From: a virus
IMG/VR virus record: IMGVR_UViG_3300029319_006288
Location: 1 to 61,322 of that record
Reading direction: 5' to 3' (one strand)
DNA length: 61,322 nucleotides
Shown here: in pieces, positions 1-61,322 of the stretch
Numbering within the stretch: position 1 is the stretch's first letter
How the letters are laid out: the number at the start of each line of letters is the position of its first letter
Made by a program: the position numbers and the translations under genes
Notes under the pieces: model-generated
The model's database searches: none
What the model saw: the letters and a program-made list of their open reading frames with translations, nothing else
What the model was told of the DNA's origin: nothing

Positions 1-1
1 C

Positions 2-3000
2 AAGGGTCTTGGTAGAAATCAGGGCGGTGTTATTCAGGCGTTCGCTAGGGGTGGTTTCGTTCCGGGGCAGGGCAACAGAGATACTGTACCCGCTATGCTT
101 ACTCCGGGCGAGTTTGTTATCAAGAAAAGTAGTGCCAAGAAGTTAGGTGCTGGCACACTACAGGCGATGAATCAGAATAGGTTTGCCCTTGGTGGAATCG
201 CAAAAGAAAAAGATGTCGCAATTGTAACACCAGACGTTATCACATCCGACTATTCTACAATAGGCGGTTCAGTAACTCTAAAAGTAAAGGATGCGTTAAA
301 AAAGAAGACTGGGTTCGGGACATTAAATTCTAAAACACTAGAAGATATCTACGCTAGTAGTTTAGGAAAAAATAAATCAGAAGGCAAAAAGAAGCTCTTA
401 GAGATTGCAAGTAGCCCTACGGTTGCAGGTTTTGGGCAAAAGACCTATAATACACTTACCGAGGGTGTTACAAAAGATGATAAAGACGCTTTTGATAAAG
501 CTGCCGATGAAGGAGTCTTATCTGGAATCAAGAGTGCTGCCGTTAGTTTTTCTAGAAGTCTTGGGGCAGAGATAAATGATAGTGATATTGTTGCTGATGA
601 GAAATTTTCCATTCCCGGAGGTCTCAAGGGTGAAATTTTTGAAGGTGTAATGGATGCTTTTAATGGACAGCCGCTCGGTAAAGAAACCTCAGAGGATAAA
701 AGACCATTCGACTTTACAAGAGGTCTTAAGCCAGTAGGAACTTTATTTGATACTGTTAACAAGCAGAAAATTAATTTTGTTGACGCTAAGGTTAGCAGAC
801 AGTCTGCAACAAAAACGGGGGAATTTGAAAAAAAGACCTTAAATCAATTAGCTGATGATTTACTAAATGATAAAGGTTTTCAGTCGGCAATACAAGCAGA
901 ACAACGCAAGGTAGAACAACAGAAACAACAAGCTGCTGCTGCAAAGGGAAGAGGTGTTCAGACTGCAAATAAGGGCGGTAGCATTGGCGGCTCTGGTGAT
1001 ACCGTTCCAGCCCTTCTGACTCCGGGTGAATTTGTCGTAAATAAGAAAGCTGCACAAAGTATCGGTTACGGCAATCTTAACAGCATGAACAGAACGGGCG
1101 TTGCTCGCTTCAACAAGGGCGGTGCTGTTCAAACGTTTGCTAACGGCGGCACTGCTGGTGGAGGTGGCGGTGTTAACCTTGAGTCAATTTTCTTCCTTAC
1201 GGCTGTTGCTGGAACCGCAAGTGCTGCCATTGAAAAACTTGGCGACAAAAGTATCGAAGCTAGTGATCAAACCGCAGCATGGACTATTGGATTAGGAAAT
1301 GCAGTCAAGGGTTTGATCCAACTTCTCACAATTGGTGCCCTCACACTCCAAGCTAGAAAATCTATAAAAGAGTGGGCAACTGCTACTGATGAATCGACAG
1401 CTAAATCAGAGGACGCTACAAATGCCACCAAAGATCTATCTCAATCAGCAAAAGACGCTGCCGATGCTCAGAAAAACGTTACGGAAACTGAAATTGCGGC
1501 TCAGGTTGTAAATGTTGATGGCAAGGTTTCTGATGCTGCTGGTGGTCCTACTTCCGAATCTTTAAGTGGTGTTCAAGCACAAAAGTTCGATCCGAACGCT
1601 GAAGGAGCAGACTTACAAGATTTTATTAAAAAGAATCAAGCAGGACAACTATTAACCCAAGCTGAAATAGATATCGCTGGCGATGAAGAGACAGCGGCTA
1701 AACGGAGGGCTGGTGCAGCAAAGGGTCGTCTGACACAAGGCGAAGGTAAGCTCTCAGTTATAGGTCAGGATATATCTACAAAGAAAGGTCAAGTAACTAA
1801 AGCCGTTAACGCTGCTGCTAAAGGTGACGCTGCTGCACAGGGTAAATTACCAGCACTACAGGAACAGCTAAAAAGATTAGAAGCAGAATATGCAGCACAA
1901 GAGGCGGTTGTCGCAAAGGCTCGTGATACTATTGCATCAGAAAACGCTGCTGTTGATGAAGCCGCATCCAAGAAGCAGGAGCTTACACGTATACAACAAG
2001 ACCTTGTTAATGCAGAGAACAATGCTGTTAAGGCGTCTCAGGCAAAAATTGCGGCAGATAAAGATGCGGCTCAAGCTGCTATAGATGCCAGAGGATCATT
2101 TGAGAATTTAGGAAGATCTGTAGGGGGTGCTGTTGCAAGTGGAGCATCTAAAGCAGCAACAAAAGCTGGAGAACTAGGAAAAGCATTACAGGATAAAGTA
2201 TCTGAGAAATTTGATAAATCAAAAAAAGCAGTAACAGGTTACGTCAAAGCTGCCGACAAAGCATTAAGGCTAGATAAAGCTAGGGGTGCTGTTACGAGAA
2301 CAGCGAAGGCTGCAATAGATGGATTTAATAAAAGCAATGCGAGACTTGCGAGAGCTACTAAAGCTACTGGGCGATTTATTGGAGGTATGGGCAAAGACGT
2401 AGTAAAAGCAGGAAAAGCTATAGGAGGACTAGCTCAAAGAATCAAAAAACTTGGTAGCAGAGCCGGTGGTGCCCTAAGAGGTGGTCTTGCTAAGGGGGGT
2501 GGATTAAGAAGGGGTATAGGTGCTGTTGGTGGAGCCGCAACTGCCGCTGTCGGTGCTGTCGCTGCCATTGCTGCTGTTGGTAGTCAAATTGCTGATGGGT
2601 TCCAGCAGTGGTTTAAGCGTGCAGAAGAGCAAGCCAAAGCCAGTGATAATATTGCCGGTGCAATCGAAGCTGCTGGTAAAGCCTCTGTAGCTGCTTCAAT
2701 TGGCGAAATATTCACTATCCAAGGGTTTCTTGAGGCTGTTACTGACCCGAAAGGTTTTGTAGAAAGAAGACAACAAAGAAAAGAACAAGCAGAATTTAAC
2801 TCAGCCCAATCATTTATTGCGACTAGACAGGAAGCATCTGCACAAAGAATTAAAGATGGGGGAGATATTGGAGAATCCCTAGCCGGTGTTAATGAGGCGT
2901 TTGCCAAATCCAGAGCAGAAGCTCAAGACTTGACCGGGGCTGCAAGAGAAAAAGCACTGCGATCACTAGATGCAAGAACTAGACTGGAGATTGGCAGGCT

Positions 3001-5095
3001 TGATAAACTTGGTCTAAGTGTTGGTGAATTAAGACAGCAAGCCGTAAACCTTGCTGGTGCAGATCAAGAGCTTCTTGACTCACTCAACAAACAGATTGAT
3101 ACAATTGAAGCGAATAGAGTAGCCCAAGAACAGCTAAATAAAGCTAATCTTGACGCCACTAAGATTGTTTCAGCTTTTGGTGCTGCTGCCAATGCTTCCG
3201 CTCGATTGGTTGCTGGATTAGAAACCGGTGCAAACAGCTTGGCCCTACTATCTGATGAGTTAGACAATGCTAGTGGAAAACTGGGCGTTGATGCTAGCGG
3301 TGCGATTACTGAAGCAGAATCTCAATTATTATCCAACTTACCTGCTAATTCCCCCTTGGCCGCTTCTATTCGTGGTCAGGCCGATGTTGCAAGGGGAACC
3401 AATGCGTTTGGATTAAATATTGCTTCAAATCTTGGCAACTTAGAACTTGCAAGAGGTGAAGAAGGAAAAGGGCAACTTGAAAAGGCATTATTTGATGCTA
3501 TTCCAACTGATGCAGACCCAGCGACTAGAGCCAAACTTGAGGCAGTTATTAGAAAGAATGTTGCCGGTATCGAGGGCGATGTTGCTAATGCCGACTTGGA
3601 TGCACTTACTCAGCAAATCTTAGCAGACGGTCAAGAATTATCTAAAGGTTTCCGAGAAGCAGTAAAACTTCAGTCGCAGCATAATGCTACCATGACAAAG
3701 TTGTATGCGGATCGTGAACAGTTAGAACAAAAAGCTGCTGCTGCTGCAAATCAAGCTATTGAGACACAACTAGAAGCAGCTAAAGTGTTTGAGTCATTTG
3801 GTGGCTCCAGACTTACTGGCGAACAACAACTTGGAGCTAGAATTGCTCAGTTTAATAATATTGGTGGACTAGGTGGTTTAGGGGCACAGCTTACAACGGG
3901 ATCTGCTGCTGACATCAACGCCGTTGCTGCTCAAATTGGTCAGACGTTCGCAGAGCAAACAGATCAAGTTATTGGTAGTACATTAGCTGCCGGTGCAGGA
4001 TTACAAAGAGGTGGTCCATTCCAAGGTGCTGGTGGATTTGCCGCAGACAAGAGACCAGAAGCTCAGGCTGCAAACAAGGCATTAATTCAGTTTACAAAAC
4101 AGCGTATCTCCTTACTCAAAGAAGAGCTTAATATTGTTAAGCAGAAAAATGCCGCAGAGAAAAGTGCTCTTGATAAATTAATTAGTGGAGATGTAGAAGG
4201 GTTCTTGGATCAGCAGGCCGCTGCTGGTGCTGGTGCTGCACTCGCATCTGGCAGTGCTGGGCTTGCTGGATTGTTTAGTGCCAGTGCTCTCGGTGCTGGA
4301 TTCAAAACGCTTGAGGGTCAAGGGTTATCTGCCCAAGAACTACGTGGTGCAGAAGACCTGACTTTACAAAGGTTCGGAATTCAGGGAACCGGTGTATTAT
4401 CTAATACAACAGCAGAGCAACAAGCATTAAATGCAGAAGGAAGAGAATTAGCTGGAGCATTGGGTGGACTAGCATCACAAGAAGCCGCCTTTGCCAAGGC
4501 TGAAATAGCAATTCAAGACGCTACAATTAATGCTGCTCAGTTGTCGTTTGATAGGAAGCTGGCAGATGTTCAACGTGCTCAAGGAATACAAGGTTTGGCG
4601 AGGGGTGGAATTGTTTATGCAAGCAGAGGAATGTTCGTACCTCGTGGAACAGATACGGTTCCAGCCATGTTAACTCCGGGAGAGTTTGTTGTTAATCGTG
4701 CGGCAGTTAATCGTGGTAATAACTTACAAATTTTAAGGGCGATGAATACCGGTGGTGGGGCAAGTGCTCCGGGTGCTTTGAGTGGCGGCGGTAGTGTTAG
4801 ATACTATAACGATGGCGGCTTTGTAGATGGTATCACTAGCGTATTCGCCAATGCACTTCCGGGCCTAACAAACATTTTCTCAGGATTTGCAGAAACGGTA
4901 GAGAAATTGGTAAACACTAAATTTAATGTGGCTTTAGACCCAACAAATATCAATGTTAACTTCAATGGTGCATCATTCCTTGAAACCTTGAAAGATGATA
5001 TCAAGGATGGACTGTTGACCGAAGTAGGAAATGAGATTCAAAAATACAAAGCAAATAATTCTGGTGATCTCATCAAGAAGGACTCTGTACTTTAG
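2..5095 (+). CDS. Tail tape-measure protein, 5'-truncated by the window edge
   Basis: The reading frame is open from base 2, so the ATG at 95 is internal and the true start lies outside the window; 1697 residues are visible. Tape-measure proteins set tail length and are carried inside the tail tube. Support comes from the great length, the Ala/Gln/Lys-rich helical composition with long coiled-coil-like stretches, and short hydrophobic patches (for example nt 2515-2600, Gly/Ala/Val-rich). There are also three copies of a Gly-rich element ending in DTVPA(M/L)LTPGEFV, a motif often seen in such proteins. With the usual rule of about 0.15 nm per residue, the visible part alone would imply a tail of roughly 250 nm. 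The AGGA overlapping its stop serves as RBS for the next gene. Confidence 0.85.
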   Translation, partial: KGLGRNQGGVIQAFARGGFVPGQGNRDTVPAMLTPGEFVIKKSSAKKLGAGTLQAMNQNRFALGGIAKEKDVAIVTPDVITSDYSTIGGSVTLKVKDALKKKTGFGTLNSKTLEDIYASSLGKNKSEGKKKLLEIASSPTVAGFGQKTYNTLTEGVTKDDKDAFDKAADEGVLSGIKSAAVSFSRSLGAEINDSDIVADEKFSIPGGLKGEIFEGVMDAFNGQPLGKETSEDKRPFDFTRGLKPVGTLFDTVNKQKINFVDAKVSRQSATKTGEFEKKTLNQLADDLLNDKGFQSAIQAEQRKVEQQKQQAAAAKGRGVQTANKGGSIGGSGDTVPALLTPGEFVVNKKAAQSIGYGNLNSMNRTGVARFNKGGAVQTFANGGTAGGGGGVNLESIFFLTAVAGTASAAIEKLGDKSIEASDQTAAWTIGLGNAVKGLIQLLTIGALTLQARKSIKEWATATDESTAKSEDATNATKDLSQSAKDAADAQKNVTETEIAAQVVNVDGKVSDAAGGPTSESLSGVQAQKFDPNAEGADLQDFIKKNQAGQLLTQAEIDIAGDEETAAKRRAGAAKGRLTQGEGKLSVIGQDISTKKGQVTKAVNAAAKGDAAAQGKLPALQEQLKRLEAEYAAQEAVVAKARDTIASENAAVDEAASKKQELTRIQQDLVNAENNAVKASQAKIAADKDAAQAAIDARGSFENLGRSVGGAVASGASKAATKAGELGKALQDKVSEKFDKSKKAVTGYVKAADKALRLDKARGAVTRTAKAAIDGFNKSNARLARATKATGRFIGGMGKDVVKAGKAIGGLAQRIKKLGSRAGGALRGGLAKGGGLRRGIGAVGGAATAAVGAVAAIAAVGSQIADGFQQWFKRAEEQAKASDNIAGAIEAAGKASVAASIGEIFTIQGFLEAVTDPKGFVERRQQRKEQAEFNSAQSFIATRQEASAQRIKDGGDIGESLAGVNEAFAKSRAEAQDLTGAAREKALRSLDARTRLEIGRLDKLGLSVGELRQQAVNLAGADQELLDSLNKQIDTIEANRVAQEQLNKANLDATKIVSAFGAAANASARLVAGLETGANSLALLSDELDNASGKLGVDASGAITEAESQLLSNLPANSPLAASIRGQADVARGTNAFGLNIASNLGNLELARGEEGKGQLEKALFDAIPTDADPATRAKLEAVIRKNVAGIEGDVANADLDALTQQILADGQELSKGFREAVKLQSQHNATMTKLYADREQLEQKAAAAANQAIETQLEAAKVFESFGGSRLTGEQQLGARIAQFNNIGGLGGLGAQLTTGSAADINAVAAQIGQTFAEQTDQVIGSTLAAGAGLQRGGPFQGAGGFAADKRPEAQAANKALIQFTKQRISLLKEELNIVKQKNAAEKSALDKLISGDVEGFLDQQAAAGAGAALASGSAGLAGLFSASALGAGFKTLEGQGLSAQELRGAEDLTLQRFGIQGTGVLSNTTAEQQALNAEGRELAGALGGLASQEAAFAKAEIAIQDATINAAQLSFDRKLADVQRAQGIQGLARGGIVYASRGMFVPRGTDTVPAMLTPGEFVVNRAAVNRGNNLQILRAMNTGGGASAPGALSGGGSVRYYNDGGFVDGITSVFANALPGLTNIFSGFAETVEKLVNTKFNVALDPTNINVNFNGASFLETLKDDIKDGLLTEVGNEIQKYKANNSGDLIKKDSVL
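47..118 (+). repeat. GG-DTVPAMLTPGEFV element, copy 1 of tape-measure protein
   Basis: It encodes RGGFVPGQGNRDTVPAMLTP followed by GEFV, then KK. It is in frame with the tape-measure gene and resembles the elements at 968-1039 and 4598-4693. The repeats are at protein level; the DNA copies have diverged. Confidence 0.75.
968..1039 (+). repeat. GG-DTVPALLTPGEFV element, copy 2 of tape-measure protein
   Basis: It encodes NKGGSIGGSGDTVPALLTPG followed by EFVV, then NKKAAQ and a Leu-Asn-Ser-Met-Asn segment. Copy 1 has a similar downstream segment (LQAMNQN), so the repeat unit extends about 25 residues past the core. Confidence 0.75.
4598..4693 (+). repeat. GG-DTVPAMLTPGEFV element, copy 3 of tape-measure protein
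   Basis: This C-terminal copy starts ARGGIVYASRGMFVPRGTDT and continues VPAMLTPGEFVV. It is followed by NRAAVNRG and LRAMNTGG, matching the downstream parts of copies 1 and 2. Confidence 0.75.
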
Positions 5096-5104
5096 GATAA
5101 ATAA

Positions 5105-8100
5105 ATGTCGGAACCATTCTTAAAAAGTCTTGAATGTTCGTGCATCAAGGGCACATCTGTTACCTGCCCCGGTGGTGGAGAAGTCGATGCATTTCTTGGT
5201 TTAAATGAGGGGGTACTTTCTGCCACTCTTGAGAACGATTCTAAAATTACTTCTCCGGGTGAAACTCTTACCGCAAATTTTAGTACAGTATTGGATGGAT
5301 CTGGTCCGTACTTTACTATCAGTGGATGTTCTGATCCAGAAAACTGTGAATTTGTAGAGGCTGGATGGGAAGTAACAATCTCTGGTCTAGCGGGTGCTGT
5401 GCCATTTACAGAGACAGCAAATGTCATAAATACATATGCTGATGGTTCTGCATTAATCTTTTATGGTGGCGGTGTTGATCTTACCAATGCCCAAATTGAC
5501 AGCGTAGTTGCTAGTGGTATAGGTCATCCCACTCCTCCAAATGCAACTATAGCGAAATCGTTTGGTATTGAAGATATTATACTAGAGGGCGAGGGCGAGC
5601 TATCTAGATTATTATCAGCCGAGATACCATTTCCTTTAGTGTCTATCGAGGGCGATGGAGAGATTGACGAAGACCTCATTGCCGACTATTCTATTTATCA
5701 GCAGGTTGTTGGTGAGGGCGATTTTGATAACACAGTAGACAAGATGGCTGGAGACTTTGGCGACTTCTACTGTCAGGGTAAGCTGTATCCTTCTGGCGAC
5801 CTTCCTGTTGTAGACGGGTTCGGGTCGTTTATTGCCCCATACAATCAATCCGGTAATCTTTGGTCCTACATTGATGAAGGTGTTTATGAAGGTATAGCAA
5901 AAGATGGTGGCAATTCTAACAATCTATCAGATGATCTCAATTCATATATTGAGCCGAATACAATACATACAGAAGGGCTTTTTCAATATAACTGCAACTT
6001 AACAAGTTTGAATGTTAGGCCAGATCATTCTGCGTTTAGAATTCGTGTATCCGCACCATTATCAAACCTAGAGTCTAAGACTGCTCCTCTTTATACGCTA
6101 TACAATATTCGACTTTCTGATCCCTCTGGGAACTTAATTGTAAAATATAATGATATACAGATAAAGGGCGATGCTAACGACGAGTATGAAAACTTTTCAA
6201 CATACTCTTCTTTACCAGAATTAAATGTCATATCAGATAAGTATGACTGGGAGAGACGTGGGTTCCCTCACATGCACGAAGACGTTGGATACCAACTGTC
6301 TTTTAGTGTTCGTGCTGTTTCTCTGGATGATCCATTTACAGAGGGTTTCGACGAGGGTTTTGAAGAAAACTATATTATTCCTGAAACGTTCTATGCTAGT
6401 GGAAATAATTATCTTGCCCTAGATGGTCAACCTTTATCGACTCAAGAAGTCCGCTTTATCAATCCAACAAGAGGTTTTAGAATCTCTGCTGTTGAGATCT
6501 GTAATAGTGGCGGATTCGGACCAAGGCCAGAAGAATATCTGCCATTCCAAATGGCGGTTAGGGAAAAGGGCAGGCGTCTTGAGAGATGTATTCAGCCTAA
6601 CTTTATGCCCCTCAATACATACGACACTACAATATACCCAGCGGTAAACAATAACATATGGGAAAACGATACCCTCAATGCAACAAATGAGGATGTATGC
6701 GGGGCACAAGAACTTATTAATATTCTTAAAGTTCAAAATGATGACCGCTACATCAAGTTGCAAACCGCACAGGGTGGAGATGTTGCCGACTCTGGTAAAC
6801 TCATACTGAAGTTTAAACATGGAAGATCAAAAGTAGATGAAATTACTCCGGGTGATTTTAACTTTGCATTTGATCAGGGCACAAAAAATATATGGTTCTC
6901 ACCTAGCGGTGCGTTTAACGTAGAAAAACGTACAGAAGAGATACAAGAAGATTCGCCTTACTTTAATGTAGAATCTTTAACACTCAAGGTTCTGGCTAAA
7001 AAACAAGTAGGCACCAGAGACTATGTACTTGATGTTGTTGGTTACAGCGACGATAAGTTGTTGAATGTAACAAGTCCGTCTGGAGGATTTATTCAAGATC
7101 CATCTGGTGTTTTCTTGAATGACCAATTTGTACCCCATACTGGACAGCATCCAGTTCTCTCAGGGTTCTACGGTGACAACTCAGACTGGACAATGGGTGG
7201 TGCAGGTCTGTCTGAGAGAGATGACTACTTTGAGGCCAGCGGTAATGACCATTATAAATTGGCCCAATACCCAGTGGTTAATACTACCGACTTCCAACTT
7301 TACGAAGTGCCCTTGGTCATACTTGATGATAATGTAAGATATGGAATATCTAGAGATTATAGTTTAAGCTCACTACTAGAACATTTATACTTAGACATTT
7401 ATCCACTTCCTAGTGGTGCTTCTATTGCATATATAGAACTTTGTGCCAGATATGCACCAGCAGACGGTCTCAACATCTATACCCAAGGTGGTGAGAAGAT
7501 AGGTAAAGCTCAAGCTGGTAGATCAGAAGGTGCGTTGTTCCCATCGGGCATGGAATCTTATGATGATATACTTAACGCTGGTTCTGGATATCAACCAATT
7601 TCTGCCATTACAGGTCTTCCCCATGCTTATAGTTCGCCTGATACAATTAAAACAAACTACTCTAGAAGATGGCGAGGTTCAGAAGGTACAGTTCGTGGAC
7701 CATACGATCTAGATTCCTTCGGTTTTGGTTTTGAGAACCCAACCATAGACTACCCATTCTTGTCAGGTTACTACAAGTTTGATTCGTTTGGGCCAGAAAA
7801 TAGATATGTATTGTCTGTTGATATGGGTCCATCCTCTCCTAGCGGCTTGGGTACTCTCAGTGGTCTGTGCTTGACCGATCCAGAGATTCACCATAATATT
7901 GGTTGGAGATTCGCAAGCGGCACACTGTTTAACGATCAACTTCCGGGCTACAGCGGTAACTACACTACTACTGACTGGACATCTCTATCCAATGGTTCTA
8001 CAACCTTTGTTGGCAACCCATTGTATGGAAAGATTGCCGACGCATTTGATAGAGTCATTAGAATCAGCGGTGAGGCTGGTGGTCAGAATATTGACTTTGG

Positions 8101-11100
8101 CCCTGTTGATGTATCTGGCGGTTTTGCTATCTTCACTAGATTCACACCAGACGCAAACGTTTCTGGAGTAGACTACGACCTGTTTGACAGTGGCGTTATT
8201 GTGTCTAAGTGGAGCACTGCTGAAGACATGGATTTTGCCCTCGGTTATGACGATGGATTCCTTTGTGGTTATGCCCAAGATGTCAACGGTAATATTATAA
8301 CAGTCAAAGATACTATCAAGTATAGCGGTTATCAATTCCCATTAAATACTATTCTTACATATAATGATAGTGGCAACCATAGACTTAGACTTTACACTGA
8401 TAATGAATTTGGTGGATCTGACTTTGATGTGCTGAGAGCTACATCCTCTCCTTTCCATAAAAACGCAAACGATGCAAATGTTATCTTAGGATATTCTGCT
8501 GGCTCTGGCGTGGGTATGAACATGCTGGTCAGTGAGTTTGGTGTTTCTACCTATAGCTCTGGTGTTGACACACTGTACGGATTTGGTACGAACATTGTAG
8601 CGTCTGGTGCAGATAAAACTTACAAGGGCGTTAACGCAGATGTATTCCTAGAAAATAGTCGTGCTAAGTTCTTTGATCCCGATGAGTCTCATACTAATGA
8701 TAGATATAAACTGTGGGACAGGGTAAACGAAGATACTTATAATGATTGGGCCATTGGTGACTTTAAGTTTTGTCAGTTTGGTATTGGGTTTGATCAGTGG
8801 CAAAAGCGTCCAAACGCAGAACATATTATCTTCGAATTAAATCATCATGGTTCTGGTTATTCACAAAACAACGATTTACCATTATTATCTAACGTAGACA
8901 GCGGTGTTGCATATCACACACAGATGGAAAGCGATTTCCTACGATTCCACTTGTCAGACGTTCAAGATTCATTCTATGCTGTAAACAGAAGAATAACTAA
9001 AAACCTACCAGTCGGATATAAATTCTCTGAACGTGCCCTTGTTGTCGAGACTGTTCTTGAGCATAAGACCGGTGCAGGCATAGAGTGGGCAGCATGTACT
9101 GATATCATGCCTTCTGGACCTCAGATGATCGTCAGTCTTTACACAAAGAAGCAGGAGCCATATTGGACTCCAGACGAACCAAACTGGGGTCTTGTAAACC
9201 GCAAAACTCACTACATCAAACCGTCTAGTTGTTTAATTAAACTTGACTCTGTTTTTGATTACGATTCCATCTGTGAAGAAACTGATGCTTGGACCATCTT
9301 CCCCGAAGAGCCAAGATTAAAAGACTTCTCAGAAAGATATTTCAAAGACGATGTAAATCAAATGTTTGTTCAGTATGACTTGGTTTATCCATCTGGACCA
9401 GCGTTTGATTCTAGGATTGAGATGCACTCTTCGCATGTCAGGATGCAGGATGTCAACATTTGTAAGACTGCTAATAGTGGTACATTTAATTTGTATTCTA
9501 GCGGTGCTTATCCTGCGTCCAATACTCTGAATATGAACATCGGCGGGTTCCCAAGAGAAGTCAACGATAGCTTAGATCTTACTATTCAGGTTCCTTTTGA
9601 TTACGATGTTATTGCAGAAGGAATGCCTTCTGGGTTCTCACTAAATGTTAGTGGTGCCTTCCAGAGAGAATCCTCGCTCAATCTCTTTATACCACCGCAA
9701 TCTGGCGAAATTTCGTTTAATCTTTTTGTTAGCGGTCAGTTCCCAGATGTAGCTTCTGGAAGTATGCCAATCGCCTTGCCGGTTGTTCTTGGTGCATTGG
9801 ATAACTCCTTGGATGGAAATCCAGATACTTCAGATCCAAACTCTCCAAATTACGGTAGCGGGAATATCTTTGGTCTTCCTCTTACTGTCTATAATGTAGA
9901 CTTTGGTGAAAGCCCAGAGGGTCCATTCCTCAATCTGAATATGTCTGCTTCTCTCGGTGATGCAACTAGTATATACCGATCAATTCCAATGTTCTTGTAT
10001 AATAAGTCTATTGGAAATACACAAGAGACTGCTGCAAGTGGATTTATTAACCTAAACATGTTTGGAAGAAACCAGATTCCGGGTTCACGAACAACGTCTA
10101 CCATGCCGTTGTATATTAACGCTCCAAACATAATTGATACAGATATGAATCTGTATCTTCACAACCCACTAGTAGAATCTTTACTGACAAGCACAGTTAA
10201 TCTTGTTACGGCAAGTTACAATGTAGGATCTAAAGGTACTGGATCTGCATTTGGATTATGGCACAATAATAACTATGGGACCGGAATTGAATTAGAAGAT
10301 AACTCTTATGCTTCTCTGTCCGCAGATAATGAGATTAGAGGTGTAGATTTAATAGGTTATGGATCTTGCACAGGAGACAGTCCAAGCAAAGCGATTGATG
10401 CAGAACTAAAAACAGACTGCACTGTTTGGAGAGAAGAGACATGCAATGAGGGTGGAATATTCCGAGCCAAAGCTACCTACACAAATTCTGGTGCAATTAA
10501 CTTTGAGGGTGGCTTAGGATACAGTGGAAACTACTATGGAATAAGGAAGTACACTCAACTTCTTCCTTCTACTCCATACTTTGCGACTATGAGTATTGTT
10601 ACCGGTTCTACCGACGCTATTCCTGTCCCAAGGACATTTGAGGAATGGGAATATGGAATGTGTGGTCCAGCTTGGTATGCAGACGGTAGTGGATGCTGCA
10701 CAGAAGATTGTGATGGAAACATTGTATTCTCTGGTGTCAAACTTATTGGAGATGATGCTGGCGGTGTTCCTCCTTCTGCAAATCTTTACTCTGACTCTGA
10801 CTTGATCGTTGCATCTGGTAGAAGTGCTGGTGACAAATTTGGTCAAACCGTTGCTGTCAGTGAAGATATCATGGCTGTCGCCGCACCTAATATCACAATT
10901 CCTGATTTTGGCCTTTATCCTTCCGGTGGTGATGTTGGAAACATAGATGTTAGTGGTGCTGGTGCCGTGTTCTTATATCGAAGAGGGCAAGACGAAGCTG
11001 GCAAGAAAGCTGACTGGGTTTTAGAAGAGCAGTTGATGCTACCATCTGGTTACAGAAAAGATTACATCCAGAGAACAACAGATAATCTATTATCATTTGG

Positions 11101-14100
11101 TGACTTTGCTATCTCTGGAAACAAGTGGCAAATTGGTCAAGAGGGTAGACAGTTTGGTGAATCATTATCATTGTCAGCCAGTGGTGATAGAGAAGTTATT
11201 GCTGTTGGAGCACCTCGTGCTAAGTGGTCAAGACAGTTTGATGACCTTGTTACGTCTGGTGTCCCAACTGCGGGAATGATTTTTGCCGACCTGTTTGCAT
11301 ATGATAAAGGTAAACTACAAGGTGTTGCTGCTTCTGCTGGTAAGTTCAATATTCTTTGGAAATACTTCTCAGCACCTTGGAACGCTGGCCCAGACGAATG
11401 GTATGCGGAAATCAAGCCAAACTTACTTGTCTTCCAATTAACTTATTCAAATAGAAACTATCCAAATGTACCAACCGATGAGTCTGATTGGTTTACACAT
11501 AGATACATTCCTAGACTGGATGACCTCGATCTCTTGACTGAGATTGGTTCTGGTGTACTTGGCGGATCAGGAACTCTCGCTGACTTTGTTGCTTCTGGTC
11601 AACCGGTTGTGTTTAACCAGATGTTCAGTGGTGTTCTAGATGGATTCTTTACAGCTTTCCCAAGTGGTAATCCAAACGCTGCTGCCTACAGCGGTATTCC
11701 AGCTATTATTGGTATGTTTAAAGAGCAGACAGGATCTACTGCTGGAGCGTTGCAGTATGCTGATGATAACGGCACAGTTTACAATATTTATGACGAGTTC
11801 CAAGACTTCTATGAGAAGCACTCGTTTGCCAGCGGTGTGACTGATTTTGTTCAGGGCATCCAACAAAGTGGTCATTTGCATACAGTTATAGGTAAATCTG
11901 AAGACTGGGCAGCTACATCTGTTGAGTTGATGCAAGATACTTTTGATAGTGGCCGCTTATCAACAACATTTACTAACACTACTTTAAATAGAAACTTTAT
12001 CACTAGCGGTGTTGGTCAAATCTGGGGCAATACTCACGGGTCAGTTGTTACTGAGTTCCAAGTTCCTCCTGCATCTGGCGGTAGAGTTTACTTGTTTGAA
12101 AAAGAGCGTGACAACTTTAACTGTGTTCAAGTTATTGTTTCACCTAATGATACGTCTGAACTTTTTGAAGATCCAGATATTACATTTGGTGCTTCTTATG
12201 GCAAGACATACAATGACCGTTTCGGACACTCTGTTTCTCTTAGTAAGAATTCAGAAGTATTAGCAATTGGGTCTCCTTGGAATAATAATCCATGCAAGAT
12301 TTACGAGAGAAGCGAATCACAGATTCAAAGAGTATACGATAACATTAGAGCATGGCTCGTATATAAGGGAGATCCATTTACTTACGCTGTAGAATATTAT
12401 GATTCTGTAGAGGGTGCTTCTGGTGCAGCAATTGCTAAGACAGCTACTTATGATTACATTAAATCTCCAGACAGATTTGAATATCGAAACGATATTGATT
12501 TCTGGGGTTCTTCATTGCCAGAGCCATATCAGTTAACATTTGAATATGGTCACAATGATGTAAGATACTTTGGAACAAGAAAGTTTCTCATCGACGAGTT
12601 TGCAGGAACATCCAGAATGGGATGGAGTTGCTCTGTAGACGAAGATGGCGAGATTGTAGCGTTTGGGGCACCCACAGACTCCTTCAACGAATTTGAAGAT
12701 ATTAACGTTTGGGGTGATAACGTACTGTCTTGGGCTTCTTACAACAATGCTGGTGCAGTAAGAATGTTCCACAATAGAAAATACTTCCCACACGATAAGG
12801 TTGTAGAGTTCGGTCGCTTTGGAAACTTAGACAGATCAACCCATGACTCAGAAAGAAATGCTGGATACTACGATGAAAGCAACTGGCCCTTAATCTTTGG
12901 TTCTGGATCTAGCGGATTTTCAGAGTACCAAGGTAGGGACTGGCGAAGGATGGATTTCTCAGAAATAGAAATTCCTCAAGAGGCTGGCCTCGCATTTATT
13001 ATTACGCCAGAGGTTGATGCTGCCAGCGATGAGATTATTGAAAACATAAAAGACTGGATGGAGCTTGGCGATAGAAATCTTGTCTTGGTTGGTAACGACC
13101 CAGTATGGGAAGACAACGGACTGTACAAAGATTCCAATGATGTCATTAATAAGATCCTAGAAAAGTTAGGTTCTAGGATGCGGATTCAGGCAGCTAAAGA
13201 TCAAAGCTACTCAATGCAAGGATGTGTCAGTCAGCAAGACCTAAATGACGAGAAGTACAATGCTACTGCATCATTCTTGCCAGCATACTCTACACCAAGA
13301 ACAATTGAATTTGATGGTGAATATTACGTTAAGGGCGTTGGCGATATCCGCATAGACCTGTCTAGAGATGGTCTAGAAGATTACTTCGCCACAATTAACT
13401 GTCCAGACGGAGCGAACTGTGACGGACCACCTCTGATTATTAATACGAAGTGCGAGTTTGCATTAGACGGTAATCGTGGAGACTTACGTGCAGAATGGAA
13501 CGACTCTTGTATCAAGACTACACCTAAAAGCTGTAAGATAGTTCGCTACCAAAGAAACTGGCCGTTCTTATTTAACAACTTCACTCCTAATTGTGATGAA
13601 ACACCTCAACCATTATTCTTTAAGAAGGATCAGTCACCAACACCTGTCTTGACAACTGCCGAACATCTTCCTGAGATTTACTGGTTTGACCCAGCTACGT
13701 CTGGACTTTTTTGTGATTATTTCCAGCCCTACAAATACAGGGTCACACGTAAGAACGAAGAAACAACTTTCCTCGCAGAAGTAAACGAAGACGAAATCGC
13801 CTTTTTAATCCAAGAGGATAGCGACTCTGATATATCTGGAGTATTTACTGATTATGCTCTGGGTGGAGACATGTTTGATCCAGATGCAATCAATGGACGA
13901 GATGGTTTGATGCAAGCTACTGGAACCTCTGCAACGAGCGTTGACGAAAGAACTGTTCGAGAAACTGTTTATCCAGACCATATCTTTGGATTAGTTGAGT
14001 CGGGCAAAAAGGCTGATGGAACACTTAACAATTCTAGGGTTTACATCTTGGCTGGTCAGTGGCCGGAAGATGACGCTAGTAGAGGTATCAGTCACCCAAC

Positions 14101-17100
14101 CAATAATGACGATAAGAATACAGAATTTTACCTCAACATGATTCGCAAGAGTTGTGACGAGGTTGCGAGGGGTATTCAAATTAATGGGTTTACAGGAAGA
14201 TCCTCATTAAACAATGCTTATTATCTTGAGGGTGATTCAAATGAGGGTCACGGTCTTGGTAATAAGATTAATATTGAGTTGTTGCTTGCTGGGGGGTACT
14301 TCAAGGAGAATCAAGCAATCACCGCATTAAACGACCAAATAGATTTTGCTTGGCTTGCCTTCCCATCTGGTAAACCTTCAAGTAGTGACCTATCTAAGAT
14401 CAATAACTGGTTGGACACAGGCGAGAAGAAACTTATTATCACATACAATGCAATATCTAACCCAGCTTCTCAGCAAACTGCTGATAGAATTGACCACCTT
14501 TGCAGTGGCCTTAATATTACAAGTAGACCTATGTTCTTACCAAAACAAGGTGAATATCATAGAAATTCAGTAATACAAAGCTACAACGAGCTTGGCGGAA
14601 CCCAAGTTGTTAATTACTCTACTGATAGCGTCAGTGGTTGTGATGATGGTTATGCATGGACATTCCCTAATTATCAGTTTGCTACGAGTTTGAGCGGCAT
14701 CGAGTTTAGCGAAGCTACTTCTGATCCAGAACAAGGTCATGGCGATTTTGGAGATGCTGACAAGAAGGCTATTGTACCACTGTCTGGCGGGTTAGATTTC
14801 GAAAGAATAATTTCTTTTAATGAGCCCGTTATTCAAACTTACAAAGAATACAGTAACAGAAACAACTGGACGATTGACGGGAATGGCTCTATTAAGTTCC
14901 CAATTGAACCGGGATCTGGATATAGAGTGTGGGTGAACTGGGTCTCTGAGACTAGATTTGAAGAATTTGGCATATGTCTAAATACTCCAACAGAAATTAT
15001 AAGAGAGGGTGAGTTTAACACTGGAGAATCTCAGTTTGATTCATGTGGAACTCTTACAGAATTAAACAAAACTACTACATATGTTCCTTCTCAGTTTGTA
15101 TTTGATTTTAGAACTGAAATAGAACAAGATATAAATGAATTAGAATTACAGTTCACTACCGATAAGTGGTCATCTTTCATAAACTCTGATTTGTTAGAGG
15201 GTATTCCTTTACCTCCATCAACTCCTCGTGTTCTTTCTGTATCTGGAGCACCGCTGGAAGTAATAACTGAGATTTCTACAACAACAAGTAGTGGGCTTGT
15301 TCCAGACGGTCCTCCTATCCCAATCAACTGTAGGTACATAGTTAATCCTGCTCAGAGCGGATACATTCCGGGTGAGTCAAGACCTGTAAAACATAAGAGC
15401 GAATTATACTGTGGAGATATTCCTTTCGGTGATAAAGATTGCTTAGAGGCTTCTGTAGGTTGGGCAAAAGAATTGATAGAAGATGGACCAATCGTTGCTG
15501 CGGAAGAATTCGAGAGCTTTACTTCGTTTAGGAATGGAACCAGAAGATCAAAGATCATCTTGATTTCAGACTCGACCTTGGTACAGGGTCAATGTCCTCA
15601 CTACAGAGCGTCTGCTACCGAGGGTAATCAAAGTTTTGTGAGAAATCTGTATCCTCCTTCTCCAGAAAATGTAAGAGACGGAAGCGATGGATTCGGTGGC
15701 GGCGGCGGTGCCCCACAGGGCGGCGGATTTGATATTAATAATCTAAGAAATACTGTTGCCGGTAAGAACTGGGAGTTCACGCAGAAGATACGTGCCCCTG
15801 AGCGGGGAAGCACAGCTAAGTATGTTGCCGTGAGTGGAGGCTCTATCGGTGCTGGTACTATTTGTCCAAGCCGACTTTGGGGTGGAAATGGCGTTGTGGG
15901 AAGTTTGGGTAATTATTCAGACAACGAAGATTCTTATGACCCAACAACTCTTAGTAGGCCAAAAGAAATAAAAGATCCAGACAAGATCCAAGCAAGAAAA
16001 GAGTCGTTCTTTAATAATGACGCCTTGGGCACTCATGGAATGTATCCAAGATTTAGTGGTGATTTCCTAGATATTGTAAATTATCAAGGTGGTATTTACC
16101 AAGACTACGACTACTTACTAGACCTTGCCGAAGAGACGGATAGAGACTTCATCCTTGATGCTGGTATCGGTGGCGGTCTGACAGAATTGATGAAGATAGA
16201 AAATGCAGACTATCTTGATTATGACATATTTAATTCTGGGTGTCCGGGTGATTTGTTTGGTTACTCTATTGAGATCAATGATGGTAAGTTAATTGTTGGA
16301 ACTCCTTACAACGCATTTGCTGCTGAAACCGCAATCAGTGGTGTTAGCGGTGTCGTACAGTGGCACGAAATTCAAAATGGGCCAGATGCCTCTGGCATGA
16401 AGATAGGTGCCGATGGTGGTGCTGGTGCCGCTTTCATATACAACAACACGGACAACGGCAAAAATGTAATTGCAGAGGGTTTGCCTTGGGAGTTTGGTGC
16501 CAAGATCAAGCCTGAAAATGTAAATGTCGGACTTTATGATTTCTCTCCAAGCCCAATTCAGGTTCTGGAAGCGGAGCGTGGTCCTCACCAAATCGCAGAT
16601 CCTAGCTTTATTCTTGAGTACGCGAGAAGAGGTGATAGATTTGGATTCTCTGTTTCTATGGATTGTGACATGGCAGCAATCGGTGCTCCTAATCACGATT
16701 TCGCTACTTTGCATCATCATATCTACAGCGGTGTGGTCGCTTACAATGGAAGTGGTTTGAGCACAGCTTTCCAAAGAAAGAGCTTTAACGGCGAATACGA
16801 CATTCCGTCTCATTCCTTCTATGACTTAGCCGACTCTGGTATACGTGTAGACCAGTTTAATAATAATAGCGGTCTTATGATCCTAAACGGTGGTGCTGTT
16901 TACAATTATAGAAATGAATTGATAGACTTTGGAGCCAGAACACAAGAATGGCAATTTGCTGAGAAGCTGTACGCAGCAGGATACCAAGAAAGAATTCAGA
17001 CAGATATTGATGACGATGGACTTGGAGGTTTCATTCTAACCGCTAGTGGATCTGACAATGATAACTTTGGAAAATCTGTAGCTATCTATCGCTCATACCG

Positions 17101-17779
17101 TGGAGATAGTGATTACACACTGGCAATTGGATCTCCATATCATGATTGGCCTACAAGTGGTAATCACCCAACGAGTGGGCTTGCAAGTGCTGGATCTGCA
17201 TATACCTTTGATGCTATGCTCAGAGAGCAAATTCCATCCATTCCAAATAGTGGCGGGTGGATAGATGCCCACGTATTTGGAAACAAAAAATCAAAAGAAA
17301 GTACAGACAGATTAGAGACTAGGGTTTACCAGAACACCTCTGGCGACCCAACTGAGTATAAAATTTCAGGAATTATATTTAGTAATCAAAATGGTGACAT
17401 TTTCTTGGAAGTCTCTGGCTTTGACCCCTCTAGAAAGGGTTTTGTGGCCCACAGACCATACGTCAAAGAGGTTGATCTGAAGATACTATTTGGAACCCCA
17501 GAAAGTGGATATATGCCGCTGGTTACCTCTGGTGAGCCGGTATTAGAGTCTGGAAACATGAATCTTTCTATGTTGGGGGCAAGCAGTGCAAATGTGTATA
17601 ATACTTTAGGACTGAACAATTTTGGCGTAAGTGGAATTGCTTCTGCCGATGGGATAGATCAAAGTGGATTGTTCTTGAACATATCAGCACCAAGCGGGCC
17701 ACTCCCAAGTTCATTAAATTTAGTCATGGGGAGCACTGCAACTACAGACTCTCTTGATTTAAGGATAAGAGGTTTTTAA
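5105..17779 (+). CDS. Giant virion protein with FG-GAP propeller motifs, LamG-like stretch and beta-strand repeats (4224 aa)
   Basis: Its position directly after the tape measure suggests a distal-tail, fibre or adhesion component. Visible elements, by approximate residue: a LamG/concanavalin-like stretch (985-1110); a run of short strand repeats of type xLNLxM / MPLxI (1455-1700, recurring at 4140-4224); and FG-GAP motifs (GDxFGxSV...AIGAP) near 1909, 2013, 2370, 2503, 3713, 3841 and 3984. Most of these are followed by the GAVYxF strand expected in integrin-type propeller blades. Between the fourth and fifth motif lie segments resembling Rossmann-type halves (about 2626-2669, 3080-3117 and 3480-3495). 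Ser-Gly dipeptides are very frequent throughout. The ATG at 5105 follows AGGA by 7 bases, and the stop abuts the next ATG. Which host molecule it binds, if any, cannot be told from the sequence. Confidence 0.8.
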   Translation: MSEPFLKSLECSCIKGTSVTCPGGGEVDAFLGLNEGVLSATLENDSKITSPGETLTANFSTVLDGSGPYFTISGCSDPENCEFVEAGWEVTISGLAGAVPFTETANVINTYADGSALIFYGGGVDLTNAQIDSVVASGIGHPTPPNATIAKSFGIEDIILEGEGELSRLLSAEIPFPLVSIEGDGEIDEDLIADYSIYQQVVGEGDFDNTVDKMAGDFGDFYCQGKLYPSGDLPVVDGFGSFIAPYNQSGNLWSYIDEGVYEGIAKDGGNSNNLSDDLNSYIEPNTIHTEGLFQYNCNLTSLNVRPDHSAFRIRVSAPLSNLESKTAPLYTLYNIRLSDPSGNLIVKYNDIQIKGDANDEYENFSTYSSLPELNVISDKYDWERRGFPHMHEDVGYQLSFSVRAVSLDDPFTEGFDEGFEENYIIPETFYASGNNYLALDGQPLSTQEVRFINPTRGFRISAVEICNSGGFGPRPEEYLPFQMAVREKGRRLERCIQPNFMPLNTYDTTIYPAVNNNIWENDTLNATNEDVCGAQELINILKVQNDDRYIKLQTAQGGDVADSGKLILKFKHGRSKVDEITPGDFNFAFDQGTKNIWFSPSGAFNVEKRTEEIQEDSPYFNVESLTLKVLAKKQVGTRDYVLDVVGYSDDKLLNVTSPSGGFIQDPSGVFLNDQFVPHTGQHPVLSGFYGDNSDWTMGGAGLSERDDYFEASGNDHYKLAQYPVVNTTDFQLYEVPLVILDDNVRYGISRDYSLSSLLEHLYLDIYPLPSGASIAYIELCARYAPADGLNIYTQGGEKIGKAQAGRSEGALFPSGMESYDDILNAGSGYQPISAITGLPHAYSSPDTIKTNYSRRWRGSEGTVRGPYDLDSFGFGFENPTIDYPFLSGYYKFDSFGPENRYVLSVDMGPSSPSGLGTLSGLCLTDPEIHHNIGWRFASGTLFNDQLPGYSGNYTTTDWTSLSNGSTTFVGNPLYGKIADAFDRVIRISGEAGGQNIDFGPVDVSGGFAIFTRFTPDANVSGVDYDLFDSGVIVSKWSTAEDMDFALGYDDGFLCGYAQDVNGNIITVKDTIKYSGYQFPLNTILTYNDSGNHRLRLYTDNEFGGSDFDVLRATSSPFHKNANDANVILGYSAGSGVGMNMLVSEFGVSTYSSGVDTLYGFGTNIVASGADKTYKGVNADVFLENSRAKFFDPDESHTNDRYKLWDRVNEDTYNDWAIGDFKFCQFGIGFDQWQKRPNAEHIIFELNHHGSGYSQNNDLPLLSNVDSGVAYHTQMESDFLRFHLSDVQDSFYAVNRRITKNLPVGYKFSERALVVETVLEHKTGAGIEWAACTDIMPSGPQMIVSLYTKKQEPYWTPDEPNWGLVNRKTHYIKPSSCLIKLDSVFDYDSICEETDAWTIFPEEPRLKDFSERYFKDDVNQMFVQYDLVYPSGPAFDSRIEMHSSHVRMQDVNICKTANSGTFNLYSSGAYPASNTLNMNIGGFPREVNDSLDLTIQVPFDYDVIAEGMPSGFSLNVSGAFQRESSLNLFIPPQSGEISFNLFVSGQFPDVASGSMPIALPVVLGALDNSLDGNPDTSDPNSPNYGSGNIFGLPLTVYNVDFGESPEGPFLNLNMSASLGDATSIYRSIPMFLYNKSIGNTQETAASGFINLNMFGRNQIPGSRTTSTMPLYINAPNIIDTDMNLYLHNPLVESLLTSTVNLVTASYNVGSKGTGSAFGLWHNNNYGTGIELEDNSYASLSADNEIRGVDLIGYGSCTGDSPSKAIDAELKTDCTVWREETCNEGGIFRAKATYTNSGAINFEGGLGYSGNYYGIRKYTQLLPSTPYFATMSIVTGSTDAIPVPRTFEEWEYGMCGPAWYADGSGCCTEDCDGNIVFSGVKLIGDDAGGVPPSANLYSDSDLIVASGRSAGDKFGQTVAVSEDIMAVAAPNITIPDFGLYPSGGDVGNIDVSGAGAVFLYRRGQDEAGKKADWVLEEQLMLPSGYRKDYIQRTTDNLLSFGDFAISGNKWQIGQEGRQFGESLSLSASGDREVIAVGAPRAKWSRQFDDLVTSGVPTAGMIFADLFAYDKGKLQGVAASAGKFNILWKYFSAPWNAGPDEWYAEIKPNLLVFQLTYSNRNYPNVPTDESDWFTHRYIPRLDDLDLLTEIGSGVLGGSGTLADFVASGQPVVFNQMFSGVLDGFFTAFPSGNPNAAAYSGIPAIIGMFKEQTGSTAGALQYADDNGTVYNIYDEFQDFYEKHSFASGVTDFVQGIQQSGHLHTVIGKSEDWAATSVELMQDTFDSGRLSTTFTNTTLNRNFITSGVGQIWGNTHGSVVTEFQVPPASGGRVYLFEKERDNFNCVQVIVSPNDTSELFEDPDITFGASYGKTYNDRFGHSVSLSKNSEVLAIGSPWNNNPCKIYERSESQIQRVYDNIRAWLVYKGDPFTYAVEYYDSVEGASGAAIAKTATYDYIKSPDRFEYRNDIDFWGSSLPEPYQLTFEYGHNDVRYFGTRKFLIDEFAGTSRMGWSCSVDEDGEIVAFGAPTDSFNEFEDINVWGDNVLSWASYNNAGAVRMFHNRKYFPHDKVVEFGRFGNLDRSTHDSERNAGYYDESNWPLIFGSGSSGFSEYQGRDWRRMDFSEIEIPQEAGLAFIITPEVDAASDEIIENIKDWMELGDRNLVLVGNDPVWEDNGLYKDSNDVINKILEKLGSRMRIQAAKDQSYSMQGCVSQQDLNDEKYNATASFLPAYSTPRTIEFDGEYYVKGVGDIRIDLSRDGLEDYFATINCPDGANCDGPPLIINTKCEFALDGNRGDLRAEWNDSCIKTTPKSCKIVRYQRNWPFLFNNFTPNCDETPQPLFFKKDQSPTPVLTTAEHLPEIYWFDPATSGLFCDYFQPYKYRVTRKNEETTFLAEVNEDEIAFLIQEDSDSDISGVFTDYALGGDMFDPDAINGRDGLMQATGTSATSVDERTVRETVYPDHIFGLVESGKKADGTLNNSRVYILAGQWPEDDASRGISHPTNNDDKNTEFYLNMIRKSCDEVARGIQINGFTGRSSLNNAYYLEGDSNEGHGLGNKINIELLLAGGYFKENQAITALNDQIDFAWLAFPSGKPSSSDLSKINNWLDTGEKKLIITYNAISNPASQQTADRIDHLCSGLNITSRPMFLPKQGEYHRNSVIQSYNELGGTQVVNYSTDSVSGCDDGYAWTFPNYQFATSLSGIEFSEATSDPEQGHGDFGDADKKAIVPLSGGLDFERIISFNEPVIQTYKEYSNRNNWTIDGNGSIKFPIEPGSGYRVWVNWVSETRFEEFGICLNTPTEIIREGEFNTGESQFDSCGTLTELNKTTTYVPSQFVFDFRTEIEQDINELELQFTTDKWSSFINSDLLEGIPLPPSTPRVLSVSGAPLEVITEISTTTSSGLVPDGPPIPINCRYIVNPAQSGYIPGESRPVKHKSELYCGDIPFGDKDCLEASVGWAKELIEDGPIVAAEEFESFTSFRNGTRRSKIILISDSTLVQGQCPHYRASATEGNQSFVRNLYPPSPENVRDGSDGFGGGGGAPQGGGFDINNLRNTVAGKNWEFTQKIRAPERGSTAKYVAVSGGSIGAGTICPSRLWGGNGVVGSLGNYSDNEDSYDPTTLSRPKEIKDPDKIQARKESFFNNDALGTHGMYPRFSGDFLDIVNYQGGIYQDYDYLLDLAEETDRDFILDAGIGGGLTELMKIENADYLDYDIFNSGCPGDLFGYSIEINDGKLIVGTPYNAFAAETAISGVSGVVQWHEIQNGPDASGMKIGADGGAGAAFIYNNTDNGKNVIAEGLPWEFGAKIKPENVNVGLYDFSPSPIQVLEAERGPHQIADPSFILEYARRGDRFGFSVSMDCDMAAIGAPNHDFATLHHHIYSGVVAYNGSGLSTAFQRKSFNGEYDIPSHSFYDLADSGIRVDQFNNNSGLMILNGGAVYNYRNELIDFGARTQEWQFAEKLYAAGYQERIQTDIDDDGLGGFILTASGSDNDNFGKSVAIYRSYRGDSDYTLAIGSPYHDWPTSGNHPTSGLASAGSAYTFDAMLREQIPSIPNSGGWIDAHVFGNKKSKESTDRLETRVYQNTSGDPTEYKISGIIFSNQNGDIFLEVSGFDPSRKGFVAHRPYVKEVDLKILFGTPESGYMPLVTSGEPVLESGNMNLSMLGASSANVYNTLGLNNFGVSGIASADGIDQSGLFLNISAPSGPLPSSLNLVMGSTATTDSLDLRIRGF

Positions 17780-19582
17780 ATGCCTATAAAAGTACACTAT
17801 AAAAACGATCCAACACAGATTTGTTCGATACGGCCAACGCCATTTATACAAATCTCTGAGGCTGTACTGAAGAATAAGCAAGGTACTTTTGGTGCCACTT
17901 ATACCATTACATTGACGGGTACGTTACTCCCAGAGCATGGAACACCCTATGCCTTAAATTCTGCAACAGATCAGCCTTTTGGCTTCTTTACTGGCTACAG
18001 TCCAACGGATATTGGTTACAACTTTATTGGACCGTATGGGCAATTTGATAACGTTCCACTTTCAGTTAGGGATAAACCTCCTAGACAGCAGATCATAGAA
18101 GGTTCTAATCCCACAATTATTCAAAACACCAAGCCTGCTTCTGCTATTGTTAGCAAGCAGCGTGCTCTTCGGGCACTATTCGCCCAAGATGGTCAACGAG
18201 TAGAACTTTCTGATGTTTTAGATAATGCTGGTGCAACTGTTGTTTGTTATCCCAGAACTGTAAGTGTTGATTTTACAGAGGGTCCGTATCTTACAAAATC
18301 TGAATTTACTATCGTCCTAGAAGCAGATTATCTTCTTAGAGGTAATTTTGATGACGATCAATTGCTCGTAGACTTAGAAGGTACTTTTGCTAACAGCGGC
18401 GTTGATATAAGAAGTACGGCAACAACAATTCAAACGTTGCTAGATGATCAAGATACAGCCTTTATTGAGACTTATAGTGAAGATTGGAGCCTAGAGGCAG
18501 ACGAAGCTGGTGGAGAAAGCCCTGACAATCCGATAACATACAGAATTACGCATAATCTAAATGCCACAGGTAAAACCGTTTACGGTCCAGACGGTTTAGA
18601 CTACAACTTTAATCAAGATCCTTCTAACACGATCAATCGCCCCGCTTGGGAGCAGGCCAAGAATTTTGTTCAGAAGAAATTATCATATGGTGGCAGCGGT
18701 ATACCTTACCCTAATGTCGTAGGACAAATAGGTTCTGGAACTGTAAACTTAGTAGATTCTTACGGCGGGTATAACCACGTAAGAACTGAGCAGATCGGAG
18801 TTACTGAAGGTACTTATTCTGTATCTGAAAGTTGGGTTTTGAGTAGTGGCACTGCTAATGAAACGTTCAGCATGACCACTGCGACCTCCAATACAGATCC
18901 ATTTGTGTCGGTTAATATTGATGGAAACATTAAGGGTTTAAGAAGTATTTCTCCTTCTGGTTTTGGAGACCCATCTCTAAACGCCGCAAGCGGTGCTTAT
19001 GCTAATGCTCTTAGAAAATATAATCAAATATCCAATAGTGGTCAATTTGGACTGACTAGTGACGTATACAAACGTGCGAATAATCTCGTTGCTGTCGCAT
19101 TAAATTCTCAGCCCGTGTCGGTTAGCCTTGGAACCAATCAATACAACGGAGAGATCACCTACAGTTTAGCCTTTAATAACAGGCCAACAAATATTATCTC
19201 TGGTGTTATTGCCGAGAGTATTCAGGTTAATGATACATATCCGGGAGACGTATTTGCTATTATTCCAGTTATTGGTAGGGCAACCGGTCCTGTTCTACAA
19301 TACATTGGAGGACGAACAGAGTACAAAAGAGATGTGTCAATCAATCTCACAATGGACTACACTAAGATTCCATATGGAGATAAAAGAAATACCCTCATAC
19401 TTAAAAAGCCTAGCTTGGTAGAGCCTACAGCAAGTCAGATAGCAGAACTTCTTGGGGAACTTAGCCCAAAAGGTGAGCCGGGAGTTAGAAAGTATTTCAT
19501 TTCTCCACCTTCCGAAAGCTGGAACCCTAAAGAGGGCACTTATTCATTCAACATTTCTTGGACGTATGAGTTGGACCGATAA
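17780..19582 (+). CDS. Putative virion structural protein (600 aa)
   Basis: I do not recognise a named family. The ATG directly follows the stop of the giant protein, with AAGGATAAGAGG upstream as RBS. The protein is rich in beta-branched residues, Asn, Gly and Ser, has no signal peptide or membrane segment, and has a charged middle region (around residues 200-245). Composition and position between the giant tail protein and further large structural genes suggest a tail or baseplate component. A replication or lysis role is unlikely in this context. Confidence 0.6.
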   Translation: MPIKVHYKNDPTQICSIRPTPFIQISEAVLKNKQGTFGATYTITLTGTLLPEHGTPYALNSATDQPFGFFTGYSPTDIGYNFIGPYGQFDNVPLSVRDKPPRQQIIEGSNPTIIQNTKPASAIVSKQRALRALFAQDGQRVELSDVLDNAGATVVCYPRTVSVDFTEGPYLTKSEFTIVLEADYLLRGNFDDDQLLVDLEGTFANSGVDIRSTATTIQTLLDDQDTAFIETYSEDWSLEADEAGGESPDNPITYRITHNLNATGKTVYGPDGLDYNFNQDPSNTINRPAWEQAKNFVQKKLSYGGSGIPYPNVVGQIGSGTVNLVDSYGGYNHVRTEQIGVTEGTYSVSESWVLSSGTANETFSMTTATSNTDPFVSVNIDGNIKGLRSISPSGFGDPSLNAASGAYANALRKYNQISNSGQFGLTSDVYKRANNLVAVALNSQPVSVSLGTNQYNGEITYSLAFNNRPTNIISGVIAESIQVNDTYPGDVFAIIPVIGRATGPVLQYIGGRTEYKRDVSINLTMDYTKIPYGDKRNTLILKKPSLVEPTASQIAELLGELSPKGEPGVRKYFISPPSESWNPKEGTYSFNISWTYELDR

Positions 19583-19584
19583 TT

Positions 19585-20316
19585 ATGGCACATGCAGACA
19601 AACCACAGTGGTCAGATTTTTACGAAAATGATCCCCAATTGGGGCCATTATTACCGCTTACGTCTGGTCAAAGAGTACAGTTAATATCTGGCGTATTACC
19701 ATCTGGAGAGTCTTCGTTTTTTGACAATAGGCAGTTACATTCACAAAGACAAGAAACTATTGGTTTTAAAGGGTCTGGAATCAATGCACCGTTTCCATAC
19801 CCAAATCAGTCTACGAAAAACGAGTTCAAGTTCACAACGAATCTAGATCCATCGGGAGCAAGCGATTCGGGTGAAGATTCTCAATTTTCAGAAATGTTTA
19901 GTGATGAATGGTGGGCGGCATCTGGAATTATAAAAACATACCCAGCAGACGTTGTTGGCTACACGTCTGGCAATCCGGCCATGAACGCACAGGAAAGTGG
20001 CATCTTCCACTGGAACAGCGATGTAAATCCTGAAATTGCCCAACCAACGCCAGAAAGAACCATTATTGGCTGGGTAGTCCCAGAAGGTGAAGAGAGACCG
20101 ATAAGATTTTACACTCAGGACGAGTCACTCAAAGGATCTAAGTTTTCTAACGGAGAAGAGGCAAAGAGGTTGGCAAGAGAAGATTTTAATATCTTTAATA
20201 ATTACATTCATCACCAACATATGCCAGACAATGCTACTCCGGGGGAAACACTGAACATACCGTTCTTGTCTTCTTATAGAAAATCAATAGACTTGGATGT
20301 TTACAAACAAGGATAA
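19585..20316 (+). CDS. Putative virion structural protein (243 aa)
   Basis: The family is not recognised. The protein is hydrophilic and soluble-looking, rich in Ser, Gly, Pro, Asn and aromatic residues, and contains short Ser-Gly motifs (TSGQR, PSGES) like its large neighbours. Its gene lies 2 bases after the previous stop and 6 bases before the next start, so it is cotranscribed with them. The RBS is weak (GGA in TTGGACCGATAATT), which may mean coupling to the upstream gene. A small tail, baseplate or connector protein is the simplest reading. Confidence 0.55.
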   Translation: MAHADKPQWSDFYENDPQLGPLLPLTSGQRVQLISGVLPSGESSFFDNRQLHSQRQETIGFKGSGINAPFPYPNQSTKNEFKFTTNLDPSGASDSGEDSQFSEMFSDEWWAASGIIKTYPADVVGYTSGNPAMNAQESGIFHWNSDVNPEIAQPTPERTIIGWVVPEGEERPIRFYTQDESLKGSKFSNGEEAKRLAREDFNIFNNYIHHQHMPDNATPGETLNIPFLSSYRKSIDLDVYKQG

Positions 20317-20322
20317 GGAATT

Positions 20323-23300
20323 ATGATTGGAGATAATGTCTACGGGATAATACCGCCATCTGGCGAGTATAACAAAGATTGGCCTGTACATTTTAACCTA
20401 CCTCAAGGTGCGAGCGGCGAGCTTTCTACCGGAGGTTGGACTGCTGACGTACAAGTATCAGGAAACTATGGCAACGAGGGTTTTGTACAGCAGACCTTTT
20501 TAGGTGCATCTATTAGAGATTTTGATTTAAGTGCTGGGTTTGGTGACTCCGCATCTTCTATGACGATCAATCTCGTTAATGATGAATACAATGACTCGGA
20601 TCGTCAACCGTTAGGTTTAGGAGATGACCCATACCATAATGGTAACAGCGATCAATTCTTACCACCGGTTGTTGGTACGCCTGTGTATTTTAAGTTCGGT
20701 AAAAATCCGGCTACTATAGAACAGGCTTTTCGACAAACATATGACGATCTCTATGGAATTCAGACCCTTCCTGCAAAAGTTGCCCCTAATGCTTGGGGCT
20801 ATACGTTCCCAGAGATTCCTTGGGACGCAGAGGATTTTGATGAATTACCACCCTACTACTTGGTTGACAGAATAAACAATGTTGCTCAAGATAGAAGTTT
20901 ATTGTGGGACATAAATACAGAGTGGCGTGGTCGTGCCCATTTCAATTTTGGCGGTATCCTACAGAGTTACACTCAGAACAAAGGTCCGGGCGGCAAGCCA
21001 GTATACTCTGTCTCCATCACAGACCCAAGAGAAATCCTATCAAACGTAAATGTTCTTTTAAATAATTATCAAGACACTACTTTCAACTACAAAAATCTTA
21101 TCAATCTTTATGGGTTTTTAGAGTACGATCCTTCTACATCTCTCTTTACGGAATTTAGCACCAAAGCTCAAGGCATAGGTGTTATCGACAAGTTTACAAA
21201 CAATACAACTGGCGAGGTTTTATATGTTGGCGTAGATGCAGCTTGGGATGCTGAAGACGGTTTGGTAAAAGTAGAACCAAAAAATCCAGCGATGGTTCAA
21301 CCAGACCCACCAGACGGACCCTTTATAAATCTTAAAGACCAATATTATTTCGGTCAAATACCGTTTGCCCCAGACGTTTTGCCAGAGTATTTTCCAATTA
21401 CTGGTCAGGGTTTTTCACGACGCAGCGATAAAGGTATGCCTTGGTATAGAATATCTCAAGGTCTTGCTGCTATGTTCCAGTATTATGGGTTTTTACCACA
21501 AGAATACAAGGATGCAGGCTTTGGCGGTGCAATCAACTTTAGAGGGTTTAATTACGTTGTAGATTTTGGTGGTATTCCAACAGAAAAAATTCCCCTGCTG
21601 TACTACATGGATTTTGACCAGATTGATCTTCTCAGTTTGGCCCAAGAACTTTGTGACATTATTAGTCATGAATTATACGTTACCCTGCTTCCTGTTATAG
21701 ATCATCCTGCATCAAAGTTCCTGTTTGAATACAATAATTACCAAGCAGAGAATGGGTACAAAGAAAACATTATTGCTGGAATTATCAGACTAGACGCTAT
21801 AGATAAAACTCAGCAACCTCAATACGGTGCAATTAAATCGTATATAGAAGAACTACAAGATCGAGGAATCAATGTAGAAAATTCAGATGTTGGGTTTGAA
21901 TTGTCTAATGTTACTACTGATAAGTTTGTGGTTGGTGCCCAAGAAGTAGAAACTTATTTCTTCCACTCCGAAAGAGATAGAGACGAATTATGGACTGAAG
22001 CTCAGACCAATAACGTTGCAAACAGAGATTGGCTACAGCAGCATCAATGGGACATAAAAGTTCAAGAGCAGCAGCAAATGCTACCTTACTATGGGTTGCT
22101 AGGAAATAATGCCGTTTCAATTCCTAGAGGTTTTGGTTCTTATCAGCAGATTCTTTTGGATGCTACAAATCTTAATGCGTATGGCGTTGGCAATTATTAT
22201 GTCGCTACTGAATTAGAGTTGCGTGCCGCACTTGTCTCGTATCAGAAGTGGAAAGATTTCTTACTATCCTATAATGAGACTTACGTTGAAGACACTTCAG
22301 AACATAGAGCGTTTCTATCTGCACTGTCTTCCGATAAAAATCAAATCAATAAGGTCTTCCAAGATTTTAGAGATAGGGCCGATTTCGATAATCTGCCAGA
22401 TGGTACAGCAAAAACAAGAATTGACGAAATACTTACAGATTTAGAAAATAGACAGTACGCCGTTACTGTTCCTAGATGCGTGTGGCACTCTGATAAGCCA
22501 GTGGTAGACGAGTTTGGATATCCACAAAGTCCATGCTCACCACCATTTGGATATCCTCTGTATTATCGTCGTGCGACAGCTATAGGTATTGTAGAAGCTG
22601 GCGTTGGCAAGATTGTCAATGCCAAAACCAAGGTTGTCAAAGATACTGCTAATCTGAAAAAGTCTTTTGAAAATGTAAATAGTCCTTTGCTGAAGTTGCC
22701 CAAGAAAACTCTTTCTGAGAGAATGAAAGCTATTAGATCCGAAATAAATAAACTTGCAGAAGAAAATAAGGGCGATCCTAATTTCAAGACTCACAACAAG
22801 AGATACAGAGCTTTAGTCGAACAGCTAACTGAACACACGCAGATCATGAATAATTATGATAAGATGGCTGCTGCACTTAGATCCTCTAATGAATCTGTCG
22901 CTTTTGTTGAAGACTTAGAGAATGGCCCATTGGGTAAGTTTCTTTTCAATATAGAGAAGACAGCTAAAAAGCATGAAGAAAATGCAAAGAAGGTTTACAA
23001 TTTTGTTAAAAAGATTGCCGACGAATGTTTAGGTAAGAAGTTTCTTGTCAGAATTCCTAAGATCGCAAACGTGGGATACTCTAAAACAATCTCTACCTTT
23101 GATGGTACTGCAAACTTTAACATTAAAAATGGACCCTTTGGTTTTGTTCCAAGGCCAATATCATCAGACCCCAAAGCATTGGGAGAATTTTCTTATGACA
23201 TCAATACCCTTCCTATTTTCGATGCGGGGATGCCTAGTTTCGTAGAAGATTTAAATTTAGCTATTCAGAACAGATTAAGCGGTGGAAATGCAAGCAATCT

Positions 23301-25485
23301 TTGGCTTGACTACTTGCAAGATTATGAAAACCACAAAGACTTAAAACCAGATGACGAAAGAAAAATATCAGATCCAAGTCTTGTTCGTGCAGGTGCTCTA
23401 AAAGGTAATTATAACCCATTCTCTGAAAGTTGGGAATGGAATTACAAACCAGAACCTCAAGGTGGATTTTTCGGGTTTAACATATTTGGAGTGAATGTAT
23501 CTGCTTTACAGGCTTTGAGAGCGGGTGTTCCTTGGTCGAGTATGCCACCAGCCATCCAGCAAGGTCTTTGCCCAATTGATATGAACAACTTGATGAGTGA
23601 TTCAAACAGGATTGAGTGCTATGCTCGTTATAATCATAGTGAGACATTAGATTTTACGGGCGTTAGTGCCAGTGATATGGTTCAGCAAGTTATGACCAAA
23701 GGTGGTCAATTCATTCCAGACGTTGTTGAGGAACTACCAAATAATAACATTGACAACAAACTAAGATTTGAAGCTCTTGCTCAAACAAAAGAAGAACAGA
23801 GAAAGAAAGAGCGACAGCCAGATTCGATGGCGTTCGTAAAATGTAGTGTTGATGAAACATTGTACATGCCGCCCAAACTGAAAAAGTATAACTTAGACGT
23901 TTATGCGAATGAGTATGAGTTTACTCTTAGTATTCCAGAACCTGTAAGAACTGAGGGTAAAAACGAAGATTGTACTCCTAGAATTACTTATGACTATCCA
24001 AACGCTATACCTTTATTCTCTATACCAAGAGATGGAGGCGTAGATGGAAGAAATGAGGAATGGTACGACTTTAGAAGAGTGTACGATAAAGAGACAGAAT
24101 CTTGGATTATTGATAGCGACATAGAGAAATTAGACGACAAACATGTTTACGCACTTGTTACGGTTCCCGGAAGAGTCAGAAGTATTATTGACACAAGATG
24201 GAACGATGGGCAAAATCAAGAGTATCAGGCTTTACAACTCAAGCACTTGATGACTCAAGACACTGTTCAGATTCCACAGTTTAGCAAGCCAAATATACCA
24301 CAGCCCGGACAATCTAAGATTCCTTGTGGACCGCCACCGACAGCTTCCGGTCAAGCTGAAGCCCAAGCTATTGGTAGTGGTTATGGATTGATTGGTGCAA
24401 CAAAAATAGACAGTGTAAGATATCCTACTTTATGGGGTGTAGATTTTAGTTCATTAGACTATGACGCTTATATTCCGGGTAAAAAAGAAGATTGGCTTAG
24501 ATTTTCCCTAGAAGAAATTAGTTCAGCTAGATCATTAAGTAAGAAGGTTATCGAAGGTAGTATAACTAACAATCCAAATGTGAGAATAAATTACACTCAG
24601 CCTTCTCCTGTATTCCCAGACATTGTTGCTATACCAATGATGTCTCACGAAAGGTGTTATGGCCCTTGGTTGTCATCATCTCAACTAAACCCAAGTGGCG
24701 ACCCAAGAGTTAAGTTTGCAGACATTGGAGGCAAGGTAGAGTTTATCAAGGATGAGAATTTTGCCCCTTGGAATTTCGCAGGCTATCAATTGATGAATGA
24801 GGCTGGCTCTTTACAGGCACAGTTCTCAAATAGTCTTCTACTGTTTAGTGAGAGAGGTGGATTTGCTATTCCAGATGCACCAACAGGAATTGCTTTGGCT
24901 TCAGCTTTGAAGCAGGCAGGCCCACTGGTTACTTCTATAGGTGTTAATGTCTCACAAGGAGGAGTCAAAACAACCGTGAAGATGGATCTTTACACCGCCC
25001 AATGGGGTAAACTTGCAAAACAAAAAGAAATGGCAATTAGTCAGATCGCAAGAGAAAGGCAAAAATTAAAAGACGAGCAGAACAGTGCGATCAGAAGAGG
25101 ATTAGGAAAAAGATCGACCAGTACAGATCTCGTAAATTCTGTAATGAACGCTGGCGGTCAACAGGTATTGAATATAGTTAATGGCGTTACTCAACAAACT
25201 GAAGCAAATAGAGAGCTTGGAAAAGAAGTATCTGAAGGTGTTATAGCTCTGGGTGCAAATGGAGGCGTTGCATATAACGACCCTAAAGACTTGCAGAAAG
25301 CACTTAGTACAGCAGATCAAAACTTAATGAAGCAAGAGTTTGAAAGGTCTGTGGTTGCATCGGTTACTGATTTCTTTCAGGCATTTTCTAAAGACCCAAG
25401 TAAATTCTTACCAAGTTATTTGTTGAACACATATAAACCTCTAAACCATATGATTGACCCGGACAATCATACACCTGAAGAATAG
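20323..25485 (+). CDS. Large virion structural protein, possible baseplate/tail hub (1720 aa)
   Basis: The N-terminal region contains a segment (LGASIRDFDLSAGFGDSAS, then SMTINLVNDEYN) typical of large uncharacterised phage virion proteins. Further elements are a mixed alpha/beta middle, a helical coiled-coil-like part at about residues 746-900 (many Lys/Glu with Leu/Ile spacing), a Pro-rich linker near residues 1320-1345, and a helical C-terminal tail from about residue 1560. The start follows AAGGAATT. Size and position suggest a tail-hub or baseplate part, but no catalytic motif is visible. I cannot assign it to a named T4 or lambda counterpart. Confidence 0.6.
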   Translation: MIGDNVYGIIPPSGEYNKDWPVHFNLPQGASGELSTGGWTADVQVSGNYGNEGFVQQTFLGASIRDFDLSAGFGDSASSMTINLVNDEYNDSDRQPLGLGDDPYHNGNSDQFLPPVVGTPVYFKFGKNPATIEQAFRQTYDDLYGIQTLPAKVAPNAWGYTFPEIPWDAEDFDELPPYYLVDRINNVAQDRSLLWDINTEWRGRAHFNFGGILQSYTQNKGPGGKPVYSVSITDPREILSNVNVLLNNYQDTTFNYKNLINLYGFLEYDPSTSLFTEFSTKAQGIGVIDKFTNNTTGEVLYVGVDAAWDAEDGLVKVEPKNPAMVQPDPPDGPFINLKDQYYFGQIPFAPDVLPEYFPITGQGFSRRSDKGMPWYRISQGLAAMFQYYGFLPQEYKDAGFGGAINFRGFNYVVDFGGIPTEKIPLLYYMDFDQIDLLSLAQELCDIISHELYVTLLPVIDHPASKFLFEYNNYQAENGYKENIIAGIIRLDAIDKTQQPQYGAIKSYIEELQDRGINVENSDVGFELSNVTTDKFVVGAQEVETYFFHSERDRDELWTEAQTNNVANRDWLQQHQWDIKVQEQQQMLPYYGLLGNNAVSIPRGFGSYQQILLDATNLNAYGVGNYYVATELELRAALVSYQKWKDFLLSYNETYVEDTSEHRAFLSALSSDKNQINKVFQDFRDRADFDNLPDGTAKTRIDEILTDLENRQYAVTVPRCVWHSDKPVVDEFGYPQSPCSPPFGYPLYYRRATAIGIVEAGVGKIVNAKTKVVKDTANLKKSFENVNSPLLKLPKKTLSERMKAIRSEINKLAEENKGDPNFKTHNKRYRALVEQLTEHTQIMNNYDKMAAALRSSNESVAFVEDLENGPLGKFLFNIEKTAKKHEENAKKVYNFVKKIADECLGKKFLVRIPKIANVGYSKTISTFDGTANFNIKNGPFGFVPRPISSDPKALGEFSYDINTLPIFDAGMPSFVEDLNLAIQNRLSGGNASNLWLDYLQDYENHKDLKPDDERKISDPSLVRAGALKGNYNPFSESWEWNYKPEPQGGFFGFNIFGVNVSALQALRAGVPWSSMPPAIQQGLCPIDMNNLMSDSNRIECYARYNHSETLDFTGVSASDMVQQVMTKGGQFIPDVVEELPNNNIDNKLRFEALAQTKEEQRKKERQPDSMAFVKCSVDETLYMPPKLKKYNLDVYANEYEFTLSIPEPVRTEGKNEDCTPRITYDYPNAIPLFSIPRDGGVDGRNEEWYDFRRVYDKETESWIIDSDIEKLDDKHVYALVTVPGRVRSIIDTRWNDGQNQEYQALQLKHLMTQDTVQIPQFSKPNIPQPGQSKIPCGPPPTASGQAEAQAIGSGYGLIGATKIDSVRYPTLWGVDFSSLDYDAYIPGKKEDWLRFSLEEISSARSLSKKVIEGSITNNPNVRINYTQPSPVFPDIVAIPMMSHERCYGPWLSSSQLNPSGDPRVKFADIGGKVEFIKDENFAPWNFAGYQLMNEAGSLQAQFSNSLLLFSERGGFAIPDAPTGIALASALKQAGPLVTSIGVNVSQGGVKTTVKMDLYTAQWGKLAKQKEMAISQIARERQKLKDEQNSAIRRGLGKRSTSTDLVNSVMNAGGQQVLNIVNGVTQQTEANRELGKEVSEGVIALGANGGVAYNDPKDLQKALSTADQNLMKQEFERSVVASVTDFFQAFSKDPSKFLPSYLLNTYKPLNHMIDPDNHTPEE

Positions 25486-25494
25486 GAATAGGAA

Positions 25495-28400
25495 ATGAAG
25501 AACCCAGATAAAACAGATTTTCATGTTTTTGAAACTAACCATCCATATTTTATTGAATTGGGACTCGGTACGTTTACTACTGGCACTTTACTTGAGTGGT
25601 GGAATGAACGTGATAATCTAGGAAGATATCTAAACAGGCGTCATATCAATGTTCCTTTTGGTCCAACTGATAAACTGGATACTGTTACTAATACTCTACA
25701 AAACCTATTAGGCATAACTGACACTACAGAATTTTCTTGGTACGGATGGAAGCCAAATTTGGATACTCCAAATGCTGGAAGATTCGCAAAACAAAACCTT
25801 AAAGGTTTAGATTCTAACGCAGGTGGCGAAGACAGTTACATATGGTCATATGCTGGGAAAACAACTGTAGGAATAGGTGACATTCAATCCACCGTTGACA
25901 GGCTCAATTTAGACACAGAAAATCCGGTTATTGGAGTTTTTCTTAGCGGTGTCGATCCTGCGTATCCTGACGTTCAGCCGTTGTATGTCAGTGCAGCAGA
26001 CCCATTTGATCCTCCTAGTACCCCAGAAGAGATAAATGAAGCAACATCTGGAAACATTGCTCTTGCTGAGTATTATGCACCACTAAAAGATATATCCCCT
26101 TTGTACAGCTTGATTCAGCTTAACAAGTTTATAAATCATTTTGATGATTATTACCCAAGAGAAACTTGGGAATTGAATGCAGCGAATACATACCCCGGAC
26201 TAGAGAAGAAACAGGCTTTTGGCTCATACGCACTCTTAAATGAAATTAAATCAGCCAAAAGCAACCCAAGAATACAATGGTCTGGCGACGTTACATTCTT
26301 TATAAATCAAAACGATGGGCTCATACAAAACTGTGAGATAACTGACAATATTACATTTAGTCTTTACCTTAAAGACGAATCAATGACTGCAAAGACTGGC
26401 AAAGCAGTCACTATGAAGGAAATGTCGTTTGTTGGACCAAGGCGAGATGCTGTAGGTGCAATTGGTGGAGAAGATGGTGAGCGAGTATCTGACGATCAAG
26501 AAGATGTTACTAGGCAGGCTGCTGGAGAGGTAGATCTTCAATGGAATCCTGTGACTAAAAAGTGGCAAAGCGGAAACGTAAATATGCTTTGTAAACTTGT
26601 TACCCAGCTAAGACCCGGAAAAGTTCCCACACTAGACCATCTCTTAAATAACGACATTAGAGACACACTAGAAGAAGAAGATAATGCAAATTGCTATATT
26701 CCTTCTCGCGGTTCCGGTATGCTCATCAGGACACAGAACAGTATGCCCCTTCAATGGTCGCCCAACTATGCAGAAACAGCAGATACAAGATGTAAGGATG
26801 AAGGCAGAAACAAGCAAATCGTTCCTGTTTACAACTTCAACCCTAGAAAAACATATCCATCAGGCGAAGAAGTTTTGCTTACGCAGATTGACGGTGTTTG
26901 GCATGTTAGTGACTTGGGCAGGGGCGAGGAAGAAGAAGAAGCACCACCGGTCGCCGTAGGTATTGGAAGGTGGGGATCATTCACTTATACCATGACATCT
27001 AGTCAGTTTTTCTTCAAGGGCTTACCTAGCGGCAATACTACTAAGGAATATGTAGATATTACGCCTAGAGATGCAGAATTAAATTTTCATGTTAATTATT
27101 ATCTTTCCGCAAAAACTGACCCGAAACTTCAAGGTGCAGAAGATGCACTTTTAAATCTGTTTCGTAAATATGATAATCCCGGCGATGAAGTAACTGGAAG
27201 AACACCCAATGGTGGATACAACTTTACTCAACCATTCAATACTGCAAACTATGGACGATGGGGTGATGTGCCCGCATATTTTCAGCAAACATCATTTGAT
27301 TACCTAGATAGTCAAATTTTTGGAATACGTGGAAAAGATTCTTCAAGAACAACAGACGGTCCAGATAAGTGCTCAATAGCCTCTACTTCTGCTACACTTA
27401 ATTCTGCGGGTAAAGTCATTCCGTTTGAAGCTAGTGAATATCCGGATAGAAATGCCGCACACTGCGGTGCATTTTTTGGCTGTTTATTTCCTAATGGATA
27501 TCAGGGCACAGAAATATATGATGGAGATGATCCTAGAACTTTCCTCGTAGATGGAGAAAGTAGTCGTGATGCCAATTTTGAAGATTATTTTAATGTAGAC
27601 AACCAATCTATTACCACAAACCCATTTGATAGAGGGAATGGACTGGATGATAGAAATGATGTTAGCGTTCAAACACAGGCTCAAGTTAATCAACCATTTG
27701 AATCATGGAGTATAGAGCAAAATTCTTGGTCCAGAGGAACCTATGCTCATCAAGCTAATATCTTTTATCTTGACGCTGAAAATCAGCGTAAGAGTATGCC
27801 AGCAGATGTTATGCTTAATGCTTCTCCAGATGGAAAAAATGGAAGCCCAATCAAGCCAATAGGCGTGTTCAATGATATTTATCCCACAGGAGCACCCAAA
27901 ACTAAATGGGATGATCCTAGTTTTGATCTTGTTAAATCAGTACCAAATAAAGTTAATGAAGGTGTTTGGTTATATAGAGCACCAGAAACTGGAGAAGCAG
28001 ATATCAATGTGAGTGCATTTGATTTTCAACCGGTAACACGGTCCAATATCATGTTTAGACCTCTAAAAATGGAGGCTTATCTTGGTATGGGGCAATTAAG
28101 TGTTCCATTTAATAAGGTTGATGCGGATAGAAGCACTCTTATGGATGTAGATAAATGGGTTAAAGAGAGGAGTATTCCTAATTGGGGTGAATTTAAAACC
28201 AATCCGGCTACATTATTTACTGAAATAGCAACATCTACGGTAAGTAAAGAATTACCTATTGGTGGTTATGCATCTGACCGTGAGTTTCCAAACGCTAAAC
28301 ACAACTTTGCCGGATATGAAAGAGGAAATGCCTACCCTCAAGGCCCATTAAAGTGGGGTGCTTGGACAAAACACAAGCCAACCTACACCAGATTGCATGA

Positions 28401-29946
28401 ATATAACTATTGGGAACGAAGCATTGCTGGCGGGGGAATGTACTTCGCCAATGAGTTTATCACGGGTGGCGATCCGTACCGGATGGAAGGTGATTACGAT
28501 AGTAACTGGAAAGGTGCGGGAGCTTTTGGAATTATTACAACGAGCCTCAAAGTATCAGCAAATACCATAATAGAATTTACCACAAAAAATCTGTATGGTA
28601 TGGGTGCAGCAGCCGCTGGCGAGTTTACCATTCAGGGTGGTCACGCTGAACAGAATAAGAGTTGGGGCGTCAGTAACTTTATAGAAAGCTATAAACAAGA
28701 AAACATTATAGATCTTAGTGTTAGAATTTATCAGGGGCATCCTACGGAGCAAACTCTTTATGACCCAAGATACTTTGCAGTCCACCATTTTAATCCGGGT
28801 GTAGACTTTGCGTTTGATTTATATCAGGGTACAGGTGTTATCCCAGTAAACGCCTTGGGACAAGGTAAACCTATTCCAAGAAATTACCTGTCTGATGATT
28901 TTAAAAATCTGAGGGATGGTAATGGTGATCTTTTAGATACTGTAACTTATGTCTTCCCAGAGGCTAGTGGTGCCGATATTGGAATTCCAAGTAGGTGGGA
29001 GAAGCACATCGACCCTACAGTTTCTGGTGACAATCTTCACCATGTAGATGGAGGAACTTTTAGTCCAATTGAACTTGCCAACTACAGTCGTGTTTTCAAA
29101 GATGCTACGGCAGAAGGAGTGTTTGGCCTGCTTTCGGCTCCCAAGCCACCATTGATGAATGAAGAATATTGGTTGCCAGATACAAAAAGAAATGGTAAAT
29201 TATTGCCTTATAGGTACTACGCAAAAACACTAGGTGTTCCCATTCCTCATCTGATCTCAGATAATCCTTCTGTTACTATGGTTGCAGAAAAAGATGTTGA
29301 AGGTGAACCAGCTTGGAACCACGCAGGCTCACTAATTGTTACTAATTCTGGCACAGGGTTCTCCGTAGACGAGGCGGTTGGTATATTTGAAAATGACATT
29401 ATCTTGAGAGTTACAGCAGTAGGCGAGGGTGGTTCCGTCGCGGGATTGTCAGTGGAAAGATTTGGATCTGGTATTCCGGTCAATAAAACGAGAGGTAGTG
29501 GAGATCTAATTGGTAGCTTTACGTCTAATTTTACAATATCTCCGCTTGTTGGTGCTGGTGAAGGGTTCAATGGATACTTTGTTTCTGCTGGACTGCAAAA
29601 TAGTATTCAATATGATGACAAACCATTCCTTATAAAAAGAAATGGTCAGGAAATAAATAGGATCGCTGCTAACGAACCCGGACCAAAACATCTTTCTACT
29701 GGAAAATCAAGTGCAGCAGAACCACTTGCGTTCATTGAAGATACTGAGACCGTTCAATATATTATTCCTGAATTACTCAAGACTAACGATGGCTCATATG
29801 ACATTTTCTTCCATTTTCATAATGATATAACTATGACTTGGTTTGCTTGCGGTAGTAGATCTAGCCAAACACCGTGGGGCGATTTCGACAACAATGCCGA
29901 AGCCAACGAACAGTATATTTCAATTGAGGGCATAAACTTACTCTAA
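25495..29946 (+). CDS. Large virion structural protein (1483 aa)
   Basis: No family is recognised. It has no signal peptide or transmembrane helix and is rich in aromatic residues, Asn, Asp, Gly and Pro, as expected for an extracellular beta-structured phage protein. A run of acidic residues (EEEEE) occurs around residue 480. The start is preceded by AGGAATAGGAA. A 52-base gap follows, the largest in the + strand cassette, and contains a promoter-like sequence. It may be a baseplate, fibre or decoration protein. Confidence 0.6.
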   Translation: MKNPDKTDFHVFETNHPYFIELGLGTFTTGTLLEWWNERDNLGRYLNRRHINVPFGPTDKLDTVTNTLQNLLGITDTTEFSWYGWKPNLDTPNAGRFAKQNLKGLDSNAGGEDSYIWSYAGKTTVGIGDIQSTVDRLNLDTENPVIGVFLSGVDPAYPDVQPLYVSAADPFDPPSTPEEINEATSGNIALAEYYAPLKDISPLYSLIQLNKFINHFDDYYPRETWELNAANTYPGLEKKQAFGSYALLNEIKSAKSNPRIQWSGDVTFFINQNDGLIQNCEITDNITFSLYLKDESMTAKTGKAVTMKEMSFVGPRRDAVGAIGGEDGERVSDDQEDVTRQAAGEVDLQWNPVTKKWQSGNVNMLCKLVTQLRPGKVPTLDHLLNNDIRDTLEEEDNANCYIPSRGSGMLIRTQNSMPLQWSPNYAETADTRCKDEGRNKQIVPVYNFNPRKTYPSGEEVLLTQIDGVWHVSDLGRGEEEEEAPPVAVGIGRWGSFTYTMTSSQFFFKGLPSGNTTKEYVDITPRDAELNFHVNYYLSAKTDPKLQGAEDALLNLFRKYDNPGDEVTGRTPNGGYNFTQPFNTANYGRWGDVPAYFQQTSFDYLDSQIFGIRGKDSSRTTDGPDKCSIASTSATLNSAGKVIPFEASEYPDRNAAHCGAFFGCLFPNGYQGTEIYDGDDPRTFLVDGESSRDANFEDYFNVDNQSITTNPFDRGNGLDDRNDVSVQTQAQVNQPFESWSIEQNSWSRGTYAHQANIFYLDAENQRKSMPADVMLNASPDGKNGSPIKPIGVFNDIYPTGAPKTKWDDPSFDLVKSVPNKVNEGVWLYRAPETGEADINVSAFDFQPVTRSNIMFRPLKMEAYLGMGQLSVPFNKVDADRSTLMDVDKWVKERSIPNWGEFKTNPATLFTEIATSTVSKELPIGGYASDREFPNAKHNFAGYERGNAYPQGPLKWGAWTKHKPTYTRLHEYNYWERSIAGGGMYFANEFITGGDPYRMEGDYDSNWKGAGAFGIITTSLKVSANTIIEFTTKNLYGMGAAAAGEFTIQGGHAEQNKSWGVSNFIESYKQENIIDLSVRIYQGHPTEQTLYDPRYFAVHHFNPGVDFAFDLYQGTGVIPVNALGQGKPIPRNYLSDDFKNLRDGNGDLLDTVTYVFPEASGADIGIPSRWEKHIDPTVSGDNLHHVDGGTFSPIELANYSRVFKDATAEGVFGLLSAPKPPLMNEEYWLPDTKRNGKLLPYRYYAKTLGVPIPHLISDNPSVTMVAEKDVEGEPAWNHAGSLIVTNSGTGFSVDEAVGIFENDIILRVTAVGEGGSVAGLSVERFGSGIPVNKTRGSGDLIGSFTSNFTISPLVGAGEGFNGYFVSAGLQNSIQYDDKPFLIKRNGQEINRIAANEPGPKHLSTGKSSAAEPLAFIEDTETVQYIIPELLKTNDGSYDIFFHFHNDITMTWFACGSRSSQTPWGDFDNNAEANEQYISIEGINLL

Positions 29947-29960
29947 ATCAATTTTATGTG

Positions 29961-29966
29961 TATAAT
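29961..29966 (+). promoter_or_regulatory. Possible -10 element upstream of the 249-aa structural gene
   Basis: A perfect TATAAT lies 38 bases before the ATG at 29999, inside the longest gap of the + strand cassette. No good -35 is visible 16-18 bases upstream (TTACTC at 29938). It could be an activator-dependent late promoter or chance in AT-rich DNA. Confidence 0.3.
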
Positions 29967-29998
29967 ACATTGTAAATCTTTACAAGGAGATTAAAACT

Positions 29999-30748
29999 AT
30001 GGCGACAATAACATTTCACGCAAATAACGAAAATATCTATACAGAGGGCACTGGAAACCAGCCAGACCTTATCAATAGTAACGCTGGATCGGGTCTAGGG
30101 TTCTTTGGTGGAGGTTTTGGTATTTCTGTTCCAGTTAGCCAGTATCAGGATTCTACATATGTTACTGATGCAAACGGCACTACTTCTGGTATCAAGTGCT
30201 CTAATTTAAAGTATTCGACTGACACAACTGCTTTTATTCAGGGCGAGGGATCAGACAGTGTAGTTTCTGGTATTCCAAATATCGCTGCACCACTGAATAT
30301 TAGGTTTGAGAATAGCGATGCTGTACGTGTCCAGAACTGCAAATTAAGAATTTTTGACCGTCAGAGCATTGATAACCATGCGAGTGGCGTTGTAACTAAG
30401 GTCTACGAAATTAGACACCCACATCCAGTTATTGGTGTAGATTTTGGTGCAAATAAAGGGCCACTCAAGTTTAGGGGTGTTGCAGACGATCACGAGTGGG
30501 AACAGTTTACTGACGGGTTTGCGATGGCAGATTACGTTATGACGCCCGGACCCGGACCTAGTGGTTTAAATACCTCGTCAGATGACCCTCTGGCAACTGG
30601 TGATGGCACACACTTTAATCATATTGCTCAATCTGGTGAGGCTTGTCGTGCTAATCGTCACGACTGGTATGTTGCTTTGAGTGCATCGCCAAACAGTATT
30701 GGGAGCAAGACAGACTTCGGACTTTATTTCACGTTAGAATATCTATAG
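29999..30748 (+). CDS. Putative virion protein (249 aa)
   Basis: A strong RBS (AAGGAGA) precedes the ATG and a TATAAT lies upstream, so this gene may be expressed more than, or separately from, the large genes before it. The protein is Gly/Ser/Asn-rich with a Gly-rich stretch (LGFFGGGFG) near residues 34-42 and alternating hydrophobic residues suggesting beta-sandwich folds. It has no membrane segment. Family not recognised; a decoration, fibre-tip or minor capsid/tail protein is plausible from context only. Confidence 0.55.
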   Translation: MATITFHANNENIYTEGTGNQPDLINSNAGSGLGFFGGGFGISVPVSQYQDSTYVTDANGTTSGIKCSNLKYSTDTTAFIQGEGSDSVVSGIPNIAAPLNIRFENSDAVRVQNCKLRIFDRQSIDNHASGVVTKVYEIRHPHPVIGVDFGANKGPLKFRGVADDHEWEQFTDGFAMADYVMTPGPGPSGLNTSSDDPLATGDGTHFNHIAQSGEACRANRHDWYVALSASPNSIGSKTDFGLYFTLEYL

Positions 30749-30756
30749 GAGATAAG

Positions 30757-30897
30757 ATGCCTTTATTCAATGGCCCCATCATGACCTTTGTAAGAAAGCA
30801 CAGACTTGTAAGACGCACAGCCGCAATTGGCGGTGCCCTAGTCGGGATTTACTTCCTTGGTGCTTGGCAAGGATGGTGGGATAGATTCTTGTTTTAA
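30757..30897 (+). CDS. Small single-span membrane protein (46 aa)
   Basis: The ATG follows GGAGATAAG, a strong RBS, 8 bases after the previous stop. The protein has a basic N-terminal part (VRKHRLVRR) followed by one hydrophobic segment (AAIGGALVGIYFLGAW) and ends WWDRFLF. Basic residues before a single span predict N-in topology. It is the last gene before the terminator hairpin. A holin-like or membrane-accessory role is possible, but 46 residues with one span do not prove this. Confidence 0.55.
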   Translation: MPLFNGPIMTFVRKHRLVRRTAAIGGALVGIYFLGAWQGWWDRFLF

Positions 30898-30940
30898 GAC
30901 CTGTGATCTTTTGAGCAGGCTTAATTCCTTGTAAAAGAAA

Positions 30941-30975
30941 AAGGTCGGGGCTTTTAAACCCCGGCCTTCTTTTTT
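30941..30975. terminator. Bidirectional rho-independent terminator between convergent operons
   Basis: The left arm AAGGTCGGGG (30941-30950) pairs with CCCCGGCCTT (30959-30968), 10 bp with one G-U, around an 8-base loop. A T-run (30970-30975) follows on the + strand. On the - strand the hairpin is followed by TTTTTCTTTT. It lies between the last + strand gene (ends 30897) and the last - strand gene (ends 30987). Confidence 0.9.
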
Positions 30976-30986
30976 AGATCTCCTTT

Positions 30987-31319
30987 TTATTCGTTCTTTT
31001 CAGTTTTAGGGTTCCACTTGACCCAACCTCTGTCGGGCAACCAGTTGTCGCCATCTTTCCTCTTTGGAAATAGACCACCTCCCTTCTTATGAGAACCAAA
31101 GGACAACCTTGCTCCGCAATCCGCACAACGAAGCTCATAATATAGATTATCATCTACATTTCTAACAACGAAGCGGATATTCTCAGAGCCACATTTACCG
31201 CACGCAGTTTCCTCAAATACCTCTTGGAACCGCGAAATTTGCTCGAAAATTTCTTTTTGAGAGTCGCCCTCAAGCTGAACGCTTAGACGACCATTTTTAG
31301 TTTGGTAGTTTACTTTCAT
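30987..31319 (-). CDS. Zinc-ribbon protein (110 aa)
   Basis: Two CxxC pairs (CGKCG near residue 40 and CADCG near residue 70), about 30 residues apart with a beta-hairpin-like stretch between, form a typical zinc ribbon. The N-terminal part is short strands and helix; the C-terminal part is basic and Trp/Gly-rich (GGGLFPKRKDGDNW). It is the last gene of the - strand transcription unit and lies 3 bases after the Rad52/Erf-like gene. That association suggests a nucleic-acid-binding accessory in recombination or replication, but this is inference. Confidence 0.65.
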   Translation of the reverse strand: MKVNYQTKNGRLSVQLEGDSQKEIFEQISRFQEVFEETACGKCGSENIRFVVRNVDDNLYYELRCADCGARLSFGSHKKGGGLFPKRKDGDNWLPDRGWVKWNPKTEKNE

Positions 31320-31322
31320 TAT

Positions 31323-32084
31323 TTAGTCTCTCCAATCGGACTTATAACCCATGAAATTAGTAATTAGACTTTTGTCTTTCTGATAATCACCGCCCAACAA
31401 CTGAATAGCATCGCTGGCCTGACTCTTTGTCACTTTACGCTTTACATTTGTCTCGAATACCTCCCGGAAAAATGCTTCCACATCTATATTTAACTGTTTA
31501 CACTTACCATCAATAAATCTAGCCTGTGGATCAGTCATTCTTGATGAGTCATCGTACTCACCATCTGTATTCTCCATCGCTTTAGTTTGGCTAATACTAC
31601 GTACAATATTAGCAGTATTCTTCTTGGTCATCTCTTCAGCGGCTACAGTTTTGAGTCTAAGAGCCTTTCTTAAAGCACGCCCTTCAGCCCTTGTTGCTGC
31701 TGTAGCGGTGTTAAACACACAAAATGTGTCGTCTGTGTTGCCTTCCCAGCAATCAGCCACATCACTAAATACACTACCATCTTCAAACGCTACTTCCCAG
31801 ATAACAGTAGCCCTACCAATAGAATCTGCCTCTGTGGGGGGAAACACTTGAGTTGGTCTACTACTAACAATCCTTCCTAGCAGAAGCTCTGCTACTCTCC
31901 TCAATCCTGCACACAATGGTCGCCCATCGTACATTTCCTTCTCATCAAACAACCCTAAAACATAGTCATTCCATTCTACATCAGTAGGGCTTGGTCCTTC
32001 TGTCACGATCTCGTCCTTTACACTAGTGTCAACATTTTGTGGAGTATCAAGAGCAACGCCCTCAAACAAATCATCATTATGCAT
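31323..32084 (-). CDS. Putative Rad52/Erf-like single-strand annealing protein (253 aa)
   Basis: The segment TAATRAEGRALRKALRLKTV (about residues 126-145) resembles the conserved helix of phage Rad52/Erf-type annealing proteins, where a Thr/Ala-x-x-Glu-Gly-Arg-Ala-Leu run follows the beta-sheet core. The preceding region (TVIWEVAFEDGSVFSDVADC) fits the sheet. The C-terminal 70 residues (MTDPQARFIDGKCKQLNI onward, then KSQASDAIQLLGG) match a tail module common on phage recombination proteins. It would anneal ssDNA during replication and recombination. It overlaps the upstream nuclease gene by one base. Family assignment is moderate. Confidence 0.55.
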   Translation of the reverse strand: MHNDDLFEGVALDTPQNVDTSVKDEIVTEGPSPTDVEWNDYVLGLFDEKEMYDGRPLCAGLRRVAELLLGRIVSSRPTQVFPPTEADSIGRATVIWEVAFEDGSVFSDVADCWEGNTDDTFCVFNTATAATRAEGRALRKALRLKTVAAEEMTKKNTANIVRSISQTKAMENTDGEYDDSSRMTDPQARFIDGKCKQLNIDVEAFFREVFETNVKRKVTKSQASDAIQLLGGDYQKDKSLITNFMGYKSDWRD

Positions 32085-32848
32085 TATTCAACCTCAATAA
32101 AACGCTTACTCTTTGGCGGAAACTTTTTAGAGATCTTAGATACTTCATCTACTACAGACGATAACATCTCTTCACGCTTCGCCAAACTTTCCTGTCCCAG
32201 TGACTTCAAACGGATCACTGCATATCCTTTAGACAAAAGGGCACCTGACTTTCTCAAGTCTGCATTTACCTGTTTCTGGAGCTTTTCCTCTCCCCAGATA
32301 GGTAAGAAATGACTTGGCCCGTCTACCTCTATTATAGTCTTCAAATCAGGAATATACAAGTCAATTTCCAGATTTTCTGCCGGAATTATTAAAACATGCA
32401 TCCTGACCAAGAAACCAGCTTCTTCTAGTTTATCTTTTACCCATCGCTCCATTTTAGAACCTTCTTTTGCGGCAGTTCTAATTGCAGCAATACCCTTGGA
32501 TCGCATTTCTTCTTTCTGTTTTGCAGACATATTTTGCCAATTATTTTTTGCCTGCTTGACTCGTCGAGCTTTCTCTTTGTCACTCATTTCCTCCCAGTAG
32601 CTCACGAGACTCTGGCTGATTGCGATTTTTTCAGCGTCAGTTCTTTTTTTACCGGCAGTAGGATGAGAACTGCGACCAGATTTTAGTGCAGCTTTTTGTG
32701 CCGCACTCTTATCCTTCAACTCATACCCATGCTTAATTAATGTCCGCCTAATCTTATTTGGATAAGTGTTTAACTGTTTCGCAATCTCATACGTACTTTT
32801 ATTTTGCTCATTATACAAGCTAATAACTTTATCTTCAAAACTAGCCAT
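32084..32848 (-). CDS. HTH plus Vsr/DUF559-like PD-(D/E)XK endonuclease, probable homing-type (254 aa)
   Basis: The N-terminus (residues 1-45) is a helix-turn-helix resembling those of sequence-reading endonucleases. It is followed by Lys/Ser-rich segments (HPTAGKKRTDAEKIAISQSL) like the DNA-binding modules of phage homing enzymes. The C-terminal domain (about 140-235) has the Vsr/DUF559 pattern: EIDLYIPDLKTIIEVDG, then H, then DLRKSGALLSKGYAVIRL. The Asp and Glu-Val-Asp are the expected metal ligands. Free-standing phage nucleases of this build are known (the EDxHD type). It overlaps both neighbours by 1 and 8 bases. The closest alternative is a DNA-repair Vsr-like nickase. Confidence 0.65.
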   Translation of the reverse strand: MASFEDKVISLYNEQNKSTYEIAKQLNTYPNKIRRTLIKHGYELKDKSAAQKAALKSGRSSHPTAGKKRTDAEKIAISQSLVSYWEEMSDKEKARRVKQAKNNWQNMSAKQKEEMRSKGIAAIRTAAKEGSKMERWVKDKLEEAGFLVRMHVLIIPAENLEIDLYIPDLKTIIEVDGPSHFLPIWGEEKLQKQVNADLRKSGALLSKGYAVIRLKSLGQESLAKREEMLSSVVDEVSKISKKFPPKSKRFIEVE

Positions 32849-33281
32849 TGAAAATCTCCTTTAATTTATCAACCGACCAATCCTCTACGAGAACCGGTTT
32901 GTGCCCTGTTAGTCTATAAAACGTGTTGTAGTCTACTAGGTTATCTACGAGTACCTTGTATGTCTGTGCTATGCCAACAAAGTCAAACAAGTTTCTTTCT
33001 ATATCTTCACTGGAACTAAAGAGATATGCAAGTTTAATACTATTAACAGTTGACACGGCCCTTCTTAAATTATCTATTGTGGTACAAATTAGGTTGCCGT
33101 TAAAACTCCACATATCAGCAGAGTCAAACATTCCAAACTTAGGAGCTACTGGATTAAAACCAGTGTCGTTGAAAAATACAGAAGCAGAGGTGAGGTCTGC
33201 AACTGATTTGTTTAGAAAGTTGTAAATCTTTGTATTTTGTGGAGTGCCAGCACTAGTAGGTACGAAAAATCCTAAATTCAT
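32841..33281 (-). CDS. Hypothetical protein of the glyco-cassette (146 aa)
   Basis: I do not recognise the family. The protein is soluble-looking with alternating helices and aromatic residues, and has no clear nucleotide-binding loop or metal motif. A strong RBS (AAAGGAGAATAA) precedes the ATG, which overlaps the stop of the GDP-fucose synthase gene (TAATG). It is the last cassette gene before the recombination genes. It may be a glycosyltransferase-associated protein, but nothing in the sequence shows a reaction. Confidence 0.5.
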   Translation of the reverse strand: MNLGFFVPTSAGTPQNTKIYNFLNKSVADLTSASVFFNDTGFNPVAPKFGMFDSADMWSFNGNLICTTIDNLRRAVSTVNSIKLAYLFSSSEDIERNLFDFVGIAQTYKVLVDNLVDYNTFYRLTGHKPVLVEDWSVDKLKEIFNG

Positions 33282-34234
33282 TATTTATTCTCCTTTAAAA
33301 ACCATTCAATTGTATGTTTAAGTCCAGTTTGTAAATCTGTTGAAGCTATAAAGTCCAAATTCTCATTAGCCTGATGGGTGTCTAGACAGCGACGAGGTTG
33401 CCCATCGGGTTTGTCTGTTTCCCATTTGATCGTTCCTTCATAACCCATTTGCTCTGCGATCTCAACCACTAAGTCGTGGATTGTGATCTCTTTACCAGTC
33501 CCAATATTGATTGGTTCTGGCCCAACGTCTTTGTGAATAGCGGCGTGGATAGCTTTTGCACAATCTTCAGCGTACAAAAACTCTCTTGATGCTTTGCCAG
33601 TGCCCCACACTTTGACTTCTTGTTCACCGTTTTTAATGGCGTTATAAAACTTCAAAATAAGGGCAGGTATTACATGGCTACTTGTGAGATTAAAATGATC
33701 GTATGGACCGTACATGTTTACAGGAATGAGATTAACAATATTCATCCCATATTGTTCATGATAAGTCTCGCCCATCTTCATCAAAGTCTTCTTAGCGATA
33801 CCATAAGGTGCGTTGGTTTCTTCTGGATAACCTTCCCATAGGTAGCTTTCCAAGAATGGTGTAGGTGTGTGCTTTGGATATGCACAAACTGTACCTAGCA
33901 TAATAAACTTTATATCGTTCTGATTTACATCTCGGTATTGCCGAGTACGCTCAATCATGTTCATACCCATAGCAAGATTGTCATACATAAACTTGCCGGG
34001 ATTTTCACGGTTAGCTAGAATACCACCAACACTACCAGCAGCATGAACAACAACATCAGGATTATAATGTTGTAATGCTTTCTTGCAAGCGTAGTTATCT
34101 CTAAGATCATAGACATTACTACCAAGTGGCATAACAGAGTAAGTCAAGTGCGGATTCGCTAAGTTCACCGACTTGAAATAATTTACAATATTTTTCCCTA
34201 GAAATCCGGTTCCACCAGTTATTAGTATTCTCAT
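33281..34234 (-). CDS. fcl: GDP-L-fucose synthase (extended SDR, 317 aa)
   Basis: It converts GDP-4-keto-6-deoxymannose to GDP-L-fucose with NADPH. The N-terminal Rossmann motif GGTGFLG is at residues 7-13. The catalytic YGIAKK (YxxxK) follows the AP residues typical of Fcl. The sequence then gives VNMYGPYDHFNLTSSHVIPA, a family signature, and WGTGKASREFLYAEDCAKAI. The length matches the family. No GDP-mannose 4,6-dehydratase (Gmd) is visible in the window, so its substrate must come from the host or from elsewhere in the genome. It overlaps the upstream glycosyltransferase gene by 4 bases (ATGA). Confidence 0.9.
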   Translation of the reverse strand: MRILITGGTGFLGKNIVNYFKSVNLANPHLTYSVMPLGSNVYDLRDNYACKKALQHYNPDVVVHAAGSVGGILANRENPGKFMYDNLAMGMNMIERTRQYRDVNQNDIKFIMLGTVCAYPKHTPTPFLESYLWEGYPEETNAPYGIAKKTLMKMGETYHEQYGMNIVNLIPVNMYGPYDHFNLTSSHVIPALILKFYNAIKNGEQEVKVWGTGKASREFLYAEDCAKAIHAAIHKDVGPEPINIGTGKEITIHDLVVEIAEQMGYEGTIKWETDKPDGQPRRCLDTHQANENLDFIASTDLQTGLKHTIEWFLKENK

Positions 34235-34941
34235 TTAGCGGCTCCTCTAAACAATAAGTGTGTCTTACGAATTAGTTCTGGATTGATTGTATGACAGAAA
34301 TAATGGTGGTAACAGTGCCTATTCCAAGAGTTTTTTAATTCTTGCTCATTAGAAGCCATAACCCTGTGACCATCCCCTGTACCCTCAATTCCTACAGAAT
34401 AAAGATACTGGGCGAGACTAACATCGTCCATCATTTTCCAACCATCTAAATTGATTTTATCTTGGTTCTCCACTATCAATTCTACAACATCTCTGCTGAA
34501 CAACATACATGCACCAGAAATAAATGGAATACCATTGTGATCGCCAAGCATACCTCCATAATATTTTTCTCTTGGTCTATCCTGTAAAAATTCATACAAT
34601 AAGTCTGTTTTGATGTAGCTACCACAGTTTGGTCTAAAAACATAGTCCAAATCTGGATGCTTCAATAGGGCACATTCCATGCCCTTAATTGTTTTGAATA
34701 GTAGATTCGCCCTATGTTCCTCCGTATTTATCAAAAGGTCATTTTCTTGAGTTAGTATCCATTCTCCTTCTTTTATTTTTGTTGTAATGTAAGGTTGGTA
34801 TGTTCTACCCCAAGTAGAAATAACTTCTACATTGGGATGCCTGTTCGCGATCCATGTCTCTTTACAGGCAGTTACCATGTCCATGTAAGAACGCCCATTT
34901 TCCTCATTGTTCGAGGCGAGCATAAGCCCGACTAATCTCAT
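34231..34941 (-). CDS. GT31-like glycosyltransferase (236 aa)
   Basis: The pattern FRPNCGSYIKTDLLYEFL, then KYYGGMLG, PFISGACMLFSRDV and MDDVSLAQYL resembles the GT-A fold of GT31/Fringe-type enzymes. In those, the [F/Y]xxRTNxxSY strand, the GxGY[LM]LS strand and the E/DDV motif shape the active site. A QENDLL segment could serve as the DxD-like metal site. It would transfer a sugar from a nucleotide donor in the cytoplasm, as there is no membrane segment. It overlaps both neighbours by 4 bases. The acceptor and sugar are unknown. Confidence 0.65.
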   Translation of the reverse strand: MRLVGLMLASNNEENGRSYMDMVTACKETWIANRHPNVEVISTWGRTYQPYITTKIKEGEWILTQENDLLINTEEHRANLLFKTIKGMECALLKHPDLDYVFRPNCGSYIKTDLLYEFLQDRPREKYYGGMLGDHNGIPFISGACMLFSRDVVELIVENQDKINLDGWKMMDDVSLAQYLYSVGIEGTGDGHRVMASNEQELKNSWNRHCYHHYFCHTINPELIRKTHLLFRGAAK

Positions 34942-35756
34942 ATCATCTCCAAAATTGTTTGTGCTCTATTTTTGTATGTATGATGTTTCTTTACTAGTTC
35001 GTATCCTTCTTTAGAAATATCATCTCGATAGTTATCATTATCAAGGGCGTATCTTGCCTTGTTAATCATCTCCATTGTATTGCCATAAGTAACACAGTTT
35101 ACCCCGTCTTTAATCCCAAGCGAGTCGTAGGCTGGGTGTTCAGAGGTTAAAAGCATTGTTTGACAACCCATTGTTTCAAAGTTTCTGTAATTTACGTCAA
35201 CCCCAATATTAGCGTTCCAATGCACAAGATATGAGTTGACTGCCTCGACCATATCCGCCCCAATCACAAATTCGTCAAATCTAAACTGTGGGAAGTTAGC
35301 CTTCAATATATCAATGTATGGCTGTCTATTTACTACATTGCCACAAAAACCAATTCCGATACTTTTGTAGTATAAATTTTCTAACGGGTAAATAATAGTG
35401 TCATCATAACAGTTTGGAAGCCAGCAGTCTTTTTCTGCAAACGCAGGTGAGGCATGTAGCACCTTGTCAAATCCATACTGTTCGTAGACTCGTGGGCCTT
35501 TACAATGTGCGTCAATTGCCCAGATAAATTTAGGAACACGAACTTTGGTCACATCTGGTAGCCAGTCCCAGTTCTCAATAGCAAAGATTAGATCATAAGA
35601 CTCCCAGACTGGCTCTGTATCGAAACCATCATGCCCTTTACCCCAAATATCTACTTTAGCACCATGATGCTTAAAGCCACGCTTGAGACAAAAGCACTCT
35701 CTAAAATTTCTGTTTAGGTCATGATGACCGTTTTCTTGTATAACTAAGATCTTCAT
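34938..35756 (-). CDS. GT-B glycosyltransferase, CgeB-like (272 aa)
   Basis: I place the start at the ATG at 35756, which overlaps the TAA of the aminotransferase gene (TAATG), rather than 33 bases upstream. The protein begins MKILVIQENGHHD, a GT-B first strand. The C-terminal domain (IGIGFCGNVVNRQPYIDIL, later VNYRNFETMGCQTMLLTSEH) matches the donor-binding half of CgeB/Glyco_trans_1_2 proteins, with the Glu after RNF as the likely donor-contacting residue. It is shorter than the usual 350-400 residues, so the acceptor domain is compact. Sugar and acceptor are unknown. Confidence 0.7.
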   Translation of the reverse strand: MKILVIQENGHHDLNRNFRECFCLKRGFKHHGAKVDIWGKGHDGFDTEPVWESYDLIFAIENWDWLPDVTKVRVPKFIWAIDAHCKGPRVYEQYGFDKVLHASPAFAEKDCWLPNCYDDTIIYPLENLYYKSIGIGFCGNVVNRQPYIDILKANFPQFRFDEFVIGADMVEAVNSYLVHWNANIGVDVNYRNFETMGCQTMLLTSEHPAYDSLGIKDGVNCVTYGNTMEMINKARYALDNDNYRDDISKEGYELVKKHHTYKNRAQTILEMI

Positions 35757-36631
35757 TACCAATATCCTTTTGGTTGATAGTCTGCACACACCAAATCAGG
35801 GTGTGTATTAGGACACTGCCCACCGCAGTGAACACAAAATTCAAATTCGCCAGTTCTGATAGACTTTGCAATTCTTTCTGCAATCGGACAGTCACCGGTA
35901 ATACCCCTATTGATGTATGCTGGCTGCTCATAGACAACGTTTGGATAGTGACCTTCTCTTGGTCCTCTAATGCCAATCTCTGCCCTGATACCAGTCATAT
36001 GTAGCTTCATTTGCTCTAATGCCATGAGGCATAAAGGCTCTGCCAATCTAAAATTAAAACCGATGTTTACATGGTTGTACTTACCTTCCTGCCCTTGATT
36101 ACAAATAGATCGTATCTTTCCAGCATCTAATTTAGAGTTTGGAGGAACACAAATCATCCCACCCTCAAACGTTGAGATGTTTTTGGTTTTGTAGAACGAG
36201 AAGCACCCAGCATCGCTCATAAATCCCGCATCGCCAGAACCGAAAGCCTGAGCAGTATCTTCAATTACAACTAGGTTATGTTTTTCGGCAATAGCATTGA
36301 TCTTCTCCATATCACAAATCCTACCATACAAATGTACTGGCATGATGGCTTTCGTATTCGGTGTAATTGCAGCTTCGATTTTTTCAGGATCAATGAGATA
36401 GCTGATTGGATCAATATCTACGAACACGGGTTTTCCACCAGCAATCAAGATAGCATTACTGGTAGCGATGTAGGTAAACGGAGTTGTAATAACCTCATCT
36501 TCTGGCCCTAGATCCATAGACCACAACGTTGCGATCAGTGCAGATGTGCCACTGTTTACGGCAATACAATCATCTACAGAGTATGTTTCTTTTACGTAGT
36601 TCTCAAATATGTCTCTTACGACCTGTGGCAT
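35756..36631 (-). CDS. DegT/DnrJ/EryC1/StrS sugar aminotransferase, shortened with Cys-rich tail (291 aa)
   Basis: PLP-dependent sugar aminotransferases of this family transaminate keto-sugar nucleotides. Visible motifs are VNSGTSALIA (phosphate-binding), EDTAQAFGS (the Asp that contacts the PLP nitrogen) and FSFYKTKNISTFEGGMI with the Schiff-base Lys. The large domain is complete, but the protein is 291 residues against the usual 360-400. After IRAEIGIRGP most of the small C-terminal domain is missing. The sequence resumes with YPNVVYEQPAY and CPIAERIAKS, then ends with a cluster CVHCGGQCPNTHPDLVC. The tail could bind metal. The gene overlaps the ATP-grasp gene by 16 bases. Confidence 0.8.
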   Translation of the reverse strand: MPQVVRDIFENYVKETYSVDDCIAVNSGTSALIATLWSMDLGPEDEVITTPFTYIATSNAILIAGGKPVFVDIDPISYLIDPEKIEAAITPNTKAIMPVHLYGRICDMEKINAIAEKHNLVVIEDTAQAFGSGDAGFMSDAGCFSFYKTKNISTFEGGMICVPPNSKLDAGKIRSICNQGQEGKYNHVNIGFNFRLAEPLCLMALEQMKLHMTGIRAEIGIRGPREGHYPNVVYEQPAYINRGITGDCPIAERIAKSIRTGEFEFCVHCGGQCPNTHPDLVCADYQPKGYW

Positions 36632-37677
36632 AATTCCTCACTCCTTACCAATCTAGGTTCGCGATCAATTGATCTAATCCAGTATTGTTCACCTTCAAGC
36701 GAATTGACTTTTTGCTCTGGAGAATAATAACCAATACTATCTAAAGTAGCGAGACAGTATTCCAATGGCGTGTTGACCCCAAGGTATGCAAAGAAATCGC
36801 TCGTTGTAAAAAATCTTCCGTAATTTACTTCTGTGGGAATGATTTCTCCAACACCGTTTGTTTTTAAGTCCACACAGTAGATACCGTGAGGAACATCGAC
36901 AATAGATCTCACTGCCTCATGTGCTACTCCATAAACTTTGTTGTCTGACACGGTACGAGCCACTGATGGTGAACTGCTTTGTCCAGAAGGCATAATGTTT
37001 CCGAACATGTACTCTACTCGCTCTCTTGCCTGACTATGGATAAGTTTGCCATTCAGCCAGAAGGTCTGAACTGCATACTCTTTACCCGGAAGAAATTCAC
37101 AAAGCATAAAGTCATCTATAGAAAAACCCTTATAGTCTACCCAGTATTTTGCCCAATTCTCTGCGTGTTCTAGGCTTGTCATTGGTAGTGCAGCTTTTGA
37201 TCCCGCACCACGCCACGCCCTAAACCAAACAGTTGGACAGTGCTGCTGCAACTCACTAAATAAATTGGGATTTTCCAGAACATTCTTTAGAAAGTAACAT
37301 TTAAATCCAAGTGATAGCTTTGTAGCCCAATGCTTCTGACACAGCATTTTATTTGAAAAAGTATGCCACTGAACGATAGAGTGGTCAAAAATCTTAGCGT
37401 CAATATCGTCTTTGTTCTCAATTAGAAACTTGACCTCTTGATCTGGCTGTGCATGTACCATATCTATCTCAAACTCTTTAATGAACCGATTTATTGTAGC
37501 AACTTTAGTATCGTTGTCTAATTGTGGGTCCAAGAGCACTGCATCATCAGTATTACATTTGGCGATTCCATATGCACTAACATCTACGCCCAAACTGTAG
37601 ACTTGCATATCCATATCCAAGGATTTACAAAAATTAATACCAGCATTTCCGCCAGCACCTAGTACCATGATTCTCAT
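36616..37677 (-). CDS. ATP-grasp enzyme, carbamoyl-phosphate-synthase-like (353 aa)
   Basis: The N-terminal preATP-grasp Rossmann part starts MRIMVLGAGGNAGINF. It is followed by DMVHAQPDQEVKFL and NKMLCQKHWATKL, typical of the CarB-like ATP-grasp group. The central domain has CEFLPGKEYAVQTF, the conserved E..PG.E strand. Later GIYCVDLKTNGVGEIIPTEV and N carry the metal-binding Glu/Asn (..PTEVN). Such enzymes ligate a carboxylate to an amine. Here it could build an amide on a sugar or attach an amino acid, an inference from its place next to an aminotransferase. No membrane segment. Confidence 0.75.
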   Translation of the reverse strand: MRIMVLGAGGNAGINFCKSLDMDMQVYSLGVDVSAYGIAKCNTDDAVLLDPQLDNDTKVATINRFIKEFEIDMVHAQPDQEVKFLIENKDDIDAKIFDHSIVQWHTFSNKMLCQKHWATKLSLGFKCYFLKNVLENPNLFSELQQHCPTVWFRAWRGAGSKAALPMTSLEHAENWAKYWVDYKGFSIDDFMLCEFLPGKEYAVQTFWLNGKLIHSQARERVEYMFGNIMPSGQSSSPSVARTVSDNKVYGVAHEAVRSIVDVPHGIYCVDLKTNGVGEIIPTEVNYGRFFTTSDFFAYLGVNTPLEYCLATLDSIGYYSPEQKVNSLEGEQYWIRSIDREPRLVRSEELCHRS

Positions 37678-38270
37678 ACTACTTGCTCCGAGTTTTTCAA
37701 AATAAGAAGACCGTTATTATTGAAGAACCGTTCTGCTTCAACCCATTTAGTATTTTCTGCCCTGAATTCACTAATTGCCCTATTGATTCCTTGACCCGGA
37801 ACCTTTGTTCCTCCACCGCCATGCCCTTCATAACCATAAAGAACAGTGTCGTGAAAAATGATGAACTTCTTAATCTTATGACCCCAATGGGCGAGTTCTG
37901 CCTTAACGACATCATAAGTGTGTTGAGTGTCTACAAACAAAAGGTCAACTTCTTTAGCGTCGATTTCGGCAGTTCTTGAATCACCCAAAATAAACTTGTA
38001 GTCAATTCCCTGATCGTTTGCTGCCTTTAAAACGTTTTCAAAATCATGATTTGCACTGTCTCCCCAACGATTAGACTCTGGCCTTTCAATGTCTACACTC
38101 CATAGTCTCGATGGTTCTGCCGCAAGAAAAGAATACGTAGAAAGCAACCATCTGGTTCCTAGCTCAACTACGGAGTCGGACCTCAAAGCATATTCATATA
38201 GCTTGTGTAGATGCTCGTTAATATCAGAGGGCTCATTCGCCTTCTCATTCATAATTTTCACAAAGTCCAT
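37674..38270 (-). CDS. Class I SAM-dependent methyltransferase (198 aa)
   Basis: I take the ATG at 38270, which overlaps the TAA of the HAD gene (TAATG) and follows AAAGG, rather than the alternative start 39 bases upstream. The motif VVELGTR is motif I (SAM binding). LWSVDIERPES carries the acidic residue for the ribose. LLFVDTQHTYDVVKAEL and KFIIFHDT are typical of the Methyltransf_24 / cephalosporin-hydroxylase-like group. It probably methylates a sugar or a glycan-linked group. It overlaps the ATP-grasp start by 4 bases. Confidence 0.7.
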   Translation of the reverse strand: MDFVKIMNEKANEPSDINEHLHKLYEYALRSDSVVELGTRWLLSTYSFLAAEPSRLWSVDIERPESNRWGDSANHDFENVLKAANDQGIDYKFILGDSRTAEIDAKEVDLLFVDTQHTYDVVKAELAHWGHKIKKFIIFHDTVLYGYEGHGGGGTKVPGQGINRAISEFRAENTKWVEAERFFNNNGLLILKNSEQVV

Positions 38271-38620
38271 TACAACCTTTCCTTTATCCAGTTTTGTGTA
38301 GAGTTCCAATCTGTAAACCTCAAACCTTTGTCGTCGATGTATAAGTCAACCCTTGGCTTTGTATAGAATAATATGTAGTCATACGAAATGTCCCAGCGGT
38401 TGAGTATTTTCTCCATGTATTTCCTGTGGTAGTCGGGTCGGCATGTAAAGATCAAAATTTCAAAACCTCGATCCTTCAGGAACCTAGTGCTTTCTCTGGC
38501 ACCATCCATAGCCTTTAACAATGTATGCTTTTCAAAATCTTCGTTGATATCATTTGACTCTTCTACCAATGTTCCATCAAAATCAATCGCAACTCTTTTG
38601 TGACGAAATGTTTCGCTCAT
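38270..38620 (-). CDS. HAD-superfamily hydrolase (116 aa)
   Basis: Motif I is DFDGT at residues 13-17 with both catalytic Asp residues. Motif II is IFTCRPDYH. A late KPRVDLYIDDKGLRF carries the Lys and the acidic pair of motifs III/IV. There is no sizeable cap domain, which suggests a small phosphosugar or phosphoprotein substrate or a partner-completed site. It may remove phosphate from a sugar intermediate. It overlaps both neighbours. A similar Asp-Gly motif also occurs in the fusion protein at 56975-58852. Confidence 0.8.
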   Translation of the reverse strand: MSETFRHKRVAIDFDGTLVEESNDINEDFEKHTLLKAMDGARESTRFLKDRGFEILIFTCRPDYHRKYMEKILNRWDISYDYILFYTKPRVDLYIDDKGLRFTDWNSTQNWIKERL

Positions 38621-39477
38621 TCTGTAAAGTTTCCTCGCAAATCGTGGTCTCCTATAATTTTCAGAACGGCACCATCACATTCCTCGTAAACTTCTCTCTC
38701 AGATGTTGATAAGAAGATTTCGTATTGTCTGTCACCTCTTCTTCTAGGAATTAATACCTTTTCTCTGTTTGGGTAAATATCTTCTGCAATATCCTCTATG
38801 CGTCTTGGGTTTGGGGTATTTACAATAAACCGTCCATTATTAAACATAGCATAAATAATAAGACCCGTTGCTTCGTCGGCACTAATAAAATATCTTTTGC
38901 ACCCTTCAACGACTTTAATTGGTTCGTTGGTCGGCACTTTGTCCCAAATTTCAAAAACATTTCCTTGAGATTGAATAACATTGAAGAATCTAGCTACACT
39001 GCCGCCAGCATTGATGACCATTCTTTCTGCGATCAATTTAGTCGCACCGTAAACAATTTCTGGATTGGCAGATTTACAAGTAGAGGTCAAGACAACCTTG
39101 CATCCCTTTGGGGCAGCATCAATGAGGTTTTTTGTACCCTCTACGTTTACCTGTACAGTTCTCCATGCCTGATGCTCAGACTTTGTTGCATACTTAAGAC
39201 CAGCAATATTTACAATATAGTCTGGCTGAAAATTATTAATATGCCTTACACAGTCTCCAAAATTAGTAATATCTAAATACTCAAGGTTCCCATCAATGTC
39301 TGTGGCTAAATATTCCACACCTATCGAATCAAAAACCTCGCGTAGATGCGTACCAACTGATCCGTTGGCACCGGTAATTAAAACTTTGCCGAAGCAACTC
39401 TTGGTAAATCCTGCTTGGTTCAAAAGGCAAGAAAATTCTGGTCTCCCAAGAATTGTTTCTACATCATATTTTACCAT
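38617..39477 (-). CDS. Nucleotide-sugar 4,6-dehydratase/epimerase, PseB/CapD-like (286 aa)
   Basis: The Rossmann start is KVLITGANGSVGTHL at about residues 31-45. STCKSANPEIVYGATKLIAE is the position of the STDKAxxPxxxYGATK signature of PseB/FlaA1/CapD-type dehydratases, with Lys-Ser in place of Asp-Lys. The catalytic Tyr and Lys of YGATK are kept. RRRGDRQYEIFLSTSE near the C-terminus is also family-typical. It would make a 4-keto or 5-epimerised UDP-sugar that the aminotransferase could use. An extra 25-30 residues precede the Rossmann fold. Whether dehydration works with the altered signature is unknown. Confidence 0.75.
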   Translation of the reverse strand: MVKYDVETILGRPEFSCLLNQAGFTKSCFGKVLITGANGSVGTHLREVFDSIGVEYLATDIDGNLEYLDITNFGDCVRHINNFQPDYIVNIAGLKYATKSEHQAWRTVQVNVEGTKNLIDAAPKGCKVVLTSTCKSANPEIVYGATKLIAERMVINAGGSVARFFNVIQSQGNVFEIWDKVPTNEPIKVVEGCKRYFISADEATGLIIYAMFNNGRFIVNTPNPRRIEDIAEDIYPNREKVLIPRRRGDRQYEIFLSTSEREVYEECDGAVLKIIGDHDLRGNFTE

Positions 39478-40295
39478 ATTCCCATGTCCTTTAACAGTTT
39501 AGTCACCTTATCCATATTCCGTTCGTCCGTCAGTGGTCTTGGTATGTGAGCGAATGAATACTCTTTATTATTTAATTTGTCTAGATCGTAATCAAAACCC
39601 TCTGCCCTATTTATTTTTGTGCCTTGAATCTTATCCTTTACAAAGTTGTCTTCTAGAAACACAACATCTGGATGGTCGTGTACAAAACAAGACATGTACG
39701 CCTCATCCATACCCCACCAACGCTGCCAACCGTTTAGGTTTGCATGGTTAGATGGAAATTGACTCGCAAACATGTGCCTATTTCCCCATAACTTATAGAG
39801 TTCTTCTTGTAAGTTGTCTGACATATGGAAGATCTTTTTCAGGGTCTTTCCTTTACCGCAATTGTATCCATTTGCGATAATATGCTTTGTGCCATCAACT
39901 GAGGGTATATTGTATGGGTTTTTACCCAAAGGAATTACATATTTATCATCTGGTATCTCTCTCATGGAATCCCATAGAATAGTTGAGATTGGAAGATCAT
40001 CAATACCTGAAAACAAACATACGTCTTCTGGATAATAATGGGCAGCACCCCAATACAAACTCCAAGCAACGGTCCAGTCCAACTGTGGATTTACTATTAC
40101 CTCTGGGTACTTTGGAAGCAGAACTACTTCGCCATAGTCCCTTTTGACTTCGCTATCTAGCTCTTCTTGTGTTCCACAGAAAAATAGAGTGGGTATAAAT
40201 TCTGTTGTCTTAGTATAGACCTCAGAGAAAATATCCCACATACCAGTATATAAAGGTGATGAATTGAGGCAGACACAAATTCTTTTAATTTTCAA
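39471..40295 (-). CDS. Putative glycosyltransferase, GT-A-like (274 aa)
   Basis: It begins MKIKRICVCLNSSPLYTGMW. LFSGIDDLPISTILWDSM contains an IDD that could be a DxD-type metal site. NGYNCGKGKTLKKIF, WGMDEAYMSCFVHDHPD and VFLEDNF resemble acceptor-side segments of phage GT-A enzymes. No membrane segment and no known family name that I can assign. It sits in a run of transferases with 4-7 base overlaps on both sides. Alternative: a DUF family with glycosyl-binding but no transfer activity. Confidence 0.5.
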   Translation of the reverse strand: MKIKRICVCLNSSPLYTGMWDIFSEVYTKTTEFIPTLFFCGTQEELDSEVKRDYGEVVLLPKYPEVIVNPQLDWTVAWSLYWGAAHYYPEDVCLFSGIDDLPISTILWDSMREIPDDKYVIPLGKNPYNIPSVDGTKHIIANGYNCGKGKTLKKIFHMSDNLQEELYKLWGNRHMFASQFPSNHANLNGWQRWWGMDEAYMSCFVHDHPDVVFLEDNFVKDKIQGTKINRAEGFDYDLDKLNNKEYSFAHIPRPLTDERNMDKVTKLLKDMGIW

Positions 40296-40915
40296 AACTG
40301 CATTTCCTCACGCTCATTGTATACTTGACCAACAAAATCACCGACAAATTGTCTTTTTGTTGGGAAGGGCTTTTTTTCAAAGTATTCATCATGAACCATT
40401 GCTTTATCTTTAACCAGTGGGTAGACCACCTCTCTTAAAAAGTTCTGGTCATTCTGATATGTCTGATCGTAGTCTCTCATGTCGTAGTTAAATACCATAT
40501 CTTTGATGTCACTAAGGATGCCATTTCTACAGCCCCACATTCCCGCAAGGATCTCTGTTTGGTGATATGGGTGGTCACGCATAATGTGAAAGTCTTTATC
40601 ACTAGCAAGCCATTCGTCTACTGCCGCCTTCTCTCTTGGGTTTAATCTAGAATCTGTATCTCTTGAAACAAAAACATCGGCTTTATCAGCAGATAAGAAA
40701 CGCCAGAATGTAGCGTTCCAGCCCGATCCATCCATCAGAATAACAGTGTTATCAGGGGATAGGGTATCAATAACATCTTGTGGAACACCATCACCAATAT
40801 AAAAGTGACACTCCCACCCCGGATAAATTTTTCGTGCTAGTTGTGCATTTCTGGTAGCACCAACTGTATACTTCGGATTGTCTCCCCAGAGAGAGAAACC
40901 AATGACTTTAGTCAT
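40292..40915 (-). CDS. Putative glycosyltransferase (207 aa)
   Basis: The key segment is VFVSRDTDSRLNPREKAAV, where RDTDSR gives the DxD metal site of GT-A enzymes, followed by FHIMRDHPYHQTEILAG. That arrangement recurs in small cytoplasmic glycosyltransferases of phages and bacteria. The first strand is KVIGFSLWGDNPKY. It has no signal or membrane segments. The ATG overlaps the stop of the gene upstream by 8 bases. Sugar donor and acceptor cannot be inferred. Confidence 0.6.
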   Translation of the reverse strand: MTKVIGFSLWGDNPKYTVGATRNAQLARKIYPGWECHFYIGDGVPQDVIDTLSPDNTVILMDGSGWNATFWRFLSADKADVFVSRDTDSRLNPREKAAVDEWLASDKDFHIMRDHPYHQTEILAGMWGCRNGILSDIKDMVFNYDMRDYDQTYQNDQNFLREVVYPLVKDKAMVHDEYFEKKPFPTKRQFVGDFVGQVYNEREEMQF

Positions 40916-41618
40916 TTGTTATCTTCTCCTTTGGAAATCCTCTTCTCTTCCTTTCCTCAAATACTTGCTGATCTCGCCCAGAGTAGTGCAGGGTTTTTTG
41001 AACAGCGATATCTGCTTGATTATGATTCTCAGAACCTTCGATACTCCAATGCTCATGGGAGATAATAACTTTATTGATATACTTCTCTTTACCCATACGT
41101 CTTACCTCTTGCGTAAACTCATTGTCGCAATAAAGACTTTTGTAATCTGGGTGATAGATATAACCAAAGTGGTCATACAATGCTTTACCAAGAATAGAAA
41201 AAGTGATAAGTTCCCCATCTGTGTTCCCATCGTTAAAATGAACACACCCATCTAATTCTGGAAAGTGTTCCATCATAGCAATAGCGATCTCATTGTCCCA
41301 ACCCCAAGCCTTGGGAACCATGTCGTCGCTGGCACAAATAATGATATCAAACTCATATTTGTCAACATGATCGTTAATTGCACTAATTTTGTTAGTATCC
41401 TCATCATAATTAACTACGCCATCTACATTTGGCAGCTTCCTCAAGATGAACTTAATCCTTTCTTGGATGTAAGCATTTGTCATAGTTAAATCATTCAGAT
41501 CACAATTAATATTAAAAAATACGTCATGATGTGAACTCATCGTTTCGACGTATTTATTAAGTACACGGAGGAATTTCTCCGCTCTGCCGTATGTTGGAAA
41601 TTGTACCAATAGTTTCAT
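40908..41618 (-). CDS. GT2-like glycosyltransferase (236 aa)
   Basis: The start is the ATG at 41618, overlapping the TGA of the next upstream gene (TGATG); a GTG codon lies just upstream. The N-terminal strand MKLLVQFPTYGRAEKFLRVL is GT2-like, and DIIICASDDMVPKAWGW holds an SDDM in the DxD position. A conserved ISHEHWSIEG segment near the C-terminus resembles motifs of phage GT2 enzymes. It is cytoplasmic by composition. Donor and acceptor unknown. Confidence 0.6.
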   Translation of the reverse strand: MKLLVQFPTYGRAEKFLRVLNKYVETMSSHHDVFFNINCDLNDLTMTNAYIQERIKFILRKLPNVDGVVNYDEDTNKISAINDHVDKYEFDIIICASDDMVPKAWGWDNEIAIAMMEHFPELDGCVHFNDGNTDGELITFSILGKALYDHFGYIYHPDYKSLYCDNEFTQEVRRMGKEKYINKVIISHEHWSIEGSENHNQADIAVQKTLHYSGRDQQVFEERKRRGFPKEKITND

Positions 41619-42511
41619 CACATATCCTTAATTAGTGTTGGCAGTTGATTTTTTACGCTGTCAATTTTAGACATTGCATCTTTGTCACCCAAAAATTTCA
41701 TGAACCTCCAAGCTCTATGAAATGGCGTATGCCTATCTTTGATTTGATTTCTAATTTCGCCCAACAAGTTGTTTTCATGTTTACCTGTTTCTTGGAATAC
41801 ATTTTCCAAAAACTTATTGAACCCTTCTTGGTCCGAACTTCTGATGACTGGATTGTTACAATACATTGCCATATCAAAGAACAACTGAGAGCAACACAAA
41901 TCATTGCCTCCAACTAAACACATCTTGTCATACACCTTGTAAAGCTGGGAAAGGTTTCTGACATTTACCCTTATGTCGAAGTTGCTGTCTTTGTCTCCCT
42001 CTGTAATATATAATAGGTTAAAAACGTCCTTTTCACCAATATAATTCTCAACATTTTCGTCAAATTTATCAGAAACTACGGCTTCTGGCAAAACAGACTT
42101 AACATTCTGTTGCGGTGGAAGGTTAAACAGGTCTGCCGCAGGGTAAAGATTGTGTAGCTTGAGTTTTGTTTTTAGTTTATTTTCAAAACTATTTGTAAAC
42201 AAGAAAGCTACCTTGATGCCCGCCTTCTCTAACTCTTTCTCAATAGATTCAATTTGTGACTGAGATGCACCAGTCACATTCAACACCAGAGAGCAGCCAC
42301 TATTCTGCTGCATGTATTGAAAAATGTCTTGACTAAATGTTTTAAAGTGTGTTACAAATACATCCGGCTTTGTAGTGTCAAAAACATCGTAAGCACTCAT
42401 ATTGGGATCGGCCCAAATAAAGCTCTCTACTCCGCATTTTTGCAATGCATTATGAAGGTATAGAGGTTCTGTAGAGGTTGAATTTGAGTAATTATGGAAC
42501 AAAATTTTCAT
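41618..42511 (-). CDS. Putative GT-B-like glycosyltransferase (297 aa)
   Basis: It begins MKILFHNYSNSTSTEPLYLH, the usual GT-B first strand and loop, then DVFVTHFKTFSQDIF. The C-terminal part (LYKVYDKMCLVGGNDLCC, then FFDMAMYCNNPVIRSSDQE) resembles the donor-binding half of CgeB-like proteins, but the family Glu motif is weak. It lies between a GT2-like gene and a nucleotidyltransferase-like gene, overlapping each. An inactive or highly diverged transferase cannot be excluded. Confidence 0.45.
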   Translation of the reverse strand: MKILFHNYSNSTSTEPLYLHNALQKCGVESFIWADPNMSAYDVFDTTKPDVFVTHFKTFSQDIFQYMQQNSGCSLVLNVTGASQSQIESIEKELEKAGIKVAFLFTNSFENKLKTKLKLHNLYPAADLFNLPPQQNVKSVLPEAVVSDKFDENVENYIGEKDVFNLLYITEGDKDSNFDIRVNVRNLSQLYKVYDKMCLVGGNDLCCSQLFFDMAMYCNNPVIRSSDQEGFNKFLENVFQETGKHENNLLGEIRNQIKDRHTPFHRAWRFMKFLGDKDAMSKIDSVKNQLPTLIKDM

Positions 42512-43253
42512 TGTTTATCCTTTTGAGAGTTTTTATGTTATCAATTTTAAATATTGGGTCAGAATCGTTTTCAAAAATACTCAGTTGCCTTCTGCCCTTC
42601 CATGAGTTTATAGCCTCAAACAGAAATTTGTTTTTAAGTTCTGCTTTGGATATTAAATTATAAAAAGATTTTACTAGTGGCTCTCCTGTCAAGTATAATA
42701 GTTCGGTCCATACATTATCTTTAATTGCGAGAGACATCGTTTCTAATCTTGAATCGTTTGGTATTACTCCTATTTCAAATGTATCCTCTCTTTTACCTCC
42801 TTGAGTCAGTATTGACGGTTTTCTAAGATTTAAACTCTTTAAGAAACTTGGGGTTAGAACCACTCCACCGCCACACACAAGTATCTTATTGTTGGTTGTA
42901 TTGTTCATACATAGTCTTAGACCTTCACAGCAATTAGAGTGATAATAAACTTGGTTCTCTACTATCCTAATGTTATAACTGTTTGGGAATTTAGAATTTA
43001 CAAAGTGGTAAACTTTATTTGTTTCAAATCCAGAACATAAAATTATTTCAGAATCCAAGAAAACAGACCTAATCGCTTCTACCTGTCTTTCTAGTAACGT
43101 TTTACCTTCAAATTCTATCAAAGAGATGGGACCGTAAGATTTCATTCTGTAGCCATAATTTTCAGCTAGGAGTATTACAGTTATTTTTTCATCCCTATGT
43201 GCTCCAGAATTATTAGATTTAGCGTTTGTTATGAAGCGATTAGATTTTTTCAT
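42492..43253 (-). CDS. Diverged sugar nucleotidyltransferase-like protein (253 aa)
   Basis: From residue 23 it follows the NTP-transferase pattern: KITVILLAENYGYRMKSYGP, then LIEFEGKTLLERQVEAI, then IILCSGF. In active enzymes the loop is GxGxRM followed by PK. Here it is NYGYRM and the Lys is replaced (GPISL). CGGGVVLTPSFLKSL stands where active enzymes carry the metal Asp. So the nucleotide-handling residues look eroded. It may still bind a sugar or nucleotide, or act as a regulator. It overlaps its neighbours by 14-20 bases. Confidence 0.5.
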   Translation of the reverse strand: MKKSNRFITNAKSNNSGAHRDEKITVILLAENYGYRMKSYGPISLIEFEGKTLLERQVEAIRSVFLDSEIILCSGFETNKVYHFVNSKFPNSYNIRIVENQVYYHSNCCEGLRLCMNNTTNNKILVCGGGVVLTPSFLKSLNLRKPSILTQGGKREDTFEIGVIPNDSRLETMSLAIKDNVWTELLYLTGEPLVKSFYNLISKAELKNKFLFEAINSWKGRRQLSIFENDSDPIFKIDNIKTLKRINNENFVP

Positions 43254-43953
43254 ATTTATCTTGCTCCACAGAGATTGTTTTCAAGCCCTCCACAGCGTTT
43301 TCGTAGCTTTCGTAATTGTAATATATTTGCTGAATGACACTCTTTAGCACGATATATACTGAATTATTTTCTATGAAACATACATGCTTCATTTCTTCAT
43401 TGATTAGATTATCTACTGTTTCAAAAACTTCTAGGCTAAACCTGTCTTTCACGCTCATTTTTACGAAATAGGTAGCTTTTAGCAATTTCTTAAACGTTTC
43501 ATTGTCTCTTGCATTTCCTTCGTTATGCAAATGTAGAACTAACTCTGCTGCGATGAAATTTTCCTTTAGCACCCTAAAGCTATGCAATAGACTATCTGCA
43601 TATTTTAGACCGCTAGGTGCTGAAATTATGATCTTCAGCTTTTCCTTTGGATATTTCAAAGACTCAAGATGCCTACATAGTTCGTCAACTTCTTCAAGAG
43701 TATCTTCAGGTTTAAGAGATACAACAATTCCAAATAGAGGCATTATATTGTATCTCTGTTCTTTAATATCGCAATCCTCTTCTCTGTACATGTTGCAAAA
43801 CTGGGTCAATTCATATGAGGTAGATCCAAACTCTCTTATCGCTCTACCCTTATCAATGAACTTTTGTAGTCTACCTGCTTTACATCCAACTTGACCACCA
43901 CTCATAGACGGTCCATCGTCCATAATGTTAAATATACACTTACTACAATCCAT
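43240..43953 (-). CDS. Cys-rich N-terminus plus GT2-like fragment (237 aa)
   Basis: Cys residues occur at 3, 6, 24, 53 and 61 (CSKC, GCKAGRL, QFCNMYREEDC), a pattern suited to zinc or iron-sulfur binding. After residue 65 a GT2-like strand-helix-strand follows (IMPLFGIVVSLKPEDTLEEV, then KEKLKIIISAPSG), but no DxD is evident. A comparable Cys-rich start is seen on the fusion protein encoded at 56975-58852. Function unknown; a protein-protein or metal-binding adaptor of the transferases is one possibility. Confidence 0.45.
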   Translation of the reverse strand: MDCSKCIFNIMDDGPSMSGGQVGCKAGRLQKFIDKGRAIREFGSTSYELTQFCNMYREEDCDIKEQRYNIMPLFGIVVSLKPEDTLEEVDELCRHLESLKYPKEKLKIIISAPSGLKYADSLLHSFRVLKENFIAAELVLHLHNEGNARDNETFKKLLKATYFVKMSVKDRFSLEVFETVDNLINEEMKHVCFIENNSVYIVLKSVIQQIYYNYESYENAVEGLKTISVEQDKYEKI

Positions 43954-44372
43954 TATTTCCTCACTGCTTTGACTTCATAGTGTAGTCCATCCATATGCAC
44001 AGTGAGAATTTCTAAACCTAGATTTTTCAGTGCCTCTACAACCATATCAGAAGTAGACATGGAATATGCAGCGGTAATAATTTGACACGCACTCTCTACA
44101 TCAAGAAGACCGTTCACCAGAAATTTAGAGAAAAATCTAACGTCTGTTCCACCAATAGAGACCTCACCGCCAAGCCTAAGTTTAGATATTAGGGCTTGAC
44201 AAACTTGTTGCACAGCATTAGAACTGAAAGAATCCATTAAATCTGCCGCTAGAATAGATTCACAAGAATTGTCTACAACATGGGACAACTCAAGCGAATT
44301 AGGCTGTGTAATTTGTACTATATCGTATCCACCAATCGTGTCTTGCTCTGGTCTGATAATTTGTAGTTTCAT
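43953..44372 (-). CDS. Methyltransferase-like fragment without SAM-binding motif I (139 aa)
   Basis: The segment SCESILAADLMDSFSSNAVQ followed by ALISKLRLGGEVSIGGTDVR matches motifs IV-V of class I methyltransferases (post-motif helix and the LxpGG strand). The GxGxG-containing N-terminal half is absent; only about 30 residues precede this region. It may be a partner subunit, a regulator or a decayed enzyme. The RBS and TAATG-type packing with neighbours are intact, so it is probably expressed. Confidence 0.5.
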   Translation of the reverse strand: MKLQIIRPEQDTIGGYDIVQITQPNSLELSHVVDNSCESILAADLMDSFSSNAVQQVCQALISKLRLGGEVSIGGTDVRFFSKFLVNGLLDVESACQIITAAYSMSTSDMVVEALKNLGLEILTVHMDGLHYEVKAVRK

Positions 44373-45349
44373 CTAATTACTCCATATGTTTTGTCAAAAA
44401 TAGTGTTCCACTCATTAATAAACCTATCTTCTGAGAATTTTTCTAGAATAGTTTGTCTGGCAGATTCGCCCATTTTCTTTGCAAGTTCTGGATCAGCTAA
44501 TAGTTTTTCAATATAGCCTCTCAATTCGCCTTCATCGTTGCTCAGGAAGCCGTTCTCGCCGTGTTTAATAATATTTGGAATATCACACGTATTTGTAGAA
44601 ACGACCGCACAGCCGCACGACATGGCCTCTAACATGGACGTAGGAACAGGACTGAGAGTGCTTGGATTAATATAAACCAAAGACTCTTGATATTTCCTGA
44701 CCAATTCATCTACCGATGCTGCTGCTTTGGATAACCCTTCTGTTTCCCCAACTACAACTCTATTCATTCCATCTGTAATCCTATTCCAACCATTGAAGTT
44801 TAAAGCATAGTCACGATTAACAAAGTCATGAGCAACGGTTAGGACTTGAGGTTTACGTTCAACGTCAGACGGTTTAAATAACTCCGCATCAATAGAGTGG
44901 TAAATCACCTCACCGGGGATGCCCCATTTACCTTTAGAATATTCTGTAATGAATACGTTGAAATCGCCACGCATTTTCTGGAACTGTAGAAGGTGTTCCG
45001 CAGGCCAGTTTAGATGCGGTAGCGTATGCTCCAAGCACAATACTGGCAACTGCAAAGAAGAGTTGATCTGTGCAGCAGTTTGATATTGTCCGAACTTACT
45101 ATTGACAAAAATAAAGTCAAAGGTGATACCCGGAAAAATAGCATTTTTTGGAAGTTGATAGTAATTACTTGGCATGGGTGCATGTTCGGTAATCCAATCT
45201 TTCCCACCATCAAAATTAAATGCGTAAAAATTATGACCAGTTTTTGCGACTTGAGTCTGGTAACGCTCATGAGTATTGAACGTTAAGATATTGTAAGGCT
45301 TGTCTTTTGGTCTTTGCACTTTTTGAATCAAAGAGTGAACTTTAAACAT
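44369..45349 (-). CDS. GT4-family glycosyltransferase (326 aa)
   Basis: The C-terminal GT-B domain is clear: LVYINPSTLSPVPTSMLEAM, then SCGCAVVSTNTCDIPNIIKH and GENGFLSNDEGEL, the EAMxxGxPVVxT and NGxL signatures of GT4. The Glu of LEAM is the expected donor-contacting residue. The N-terminal acceptor domain starts with NILTFNTHERYQTQVAKTGH. No membrane segment. It overlaps the upstream transferase by 8 bases and the methyltransferase-like gene by 4. Confidence 0.8.
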   Translation of the reverse strand: MFKVHSLIQKVQRPKDKPYNILTFNTHERYQTQVAKTGHNFYAFNFDGGKDWITEHAPMPSNYYQLPKNAIFPGITFDFIFVNSKFGQYQTAAQINSSLQLPVLCLEHTLPHLNWPAEHLLQFQKMRGDFNVFITEYSKGKWGIPGEVIYHSIDAELFKPSDVERKPQVLTVAHDFVNRDYALNFNGWNRITDGMNRVVVGETEGLSKAAASVDELVRKYQESLVYINPSTLSPVPTSMLEAMSCGCAVVSTNTCDIPNIIKHGENGFLSNDEGELRGYIEKLLADPELAKKMGESARQTILEKFSEDRFINEWNTIFDKTYGVIR

Positions 45350-46436
45350 TTAGATTCTCCTTCATATTATTTCCTACATTTTCTAGCGAAAATACTTCCA
45401 ATCGTTCAAATGCCTCTCTTTTTCTATTTACACCATAAATGACTGGGTTTTCTGACCAAGCATTGTATAATTTTCTCATCGCCTCTTTCATTTCTTTTTC
45501 GCAAGGTATGATAACATAGTCTTTACCATTATTCAAGTCCGGCCACATTTTTGATCGGTTTGTATTTGTTTGATAGATAGATGATATACCGCAATCATCA
45601 AAGTATACCTCTGCATCTGTTCCCTCTGGTACAATTGGCGTGTTACCAAAAGCGAAGGCGTGAAATTCCTCTAGATTCAAGCATCTTTGGGTTTCACAGC
45701 TAACATAGCAATCTGCAAAAACATGAAGTGGCTCATGAGAACCGCTTAGTCTTGGAACGAATATATCTTTCCTGTAATCGGATGCTCGCGGGTGGAGACC
45801 CAAGTCTGTTTTTACTTTTTCAATCTTTTCGTCGATAAGTTGCTTGTTGCATGATTCGTCTACACCTAACAAAAGTACAGCATTGTCTGTGTCATTAAAC
45901 TCGGAATGGAAACATCTCAATACTCTCTCTACTCCATTACCCTCATTGTTGATAATAGTGTAGAATCTAAACTTATCTTTTGTCTCAAATCCTCCATCTA
46001 CTGGAGTAGTAGTGACTTTGTAGTTATCCTTGTTAAATGCATATGGGACTCGTTTAACCTTATCTTTAATGGGCGTATCCTTAAAAGCAATTTCGGCCCA
46101 TGAGCTTGGAACCCAAACCTGATCGAAACGATCTAGCTTTTCTATAATAGTAGAGTGTTTAGCTTCAACAAATTCATTTGCTAAAATAGCGATGTTTTTC
46201 TTGAATTTAGACGATGGAAGCATATGATCTGGGAATACGTGCTGTATACAGACATCGCAATCTTCAATGTCTTTTGCTTCAAACCTTCTCATTTCTTCTG
46301 GTGTATGGTCAATTCCAAACACAACTGACCGACATGCAACATCTACGCCAGCAGAATCTAGGGCTAAAATGTTATTCCTAGCAGTTTGACCCCAATCGCT
46401 ATGTTCTTTGTAATATCCAATGTATAAAACTTTCAT
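45342..46436 (-). CDS. GT4-like glycosyltransferase (364 aa)
   Basis: The first strand MKVLYIGYYKEHSDWGQTAR is GT-B-like; IAILANEFVEAKHS and DQVWVPSSWAEIAFKDTPIK are typical of the family-4 acceptor half. The donor half has FADCYVSCETQRCLNLEEFH, where NLEEFHAFAFGNTPIVPEG takes the place of the E..A.G.P signature. It is 364 residues, the usual length. The stop-start junction with the methyltransferase gene is TAATG. Specificity unknown. Confidence 0.7.
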   Translation of the reverse strand: MKVLYIGYYKEHSDWGQTARNNILALDSAGVDVACRSVVFGIDHTPEEMRRFEAKDIEDCDVCIQHVFPDHMLPSSKFKKNIAILANEFVEAKHSTIIEKLDRFDQVWVPSSWAEIAFKDTPIKDKVKRVPYAFNKDNYKVTTTPVDGGFETKDKFRFYTIINNEGNGVERVLRCFHSEFNDTDNAVLLLGVDESCNKQLIDEKIEKVKTDLGLHPRASDYRKDIFVPRLSGSHEPLHVFADCYVSCETQRCLNLEEFHAFAFGNTPIVPEGTDAEVYFDDCGISSIYQTNTNRSKMWPDLNNGKDYVIIPCEKEMKEAMRKLYNAWSENPVIYGVNRKREAFERLEVFSLENVGNNMKENLNV

Positions 46437-47065
46437 TATTTTCTCCTCCTAATTGCCCAATCAGGAAATGGCATATCGCTGCTAACTAAGGCACACATCT
46501 CAACTACCGGAGTCGCCTCTAAATATTCGTCTACGGCCTGTTTAATTCCGTATCCAAGTTGATTGGTATAGGTAACGCCTTCTTGAACAAAAAACGTTTC
46601 CTGACTGATGTAATCGTGACCACCCAAAACACCTTCGGGTTGTACTTTCCTTGCATAGCACTCGATGTCTTTCTTTACAGACTCATACAAATGACAACCA
46701 TCTAAATAAACAAAGTCAAAGTATGCTGGTTCAAATTCATCGACTAGTTCGTGAGAGTATCCTCTGTGGATATGAACTCTACCTTCTGCGATTTCTTTTT
46801 CGTACTTTCTCTCTAGCACAATCTGCATGTTCACATTACTATGAGCAGTAGGTACATTTCTCATATGACCTTCTTGATAGACCAGTCCATTGTTGGGATT
46901 CCACTCCCAAGGGTCTAACAGGTGAAGTTCTGATGGTTCCAGAATTTTCATAATCTTCTCTGAAAAATGCCCATGCTCTACACCAATCTCCAGAACTTTC
47001 GGGTTTTCTGGAAGCATTGTTTTGATGTAGTCTAGATATTCATCTCTCGTATCTAAAACTTTCAT
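46436..47065 (-). CDS. Class I SAM-dependent methyltransferase (209 aa)
   Basis: Motif I is VLEIGVEHGHFSEKI near residue 25. LHLLDPWEWNP is motif II. FVYLDGCHLYESVKKDIECY and LGGHDYIS are motif IV and beyond, typical of the Methyltransf_24 group that acts on sugars and nucleotide-sugars. The protein is complete with no membrane segment. It lies between a GT4-like transferase and a DUF5672 protein, with 1- and 4-base overlaps. It is the most intact of the methyltransferases in the cassette. Confidence 0.75.
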   Translation of the reverse strand: MKVLDTRDEYLDYIKTMLPENPKVLEIGVEHGHFSEKIMKILEPSELHLLDPWEWNPNNGLVYQEGHMRNVPTAHSNVNMQIVLERKYEKEIAEGRVHIHRGYSHELVDEFEPAYFDFVYLDGCHLYESVKKDIECYARKVQPEGVLGGHDYISQETFFVQEGVTYTNQLGYGIKQAVDEYLEATPVVEMCALVSSDMPFPDWAIRRRK

Positions 47066-47820
47066 ACCATTCCTTTTAAATCGTAGTCTTTAATAAATTC
47101 CATACCCGCTGAATTAAACTCGCCGTGAAAACCAAAAGAGTTGTAGCTAAACAGCATATTTCTATTAAAGTTGCCGAAAGGTGTTGGATGTTCTTTAGAA
47201 AATTGTGCTGCTAGTTCTGGTGGTGCAAACTTAATTCCTGCGGAGGTCATAGTGTCATAATTGAAAACACAAATATTGAGGTCTTCGTTTTTATGTTCCC
47301 ATCCTAGTTTTGCTGATTCCTCTACAAACGCTCGTGTTCTCAAAGAAAACCCTCCGTTGCCAACAACGTTCGGGATTTCTTCTATGCGTCCAGCAACCAT
47401 ATCGCTCGCCTGAATGATATGCATCGGCCAAGGAGCACCGATATAGTCATAGTGCATGAAGCGGTTGTCCCACTTCTCTATATCTATTATAGTTGAATCA
47501 TGCTGAATATTCAAACAGAAATCGTCAAAAATATACTTATTTGTCTGTTGAATAAAAGACTGATTAAAACCTACTCGATTCTTATCATCATTCGACATGT
47601 TGTCATTGAGATCGACACTCATATCACACACTTCGATCTTGTGCCTATCAATGACTTGACCGAATAACGACAAATCTGTTTTACTACTATCGGTAATTAA
47701 GACATGCCTCTTGAAATCTACCTGATCCATCGCAATCAGCATGGCTTTAAGAGATTTTTCTACATGCTCTGTTCCCCAGCAAAAGCTAAAAACTGTTACA
47801 TCTGGTAATTGTAATTTCAT
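47062..47820 (-). CDS. DUF5672-type glycosyltransferase-like protein (252 aa)
   Basis: The segments HYDYIGAPWPMH, VVGNGGFSLRTRAFVEES, KNEDLNICVFNYDTM and IKFAPPELAAQFSKEH match the conserved blocks of DUF5672, thought to be a GT-A-like family. The family's NGG-S-R turn and NED motif are intact. An IQHDSTI segment may hold the metal-binding acidic residue. It is encoded by a gene overlapping the next by 4 bases. Confidence 0.75.
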   Translation of the reverse strand: MKLQLPDVTVFSFCWGTEHVEKSLKAMLIAMDQVDFKRHVLITDSSKTDLSLFGQVIDRHKIEVCDMSVDLNDNMSNDDKNRVGFNQSFIQQTNKYIFDDFCLNIQHDSTIIDIEKWDNRFMHYDYIGAPWPMHIIQASDMVAGRIEEIPNVVGNGGFSLRTRAFVEESAKLGWEHKNEDLNICVFNYDTMTSAGIKFAPPELAAQFSKEHPTPFGNFNRNMLFSYNSFGFHGEFNSAGMEFIKDYDLKGMV

Positions 47821-48449
47821 TGAACCTCTAAACTTTCTTCAAATTCCATTTTGTCAAAAACTGTTTCTTTAGTATCCATGCATGTATTATAAATCTTCAT
47901 ACCATTCGATTCAAAAAACTCTTTATATAGTTTAAATGTAAAGCTCATAGCATCTCTGACACCATCAATGATATCGTCACCAATTGATTTAAATTTACTG
48001 TTAAAAAATTGCCCCTGATTGTCATGATTGCAACCAATAAGAAATGCATTTTTAACTCTTAATTTCATACAAAGAGGAAAAGCTACATCGTTGACCGTTC
48101 CATAACTCCAAGGCATTACATCTTGATCTATCATATCCATAGAAATTTCACTAATATCTTTGAGTCTCTTGGGCATCACGCGAACTTTATAACCATGAAA
48201 GTTAGTGATGTCGGTAGCTGTAGCTAGGTAAACCTTTTCATCTGGAAGTTGCTGGACCCAAGGTAAAACATCATTGACTGTACTTAAATCACCACAGGCG
48301 TAATAGATATCATTACTATTATCTATTTTATTTAAAGCTAATATAGTCCTAGAACAAGAGATTACTATGCTATTTTTAATCTTTGTTAGGTCCACCTCGT
48401 TAAGATGAGGACCAGAGAGCAGAATGTATGCATTACTTCCAGTAGTCAT
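47817..48449 (-). CDS. DUF115/MptE- or GT42-like protein (210 aa)
   Basis: I take the ATG at 48449 with AAAGGAAT upstream. A longer reading starts at 48530 but overlaps the epimerase gene by 98 bases. The sequence YILLSGPHLNEVDLTKIKNS is followed by IVISCSRTILAL, IYYACGDLS and SYGTVNDVAFPLCMKLRVKN, then LIGCNHD. This is the pattern of proteins related to DUF115 and to GT42 sialyltransferases, where the Gly-Pro-Ser/His loop and the GCDH-like strand bind the nucleotide donor. A sialyltransferase-like activity is possible but not shown. Confidence 0.6.
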   Translation of the reverse strand: MTTGSNAYILLSGPHLNEVDLTKIKNSIVISCSRTILALNKIDNSNDIYYACGDLSTVNDVLPWVQQLPDEKVYLATATDITNFHGYKVRVMPKRLKDISEISMDMIDQDVMPWSYGTVNDVAFPLCMKLRVKNAFLIGCNHDNQGQFFNSKFKSIGDDIIDGVRDAMSFTFKLYKEFFESNGMKIYNTCMDTKETVFDKMEFEESLEVQ

Positions 48450-49449
48450 ATATTCCTTTCTCAACTTCGTAGTCCATTTTCTTTTGCTCTCGCTGTGGTT
48501 GATGCATAGCCCATTTAAACATCTCATCAACCGTCTCTTCTAGATTGGTATCGTCACTAAAGTTCAGCATTTCTTTTGCTTTGGTGTGGTCACAAAAAGC
48601 GTGTTTAGCTTCGTGACGACCCTCTACATGCTTCTTTTCTGCTTCAAAGCCATTCTTCCAAGCTACACGCTGAACTGTATCTGCAAGTTCATTGATTGTG
48701 TATGCCTTGTCTGCACCAATATTGAAAAGCTCGTCATCGTGACCGTCAATAAGTTGCTCAAAAGGCTTCATGTAATACTTGATATCAGAGAACGCACGAG
48801 TCTGTTCACCGTCTCCGTAGATGAGCATTGGCTCACCAGCGAGGACGCGACGAATAAAAATGCCTGCAACGTTGCGGTACTTGTCCCAGATATTCTGATA
48901 AATACCAACAACATTATGTGGACGAATAATATTATAGCGTAATCCATGTTGCTCACGAGCCACTCTGATATCTTGTTCAATGGCATACTTTGCAATTCCA
49001 TAGGGATCAATAGGGGCTGGCCCCATAGCCTCAAAAAATGGTGGGTAGTGATTTCCGTATACAGCCATACTACTAGTGAAGATTAACTTCACATTGTGAT
49101 TGATGCACTGATTGATAACATTCACGCTTCCTAAAACATTATTTGTATAATTGAAATGACGGATAAAGGGCGATAATCCTTCTGCTGCATAGGCGGCAAA
49201 ATGGTAACATGCCACAATATCACGGCGAGGGTCGATGAAAATATGCTCTAGTGATCTTGGTGCCCATTCACCGTCACTCAAGTCCAAGGGCCAGAATTCA
49301 AATTGTTCTGGAGTTGCTTTTGGAAGATAGTCTGAGTATCCACCGCTAAGGTCATCAATCCCAATAACTTTATAACCTTTACTCAGAAGATGTCGGCTAA
49401 AGTGTGAACCTAATAGTCCCGCACATCCTGTTACTACGATTGTTTTCAT
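48433..49449 (-). CDS. UDP-glucose 4-epimerase-like extended SDR (338 aa)
   Basis: The Rossmann motif GCAGLLGSHFSRHLL lies at residues 8-22, with IDDLSGGYSDYLP following as in GalE-type enzymes. The catalytic pair is in DPYGIAKYAIE (YxxxK), and IFTSSMAVYGNHYPPF carries the catalytic Ser. IYGDGEQTRAFSDIKYYMKP is the substrate-side signature. It would interconvert 4-epimeric UDP-sugars. Full length with an intact cofactor site. The gene precedes the DUF115-like gene with a 17-base overlap. Confidence 0.85.
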   Translation of the reverse strand: MKTIVVTGCAGLLGSHFSRHLLSKGYKVIGIDDLSGGYSDYLPKATPEQFEFWPLDLSDGEWAPRSLEHIFIDPRRDIVACYHFAAYAAEGLSPFIRHFNYTNNVLGSVNVINQCINHNVKLIFTSSMAVYGNHYPPFFEAMGPAPIDPYGIAKYAIEQDIRVAREQHGLRYNIIRPHNVVGIYQNIWDKYRNVAGIFIRRVLAGEPMLIYGDGEQTRAFSDIKYYMKPFEQLIDGHDDELFNIGADKAYTINELADTVQRVAWKNGFEAEKKHVEGRHEAKHAFCDHTKAKEMLNFSDDTNLEETVDEMFKWAMHQPQREQKKMDYEVEKGIYDYWK

Positions 49450-51134
49450 TTAATAACCCCTTTATTTTTTAACACCTCGATTCGTTTCTGTTCCCAAGTA
49501 TTGATTCTATGTCTTTGTGCTACCATAGAATCATAAGCAATATGGAAATCAAAACCCTGTCTCTGATTTGTACCATCAAATGCCTGACTAGATTCATTAA
49601 AGTACATACCGCCAGTTGATCCCGTAGACGATTTGTAAGTTAAGTCTCTAATCATTCTAGATTCAAAAAATGTTCCCGCCCTTAATGGGTCTCTCAGAAC
49701 ATTTCCGATAAGGTACTGAGCCTGCATAGTTGGACTTACATTCTGCAATTGGTCATCTGGAATCTTATCTGCGGGTTCTAGAACTCGTGGAGGCGAAGCC
49801 CAAGTTTGCTCAATAGGTCTAATAGGAGTAGCGTCAAAGATTTGCTCCCACTTGTTTCCACTAAGGTGCCATTGGAAGTGCTTTTCAAAGTTCTTCCTTG
49901 TTCGCTTACCTTCTGCGACACGTTCTTCTTCGGTTTTATTTTGAAAGAAGTGAAGGAAATATTCCGCTGCCGCATCATTATCTGGGACAGCACGAAGACA
50001 ACCAGTCTCTAACTCTTTATAAAGTGCAGCCGGTTTAATGGGATGCCCTTGCAGTTTACGAATCTCACTCTCCATAGCAGAGTAGTCAGTTCCGCACACT
50101 GGAACACCACAAGCGGCAGCTTCTACATAGGGCAAACCAAAACCTTCAGAGTTAGCATATTGAATGTAAAGATCAAACAGGTTCTGGATTCGAGACAGAT
50201 CCTCGTAAGACGCACCATTCTTCACATTTGATAGAGTAGAGCCCCATTTTCCAGTATATGGAGACTGTGTTACAGCACCCTTAAACAAGGATGGGAATGG
50301 CTTCTTTGTCTCAGGGCAGATATAGGTGAACAAAACATGTGAAGACAAGTTGTTTTGCAAGATCAACTCTGGGATGTCCCAACCAAGATCAGGATAAGAA
50401 GTATGACAATAAAGATAATACTTCTTGCTTTCTGACTTATCCAAAAATTTCCTAAATGCTTCAAACAAATCTGGATATAGTTTACGTCGTTGATTACGCA
50501 TAACAGTTCCAAGGATTTTATACTCTGGGTCAATCCCCATAGATAGCTTGTGTGCTTTCTTGTCTTCAATGGGATGATATGCTGGATGGGCAGAAGGCGG
50601 TGAAGATCCATGATACTTAATTTTACCACCAGATTGATCTGCAAGTACAGTTCCGGCCCAATCAGAATATGTCAGACAAGCATCAGCACCAGCATATGTT
50701 GAAACCCACTGTCGTGCTTGCGGTCTAGCATCGACCGTTGGCATAATTACCCAATCGAAATAGGGTCGAAAAGGACTTCTCTCTGCGAAGTCGAGCATCC
50801 AAAAGTCTCGAATGTCGCATACAATATCAGGCAAGAAATCCAAGCAAACATGTTCAAAGATCCATTCTCCAAATTGATTTGTAGCAGATGATCCAAACGC
50901 CTGAAGTTCTTCCTGACTTGCCTTTGGTTCGCAGTCTGTGTTTGGTTGAACACCGTAAAACTTCCAAGGAATATTTGCTGCCCTTGGGTCATTTCGTTGA
51001 CCATAGGATGCCATTTCAGCAAGCTCATACTTTCCAGTAGAGTGCAAGTAATTCAAAATCTCACGAGTATAGGTAGCGTATCCAGTGTTCAGGAAGGTAG
51101 CTTCGCTACAGAACAGAATTCGTTTCTTTCTCAT
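49446..51134 (-). CDS. Large GT4-type glycosyltransferase (562 aa)
   Basis: I choose the ATG at 51134 (RBS AAGGAA) rather than 24 bases upstream, so the gene starts just after the ssb stop. The N-terminal half begins RILFCSEATFLNTGYATYTR, the GT-B acceptor strand. The donor half shows YIQYANSEGFGLPYVEAAAC followed by GVPVCGTDYSAME, the GT4 EGFG..xxEA..CGxPV signature. Beyond the catalytic domains it carries about 120 extra C-terminal residues of no recognised family. It may belong to the cassette promoter at 51465-51493. Confidence 0.8.
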   Translation of the reverse strand: MRKKRILFCSEATFLNTGYATYTREILNYLHSTGKYELAEMASYGQRNDPRAANIPWKFYGVQPNTDCEPKASQEELQAFGSSATNQFGEWIFEHVCLDFLPDIVCDIRDFWMLDFAERSPFRPYFDWVIMPTVDARPQARQWVSTYAGADACLTYSDWAGTVLADQSGGKIKYHGSSPPSAHPAYHPIEDKKAHKLSMGIDPEYKILGTVMRNQRRKLYPDLFEAFRKFLDKSESKKYYLYCHTSYPDLGWDIPELILQNNLSSHVLFTYICPETKKPFPSLFKGAVTQSPYTGKWGSTLSNVKNGASYEDLSRIQNLFDLYIQYANSEGFGLPYVEAAACGVPVCGTDYSAMESEIRKLQGHPIKPAALYKELETGCLRAVPDNDAAAEYFLHFFQNKTEEERVAEGKRTRKNFEKHFQWHLSGNKWEQIFDATPIRPIEQTWASPPRVLEPADKIPDDQLQNVSPTMQAQYLIGNVLRDPLRAGTFFESRMIRDLTYKSSTGSTGGMYFNESSQAFDGTNQRQGFDFHIAYDSMVAQRHRINTWEQKRIEVLKNKGVIK

Positions 51135-51135
51135 T

Positions 51136-51453
51136 TTATTCCTTGTCCAAGCATCCAAAGTCGAATTGATTAACTCTAAAAATAATATCGTCCACGGAGT
51201 CGGTTTTCATGACACCGTTTCTGGCAGAGGCGTGTACGGTCATTTTCATGCCCTTCTTTCCTAGTTTAGCGATTGCGTCTGCACCACTATCAAAGGCTTG
51301 GAAGGTCACAGTCGTTGGATAACGCTTCTTATCACCACGCTTGTTTCTTGTGTACTCGTATGTCACCAGCTTAAAAACGCAAACTGATGGGTTTTTTTCA
51401 TAACCTATATCTGGGTCAAACAATAGATACCCTGTAAAAATACAATGGTTCAT
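51136..51453 (-). CDS. ssb: Single-stranded DNA-binding protein, OB-fold (105 aa)
   Basis: It begins NHCIFTGYLLFDPDIGYEKN and continues with VCVFKLVTYEYTRNKRGDKK, then TVTFQAFDSGADAIAKLGKK and MKMTVHASAR. This is the strand order of bacterial/phage SSB (GxL..DP.....FxL......F.AF...A......KG..). It lacks a long acidic C-terminal tail. It sits directly downstream of the second dnaE half and has its own promoter-like sequence, so it may be expressed early with the replication genes. Confidence 0.8.
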   Translation of the reverse strand: MNHCIFTGYLLFDPDIGYEKNPSVCVFKLVTYEYTRNKRGDKKRYPTTVTFQAFDSGADAIAKLGKKGMKMTVHASARNGVMKTDSVDDIIFRVNQFDFGCLDKE

Positions 51454-51464
51454 GTGTACTCCTT

Positions 51465-51493
51465 ATTATAGTCCGCTAGTCGGTTTTTCACAA
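51465..51493 (-). promoter_or_regulatory. Sigma70-like promoter before ssb and the glyco-cassette
   Basis: On the - strand TTGTGA (51493-51488), a 17-base spacer and TATAAT (51470-51465) stand 12-41 bases before the ssb ATG, with AAGGAG as RBS. The spacer ends GAC, as in the promoter at 56210-56238. The -35 starts immediately after the dnaE stop. Confidence 0.55.
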
Positions 51494-53059
51494 CTAAATT
51501 TCGTGAATTTTCTCAACAATAAATGAATTATCCTTTTCAATATCTCCGCAAAGCATGAGATTGGCACCTTCGTAAAGAACAAACTGGTATTTGTCTCTTG
51601 CGTCTGGGAAAATGATTACATTGTCTAGGGAGCAAGTGGCATCTTCAATTGTGAGGAACGACATGATCCGCCCTTTTTGCTTGCTATCCTTCTTGTTGAT
51701 CTTATGATTAGCTACACGTTGAACATTCGCTACAATGCAAATATCCTTACCAAACTTACCATTGGCTACTTCTTGACATGTAGTATTAGCAATTGATGCG
51801 TCGATAGCATCTGTATACTGATATGACACTGGGCAACCCAAGAGTTTAACCTCTTCTGCGATAACCCACTGTGGCTCGTCAGACATATCATATGGTGGAT
51901 TTTTTAGCATATCAATCTCACCGTACACAATCTGACTACGATTGGCGTTGCTACATCCACCACCCATTTTCTTGGTAGGAGACAGATCTCTGAAACAATC
52001 CTGTAGTTTTGACCACTTCTTTTTAGAGTAGTTCTCTGTTACCCACTTTACCTCTGCCTTTGTTAGCTCACGCCAGATGAGATACTCGTACAATGCTTGA
52101 TTTCTAGTGACACCAGTTTTCTTTGTTGAGAAGAATCCAATACCAGCAAGTGCCTTGAAAGCCGTAGACGTAATCTTGGGGGCGATGTAGATAAGCACAT
52201 CCATCCAAGTAAACTCATCAGCAGGTTTGCCCAATTCTTCTGTAGCATCACCAATAGCCTTCAAGACTTTCTCGCCAGTGACACCAGTAAGACCTTTAAC
52301 GTCACGAACTCCAAACTGAATGTCATCACCAAAGATGGCAAACTTCTCAGAGAACCTGTTTAGTTTAGGAGTCTTTACTAGTATATTGAATAGTTTAGCT
52401 TCGTTTACTAGCTCATAGATTTCCTGATGAGGATCTTGCTTTTCATTCGCATAGTACAGGTAGGACAAGAAGAACTCTTTTGTATAGTTCGCCTTGTAGT
52501 ACGCAGACCAGTACGAGTCGAGTGCGTAGGCAACGGCATGAGACTTGTTGAAAGAATAACGAGACGACTTTTCAATCCAGTCAAAAATCTGGTTTGCAGT
52601 GTCTTCATCTACAAGTCCAACCTTTTCACAGCCTTCGATGAATTGTCCACGAATCTCAGCCATGAGAGACGCTTTCTTTTTACCAATAGCTTTACGAAGA
52701 TTGTCTGCCTCCATCTCATTGAATCCCGCAGCTTTGACCGCGATGAGCATAGCCTGTTCTTGGTATACAAGCACACCATGCGTAGTCTTTAGAATTTCTT
52801 CTAGACTAGGATCAAGATAGACAACATCCTCTCTTTTATGTTTACGGTCTACAAAGTGCTGAGTCATAGACTTGCCCTCGCTAACCGCCTTCAACGTTCC
52901 GGGCCTGATGATAGCGATCAATGCCGCTAGTTCCTCAAGGTTTTCCGGTGCAACTCTTTTGGACCATGCACGACCAAGGTTACTCTCAAGTTGGAACAAG
53001 CCTTTGGTCAATCCATCTTTGTACAAGGTCCAAGCCTTTGGGTCATTTCTGTCAATCAT
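51494..53059 (-). CDS. dnaE: DNA polymerase III alpha subunit, C-terminal part of split DnaE (521 aa)
   Basis: This half carries the fingers and later domains. KGLFQLESNLGRAW and LAALIAIIRPGTLKAVSEG match E. coli DnaE just after its palm. TTHGVLVYQEQAMLIAVKAA and YSFNKSHAVAYALDSYWSAY (about residue 165) are the conserved fingers motifs. The last 100 residues form an OB-fold-like region (ICIVANVQRVANHKI ... MSFLTIEDATCSLDNVIIFP). The catalytic Asp residues are in the other gene (54521-56149). The ATG directly follows the TAA of the 88-residue gene. No intein is present at the junction. Confidence 0.9.
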   Translation of the reverse strand: MIDRNDPKAWTLYKDGLTKGLFQLESNLGRAWSKRVAPENLEELAALIAIIRPGTLKAVSEGKSMTQHFVDRKHKREDVVYLDPSLEEILKTTHGVLVYQEQAMLIAVKAAGFNEMEADNLRKAIGKKKASLMAEIRGQFIEGCEKVGLVDEDTANQIFDWIEKSSRYSFNKSHAVAYALDSYWSAYYKANYTKEFFLSYLYYANEKQDPHQEIYELVNEAKLFNILVKTPKLNRFSEKFAIFGDDIQFGVRDVKGLTGVTGEKVLKAIGDATEELGKPADEFTWMDVLIYIAPKITSTAFKALAGIGFFSTKKTGVTRNQALYEYLIWRELTKAEVKWVTENYSKKKWSKLQDCFRDLSPTKKMGGGCSNANRSQIVYGEIDMLKNPPYDMSDEPQWVIAEEVKLLGCPVSYQYTDAIDASIANTTCQEVANGKFGKDICIVANVQRVANHKINKKDSKQKGRIMSFLTIEDATCSLDNVIIFPDARDKYQFVLYEGANLMLCGDIEKDNSFIVEKIHEI

Positions 53060-53326
53060 TTAAATTCCAATAAAATACTTCAGAGCAAAATAAGAAGCCG
53101 CTGTAACAACAAATCCAACAATAAGTCCAGTAGCAAGGCCGGTTAAATAACCATCATATGGAACGGCTATTTCTTCTGGAATGTCTTCTGGGTTTTTATC
53201 TGCACGCTTCTTTGCTTCTTGCAATGCACTGTCAGTAAACAAGTAGTCAATCTCCTTGTCTCGAATGTGCCAGTAGTAACCCTGTGCGGTCTTGTACCGA
53301 CCTTTATTTTCTACTTCTCTAAACAT
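53060..53326 (-). CDS. Small C-tail-anchored membrane protein (88 aa)
   Basis: The N-terminal 60 residues are hydrophilic (GYYWHIRDKEIDYLFTDSAL). A single hydrophobic segment near the C-terminus (LATGLIVGFVVTAASYFAL) ends with KYFIGI, a tail-anchor-like layout. The family is not recognised. Its gene lies between the NaeI-like nuclease and the second dnaE half with 9 and 0 bases of spacing. It could tether a replication or nuclease component to the membrane, but this is only an inference from position. Confidence 0.6.
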   Translation of the reverse strand: MFREVENKGRYKTAQGYYWHIRDKEIDYLFTDSALQEAKKRADKNPEDIPEEIAVPYDGYLTGLATGLIVGFVVTAASYFALKYFIGI

Positions 53327-53335
53327 AATAATCTC

Positions 53336-53857
53336 CTAAATAAATATTCTTTTCCAAAACGGGGTAACTTGATTTCTTTTTGCTGAACCCAACCAATCAA
53401 TTTTGCTTTTGCCGTGTTTTGACACACTCAGCTTTTTGTCCCTATTCATTCCTTTGGTTAGATTATCTGCTGTTGTTCTTAAAAGTCCATAGCTGACCTC
53501 GTTTGCGTCCTTAACCTTTGTCAGTAAGCAGATCCCATCAATGCGATAGCACTCAGGCGGAATATACCATTGAGGATTTTTCAATGCTGTAAACTTAATG
53601 TCAAAGTCAATTCCTTTATGGCTACAATCAAGGTCGTCGCCATCTGCAAGTTTAGCTTCAAGAACTAAGTATCTCTCAAACTTAATTCCAATAATAGACT
53701 TCTCTGTTTTGGTGAGTTCCTTCATGTCAGTGAACCCTGTACGCTTCGTATCCAATGTAAAGTCTATCGCATCAAATGCTGCCTTCGCAACCTTTAAATC
53801 AAACTTTGGTATAGACAAAATATACCTTTTAATTTCTTCTAATTCACTGTCACTCAT
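53336..53857 (-). CDS. NaeI-type restriction endonuclease homologue (173 aa)
   Basis: The sequence LDTKRTGFTDMKELTKTEKS followed by KFERYLVLEAKLADGDDLDC, then GIDFDIKFTAL, WYIPPECYRIDGICLLTKV and GMNRDKKLSVSKHGKSKIDW follows the N-terminal nuclease (endo) domain of NaeI: E, then D, then D-x-K, with the IP.E and NRDgKrSvS segments. The catalytic Glu, two Asp and Lys are kept. The C-terminal CAP-like (topo) domain of NaeI is absent. No methyltransferase is encoded nearby. The gene lies between the dnaE halves and overlaps the exonuclease gene by 4 bases. Confidence 0.75.
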   Translation of the reverse strand: MSDSELEEIKRYILSIPKFDLKVAKAAFDAIDFTLDTKRTGFTDMKELTKTEKSIIGIKFERYLVLEAKLADGDDLDCSHKGIDFDIKFTALKNPQWYIPPECYRIDGICLLTKVKDANEVSYGLLRTTADNLTKGMNRDKKLSVSKHGKSKIDWLGSAKRNQVTPFWKRIFI

Positions 53858-54528
53858 ACGAATAGTTTTCCGTCCGCGAACGCTTTTTCAAACTTCATGT
53901 TCCGGTAGACTGCTCGTCTGGACTTTTGCAGTTTGATCCAGATGTTTGCAGTGTCCTTAACGTCTTGGAGAGCGTCGTGAGCGTTTTCACTGGACAGTCC
54001 CATTCTTTCTCGTAAGCTATCCATACTAATAGACTTAACATTTGGATCTCCTTCTGTCCACAGCCACACATCATCCATTACGTCAATTTTATAAATTTGG
54101 TGAAAGAGTTTTTGGCACTGACGTTTGTCGTCGTATGGTCCGTATTCTTTACACAGTCTATTTACGATGTGCATATCATAACCAAGGATATTAAATCCAC
54201 ATGGAATGGGTGCGAAGAACGATGTACCTTTCCAATTATATTTGTCTACAAACGCACAGAACTTTTTCCACACACCTTTTGGAAGTGGTGCCTTGGCAAG
54301 TTTCTCTCTGGTCTGACCGGTTACTTTCAAAGCACCTTCTTCTAGCGGGTCAACGCCAGCTTTGATTGCTTTCTCGTCGTCGATAATGGGACGCATGAGA
54401 CTATTGAATTGTCCCTTGAGTCTAAAGTTCCTACCGTCAAGTGCGATAGCAGCAATCTGTGTAGGTTGACACTTGTGGGGATTACGCCCACCAGTCTCAA
54501 AGTCAAATACAATAATATCTCTATTCAT
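53854..54528 (-). CDS. DnaQ-like DEDD 3'-5' exonuclease (224 aa)
   Basis: The Exo I motif is FDFETGG (Asp9, Glu11). GFNILGYDMHIVNRL is Exo II with Asp. HDALQDVKDTANIW is Exo III, with His giving the DEDDh subclass. Bacterial epsilon subunits have the same order and proofread for the alpha subunit. The gene starts 7 bases inside the end of the first dnaE half, so the two are translationally coupled. As the polymerase PHP site is degraded, this is the likely proofreader. Confidence 0.85.
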   Translation of the reverse strand: MNRDIIVFDFETGGRNPHKCQPTQIAAIALDGRNFRLKGQFNSLMRPIIDDEKAIKAGVDPLEEGALKVTGQTREKLAKAPLPKGVWKKFCAFVDKYNWKGTSFFAPIPCGFNILGYDMHIVNRLCKEYGPYDDKRQCQKLFHQIYKIDVMDDVWLWTEGDPNVKSISMDSLRERMGLSSENAHDALQDVKDTANIWIKLQKSRRAVYRNMKFEKAFADGKLFV

Positions 54529-56149
54529 TAATTAGCTCCTTGATAAACATCAATTTGTCCAATAAGTTCAACCCAAGAAGGTCAAACTTAACGTGACCTA
54601 ATGCTTCTAGGTCGTTCATTTCCAATCCCGCAATCTTCTCACCGCCACTCTTCTGATTCACCATAGGGCAAACTCTGTATAGTGGTTCGGCAGAGATGAC
54701 AACGCCAGCAGCGTGTTTTCCCTGTGTCTTAAATGTACCTTCAATATCAATAGCCTGCTGAAAGTATTCTGCAAAATCTCCCTGTAATCTACCCTCCTCG
54801 TCGATATGACAGTAGTCCATCAAATCGTCTGCACGATTCTGTAGTGTCCAGCGAATGATAGAACGATCTTCTTCGTCCATCTGCGATAGTTGGTCAGAGA
54901 TAGCAGCTTCGTCTGGAATGTACTTTGTAATCTCATTCATTTCAGCAAAACCACAAGCATCATTCACACGAAGAACTTCTTTCATCGCACTTCGCCCTTG
55001 CAGTCTACCAAACGTGAGCATCTGACTAACGTTGTCAGCACCGTATGTTTCTTTTAGTCTGGCTACAATTTCATCACGCTTATTTCCGGGAACGTCCATA
55101 TCAATATCAGGAAGAGATATATGGTCATCTGTATTACGACCCTCATTGTAGAAACGCTCAAACAGTAGATCAAACTCGATAGGGTCAATCTGTGTGATAC
55201 CAATTAGATAGGAGATAAGGCATCCAGCAGCAGAACCTCGTCCGGGTCCAACCATCCACCCTTGTTCGCGACACCAATTTAAAATGTCCCAAACGATGAG
55301 GAAATACCCAAATAGATTTGCCTTTTCAAAAACCTCAAACTCTTTTCTAAAACGGTCACCGTATACCTGACGTTCCTCTTGGCCGGTGACTTTATCACCA
55401 AGAAGTTTTTTCCAGCCATTTCTTGCCAGTTCCCGCAAGTAATCCTTCTCTGACTGTCCGTTCGGAGTCTCAAAGACTGGCAACATTGGCTTGCTCAGGA
55501 TGTTATAATTATCACACTTATTAAATATTTCCTTAAAGTCTTCCATTCGTGGGTCGTCTATAACCAGCTTGGATGACTCTAGTTTATCTTTAATGTAGAA
55601 GTCGTCTGACTCAAAGAATACTCCGTACTGATCATCTGCTTCTGATAGTCCGTTTTTCTTAACCTTACTAAGTGTAGTCTTGAGTTTACCACAAAGTACA
55701 ATTCTATGCAGTTCTGCTTGATCTTTAGTTGCATAGTGACTCTTATTAAAAGCCTCAGACCAGATATAGAAATCATCACCTGTAACGGGAGACAGAGCCT
55801 CAGAGTTGGCAATGCAGATAAGGTTGCCCTGTCGTGCGAGGCGAACCATAGTGCTGCGATCCTCATTACCATCTGCATCAATTGTAGATACAATCTCAAT
55901 GAGGTTCAGCCATCCCGCATGGTTTTTGGCAAAAAGAGCAAAGCCATCGAAAGAACAACCAATGATCGGTTTGATATCATTGTCCATGCAGGCTTTGTAA
56001 AAAGATATGGCACCGCTAATAGTCTTATAGTCAGCGATGCCGCAGGCGGGATAAGAATTCTGCTTGCACTTCTTGGCAAGATCGCTTGGCTTGGAAAAGC
56101 CATATTGTAGTGAATAGTGGGTGTAGTTCAGTAGCGGAAACCACTTCAT
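54521..56149 (-). CDS. dnaE: DNA polymerase III alpha subunit, N-terminal part of split DnaE (542 aa)
   Basis: It carries the PHP and palm domains. Residues 1-65 are PHP-like (LNYTHYSLQYGFSKPSDLAK, then PACGIADYKTISGAISFYKA), but the HxH is YTH and the DH is DY, so the metal site is lost. The palm holds WMVGPGRGSAAGCLISYLIG, LPDIDMDVPGNKRDEIV with the catalytic Asp pair near 347-349, and HVKFDLLGLNLLDK near 520-530 with the third Asp. The ORF ends 10 residues later, where E. coli DnaE continues into the fingers. A promoter lies just upstream. Confidence 0.9.
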   Translation of the reverse strand: MKWFPLLNYTHYSLQYGFSKPSDLAKKCKQNSYPACGIADYKTISGAISFYKACMDNDIKPIIGCSFDGFALFAKNHAGWLNLIEIVSTIDADGNEDRSTMVRLARQGNLICIANSEALSPVTGDDFYIWSEAFNKSHYATKDQAELHRIVLCGKLKTTLSKVKKNGLSEADDQYGVFFESDDFYIKDKLESSKLVIDDPRMEDFKEIFNKCDNYNILSKPMLPVFETPNGQSEKDYLRELARNGWKKLLGDKVTGQEERQVYGDRFRKEFEVFEKANLFGYFLIVWDILNWCREQGWMVGPGRGSAAGCLISYLIGITQIDPIEFDLLFERFYNEGRNTDDHISLPDIDMDVPGNKRDEIVARLKETYGADNVSQMLTFGRLQGRSAMKEVLRVNDACGFAEMNEITKYIPDEAAISDQLSQMDEEDRSIIRWTLQNRADDLMDYCHIDEEGRLQGDFAEYFQQAIDIEGTFKTQGKHAAGVVISAEPLYRVCPMVNQKSGGEKIAGLEMNDLEALGHVKFDLLGLNLLDKLMFIKELINE

Positions 56150-56209
56150 GGTTTATCCTCTCAATGTTAAAATTCAATATTACTAAACGATTCTGAACCG
56201 CTTTACCAT

Positions 56210-56238
56210 ATTATAGTCTTATATCGACTATTTTCCAA
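56210..56238 (-). promoter_or_regulatory. Sigma70-like promoter before the replication block
   Basis: On the - strand TTGGAA (56238-56233), a 17-base spacer and TATAAT (56215-56210) lie 61-89 bases upstream of the dnaE ATG. The -35 overlaps the end of the cytidylyltransferase gene. The sequence GACTATAAT matches that of the ssb promoter at 51465-51493. Confidence 0.55.
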
Positions 56239-56956
56239 TGTCTTTTTTGAAAATTTGTCGAAAAAGCCTCTGTGCATCTTCAAATTGCCAAGGCTCGTCA
56301 ATGTCAATTGATCGCACCATTAGATCGTCTGGATGACTGCCATAAAGGTAGGGTTTACTACCAATATAATAATTATGTTTTAAGTAGTCTTTTTTAAGCA
56401 TAATGTGGATAGCCTGCTCCAATGTGTACCAAGTTTCTAGGTCTTGACTCCACTCATGCCACCGTCCAAAGTTATAATTTACTGGGCGACCCTTGTCGTT
56501 TAAGATGAAATGTTGTATGGGACGCACAGTTATAATAGAATCGTACTGGTTCCATTTAGTAGAGAACGCACCTTCTCGACTTTGAATCTGTCTCCAATAC
56601 TCAAATATTTTCTGATATTCGTCTGGGCCAAACAATGGCGTAGTGGCTTGTACCCAAGCGATTGATTCATCGTCTTCGGCATCTACGGATGAGACGAGTG
56701 TAGTGATAACATCTGACCAATGCATATCATCTTTTGTGTTTGCAGCATCTCTAAGGACAAACTTTGCACCCAGTTGCTCTACTTTACTTCTTTTGGATTC
56801 TTGTTCACAAAAAACATTGATGTCTGCTGCGTTGATACCCGCCTCAAGAAGTTGCCCAATCTTGATTTCAACTAAACATTTTCCATCCACAAATTCACGC
56901 CAGTTCTTATTTAAAGTCCTAGAACTGTTACACTTTGCTGGAATGATAACCTTCAT
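56228..56956 (-). CDS. CMP-sialate-synthetase-like cytidylyltransferase (242 aa)
   Basis: The start KVIIPAKCNSSRTLNKNWRE corresponds to the IPARxGSKxxPxKN loop of NeuA/PseF/KdsB-type cytidylyltransferases, with Lys and Ser substitutions. IAWVQATTPLFGPDEYQKIF is the conserved LQPTSPLR-like strand. VRSIDIDEPWQFEDAQRLFR is the DIDxxxDxxxAE signature with metal-binding Asp. It would activate a nonulosonic or related acid as its CMP-sugar. No NeuB/PseI synthase is visible in the window. It ends 78 bases before the dnaE start. Confidence 0.75.
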   Translation of the reverse strand: MKVIIPAKCNSSRTLNKNWREFVDGKCLVEIKIGQLLEAGINAADINVFCEQESKRSKVEQLGAKFVLRDAANTKDDMHWSDVITTLVSSVDAEDDESIAWVQATTPLFGPDEYQKIFEYWRQIQSREGAFSTKWNQYDSIITVRPIQHFILNDKGRPVNYNFGRWHEWSQDLETWYTLEQAIHIMLKKDYLKHNYYIGSKPYLYGSHPDDLMVRSIDIDEPWQFEDAQRLFRQIFKKDIGK

Positions 56957-56974
56957 AATATCCTCCTAAAATCA

Positions 56975-58852
56975 TCAGTAAACACTTTCTCTGTCAATGG
57001 AAACCACATACTTTCCTTTATTCTTGTTTTTTGCTATGAATTTAGATTGTATATCACAGCTTTCTACAAAGATAATAGATTGAGATTCATTAAACTTTTC
57101 AGATTTAAATGCGGCAACATTCTTTGAGTGTAATCCTCCCGCATCTCTCTCCTCTTTTGTTCCCGGCCACATGTGAAGATCGTTATATTTTATACCATGT
57201 AATTTTAACCAATATTCTGTTTGTTTTCTGTATTTCTCTGGTCTACCTGTGCATATTGCATCAGCAGGATGAGATAATGGAAGTCTATGTTTTATCGGTT
57301 TAACACTCAGCATCCAATCAATATACATTTCTTCATTCGCATCTATTTCTACAGTGCAATCAGCATTAAACACACCATCCATATCGAACATTGTGTGCTC
57401 AGTTTGATAGGTGTTGAATAGGTTCCATTGTAAGATATGAGGAAACGGAAGCTCTATATTCCATGCGTCTAAAATAGGTAATGTATCGTTGTACTTTTTA
57501 AACTCTAAAGACGGTTCATGATACACAGACGTATAAATGAATTTTTTTTCTGGGTAATTTTGTTCTAGGTTATTCCTTGTTCTAATCATAGCTCCACCAG
57601 AGAATGACGTATCGTCTATAACAAGAAATGGAAGATCAATGTTTTCTTTCTGTTCAGACATTCTAGCACCACCATTTTTCGAGATGCTATTCAGTTTTAC
57701 AATTTTTCCATCAGAAATACCATATAGTGGGAGGGAAAGCACTGTGGCTATAGTTGTGGCGGGCGTCATACCAGACCTTGGAATACCAACTACTCCAGCT
57801 ACCGGAGGAATTTGATCCAACAGTTTGATGGAGTCTCTTACTAATTCTTCATTAGATATAAATTTTACTGGGTAAATTTCGTTTGCAATTTTCTTAAAAT
57901 TTCCATTAGCAAACCTTTTGAGTAACCCTTTTCTTAAATCCAATATCTTTTGCAATCCATTTACATGAACAAAGTTAGCATCACCAATTGTTTCCCAAAA
58001 TTCATGTGGTACAGGAGACTTTGGTCTTGAGTTAGTGGGACCGGCTGTTCTGCAATTCCACTTATCGTCGAGGATTTCAAACTTATCTTTATCAACATTA
58101 AGTGCGAGCCAATGTTGATCAAAACACCACTGTTTCGGATAAACAACCTCTGGTTGGCAATAAAGTTTTGAGCAAGAATTCGGTATTACCATCACTCCAG
58201 CATTTGGTTCAAAATTAGATGTAAATTTTCCATTCACAACCATTTTATGGGAATTTTTAAAGATCTTATGTATTAAGAGTTCTTGTTCTTTTTGAATCCA
58301 ATCTGTATCATTCCATTGTGCAAATGATTTGAAGTCATCGCATAATGAAATTTTATCATCAGGAGTGCAATCAAATATATTTTCTGCATCTTCTTTTACT
58401 ACGACATCGCAATCTAAATACAACGTCTTTTCATAGACAGAAGTTACATTATACAACCTATATTTGTTAGCCATCGGCCATTCTGGATGCTGGTCGCCAG
58501 TCAGTTCGATGTAATCCGCACCGCATTTTTCAGCATAAGTTTTAATTGTTTCTCTTGTTATGTCCAAGAGATCCATAGCGGATTGATTAGCTGGAATTAC
58601 GCAAACTGCGTAATCGCTTGTTGGGGTAGGAATATCATCGACGAAGTTTATTAGATCAACCATCATCTCTGATGATGCCCGCTTAAGTGTTCTTGTTTTT
58701 CCATTCACACTGTCGTGATATTGTTTTCTTTCTTCTTCTGTTAATCCTTGACACCACTGCCAATTAGGAGGGGTGGCGGTCATTTCTTTTTTAAGAAGAT
58801 CGCACCACCCCGCCTGCGGACATTGACATTTAGAAAAGTTCTTTTCTACCAC
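56975..58852 (-). CDS. Fusion: Cys-rich start, glycosyltransferase, phosphoribosyltransferase, HAD phosphatase (625 aa)
   Basis: Residues 9-34 have Cys at 9, 11, 17 and 34 (CQCPQAGWC ... WQWC). About 80-320: a GT8-like transferase with YEKTLYLDCDVVV (DxD near 147) and FDQHWLALN. About 340-450: a type I phosphoribosyltransferase, with VVGIPRSGMTPATTIATVLS and the PRPP loop VIDDTSFSGGAM. About 486-625: a HAD-type hydrolase with FDMDGVFNAD and ICTGRPEKYRKQTEYWL. The GT motif, PRPP loop and HAD Asp pair are all intact. It could transfer sugar or ribose-5-phosphate and remove phosphate on one chain, but the acceptor is unknown. It overlaps the next upstream gene by 7 bases. Confidence 0.75.
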   Translation of the reverse strand: MVEKNFSKCQCPQAGWCDLLKKEMTATPPNWQWCQGLTEEERKQYHDSVNGKTRTLKRASSEMMVDLINFVDDIPTPTSDYAVCVIPANQSAMDLLDITRETIKTYAEKCGADYIELTGDQHPEWPMANKYRLYNVTSVYEKTLYLDCDVVVKEDAENIFDCTPDDKISLCDDFKSFAQWNDTDWIQKEQELLIHKIFKNSHKMVVNGKFTSNFEPNAGVMVIPNSCSKLYCQPEVVYPKQWCFDQHWLALNVDKDKFEILDDKWNCRTAGPTNSRPKSPVPHEFWETIGDANFVHVNGLQKILDLRKGLLKRFANGNFKKIANEIYPVKFISNEELVRDSIKLLDQIPPVAGVVGIPRSGMTPATTIATVLSLPLYGISDGKIVKLNSISKNGGARMSEQKENIDLPFLVIDDTSFSGGAMIRTRNNLEQNYPEKKFIYTSVYHEPSLEFKKYNDTLPILDAWNIELPFPHILQWNLFNTYQTEHTMFDMDGVFNADCTVEIDANEEMYIDWMLSVKPIKHRLPLSHPADAICTGRPEKYRKQTEYWLKLHGIKYNDLHMWPGTKEERDAGGLHSKNVAAFKSEKFNESQSIIFVESCDIQSKFIAKNKNKGKYVVSIDRESVY

Positions 58853-60219
58853 TTACGGCAACTCCAATATCGTGCTTTGTGACGAGGGCCGGGATTATCA
58901 CAGTTGTGCCTAGCTCGGAACGACTTGCGACGAGCGGGGTCAGACTTCTTGATCTTCATGTTAGGATCACCAAAGTTGACTTTGACAACATTACCTTTGG
59001 GGTTCTTCACATAAACGCTAAACTTCTTTGGACCCTTTGGAGTACGGAAAGGTTTACCAAGCTGAACTTTACGGCCTTGATATTCCGCAGCACGAGCAGG
59101 AATAAGAGTGCGACCGTCTTTCTTGTAGATGCCTTTTCGTTCGTACTCGTAAATCTGACCGGTCTTAGGGTCTTGATACTTAAAGCCTGCTTCTGCCTCT
59201 TCCGCTTTAGACTTTTTAGGATGACCTTTTGGTAGTAGGTCATTATCTGTAGTGTAGGCAGAGTTAGATGGCTTTCCAGTTCTGAGCAACGTCAAGAAGG
59301 CGTTGACTCTAGCGATAGCCCAACCGTGTCGGCTCATCTTGGGTGCGTGACTTGTTGAGTAAGCACCAGCACCGCGACGATACACTGCTTTCAACATGCC
59401 AAGTGTAGCTTTAGAACCTTTGCCCTTGGCGTTGTGTTCCTTAACTTTATTTTGTAGTTGCTGCGTTACTTCTTTGCTAAAAGTGATTTTACCTTTACCA
59501 TCTTTTGCACTATCAGGCTTGTTCTTCTTAGAGCCTTTCTTCTGATCCTTCTTTGGTGCAGGAGTTCTGCGAGGATCATCTTTTCCGGGCTTGTCTGCTT
59601 CTGCGTGATCTGCATACGAAGCAACCAGTTCAGCTTTGCTTTTATCACGCACAGCGTCCATATACTCTTCATGGGTTTTTCCCGGCATAAAAATCGGTTT
59701 GCCATTTTTACCCTTGTGAGTATGGATGTCTTCCAAGCCAAGTTGCTTGGCTCTATTCATAGCTTCACCCGGATTGTCAAAAACATCATCGCCAATTTCT
59801 TTGCTTTGGGCACGCTTGAGTTGTTCTTGAGTAGGTCTGCCTTCCTTCTCAGTTTTGGCAGGCTTATAATTTTTACCCATTCTTTCTTTCTTACGTCGGA
59901 TATTCTCCCAGAGTCCGGGTTTGGCTTCTGAAATATCCCACTCTTCTGTAGGCTCATTCCAGTCAATATCTGTTTCATACTCTGCTTCCGCAGGACAGTA
60001 CCAGTTATCTTCTGTAATCTCTTCTGTAAATCCATACTCTTCAAAGTTGATCTGGAAGTCAGCAGCTTCAATATGAGACATGTCCTCACAGGCTTTGCTC
60101 ATACAGACCGCTGTACGCTGCTTCTGATCTGGATATTCTTTGTTGATTTTAGGATCGCTCATGCAACGAGCAATAAACTGTCCCGGCTTTTCACCGTCAC
60201 GTTTTTCTGGTAAAGGCAT
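58846..60219 (-). CDS. Basic phage morphogenesis-type protein (457 aa)
   Basis: The N-terminal motif (residues 1-45: GEKPGQFIARCMSDPKINKE, then YPDQKQRTAVCMSKA) and the C-terminal motif (VNFGDPNMKIKKSDPARRKS, then FRARHNCDNPGPRHKARYWS) are both familiar from head-region proteins of phages. A central block (SKATLGMLKAVYRRGAGAYS, then WAIARVNAFLTLLRTGKP) resembles the DUF5824-type region. Long Lys/Asp-rich linkers (about 195-240) separate the parts. The C-terminus binds His/Cys and may hold metal. It may be a capsid-assembly, DNA-packaging or internal virion protein. Confidence 0.6.
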   Translation of the reverse strand: MPLPEKRDGEKPGQFIARCMSDPKINKEYPDQKQRTAVCMSKACEDMSHIEAADFQINFEEYGFTEEITEDNWYCPAEAEYETDIDWNEPTEEWDISEAKPGLWENIRRKKERMGKNYKPAKTEKEGRPTQEQLKRAQSKEIGDDVFDNPGEAMNRAKQLGLEDIHTHKGKNGKPIFMPGKTHEEYMDAVRDKSKAELVASYADHAEADKPGKDDPRRTPAPKKDQKKGSKKNKPDSAKDGKGKITFSKEVTQQLQNKVKEHNAKGKGSKATLGMLKAVYRRGAGAYSTSHAPKMSRHGWAIARVNAFLTLLRTGKPSNSAYTTDNDLLPKGHPKKSKAEEAEAGFKYQDPKTGQIYEYERKGIYKKDGRTLIPARAAEYQGRKVQLGKPFRTPKGPKKFSVYVKNPKGNVVKVNFGDPNMKIKKSDPARRKSFRARHNCDNPGPRHKARYWSCRKW

Positions 60220-61322
60220 TATACAATCTCCTTCAAGATGTTTTTAGAGTCTTCTTTAACGATATCGTGTGGTCTACCATCTGTTGCGGTATACCTTGTA
60301 TTTTTAGGCATGTTTAAGTGGTCAAAAATAGTCCAAGCCAAATCTTCTGGCGTTGCTCTACCTTGGTCGAAATCGTCGGCATTTGCACTGGTAGTGCCGA
60401 CAGTTCGGCCCATTTCATAACTTCCGCAGCTAATCATTAGCGGTGCGAGTTTTCCGAAATGGTCGCGACCACCATTTGAGTTGACCTTTGGAGTGCGACC
60501 AAACTCAGAAGTAACAACAAGCATAACACGCTCATACATTCCCCTTTGTTCTAGAGTGTCCATAATTTTAGCAAGGTATGTATCAAGGACGGTCTGTCTA
60601 TTCTGTAATCCGCCAGCAATGTTGTTGTGCATATCCCAGCCGCCATAGCTGAGTGTTACAAACTTAGAACCAGCTTCTAACAGTCTAATCGCTGTGAGTG
60701 CATCAGTCCCAAGAGAATCGCCCTTAAAGTTGTTATAGTCTCTGTCTTCTTCGACCCTAAAAGCCTTGGAAGCATTACCAAGAATAATATCTACTGATTG
60801 GTTTTTAAGATCCTGCCAGTCTTTTGCCATCTGCTGATCTCTGGCTTTAAAGCCTCTGTCAACAGTGTCTAAAACTCTCAGTCTCATTTTGAAACGATTG
60901 TTGTTACCAAGAAGCTGTAGGTCTTTACGTCCCTCTCTGGTGGCATCAAACCCCATATACTTGCCGCCCAACCAAGCTGCATCGTCATGCTGGAATCCAC
61001 CAATCTTAATATATGTAGGCAGCCCATCAGCGGTGTTGACACCGTGGTGTACGCTCATCATGCTACCATAACTAGGCCACTTAGAACTTGTGCCAGCACC
61101 AAAGTTGGCCTCGCCAGTAACTACCCAGTGTACGGAAGATGCGTGGTTTTGATCTCTATGACCAAATGCTCTAGGAATGACGATCTTATCTGTGCGTTTT
61201 GCTAGTTCTTTAAACAGACCACCAACCTCGATACCCTGAACATTGGTCTTAATTGCACCAGTTACAGACCGCCTATCAGCAGGAGCAAGAGGTATAGGAT
61301 TAAAAGTCTCAATATGACTAGC
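60219..61322 (-). CDS. DUF1501-family protein, 5'-truncated by the window edge
   Basis: The frame is open to the last base, so the ATG at 61061 is internal; 367 residues are visible. RDQNHASSVHWVVTGEANFG, LPTYIKIGG, GWDMHNNIAGG and VVTSEFGRTPKVNSNGGRDH match conserved blocks of DUF1501, a family in the alkaline-phosphatase/sulfatase superfamily (the TSEFGRTP...GRDH motif is its hallmark). Family members are mostly secreted in Planctomycetes and other PVC bacteria. Any signal peptide lies outside the window. It overlaps the morphogenesis-type gene by one base. Whether it is virion-borne or made in the host is unknown. Confidence 0.8.
   Translation of the reverse strand, partial: ASHIETFNPIPLAPADRRSVTGAIKTNVQGIEVGGLFKELAKRTDKIVIPRAFGHRDQNHASSVHWVVTGEANFGAGTSSKWPSYGSMMSVHHGVNTADGLPTYIKIGGFQHDDAAWLGGKYMGFDATREGRKDLQLLGNNNRFKMRLRVLDTVDRGFKARDQQMAKDWQDLKNQSVDIILGNASKAFRVEEDRDYNNFKGDSLGTDALTAIRLLEAGSKFVTLSYGGWDMHNNIAGGLQNRQTVLDTYLAKIMDTLEQRGMYERVMLVVTSEFGRTPKVNSNGGRDHFGKLAPLMISCGSYEMGRTVGTTSANADDFDQGRATPEDLAWTIFDHLNMPKNTRYTATDGRPHDIVKEDSKNILKEIV

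Follow-up and report, generated by a model that had tools for sequence, protein, structure and literature searches.

A family C DNA polymerase encoded in two genes around an exonuclease gene in uncultivated phages

The DNA polymerase III alpha gene (dnaE) of the virus record IMGVR_UViG_3300029319_006288 (the window hereafter is the whole stretch of 61,322 nt) was found as two separate ORFs. The first (N) encodes the PHP and palm domains and the second (C) the region from the fingers to the OB fold, and three ORFs, encoding a DnaQ-like exonuclease (Exo), a NaeI-like protein and a membrane protein, lie between them. Probably, a family C replicase is encoded here as alphaN and alphaC around the Exo gene; the two chains would form a non-covalent core, and the gene would have been split by local rearrangement. 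A two-chain polymerase, or a three-chain one with Exo, would be the best reading of the locus. Its ORFs are all on the minus strand and are listed below together with the flanking genes.

54521..56149, minus strand: DnaE N-half, 542 aa, with a degenerate, shortened PHP domain and palm/thumb (Pfam PF02811 PHP, E 1.5e-15; PF07733, E 2.7e-67; phmmer matches to DnaE structures)
54536..54541, minus strand: Shine-Dalgarno-like AAGGAG, 7 nt ahead of the exonuclease ATG and within the last N-half codons (read from the sequence)
53854..54528, minus strand: Exo, a DnaQ-like (DEDDh) 3'-5' exonuclease (Pfam PF00929, RNase_T, E 6.4e-12; PHROG 'DNA polymerase exonuclease subunit')
53336..53857, minus strand: NaeI-like restriction endonuclease catalytic domain, 173 aa (Pfam PF09126, E 6.3e-26, aligned only to positions 16-150 of 288)
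53060..53326, minus strand: membrane ORF of 88 aa with a hydrophobic C-terminal stretch, variable cargo (ORF list, Pfam; homologues in the relatives L009 and L002)
51494..53059, minus strand: DnaE C-half, 521 aa, fingers to OB-like fold (Pfam PF17657 fingers, E 1.1e-41; phmmer matches to DnaE structures)
51136..51453, minus strand: SSB-like protein, in this position in most relatives of both the split and the intact form (Pfam SSB; synteny)
49446..51158, minus strand: glycosyltransferase (GT), syntenic flank (Pfam; synteny)

The five ORFs from N to C stood where a sequence-only reading of this DNA had placed them, and Pfam supported their assignments. That reading had ended the N-half about 10 residues after KFDLLGL and begun the C-half at KGLFQLES, where the fingers start; the N-half does end shortly after its motif, but at a distance of 15 residues, and the C-half does begin near the fingers, but 18 residues ahead of KGLFQLES. 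The nearly complete cover of E. coli DnaE that it had proposed was borne out. With E. coli alpha as reference, the N-half was aligned up to residue 573 and the C-half from residue 591, so that about 17 linker residues are without counterpart and the break lies at the palm/fingers boundary, the domain limits being those of DnaE crystal structures. In the window, the Exo start overlaps the N-half end by 8 nt, and the NaeI-like ORF overlaps Exo by 4 nt. Elsewhere in the window (5105-17779), a 4224-aa ORF was observed beside large ORFs of 1720 and 1483 aa; no PHROG match was found for those of the other large ORFs that were searched.

To gather relatives (L numbers), viral contigs were scanned with the window's N, Exo and C and with the L017 and L187 polymerases as queries, and the loci were classified by gene order. 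All three genes were present in 251 loci, 164 of which were distinct by exonuclease DNA. Among these 164 distinct relatives, 162 contained N, Exo and C in separate ORFs, while only two had Exo followed by a one-ORF polymerase; the constant gene of the gap is Exo, which lies between N and C in the same 162. In the commonest arrangement the Exo start overlaps the N end by 8-11 nt. About a quarter of the split loci (61 of 243, by a gap criterion and with duplicates counted; e.g., L006, L007, and L068) carried no cargo. Assembly error, which the sequence-only reading had listed among the possible objections, was ruled out as the source of the split, as the 162 relatives with the same break came from many samples. 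The split is old and stable over a large group of uncultivated phages.

No close relative was found among cultured phages: the best N and C matches were about 30% identical, and those examined were intact except in phage phiT1, while Exo had distant matches only. Bacteroides phage SJC03 was tested as a carrier of a split dnaE and rejected, the tested neighbours of its Exo being terminase and ligase. In bacterial genomes there were two close Exo matches, in MAG contigs labelled SAR202 and Flavobacteriales, which are too weak for host assignment. The contig binned as SAR202 (L285; VFHP01000007.1, 152,655 bp) had an Exo 89% identical and the ORF order N-Exo-(133 aa)-C-like, and this match may be either a host hint or a product of mis-binning. 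In four split loci (L284, L274, L279, and L281) the Exo between the halves was very divergent and formed a long branch in the Exo tree, perhaps representing a replacement.

The sequence-only reading had also proposed comparing close relatives for an intact dnaE. An intact syntenic form does exist, in L017 and L187, but this pair is separate and more distant from the window, and the close relatives are all split. L187 has an uninterrupted DnaE of 1144 aa with PHP, palm, fingers, HhH, and OB regions; L017 is continuous at palm/fingers and interrupted downstream at YSFN/SHSV (slashes mark junctions). The intact order is F9-F5-F2-F3-F10-F7-Exo-dnaE-SSB-GT (in L017; L187 is visible up to the GT start and has an extra 357-aa HTH ORF between Exo and dnaE), and the split order is F9-F5-F2-F3-F10-N-F7-Exo-C-SSB-GT (e.g., L189), F7 being an ORF of 70-83 aa that was not detected in the window's clade. 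The flanks, including the glycosyltransferase, are collinear, which shows that both forms occupy one and the same locus. Exo already lies directly upstream of dnaE in the intact form, and comparison of F10-F7-Exo-dnaE with F10-N-F7-Exo-C indicates that two neighbouring blocks, F7-Exo and N, have changed places between the loci. This difference would result if F7-Exo-N was duplicated in tandem and the first F7-Exo and the second N were then lost, or from the reverse route.

For the direction of this change, we give about an even chance to a single old fission, in which the intact pair, sister to all split lineages, keeps the ancestral state, and the C-half of the L189 group was later acquired from the intact lineage or the C-half tree is misleading. 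Bacteria and other phages as a rule have dnaE in one piece, the N-half data are compatible with split monophyly (p-AU 0.44), and PHP shortening would then need one event only. Against this, the joint trees nested the intact pair within split lineages (UFB 98-99), and the C-half data also favoured nesting: the C-half tree joined the intact pair to the L189 group (100/99), with p-AU values of 0.044 for split monophyly and 0.010 for a grouping of L189 with the window clade, which was rejected. The opposite direction, to which we assign a probability a little short of one half, holds that the ancestor was split, that the halves were exchanged separately, and that L017/L187 re-fused a full-length N of other ancestry before an L189-type C. 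In addition to the nesting and the C-half results, it draws on the N-half tree, which joined the L189 and window clades (98/98) and left the intact pair unplaced, a grouping of the intact pair with L189 being marginally rejected by the N-half data (p-AU 0.043). It is further favoured by the loss of about 100 PHP residues, together with the PHP His ligands, which the window clade has in common with the L189 clade but not with the intact pair. However, the joint data did not reject split monophyly (p-AU 0.055 and 0.066), the N-half data were far from doing so, and all of these values come from groups named after the trees had been seen, a long distant outgroup branch, differing compositions and only two intact lineages. 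The Exo tree was too poorly resolved to decide the direction.

The PHP residues and ligands are kept in L017, largely in L187, and in the split lineages L224, L251, L270, and L284. Since these basal split lineages keep their PHP, the split is independent of PHP decay and earlier than the decay in those lineages. The conflict between the N and C trees hints that the halves may have been exchanged separately, and the intact gene is possibly a re-fusion; given the post hoc choice of groups and the distant outgroup, we treat both as hypotheses. Tentatively, and with less than even probability, the polymerase may have been broken around its own Exo gene in an ancestor of the large clade; its halves would then have evolved as separate modules open to exchange, until they were joined again in one lineage. 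If true, a replicative polymerase would here have passed through a natural cycle of fission and fusion.

The sequence-only reading had attributed the split to a nuclease gene such as the NaeI-like one. Insertion of that gene, or of a homing endonuclease of its kind, into dnaE has precedents in nuclease-split genes, namely Aeh1 nrdA/mobE and T4 topoisomerase/mobA (PMC2988022), and nuclease genes (endonuclease VII-like, HNH/PDDEXK-like) are frequent among the cargo of the junctions. We nevertheless regard it as very improbable here. When all fetched relatives were compared, the full NaeI-like gene was found in the window only, and there it lies between Exo and C, in a gene that was split already. 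A 22-residue NaeI-like remnant, 86% identical, directly follows Exo in L003 (10494-10559), and the closest relatives L001, L002, and L004 carry other ORFs at this site; the homologues of the 88-aa ORF in L009 and L002 are 37-67% identical and occupy the same place. Moreover, the split is common without any cargo, its constant gene is Exo, and Exo already stood just upstream of dnaE in the intact form. No nuclease gene was present at the break throughout the split loci and missing from the intact ones, and a search among the relatives for intact and split loci differing by a nuclease gene alone found none. Endonuclease VII-like ORFs are among the cargo of the loci, one family of them recurring in 39 loci; further cargo comprises an FkbM-type methyltransferase, HTH-containing ORFs, a 165-aa ORF that appears PDDEXK-like by eye and has no Pfam match, and others. 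The NaeI-like gene is recent cargo, and the junctions are insertion spots in a gene already split. As nuclease genes are frequent in the junctions, an older nuclease may conceivably have driven the split; a mobile element, since lost, may also have stood at its origin.

Rejoining of the halves by a cryptic intein or intron can be almost dismissed, although relatives do have inteins, and a fractured intein, at other sites of dnaE. As the sequence-only reading had noted, there is no intein and the break is away from the cyanobacterial site: no Hint domain was found in the window's N or C by a Pfam search that does detect inteins in L012, L017, and L132, and FNKSHA is uninterrupted in the C-half. 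Rfam gave no match at 48-58 kb of the window or in eight relatives (families outside Rfam would be missed). In addition, the end of N and the start of C can be aligned to the linkers of L017 and L187, which run on uninterrupted, and the 8-nt overlap of N and Exo leaves no space on the N side. In the relatives, several interruptions were observed at other sites. In L017 (8001-12687), a DnaE intein is split around a free-standing NUMOD3/DUF559-type ORF (10715-11602) at the conserved FNKSH site, and this break resembles the 'fractured genes' described by Dassa et al. 2009 (cited in PMC6892783). L012 (10331-12679) has an HNH-domain intein inside the C-half at RPG/C...N/CLK. In L056 (4346-6311), the N-half carries at GPGRG/S what appears to be a compact split intein, whose halves are in different frames with no endonuclease ORF between them. 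L132 (8479-12112; also L171) has two such sites in the C-half: an intein close to RPGC, and a fractured intein-like break that holds an ORF of 295 aa similar to the endonuclease ORF of L017. About 270 bp without a recognised intein interrupt the N-half of L018 (4274-6225) just ahead of SLPDIDIDV.

The window has the marks of a family C polymerase, a palm with three catalytic Asp and fingers, except that it is not a single polypeptide. In the N-half, LPDIDMDVP contains the catalytic Asp cluster and KFDLLGL contributes the third catalytic Asp; these residues were invariant in an alignment with 18 relatives; D9, E11, D118, H184, and D189 of Exo (DxE, D, HxxxxD) were invariant in 12 relatives. The PHP metal-binding motif was lost, NYTH and ADY being present in place of HxHxH and TDH, with about 100 residues missing. 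An active PHP metal-binding motif is not universal among family C polymerases. The HhH and OB regions were below the Pfam limit in the window's C-half and were detected in L187 and L017; the model of the window's C-half ends in OB-like strands. The AF2 models, built on alignments of 18 (N) and 14 (C) sequences, had pLDDT 85 for the N-half, with Foldseek TMq of 0.72-0.76 to DnaE, and pLDDT 77 for the C-half, with a Foldseek E value of 5.6e-21 to DnaE and a whole-chain TMq of only about 0.5. Purifying selection acts on N, Exo, and C: dN/dS against close relatives (Nei-Gojobori) was 0.06-0.11, 0.02-0.04 (rising to 0.06 with L076, which is more distant), and 0.04-0.10, respectively. Low dN/dS and invariant catalytic Asp and DEDDh residues indicate that both halves are maintained. 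The window is a genome fragment and another polymerase may be encoded elsewhere, but that such an enzyme replicates the phage while the halves decay is hardly credible with these values and with halves that persist at 40-60% identity.

On the reading that we prefer, a two-chain replicase, alphaN (PHP and palm/thumb) and alphaC (fingers to OB-like fold) would be made separately, with the break in the palm-fingers loop, and N, Exo, and C most likely come from one translationally coupled transcript. The chains would assemble non-covalently as a Pol III-like core, alphaN-epsilon-alphaC, for which the split phage polymerase 43A/43B, with halves that co-purify in active form, is a precedent (PMC2988022). 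Because the window's PHP is without metal ligands, Exo is the natural proofreader, and it would take over proofreading from the degenerate PHP; bacteria are known in which DnaQ makes up for an inactive PHP domain (PMC12926913). The break itself would have arisen by the local swap of the F7-Exo and N blocks, for example through tandem duplication with complementary loss, and not by the action of a restriction or homing endonuclease; the membrane gene and the NaeI-like gene would have been inserted later.

Split phage polymerases are already known, and what is new here is the family C variant around the Exo gene. In the T4-like Aeromonas phages 25 and 44RR, a replicative polymerase is likewise encoded in two adjacent genes (43A/43B), and the halves from phage 25 co-purify and are active; however, these enzymes belong to family B, and what accompanies the split is either a seg endonuclease or untranslated sequence between the cistrons (PMC2988022), whereas the window's clade has family C with Exo between the halves in nearly all members. 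Split family A phage polymerases are also known (PMC10580990). The group 2.2 jumbo phages form Pol III alpha from two proteins too, but these are a minimal core of catalytic and template-binding domains that has none of the other Pol III domains, its genes lie far apart, and the phages also have a family B polymerase (PMC7824862); the window encodes a near full-length DnaE, from PHP to the OB-like fold, in adjacent genes around Exo. Cyanobacterial DnaE is encoded in two genes as well, but it is broken in the FNKSH region and its chains are ligated by a split intein, in contrast to the palm/fingers break without intein in the window; it is the relative L017 whose intein break lies at this downstream, cyanobacterial-type FNKSH site. 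In Rossellomorea phage phiT1 gp20/gp18 (PV767480; L263:3947-7229), DnaE is broken in the same loop, between PHP plus palm and fingers. Its polymerase is of a distant lineage and an unrelated 49-aa ORF lies between its halves, and the split is apparently an independent event. The E. coli Pol III alpha-epsilon core shares with the window a DnaE-type polymerase, a separate DEDDh exonuclease and a PHP domain without the full metal site, but its alpha is one chain and dnaQ lies outside dnaE, while in the window alpha is two chains with the Exo gene between. In the literature searched (subscription papers lay outside the search), no account was found of a family C polymerase of near full length that is split around an Exo gene throughout a large clade and has an intact relative in synteny.

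These results mean that a broad clade of phages can keep a family C replicase in the form of two chains, and that the palm/fingers loop is a natural break point, apparently used at least twice independently. The matched syntenic intact and split enzymes are a means to test how gene fission arises without inteins or introns, and what covalent linkage gives a replicative polymerase.

Follow-up and report, generated by a model that had tools for sequence, protein, structure and literature searches.

The IMG/VR record examined here, which belongs to an uncultivated phage clade and all 61,322 bases of which constitute the window, carries in a replication operon a 173-residue open reading frame that, judged from its sequence, is a homologue of the Endo domain of NaeI and not a complete NaeI restriction enzyme. 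We lean towards regarding the gene as a free-standing, mobile endonuclease of the homing type (HEG-like), composed of the NaeI catalytic domain without the Topo domain or a methyltransferase and lodged in a slot for nuclease genes. The operon lies on the minus strand, in the order polN, exonuclease, NaeI, small membrane protein, polC and SSB, with the following features:

54521 to 56149, minus strand: polN, the N-terminal half of a split DnaE, with PHP domain and polymerase core (Pfam, PHROGs)
53854 to 54528, minus strand: DnaQ-like 3'-5' exonuclease lying between polN and polC (RNase_T; phrog_192, DNA polymerase exonuclease subunit)
53336 to 53857, minus strand: NaeI Endo-domain nuclease gene, 173 aa, ATG start, stop codon within the coordinates
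53327 to 53335, minus strand: 3' junction, GAGATTATT, which reads TTTAGGAGATTATT when joined with the NaeI stop TAG
53060 to 53326, minus strand: small predicted membrane protein, second occupant of the slot between exonuclease and polC (membrane segment recognised by eye)
51494 to 53059, minus strand: polC, the C-terminal half of the split DnaE, from the finger domain onward (Pfam, PHROGs)
51136 to 51453, minus strand: single-strand DNA-binding protein (SSB) gene of the same operon (Pfam)

The identity of the nuclease is supported by matches in both Pfam and the PDB. The Pfam family NaeI (PF09126) scores the ORF at 91.7 bits, where the cut-off is 25 (E=6.3e-26), aligning residues 22-157 with profile positions 16-150 of 288, and the NaeI structures (PDB 1ev7/1iaw) match with E=4.4e-10 over residues 3-153, equivalent to 12-159 of the chain. 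In an alignment of the ORF with 21 bacterial NaeI proteins, the columns of E61, D77, D86 and K88 are invariant in all 22 rows; counted along the 1ev7 alignment they correspond to E70, D86, D95 and K97 of NaeI, which we take to be its catalytic residues. The TEK and NRDKK stretches conserved in the bacterial alignment are also retained, the phage domain being about 28-40% identical to its relatives. The preliminary description had stated that the NaeI motifs are intact in 173 residues and that the C-terminal topo-like domain of NaeI is missing, and both statements hold: all 21 bacterial proteins measure 294-378 aa, and the phage protein, at 173 aa, lacks the C-terminal Topo/effector domain. The truncation falls at the end of the Endo domain, and another gene begins a mere 9 bases past the NaeI stop, which leaves no room downstream for a vestige of the Topo domain. 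At the other end, the start codon overlaps the stop of the exonuclease gene (ATGA), and translation of NaeI is therefore probably coupled to that of the exonuclease; the NaeI stop codon TAG itself forms part of the AGGAG of the following gene.

Relatives of this domain were also sought in viruses. PHROGs has no family for the ORF, tblastn found no relative among 50,697 phage records, and scans of viral contigs yielded 7 pattern matches with the single sequence and 307 with a three-row alignment, none of which was confirmed as a relative. A profile search covering 50 of the 76 related loci, the fetched stretches of the other 26 being checked by tblastn, recovered PF09126 in 0/50 related viral records and in 3/3 bacterial genomes used as positive control, hence the distribution of NaeI is sporadic. 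No standalone NaeI domain was found in bacteria among 19 genome loci, 2 plasmid matches and 6 matches in 385 genomes of one class, counting the centre genome; all of these matches are long frames.

The operon reveals a DnaE-type replicase encoded in two pieces, for which no report from phages was found in the limited collection of literature searched. The exonuclease lies between polN and polC in all 73 operons counted for slot contents (rows), and in two further loci (L082 and L084) dnaE is one unbroken frame across the split point, with the exonuclease upstream (L082 9001-11397). The split thus predates the NaeI insertion and was not caused by it, and the unsplit relatives allow a comparison of the two arrangements. 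These two loci are included in the polymerase tree and, dnaE being unsplit, stand outside the slot counts, as do the window itself (L001), second copies of contigs (L066-L071 and L073) and two loci with one half missing (L036 and L083).

Both gaps flanking the exonuclease behave as insertion slots. Between exonuclease and polC, 36 of the 73 rows are empty, 22 hold an endonuclease VII-like gene, 5 an unassigned family designated S2 (the L032 kind, whose predicted structure is poor, with pLDDT 39) and 2 an FkbM-like gene; NaeI, a NaeI remnant, an HNH gene, a second HNH family, an L046-type gene, a glycosyltransferase, a gene classed as other and the membrane gene on its own occur in one row each. 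Between polN and exonuclease, 49 rows are empty, 8 hold a family designated S1, 4 an FkbM-like gene, 4 an HNH gene and 2 an HNH remnant, and two further unassigned ORFs occur in 3 rows each. The state of the slot has changed at least 23 times (exonuclease to polC) and at least 19 times (polN to exonuclease) on the polymerase tree of these rows, which come from related phages and are not independent. Nucleases or their remnants account for 40 of the 61 occupied slots around the exonuclease, as against 0/9 recognised nucleases in the occupied rows of the polC to SSB and SSB to GT gaps of the same operon; the labels rest on family matches of representatives and remnants called by eye, with clusters checked, and L007 is counted as non-nuclease despite its endonuclease VII remnant. 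Since FkbM methyltransferase-like, glycosyltransferase and membrane protein genes occupy some of the slots, non-nuclease cargo is accepted as well.

The insertions adjoin the stop codon of the exonuclease and the next start codon, and often share the overlap. Exchange at this point is best seen in the clade formed by the window, L002 and L007, which has 100% support and in which three different occupants are found in the same place between exonuclease and polC, namely NaeI in the window, endonuclease VII in L002, and in L007 an unrelated gene together with an endonuclease VII remnant, the 5' end of the latter gene surviving ahead of the newcomer. The small membrane protein gene is also present in L002 and in L074, and in L074 the site between exonuclease and membrane gene is empty. 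In a locus from another metagenome (L005), codons 1 to 22 of NaeI survive at 86% identity, and the 3' junction TTTTAGGAGATTATT comes some 15 bases after them; because both gene ends remain, L005 must once have had NaeI, the inside of which has since been deleted. In the slot between polN and exonuclease of L005 and L055, an HNH gene has likewise left its 3' end behind.

Slot nucleases other than NaeI have, on the evidence of their identities, moved between diverged phages. The endonuclease VII genes of L029 and L045 are 98% identical where polC is 79% identical, and the S1 nucleases of L026 and L042 are 94% identical, compared with 83% for polC, 80% for the exonuclease and 77% for polN. Of the 176 pairs whose occupants share a family and whose polC genes are less than 95% identical, 20 have an occupant of higher identity than polC and 156 do not, so recent transfer is visible in a minority only. 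It might be argued that the NaeI gene is instead an inert passenger, a truncated restriction gene acquired by chance and already non-functional, given that it is present in a single copy, that half of NaeI is missing and that L005 demonstrates gene loss. We consider this quite improbable, however, as the frame is intact, the four catalytic residues are kept despite about 28-40% identity to relatives, and the truncation falls at a domain end with clean coupling to both neighbours.

A nuclease family with a predicted restriction fold occurs in the neighbouring slot. The S1 family, which fills the slot between polN and exonuclease in L017, L026, L028, L042, L047, L056, L065 and L075, matches no Pfam family (L017 scanned) and no PHROG better than E=0.03 (L017 and L075 scanned). 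Its AlphaFold model (pLDDT 78) matches NhoI, a restriction endonuclease (Foldseek E=1.7e-4; VIA Z 9.6, rmsd 3.9, 129 aligned), and less well I-Ssp6803I (PDB 2ost; Z 6.2), archaeal Hjc (5.8) and NaeI (5.3), values below 8 that may reflect only a common arrangement. Going by this model, S1 is a family with a predicted restriction-enzyme fold, nearest to NhoI/Eco15I, and its presence beside the NaeI slot is counted for the homing reading. A wider search of viruses gave 398 S1 matches, from which 80 loci (L112-L191) were taken, and 56 of the 80 lie near genes matching proteins of the window operon, mostly polN or exonuclease, some of these loci belonging to the same clade. Such proximity to replication genes could mean that S1 is a domesticated replication nuclease, contrary to pure homing.

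These observations bear on the idea that the slot is a place for a phage recombination nuclease (a branch-cutting enzyme or resolvase) which is replaced non-homologously by endonuclease VII, S1 or NaeI. In its favour, S1 resembles archaeal Hjc (Z 5.8) and stands near matches to window-operon genes in 56/80 viral loci, some of the same clade; none of the 73 operons contains both endonuclease VII (22 rows) and S1 (8 rows) (hypergeometric 0.047, uncorrected for relatedness); and the relatives of endonuclease VII include resolvases (PMC6083498). Against it, endonuclease VII is present in 20/44 and S1 in 6/44 records, many records of up to 173 kb having neither, which weakens any reading as an essential resolvase, and one record (G015) carries both. 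The endonuclease VII motif of L002 is, moreover, C-terminal (the match spans residues 61-118 of 135), as in the endonuclease clade and unlike the resolvase clade of PMC6083498. We therefore hold a role in recombination to be very doubtful.

Whether the phage NaeI belongs to a restriction-modification system was assessed from its gene context. The premise that NaeI is normally paired with a methyltransferase is true of bacteria, a C5 methyltransferase homologue being nearby in 18/21 bacterial NaeI loci. Neither PF00145 nor PF01555 was found in the 61-kb record or in 13 close relatives (14 records), in agreement with the original remark that no DNA methyltransferase is visible within 61 kb; the result applies to a record of 61,322 bases that is probably a fragment of the phage genome, the remainder of which may still encode such an enzyme. 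For the records searched, a reading in terms of base modification or restriction-modification was accordingly rejected. The only methyltransferase-named matches in Pfam scans of the window, which covered the main ORFs outside 5105-17779, 20323-25485 and the small overlapping ORFs, are Methyltransf_24 and RMNT_CmcI; these are of sugar or small-molecule type and lie in the sugar-gene region. This region (31323-51158 and 56228-58852, minus strand) is a large block of glycosyltransferases, sugar epimerases, an aminotransferase and small-molecule methyltransferases; a DUF1501 gene (60219-61061, minus strand, E=8e-37) belongs to the same gene run, and a gene for an HNH or homing-type endonuclease (32084-32848, minus strand; phrog_559, E=1.8e-14) adjoins the block.

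NaeI recognises GCCGGC, and this site is missing from the window (0 versus 3.4 expected) and from 12 near-clade loci (0 versus 13.4 expected); none of the 11 close-clade relatives examined has it, and 37/40 records lack it. Its avoidance was rejected as a NaeI-specific signal, the deficit of palindromes being general: the window has 529 six-base palindromes where 937 are expected, 20 of them are at zero copies though more than 5 are expected (e.g., AAGCTT, 0 versus 25.7), GCGC is found 0 times against 78 expected, CCWGG is at 0, and near relatives without NaeI are equally depleted. The tetranucleotide CCGG, for its part, is over-represented in the window (101 versus 78 expected).

A phage so depleted of palindromes might come to no harm from an orphan restriction enzyme, and the Endo domain could be used offensively, cutting GCCGGC-like sites of host or rival-phage DNA while the site-free phage genome needs no methyltransferase. 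The absence of the site from the window, the near-clade loci and 37/40 records, together with the retained TEK and NRDKK stretches, is consistent with such an orphan enzyme. The same absence is nevertheless unspecific, given the 20 other palindromes at zero and the equal depletion of NaeI-less relatives, the slot pattern and decay favour a mobile gene, and DNA binding by the Endo domain alone is putative; we judge this explanation unlikely. In a related and similarly unlikely scenario, host restriction would have purged the palindromes and avoidance would replace methylation, leaving the orphan enzyme either to attack the DNA of the host or of rival phages or to serve as a re-targeted homing enzyme. 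No paper on orphan phage restriction enzymes was found in the literature searched.

Of the three earlier readings of the gene, a free-standing homing nuclease, a nuclease digesting host DNA, with the phage DNA being modified, and a replication-linked nickase, the first is the likeliest and best supported, by the interchangeable slot nucleases, the sporadic distribution, the decayed copy in L005 and the transfer of other slot nucleases. Digestion of host DNA loses its modification component, as the fragment has no modification gene, and survives in a variant with GCCGGC-free phage DNA; the nickase finds no specific support, for the gene has replication genes as neighbours, yet the slot is empty in 36/73 related operons. 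Homing endonucleases in this position would also accord with the nuclease-like ORFs in polC inteins of two relatives, which are counted for the homing reading: L077 has an HNH intein (11331-12400) and L082 an intein around a Vsr-like ORF (11200-12700), while polN of L038 contains split-intein-like pieces (6000-6700), all of these being presumptive calls made by eye from known motifs. An insert of about 280 bases in L083 (5350-5626) has no Rfam match. No group I intron was recognised, as no Rfam family reached its cut-off anywhere in the window, nor was there a match in six loci.

Under the homing reading, the NaeI protein would be expressed and would dimerise, and, where a phage without the gene infects the same cell, it would introduce a double-strand break into the equivalent region of that phage's genome. 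Recombination repair from the carrier would then copy the gene and some of its flank into the slot, whereas the carrier itself would be spared for want of a target, either because the insertion removes the target or because the genome has no site. The gene may later decay, as the remnants in L005 show. As GCCGGC is missing from close relatives, the native specificity of NaeI could not drive homing; the specificity would therefore have changed, or the target lies elsewhere, in host or rival DNA. No homing target emerged, since different relatives have different palindromes around the empty junction. It also counts against homing that the NaeI gene is known as one full copy and one remnant, the evidence of transfer coming from other slot families, and that, to our knowledge, most homing enzymes carry an added DNA-binding domain, of which the phage protein has none. 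A published title on NaeI reportedly speaks of 'separation of binding and catalysis', which raises doubt about DNA binding by the Endo domain alone.

If the homing reading is right, the gene provides a direct link between restriction enzymes and homing endonucleases, being a recognisable type IIE enzyme that has been reduced to the catalytic domain and occupies the position of a mobile nuclease. The series of empty, filled and decayed slots in otherwise similar operons offers a testbed for how restriction folds become mobile and how a lone restriction enzyme is tolerated. No NaeI-type phage homing enzyme was found in the limited collection of literature searched. With R.NaeI (type IIE, PF09126, PDB 1ev7/1iaw) the phage protein has in common a homologous Endo domain and the E/D/D/K active site, but it has no Topo/effector domain, no cognate methyltransferase was found for it, and its gene sits in a viral replication operon and not in a restriction-modification locus. 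I-Ssp6803I, a homing endonuclease of the PD-(D/E)XK type, is a precedent for the use of a restriction-type fold in homing, as proposed here; it is encoded in an intron, whereas for the phage NaeI none was found, every Rfam family staying below its cut-off in the window.

The closest parallels in genomic arrangement are found among free-standing nuclease genes of phages. In HEG-islands, nuclease genes bracket replication genes and the nucleases at one location may be of entirely different classes, a PD-(D/E)XK HEG included (PMC10448857); the same interchange is seen here, with the differences that a NaeI-type domain is involved and that the gene being flanked codes for an exonuclease and lies within a split dnaE. 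The seg and mob endonucleases of T4-like phages are free-standing, intergenic and sporadic, and stand beside or inside essential genes, with gene splits in nrdA, gene 60 and gene 43 (PMC2988022), much like the phage NaeI; they are GIY-YIG and HNH enzymes, however, whereas here the fold is that of a restriction enzyme and NaeI arrived after the split. Proteins with the endonuclease VII motif act as homing enzymes in the F-CphI/DHHRN family (PMC6083498), and proteins with this motif occupy the same slot in relatives of the window; they resemble the F-CphI endonuclease clade in having the motif at the C-terminus and differ in fold from NaeI. Judged by sequence and by analogy, a working system would be best compared with the free-standing homing endonucleases of phages.
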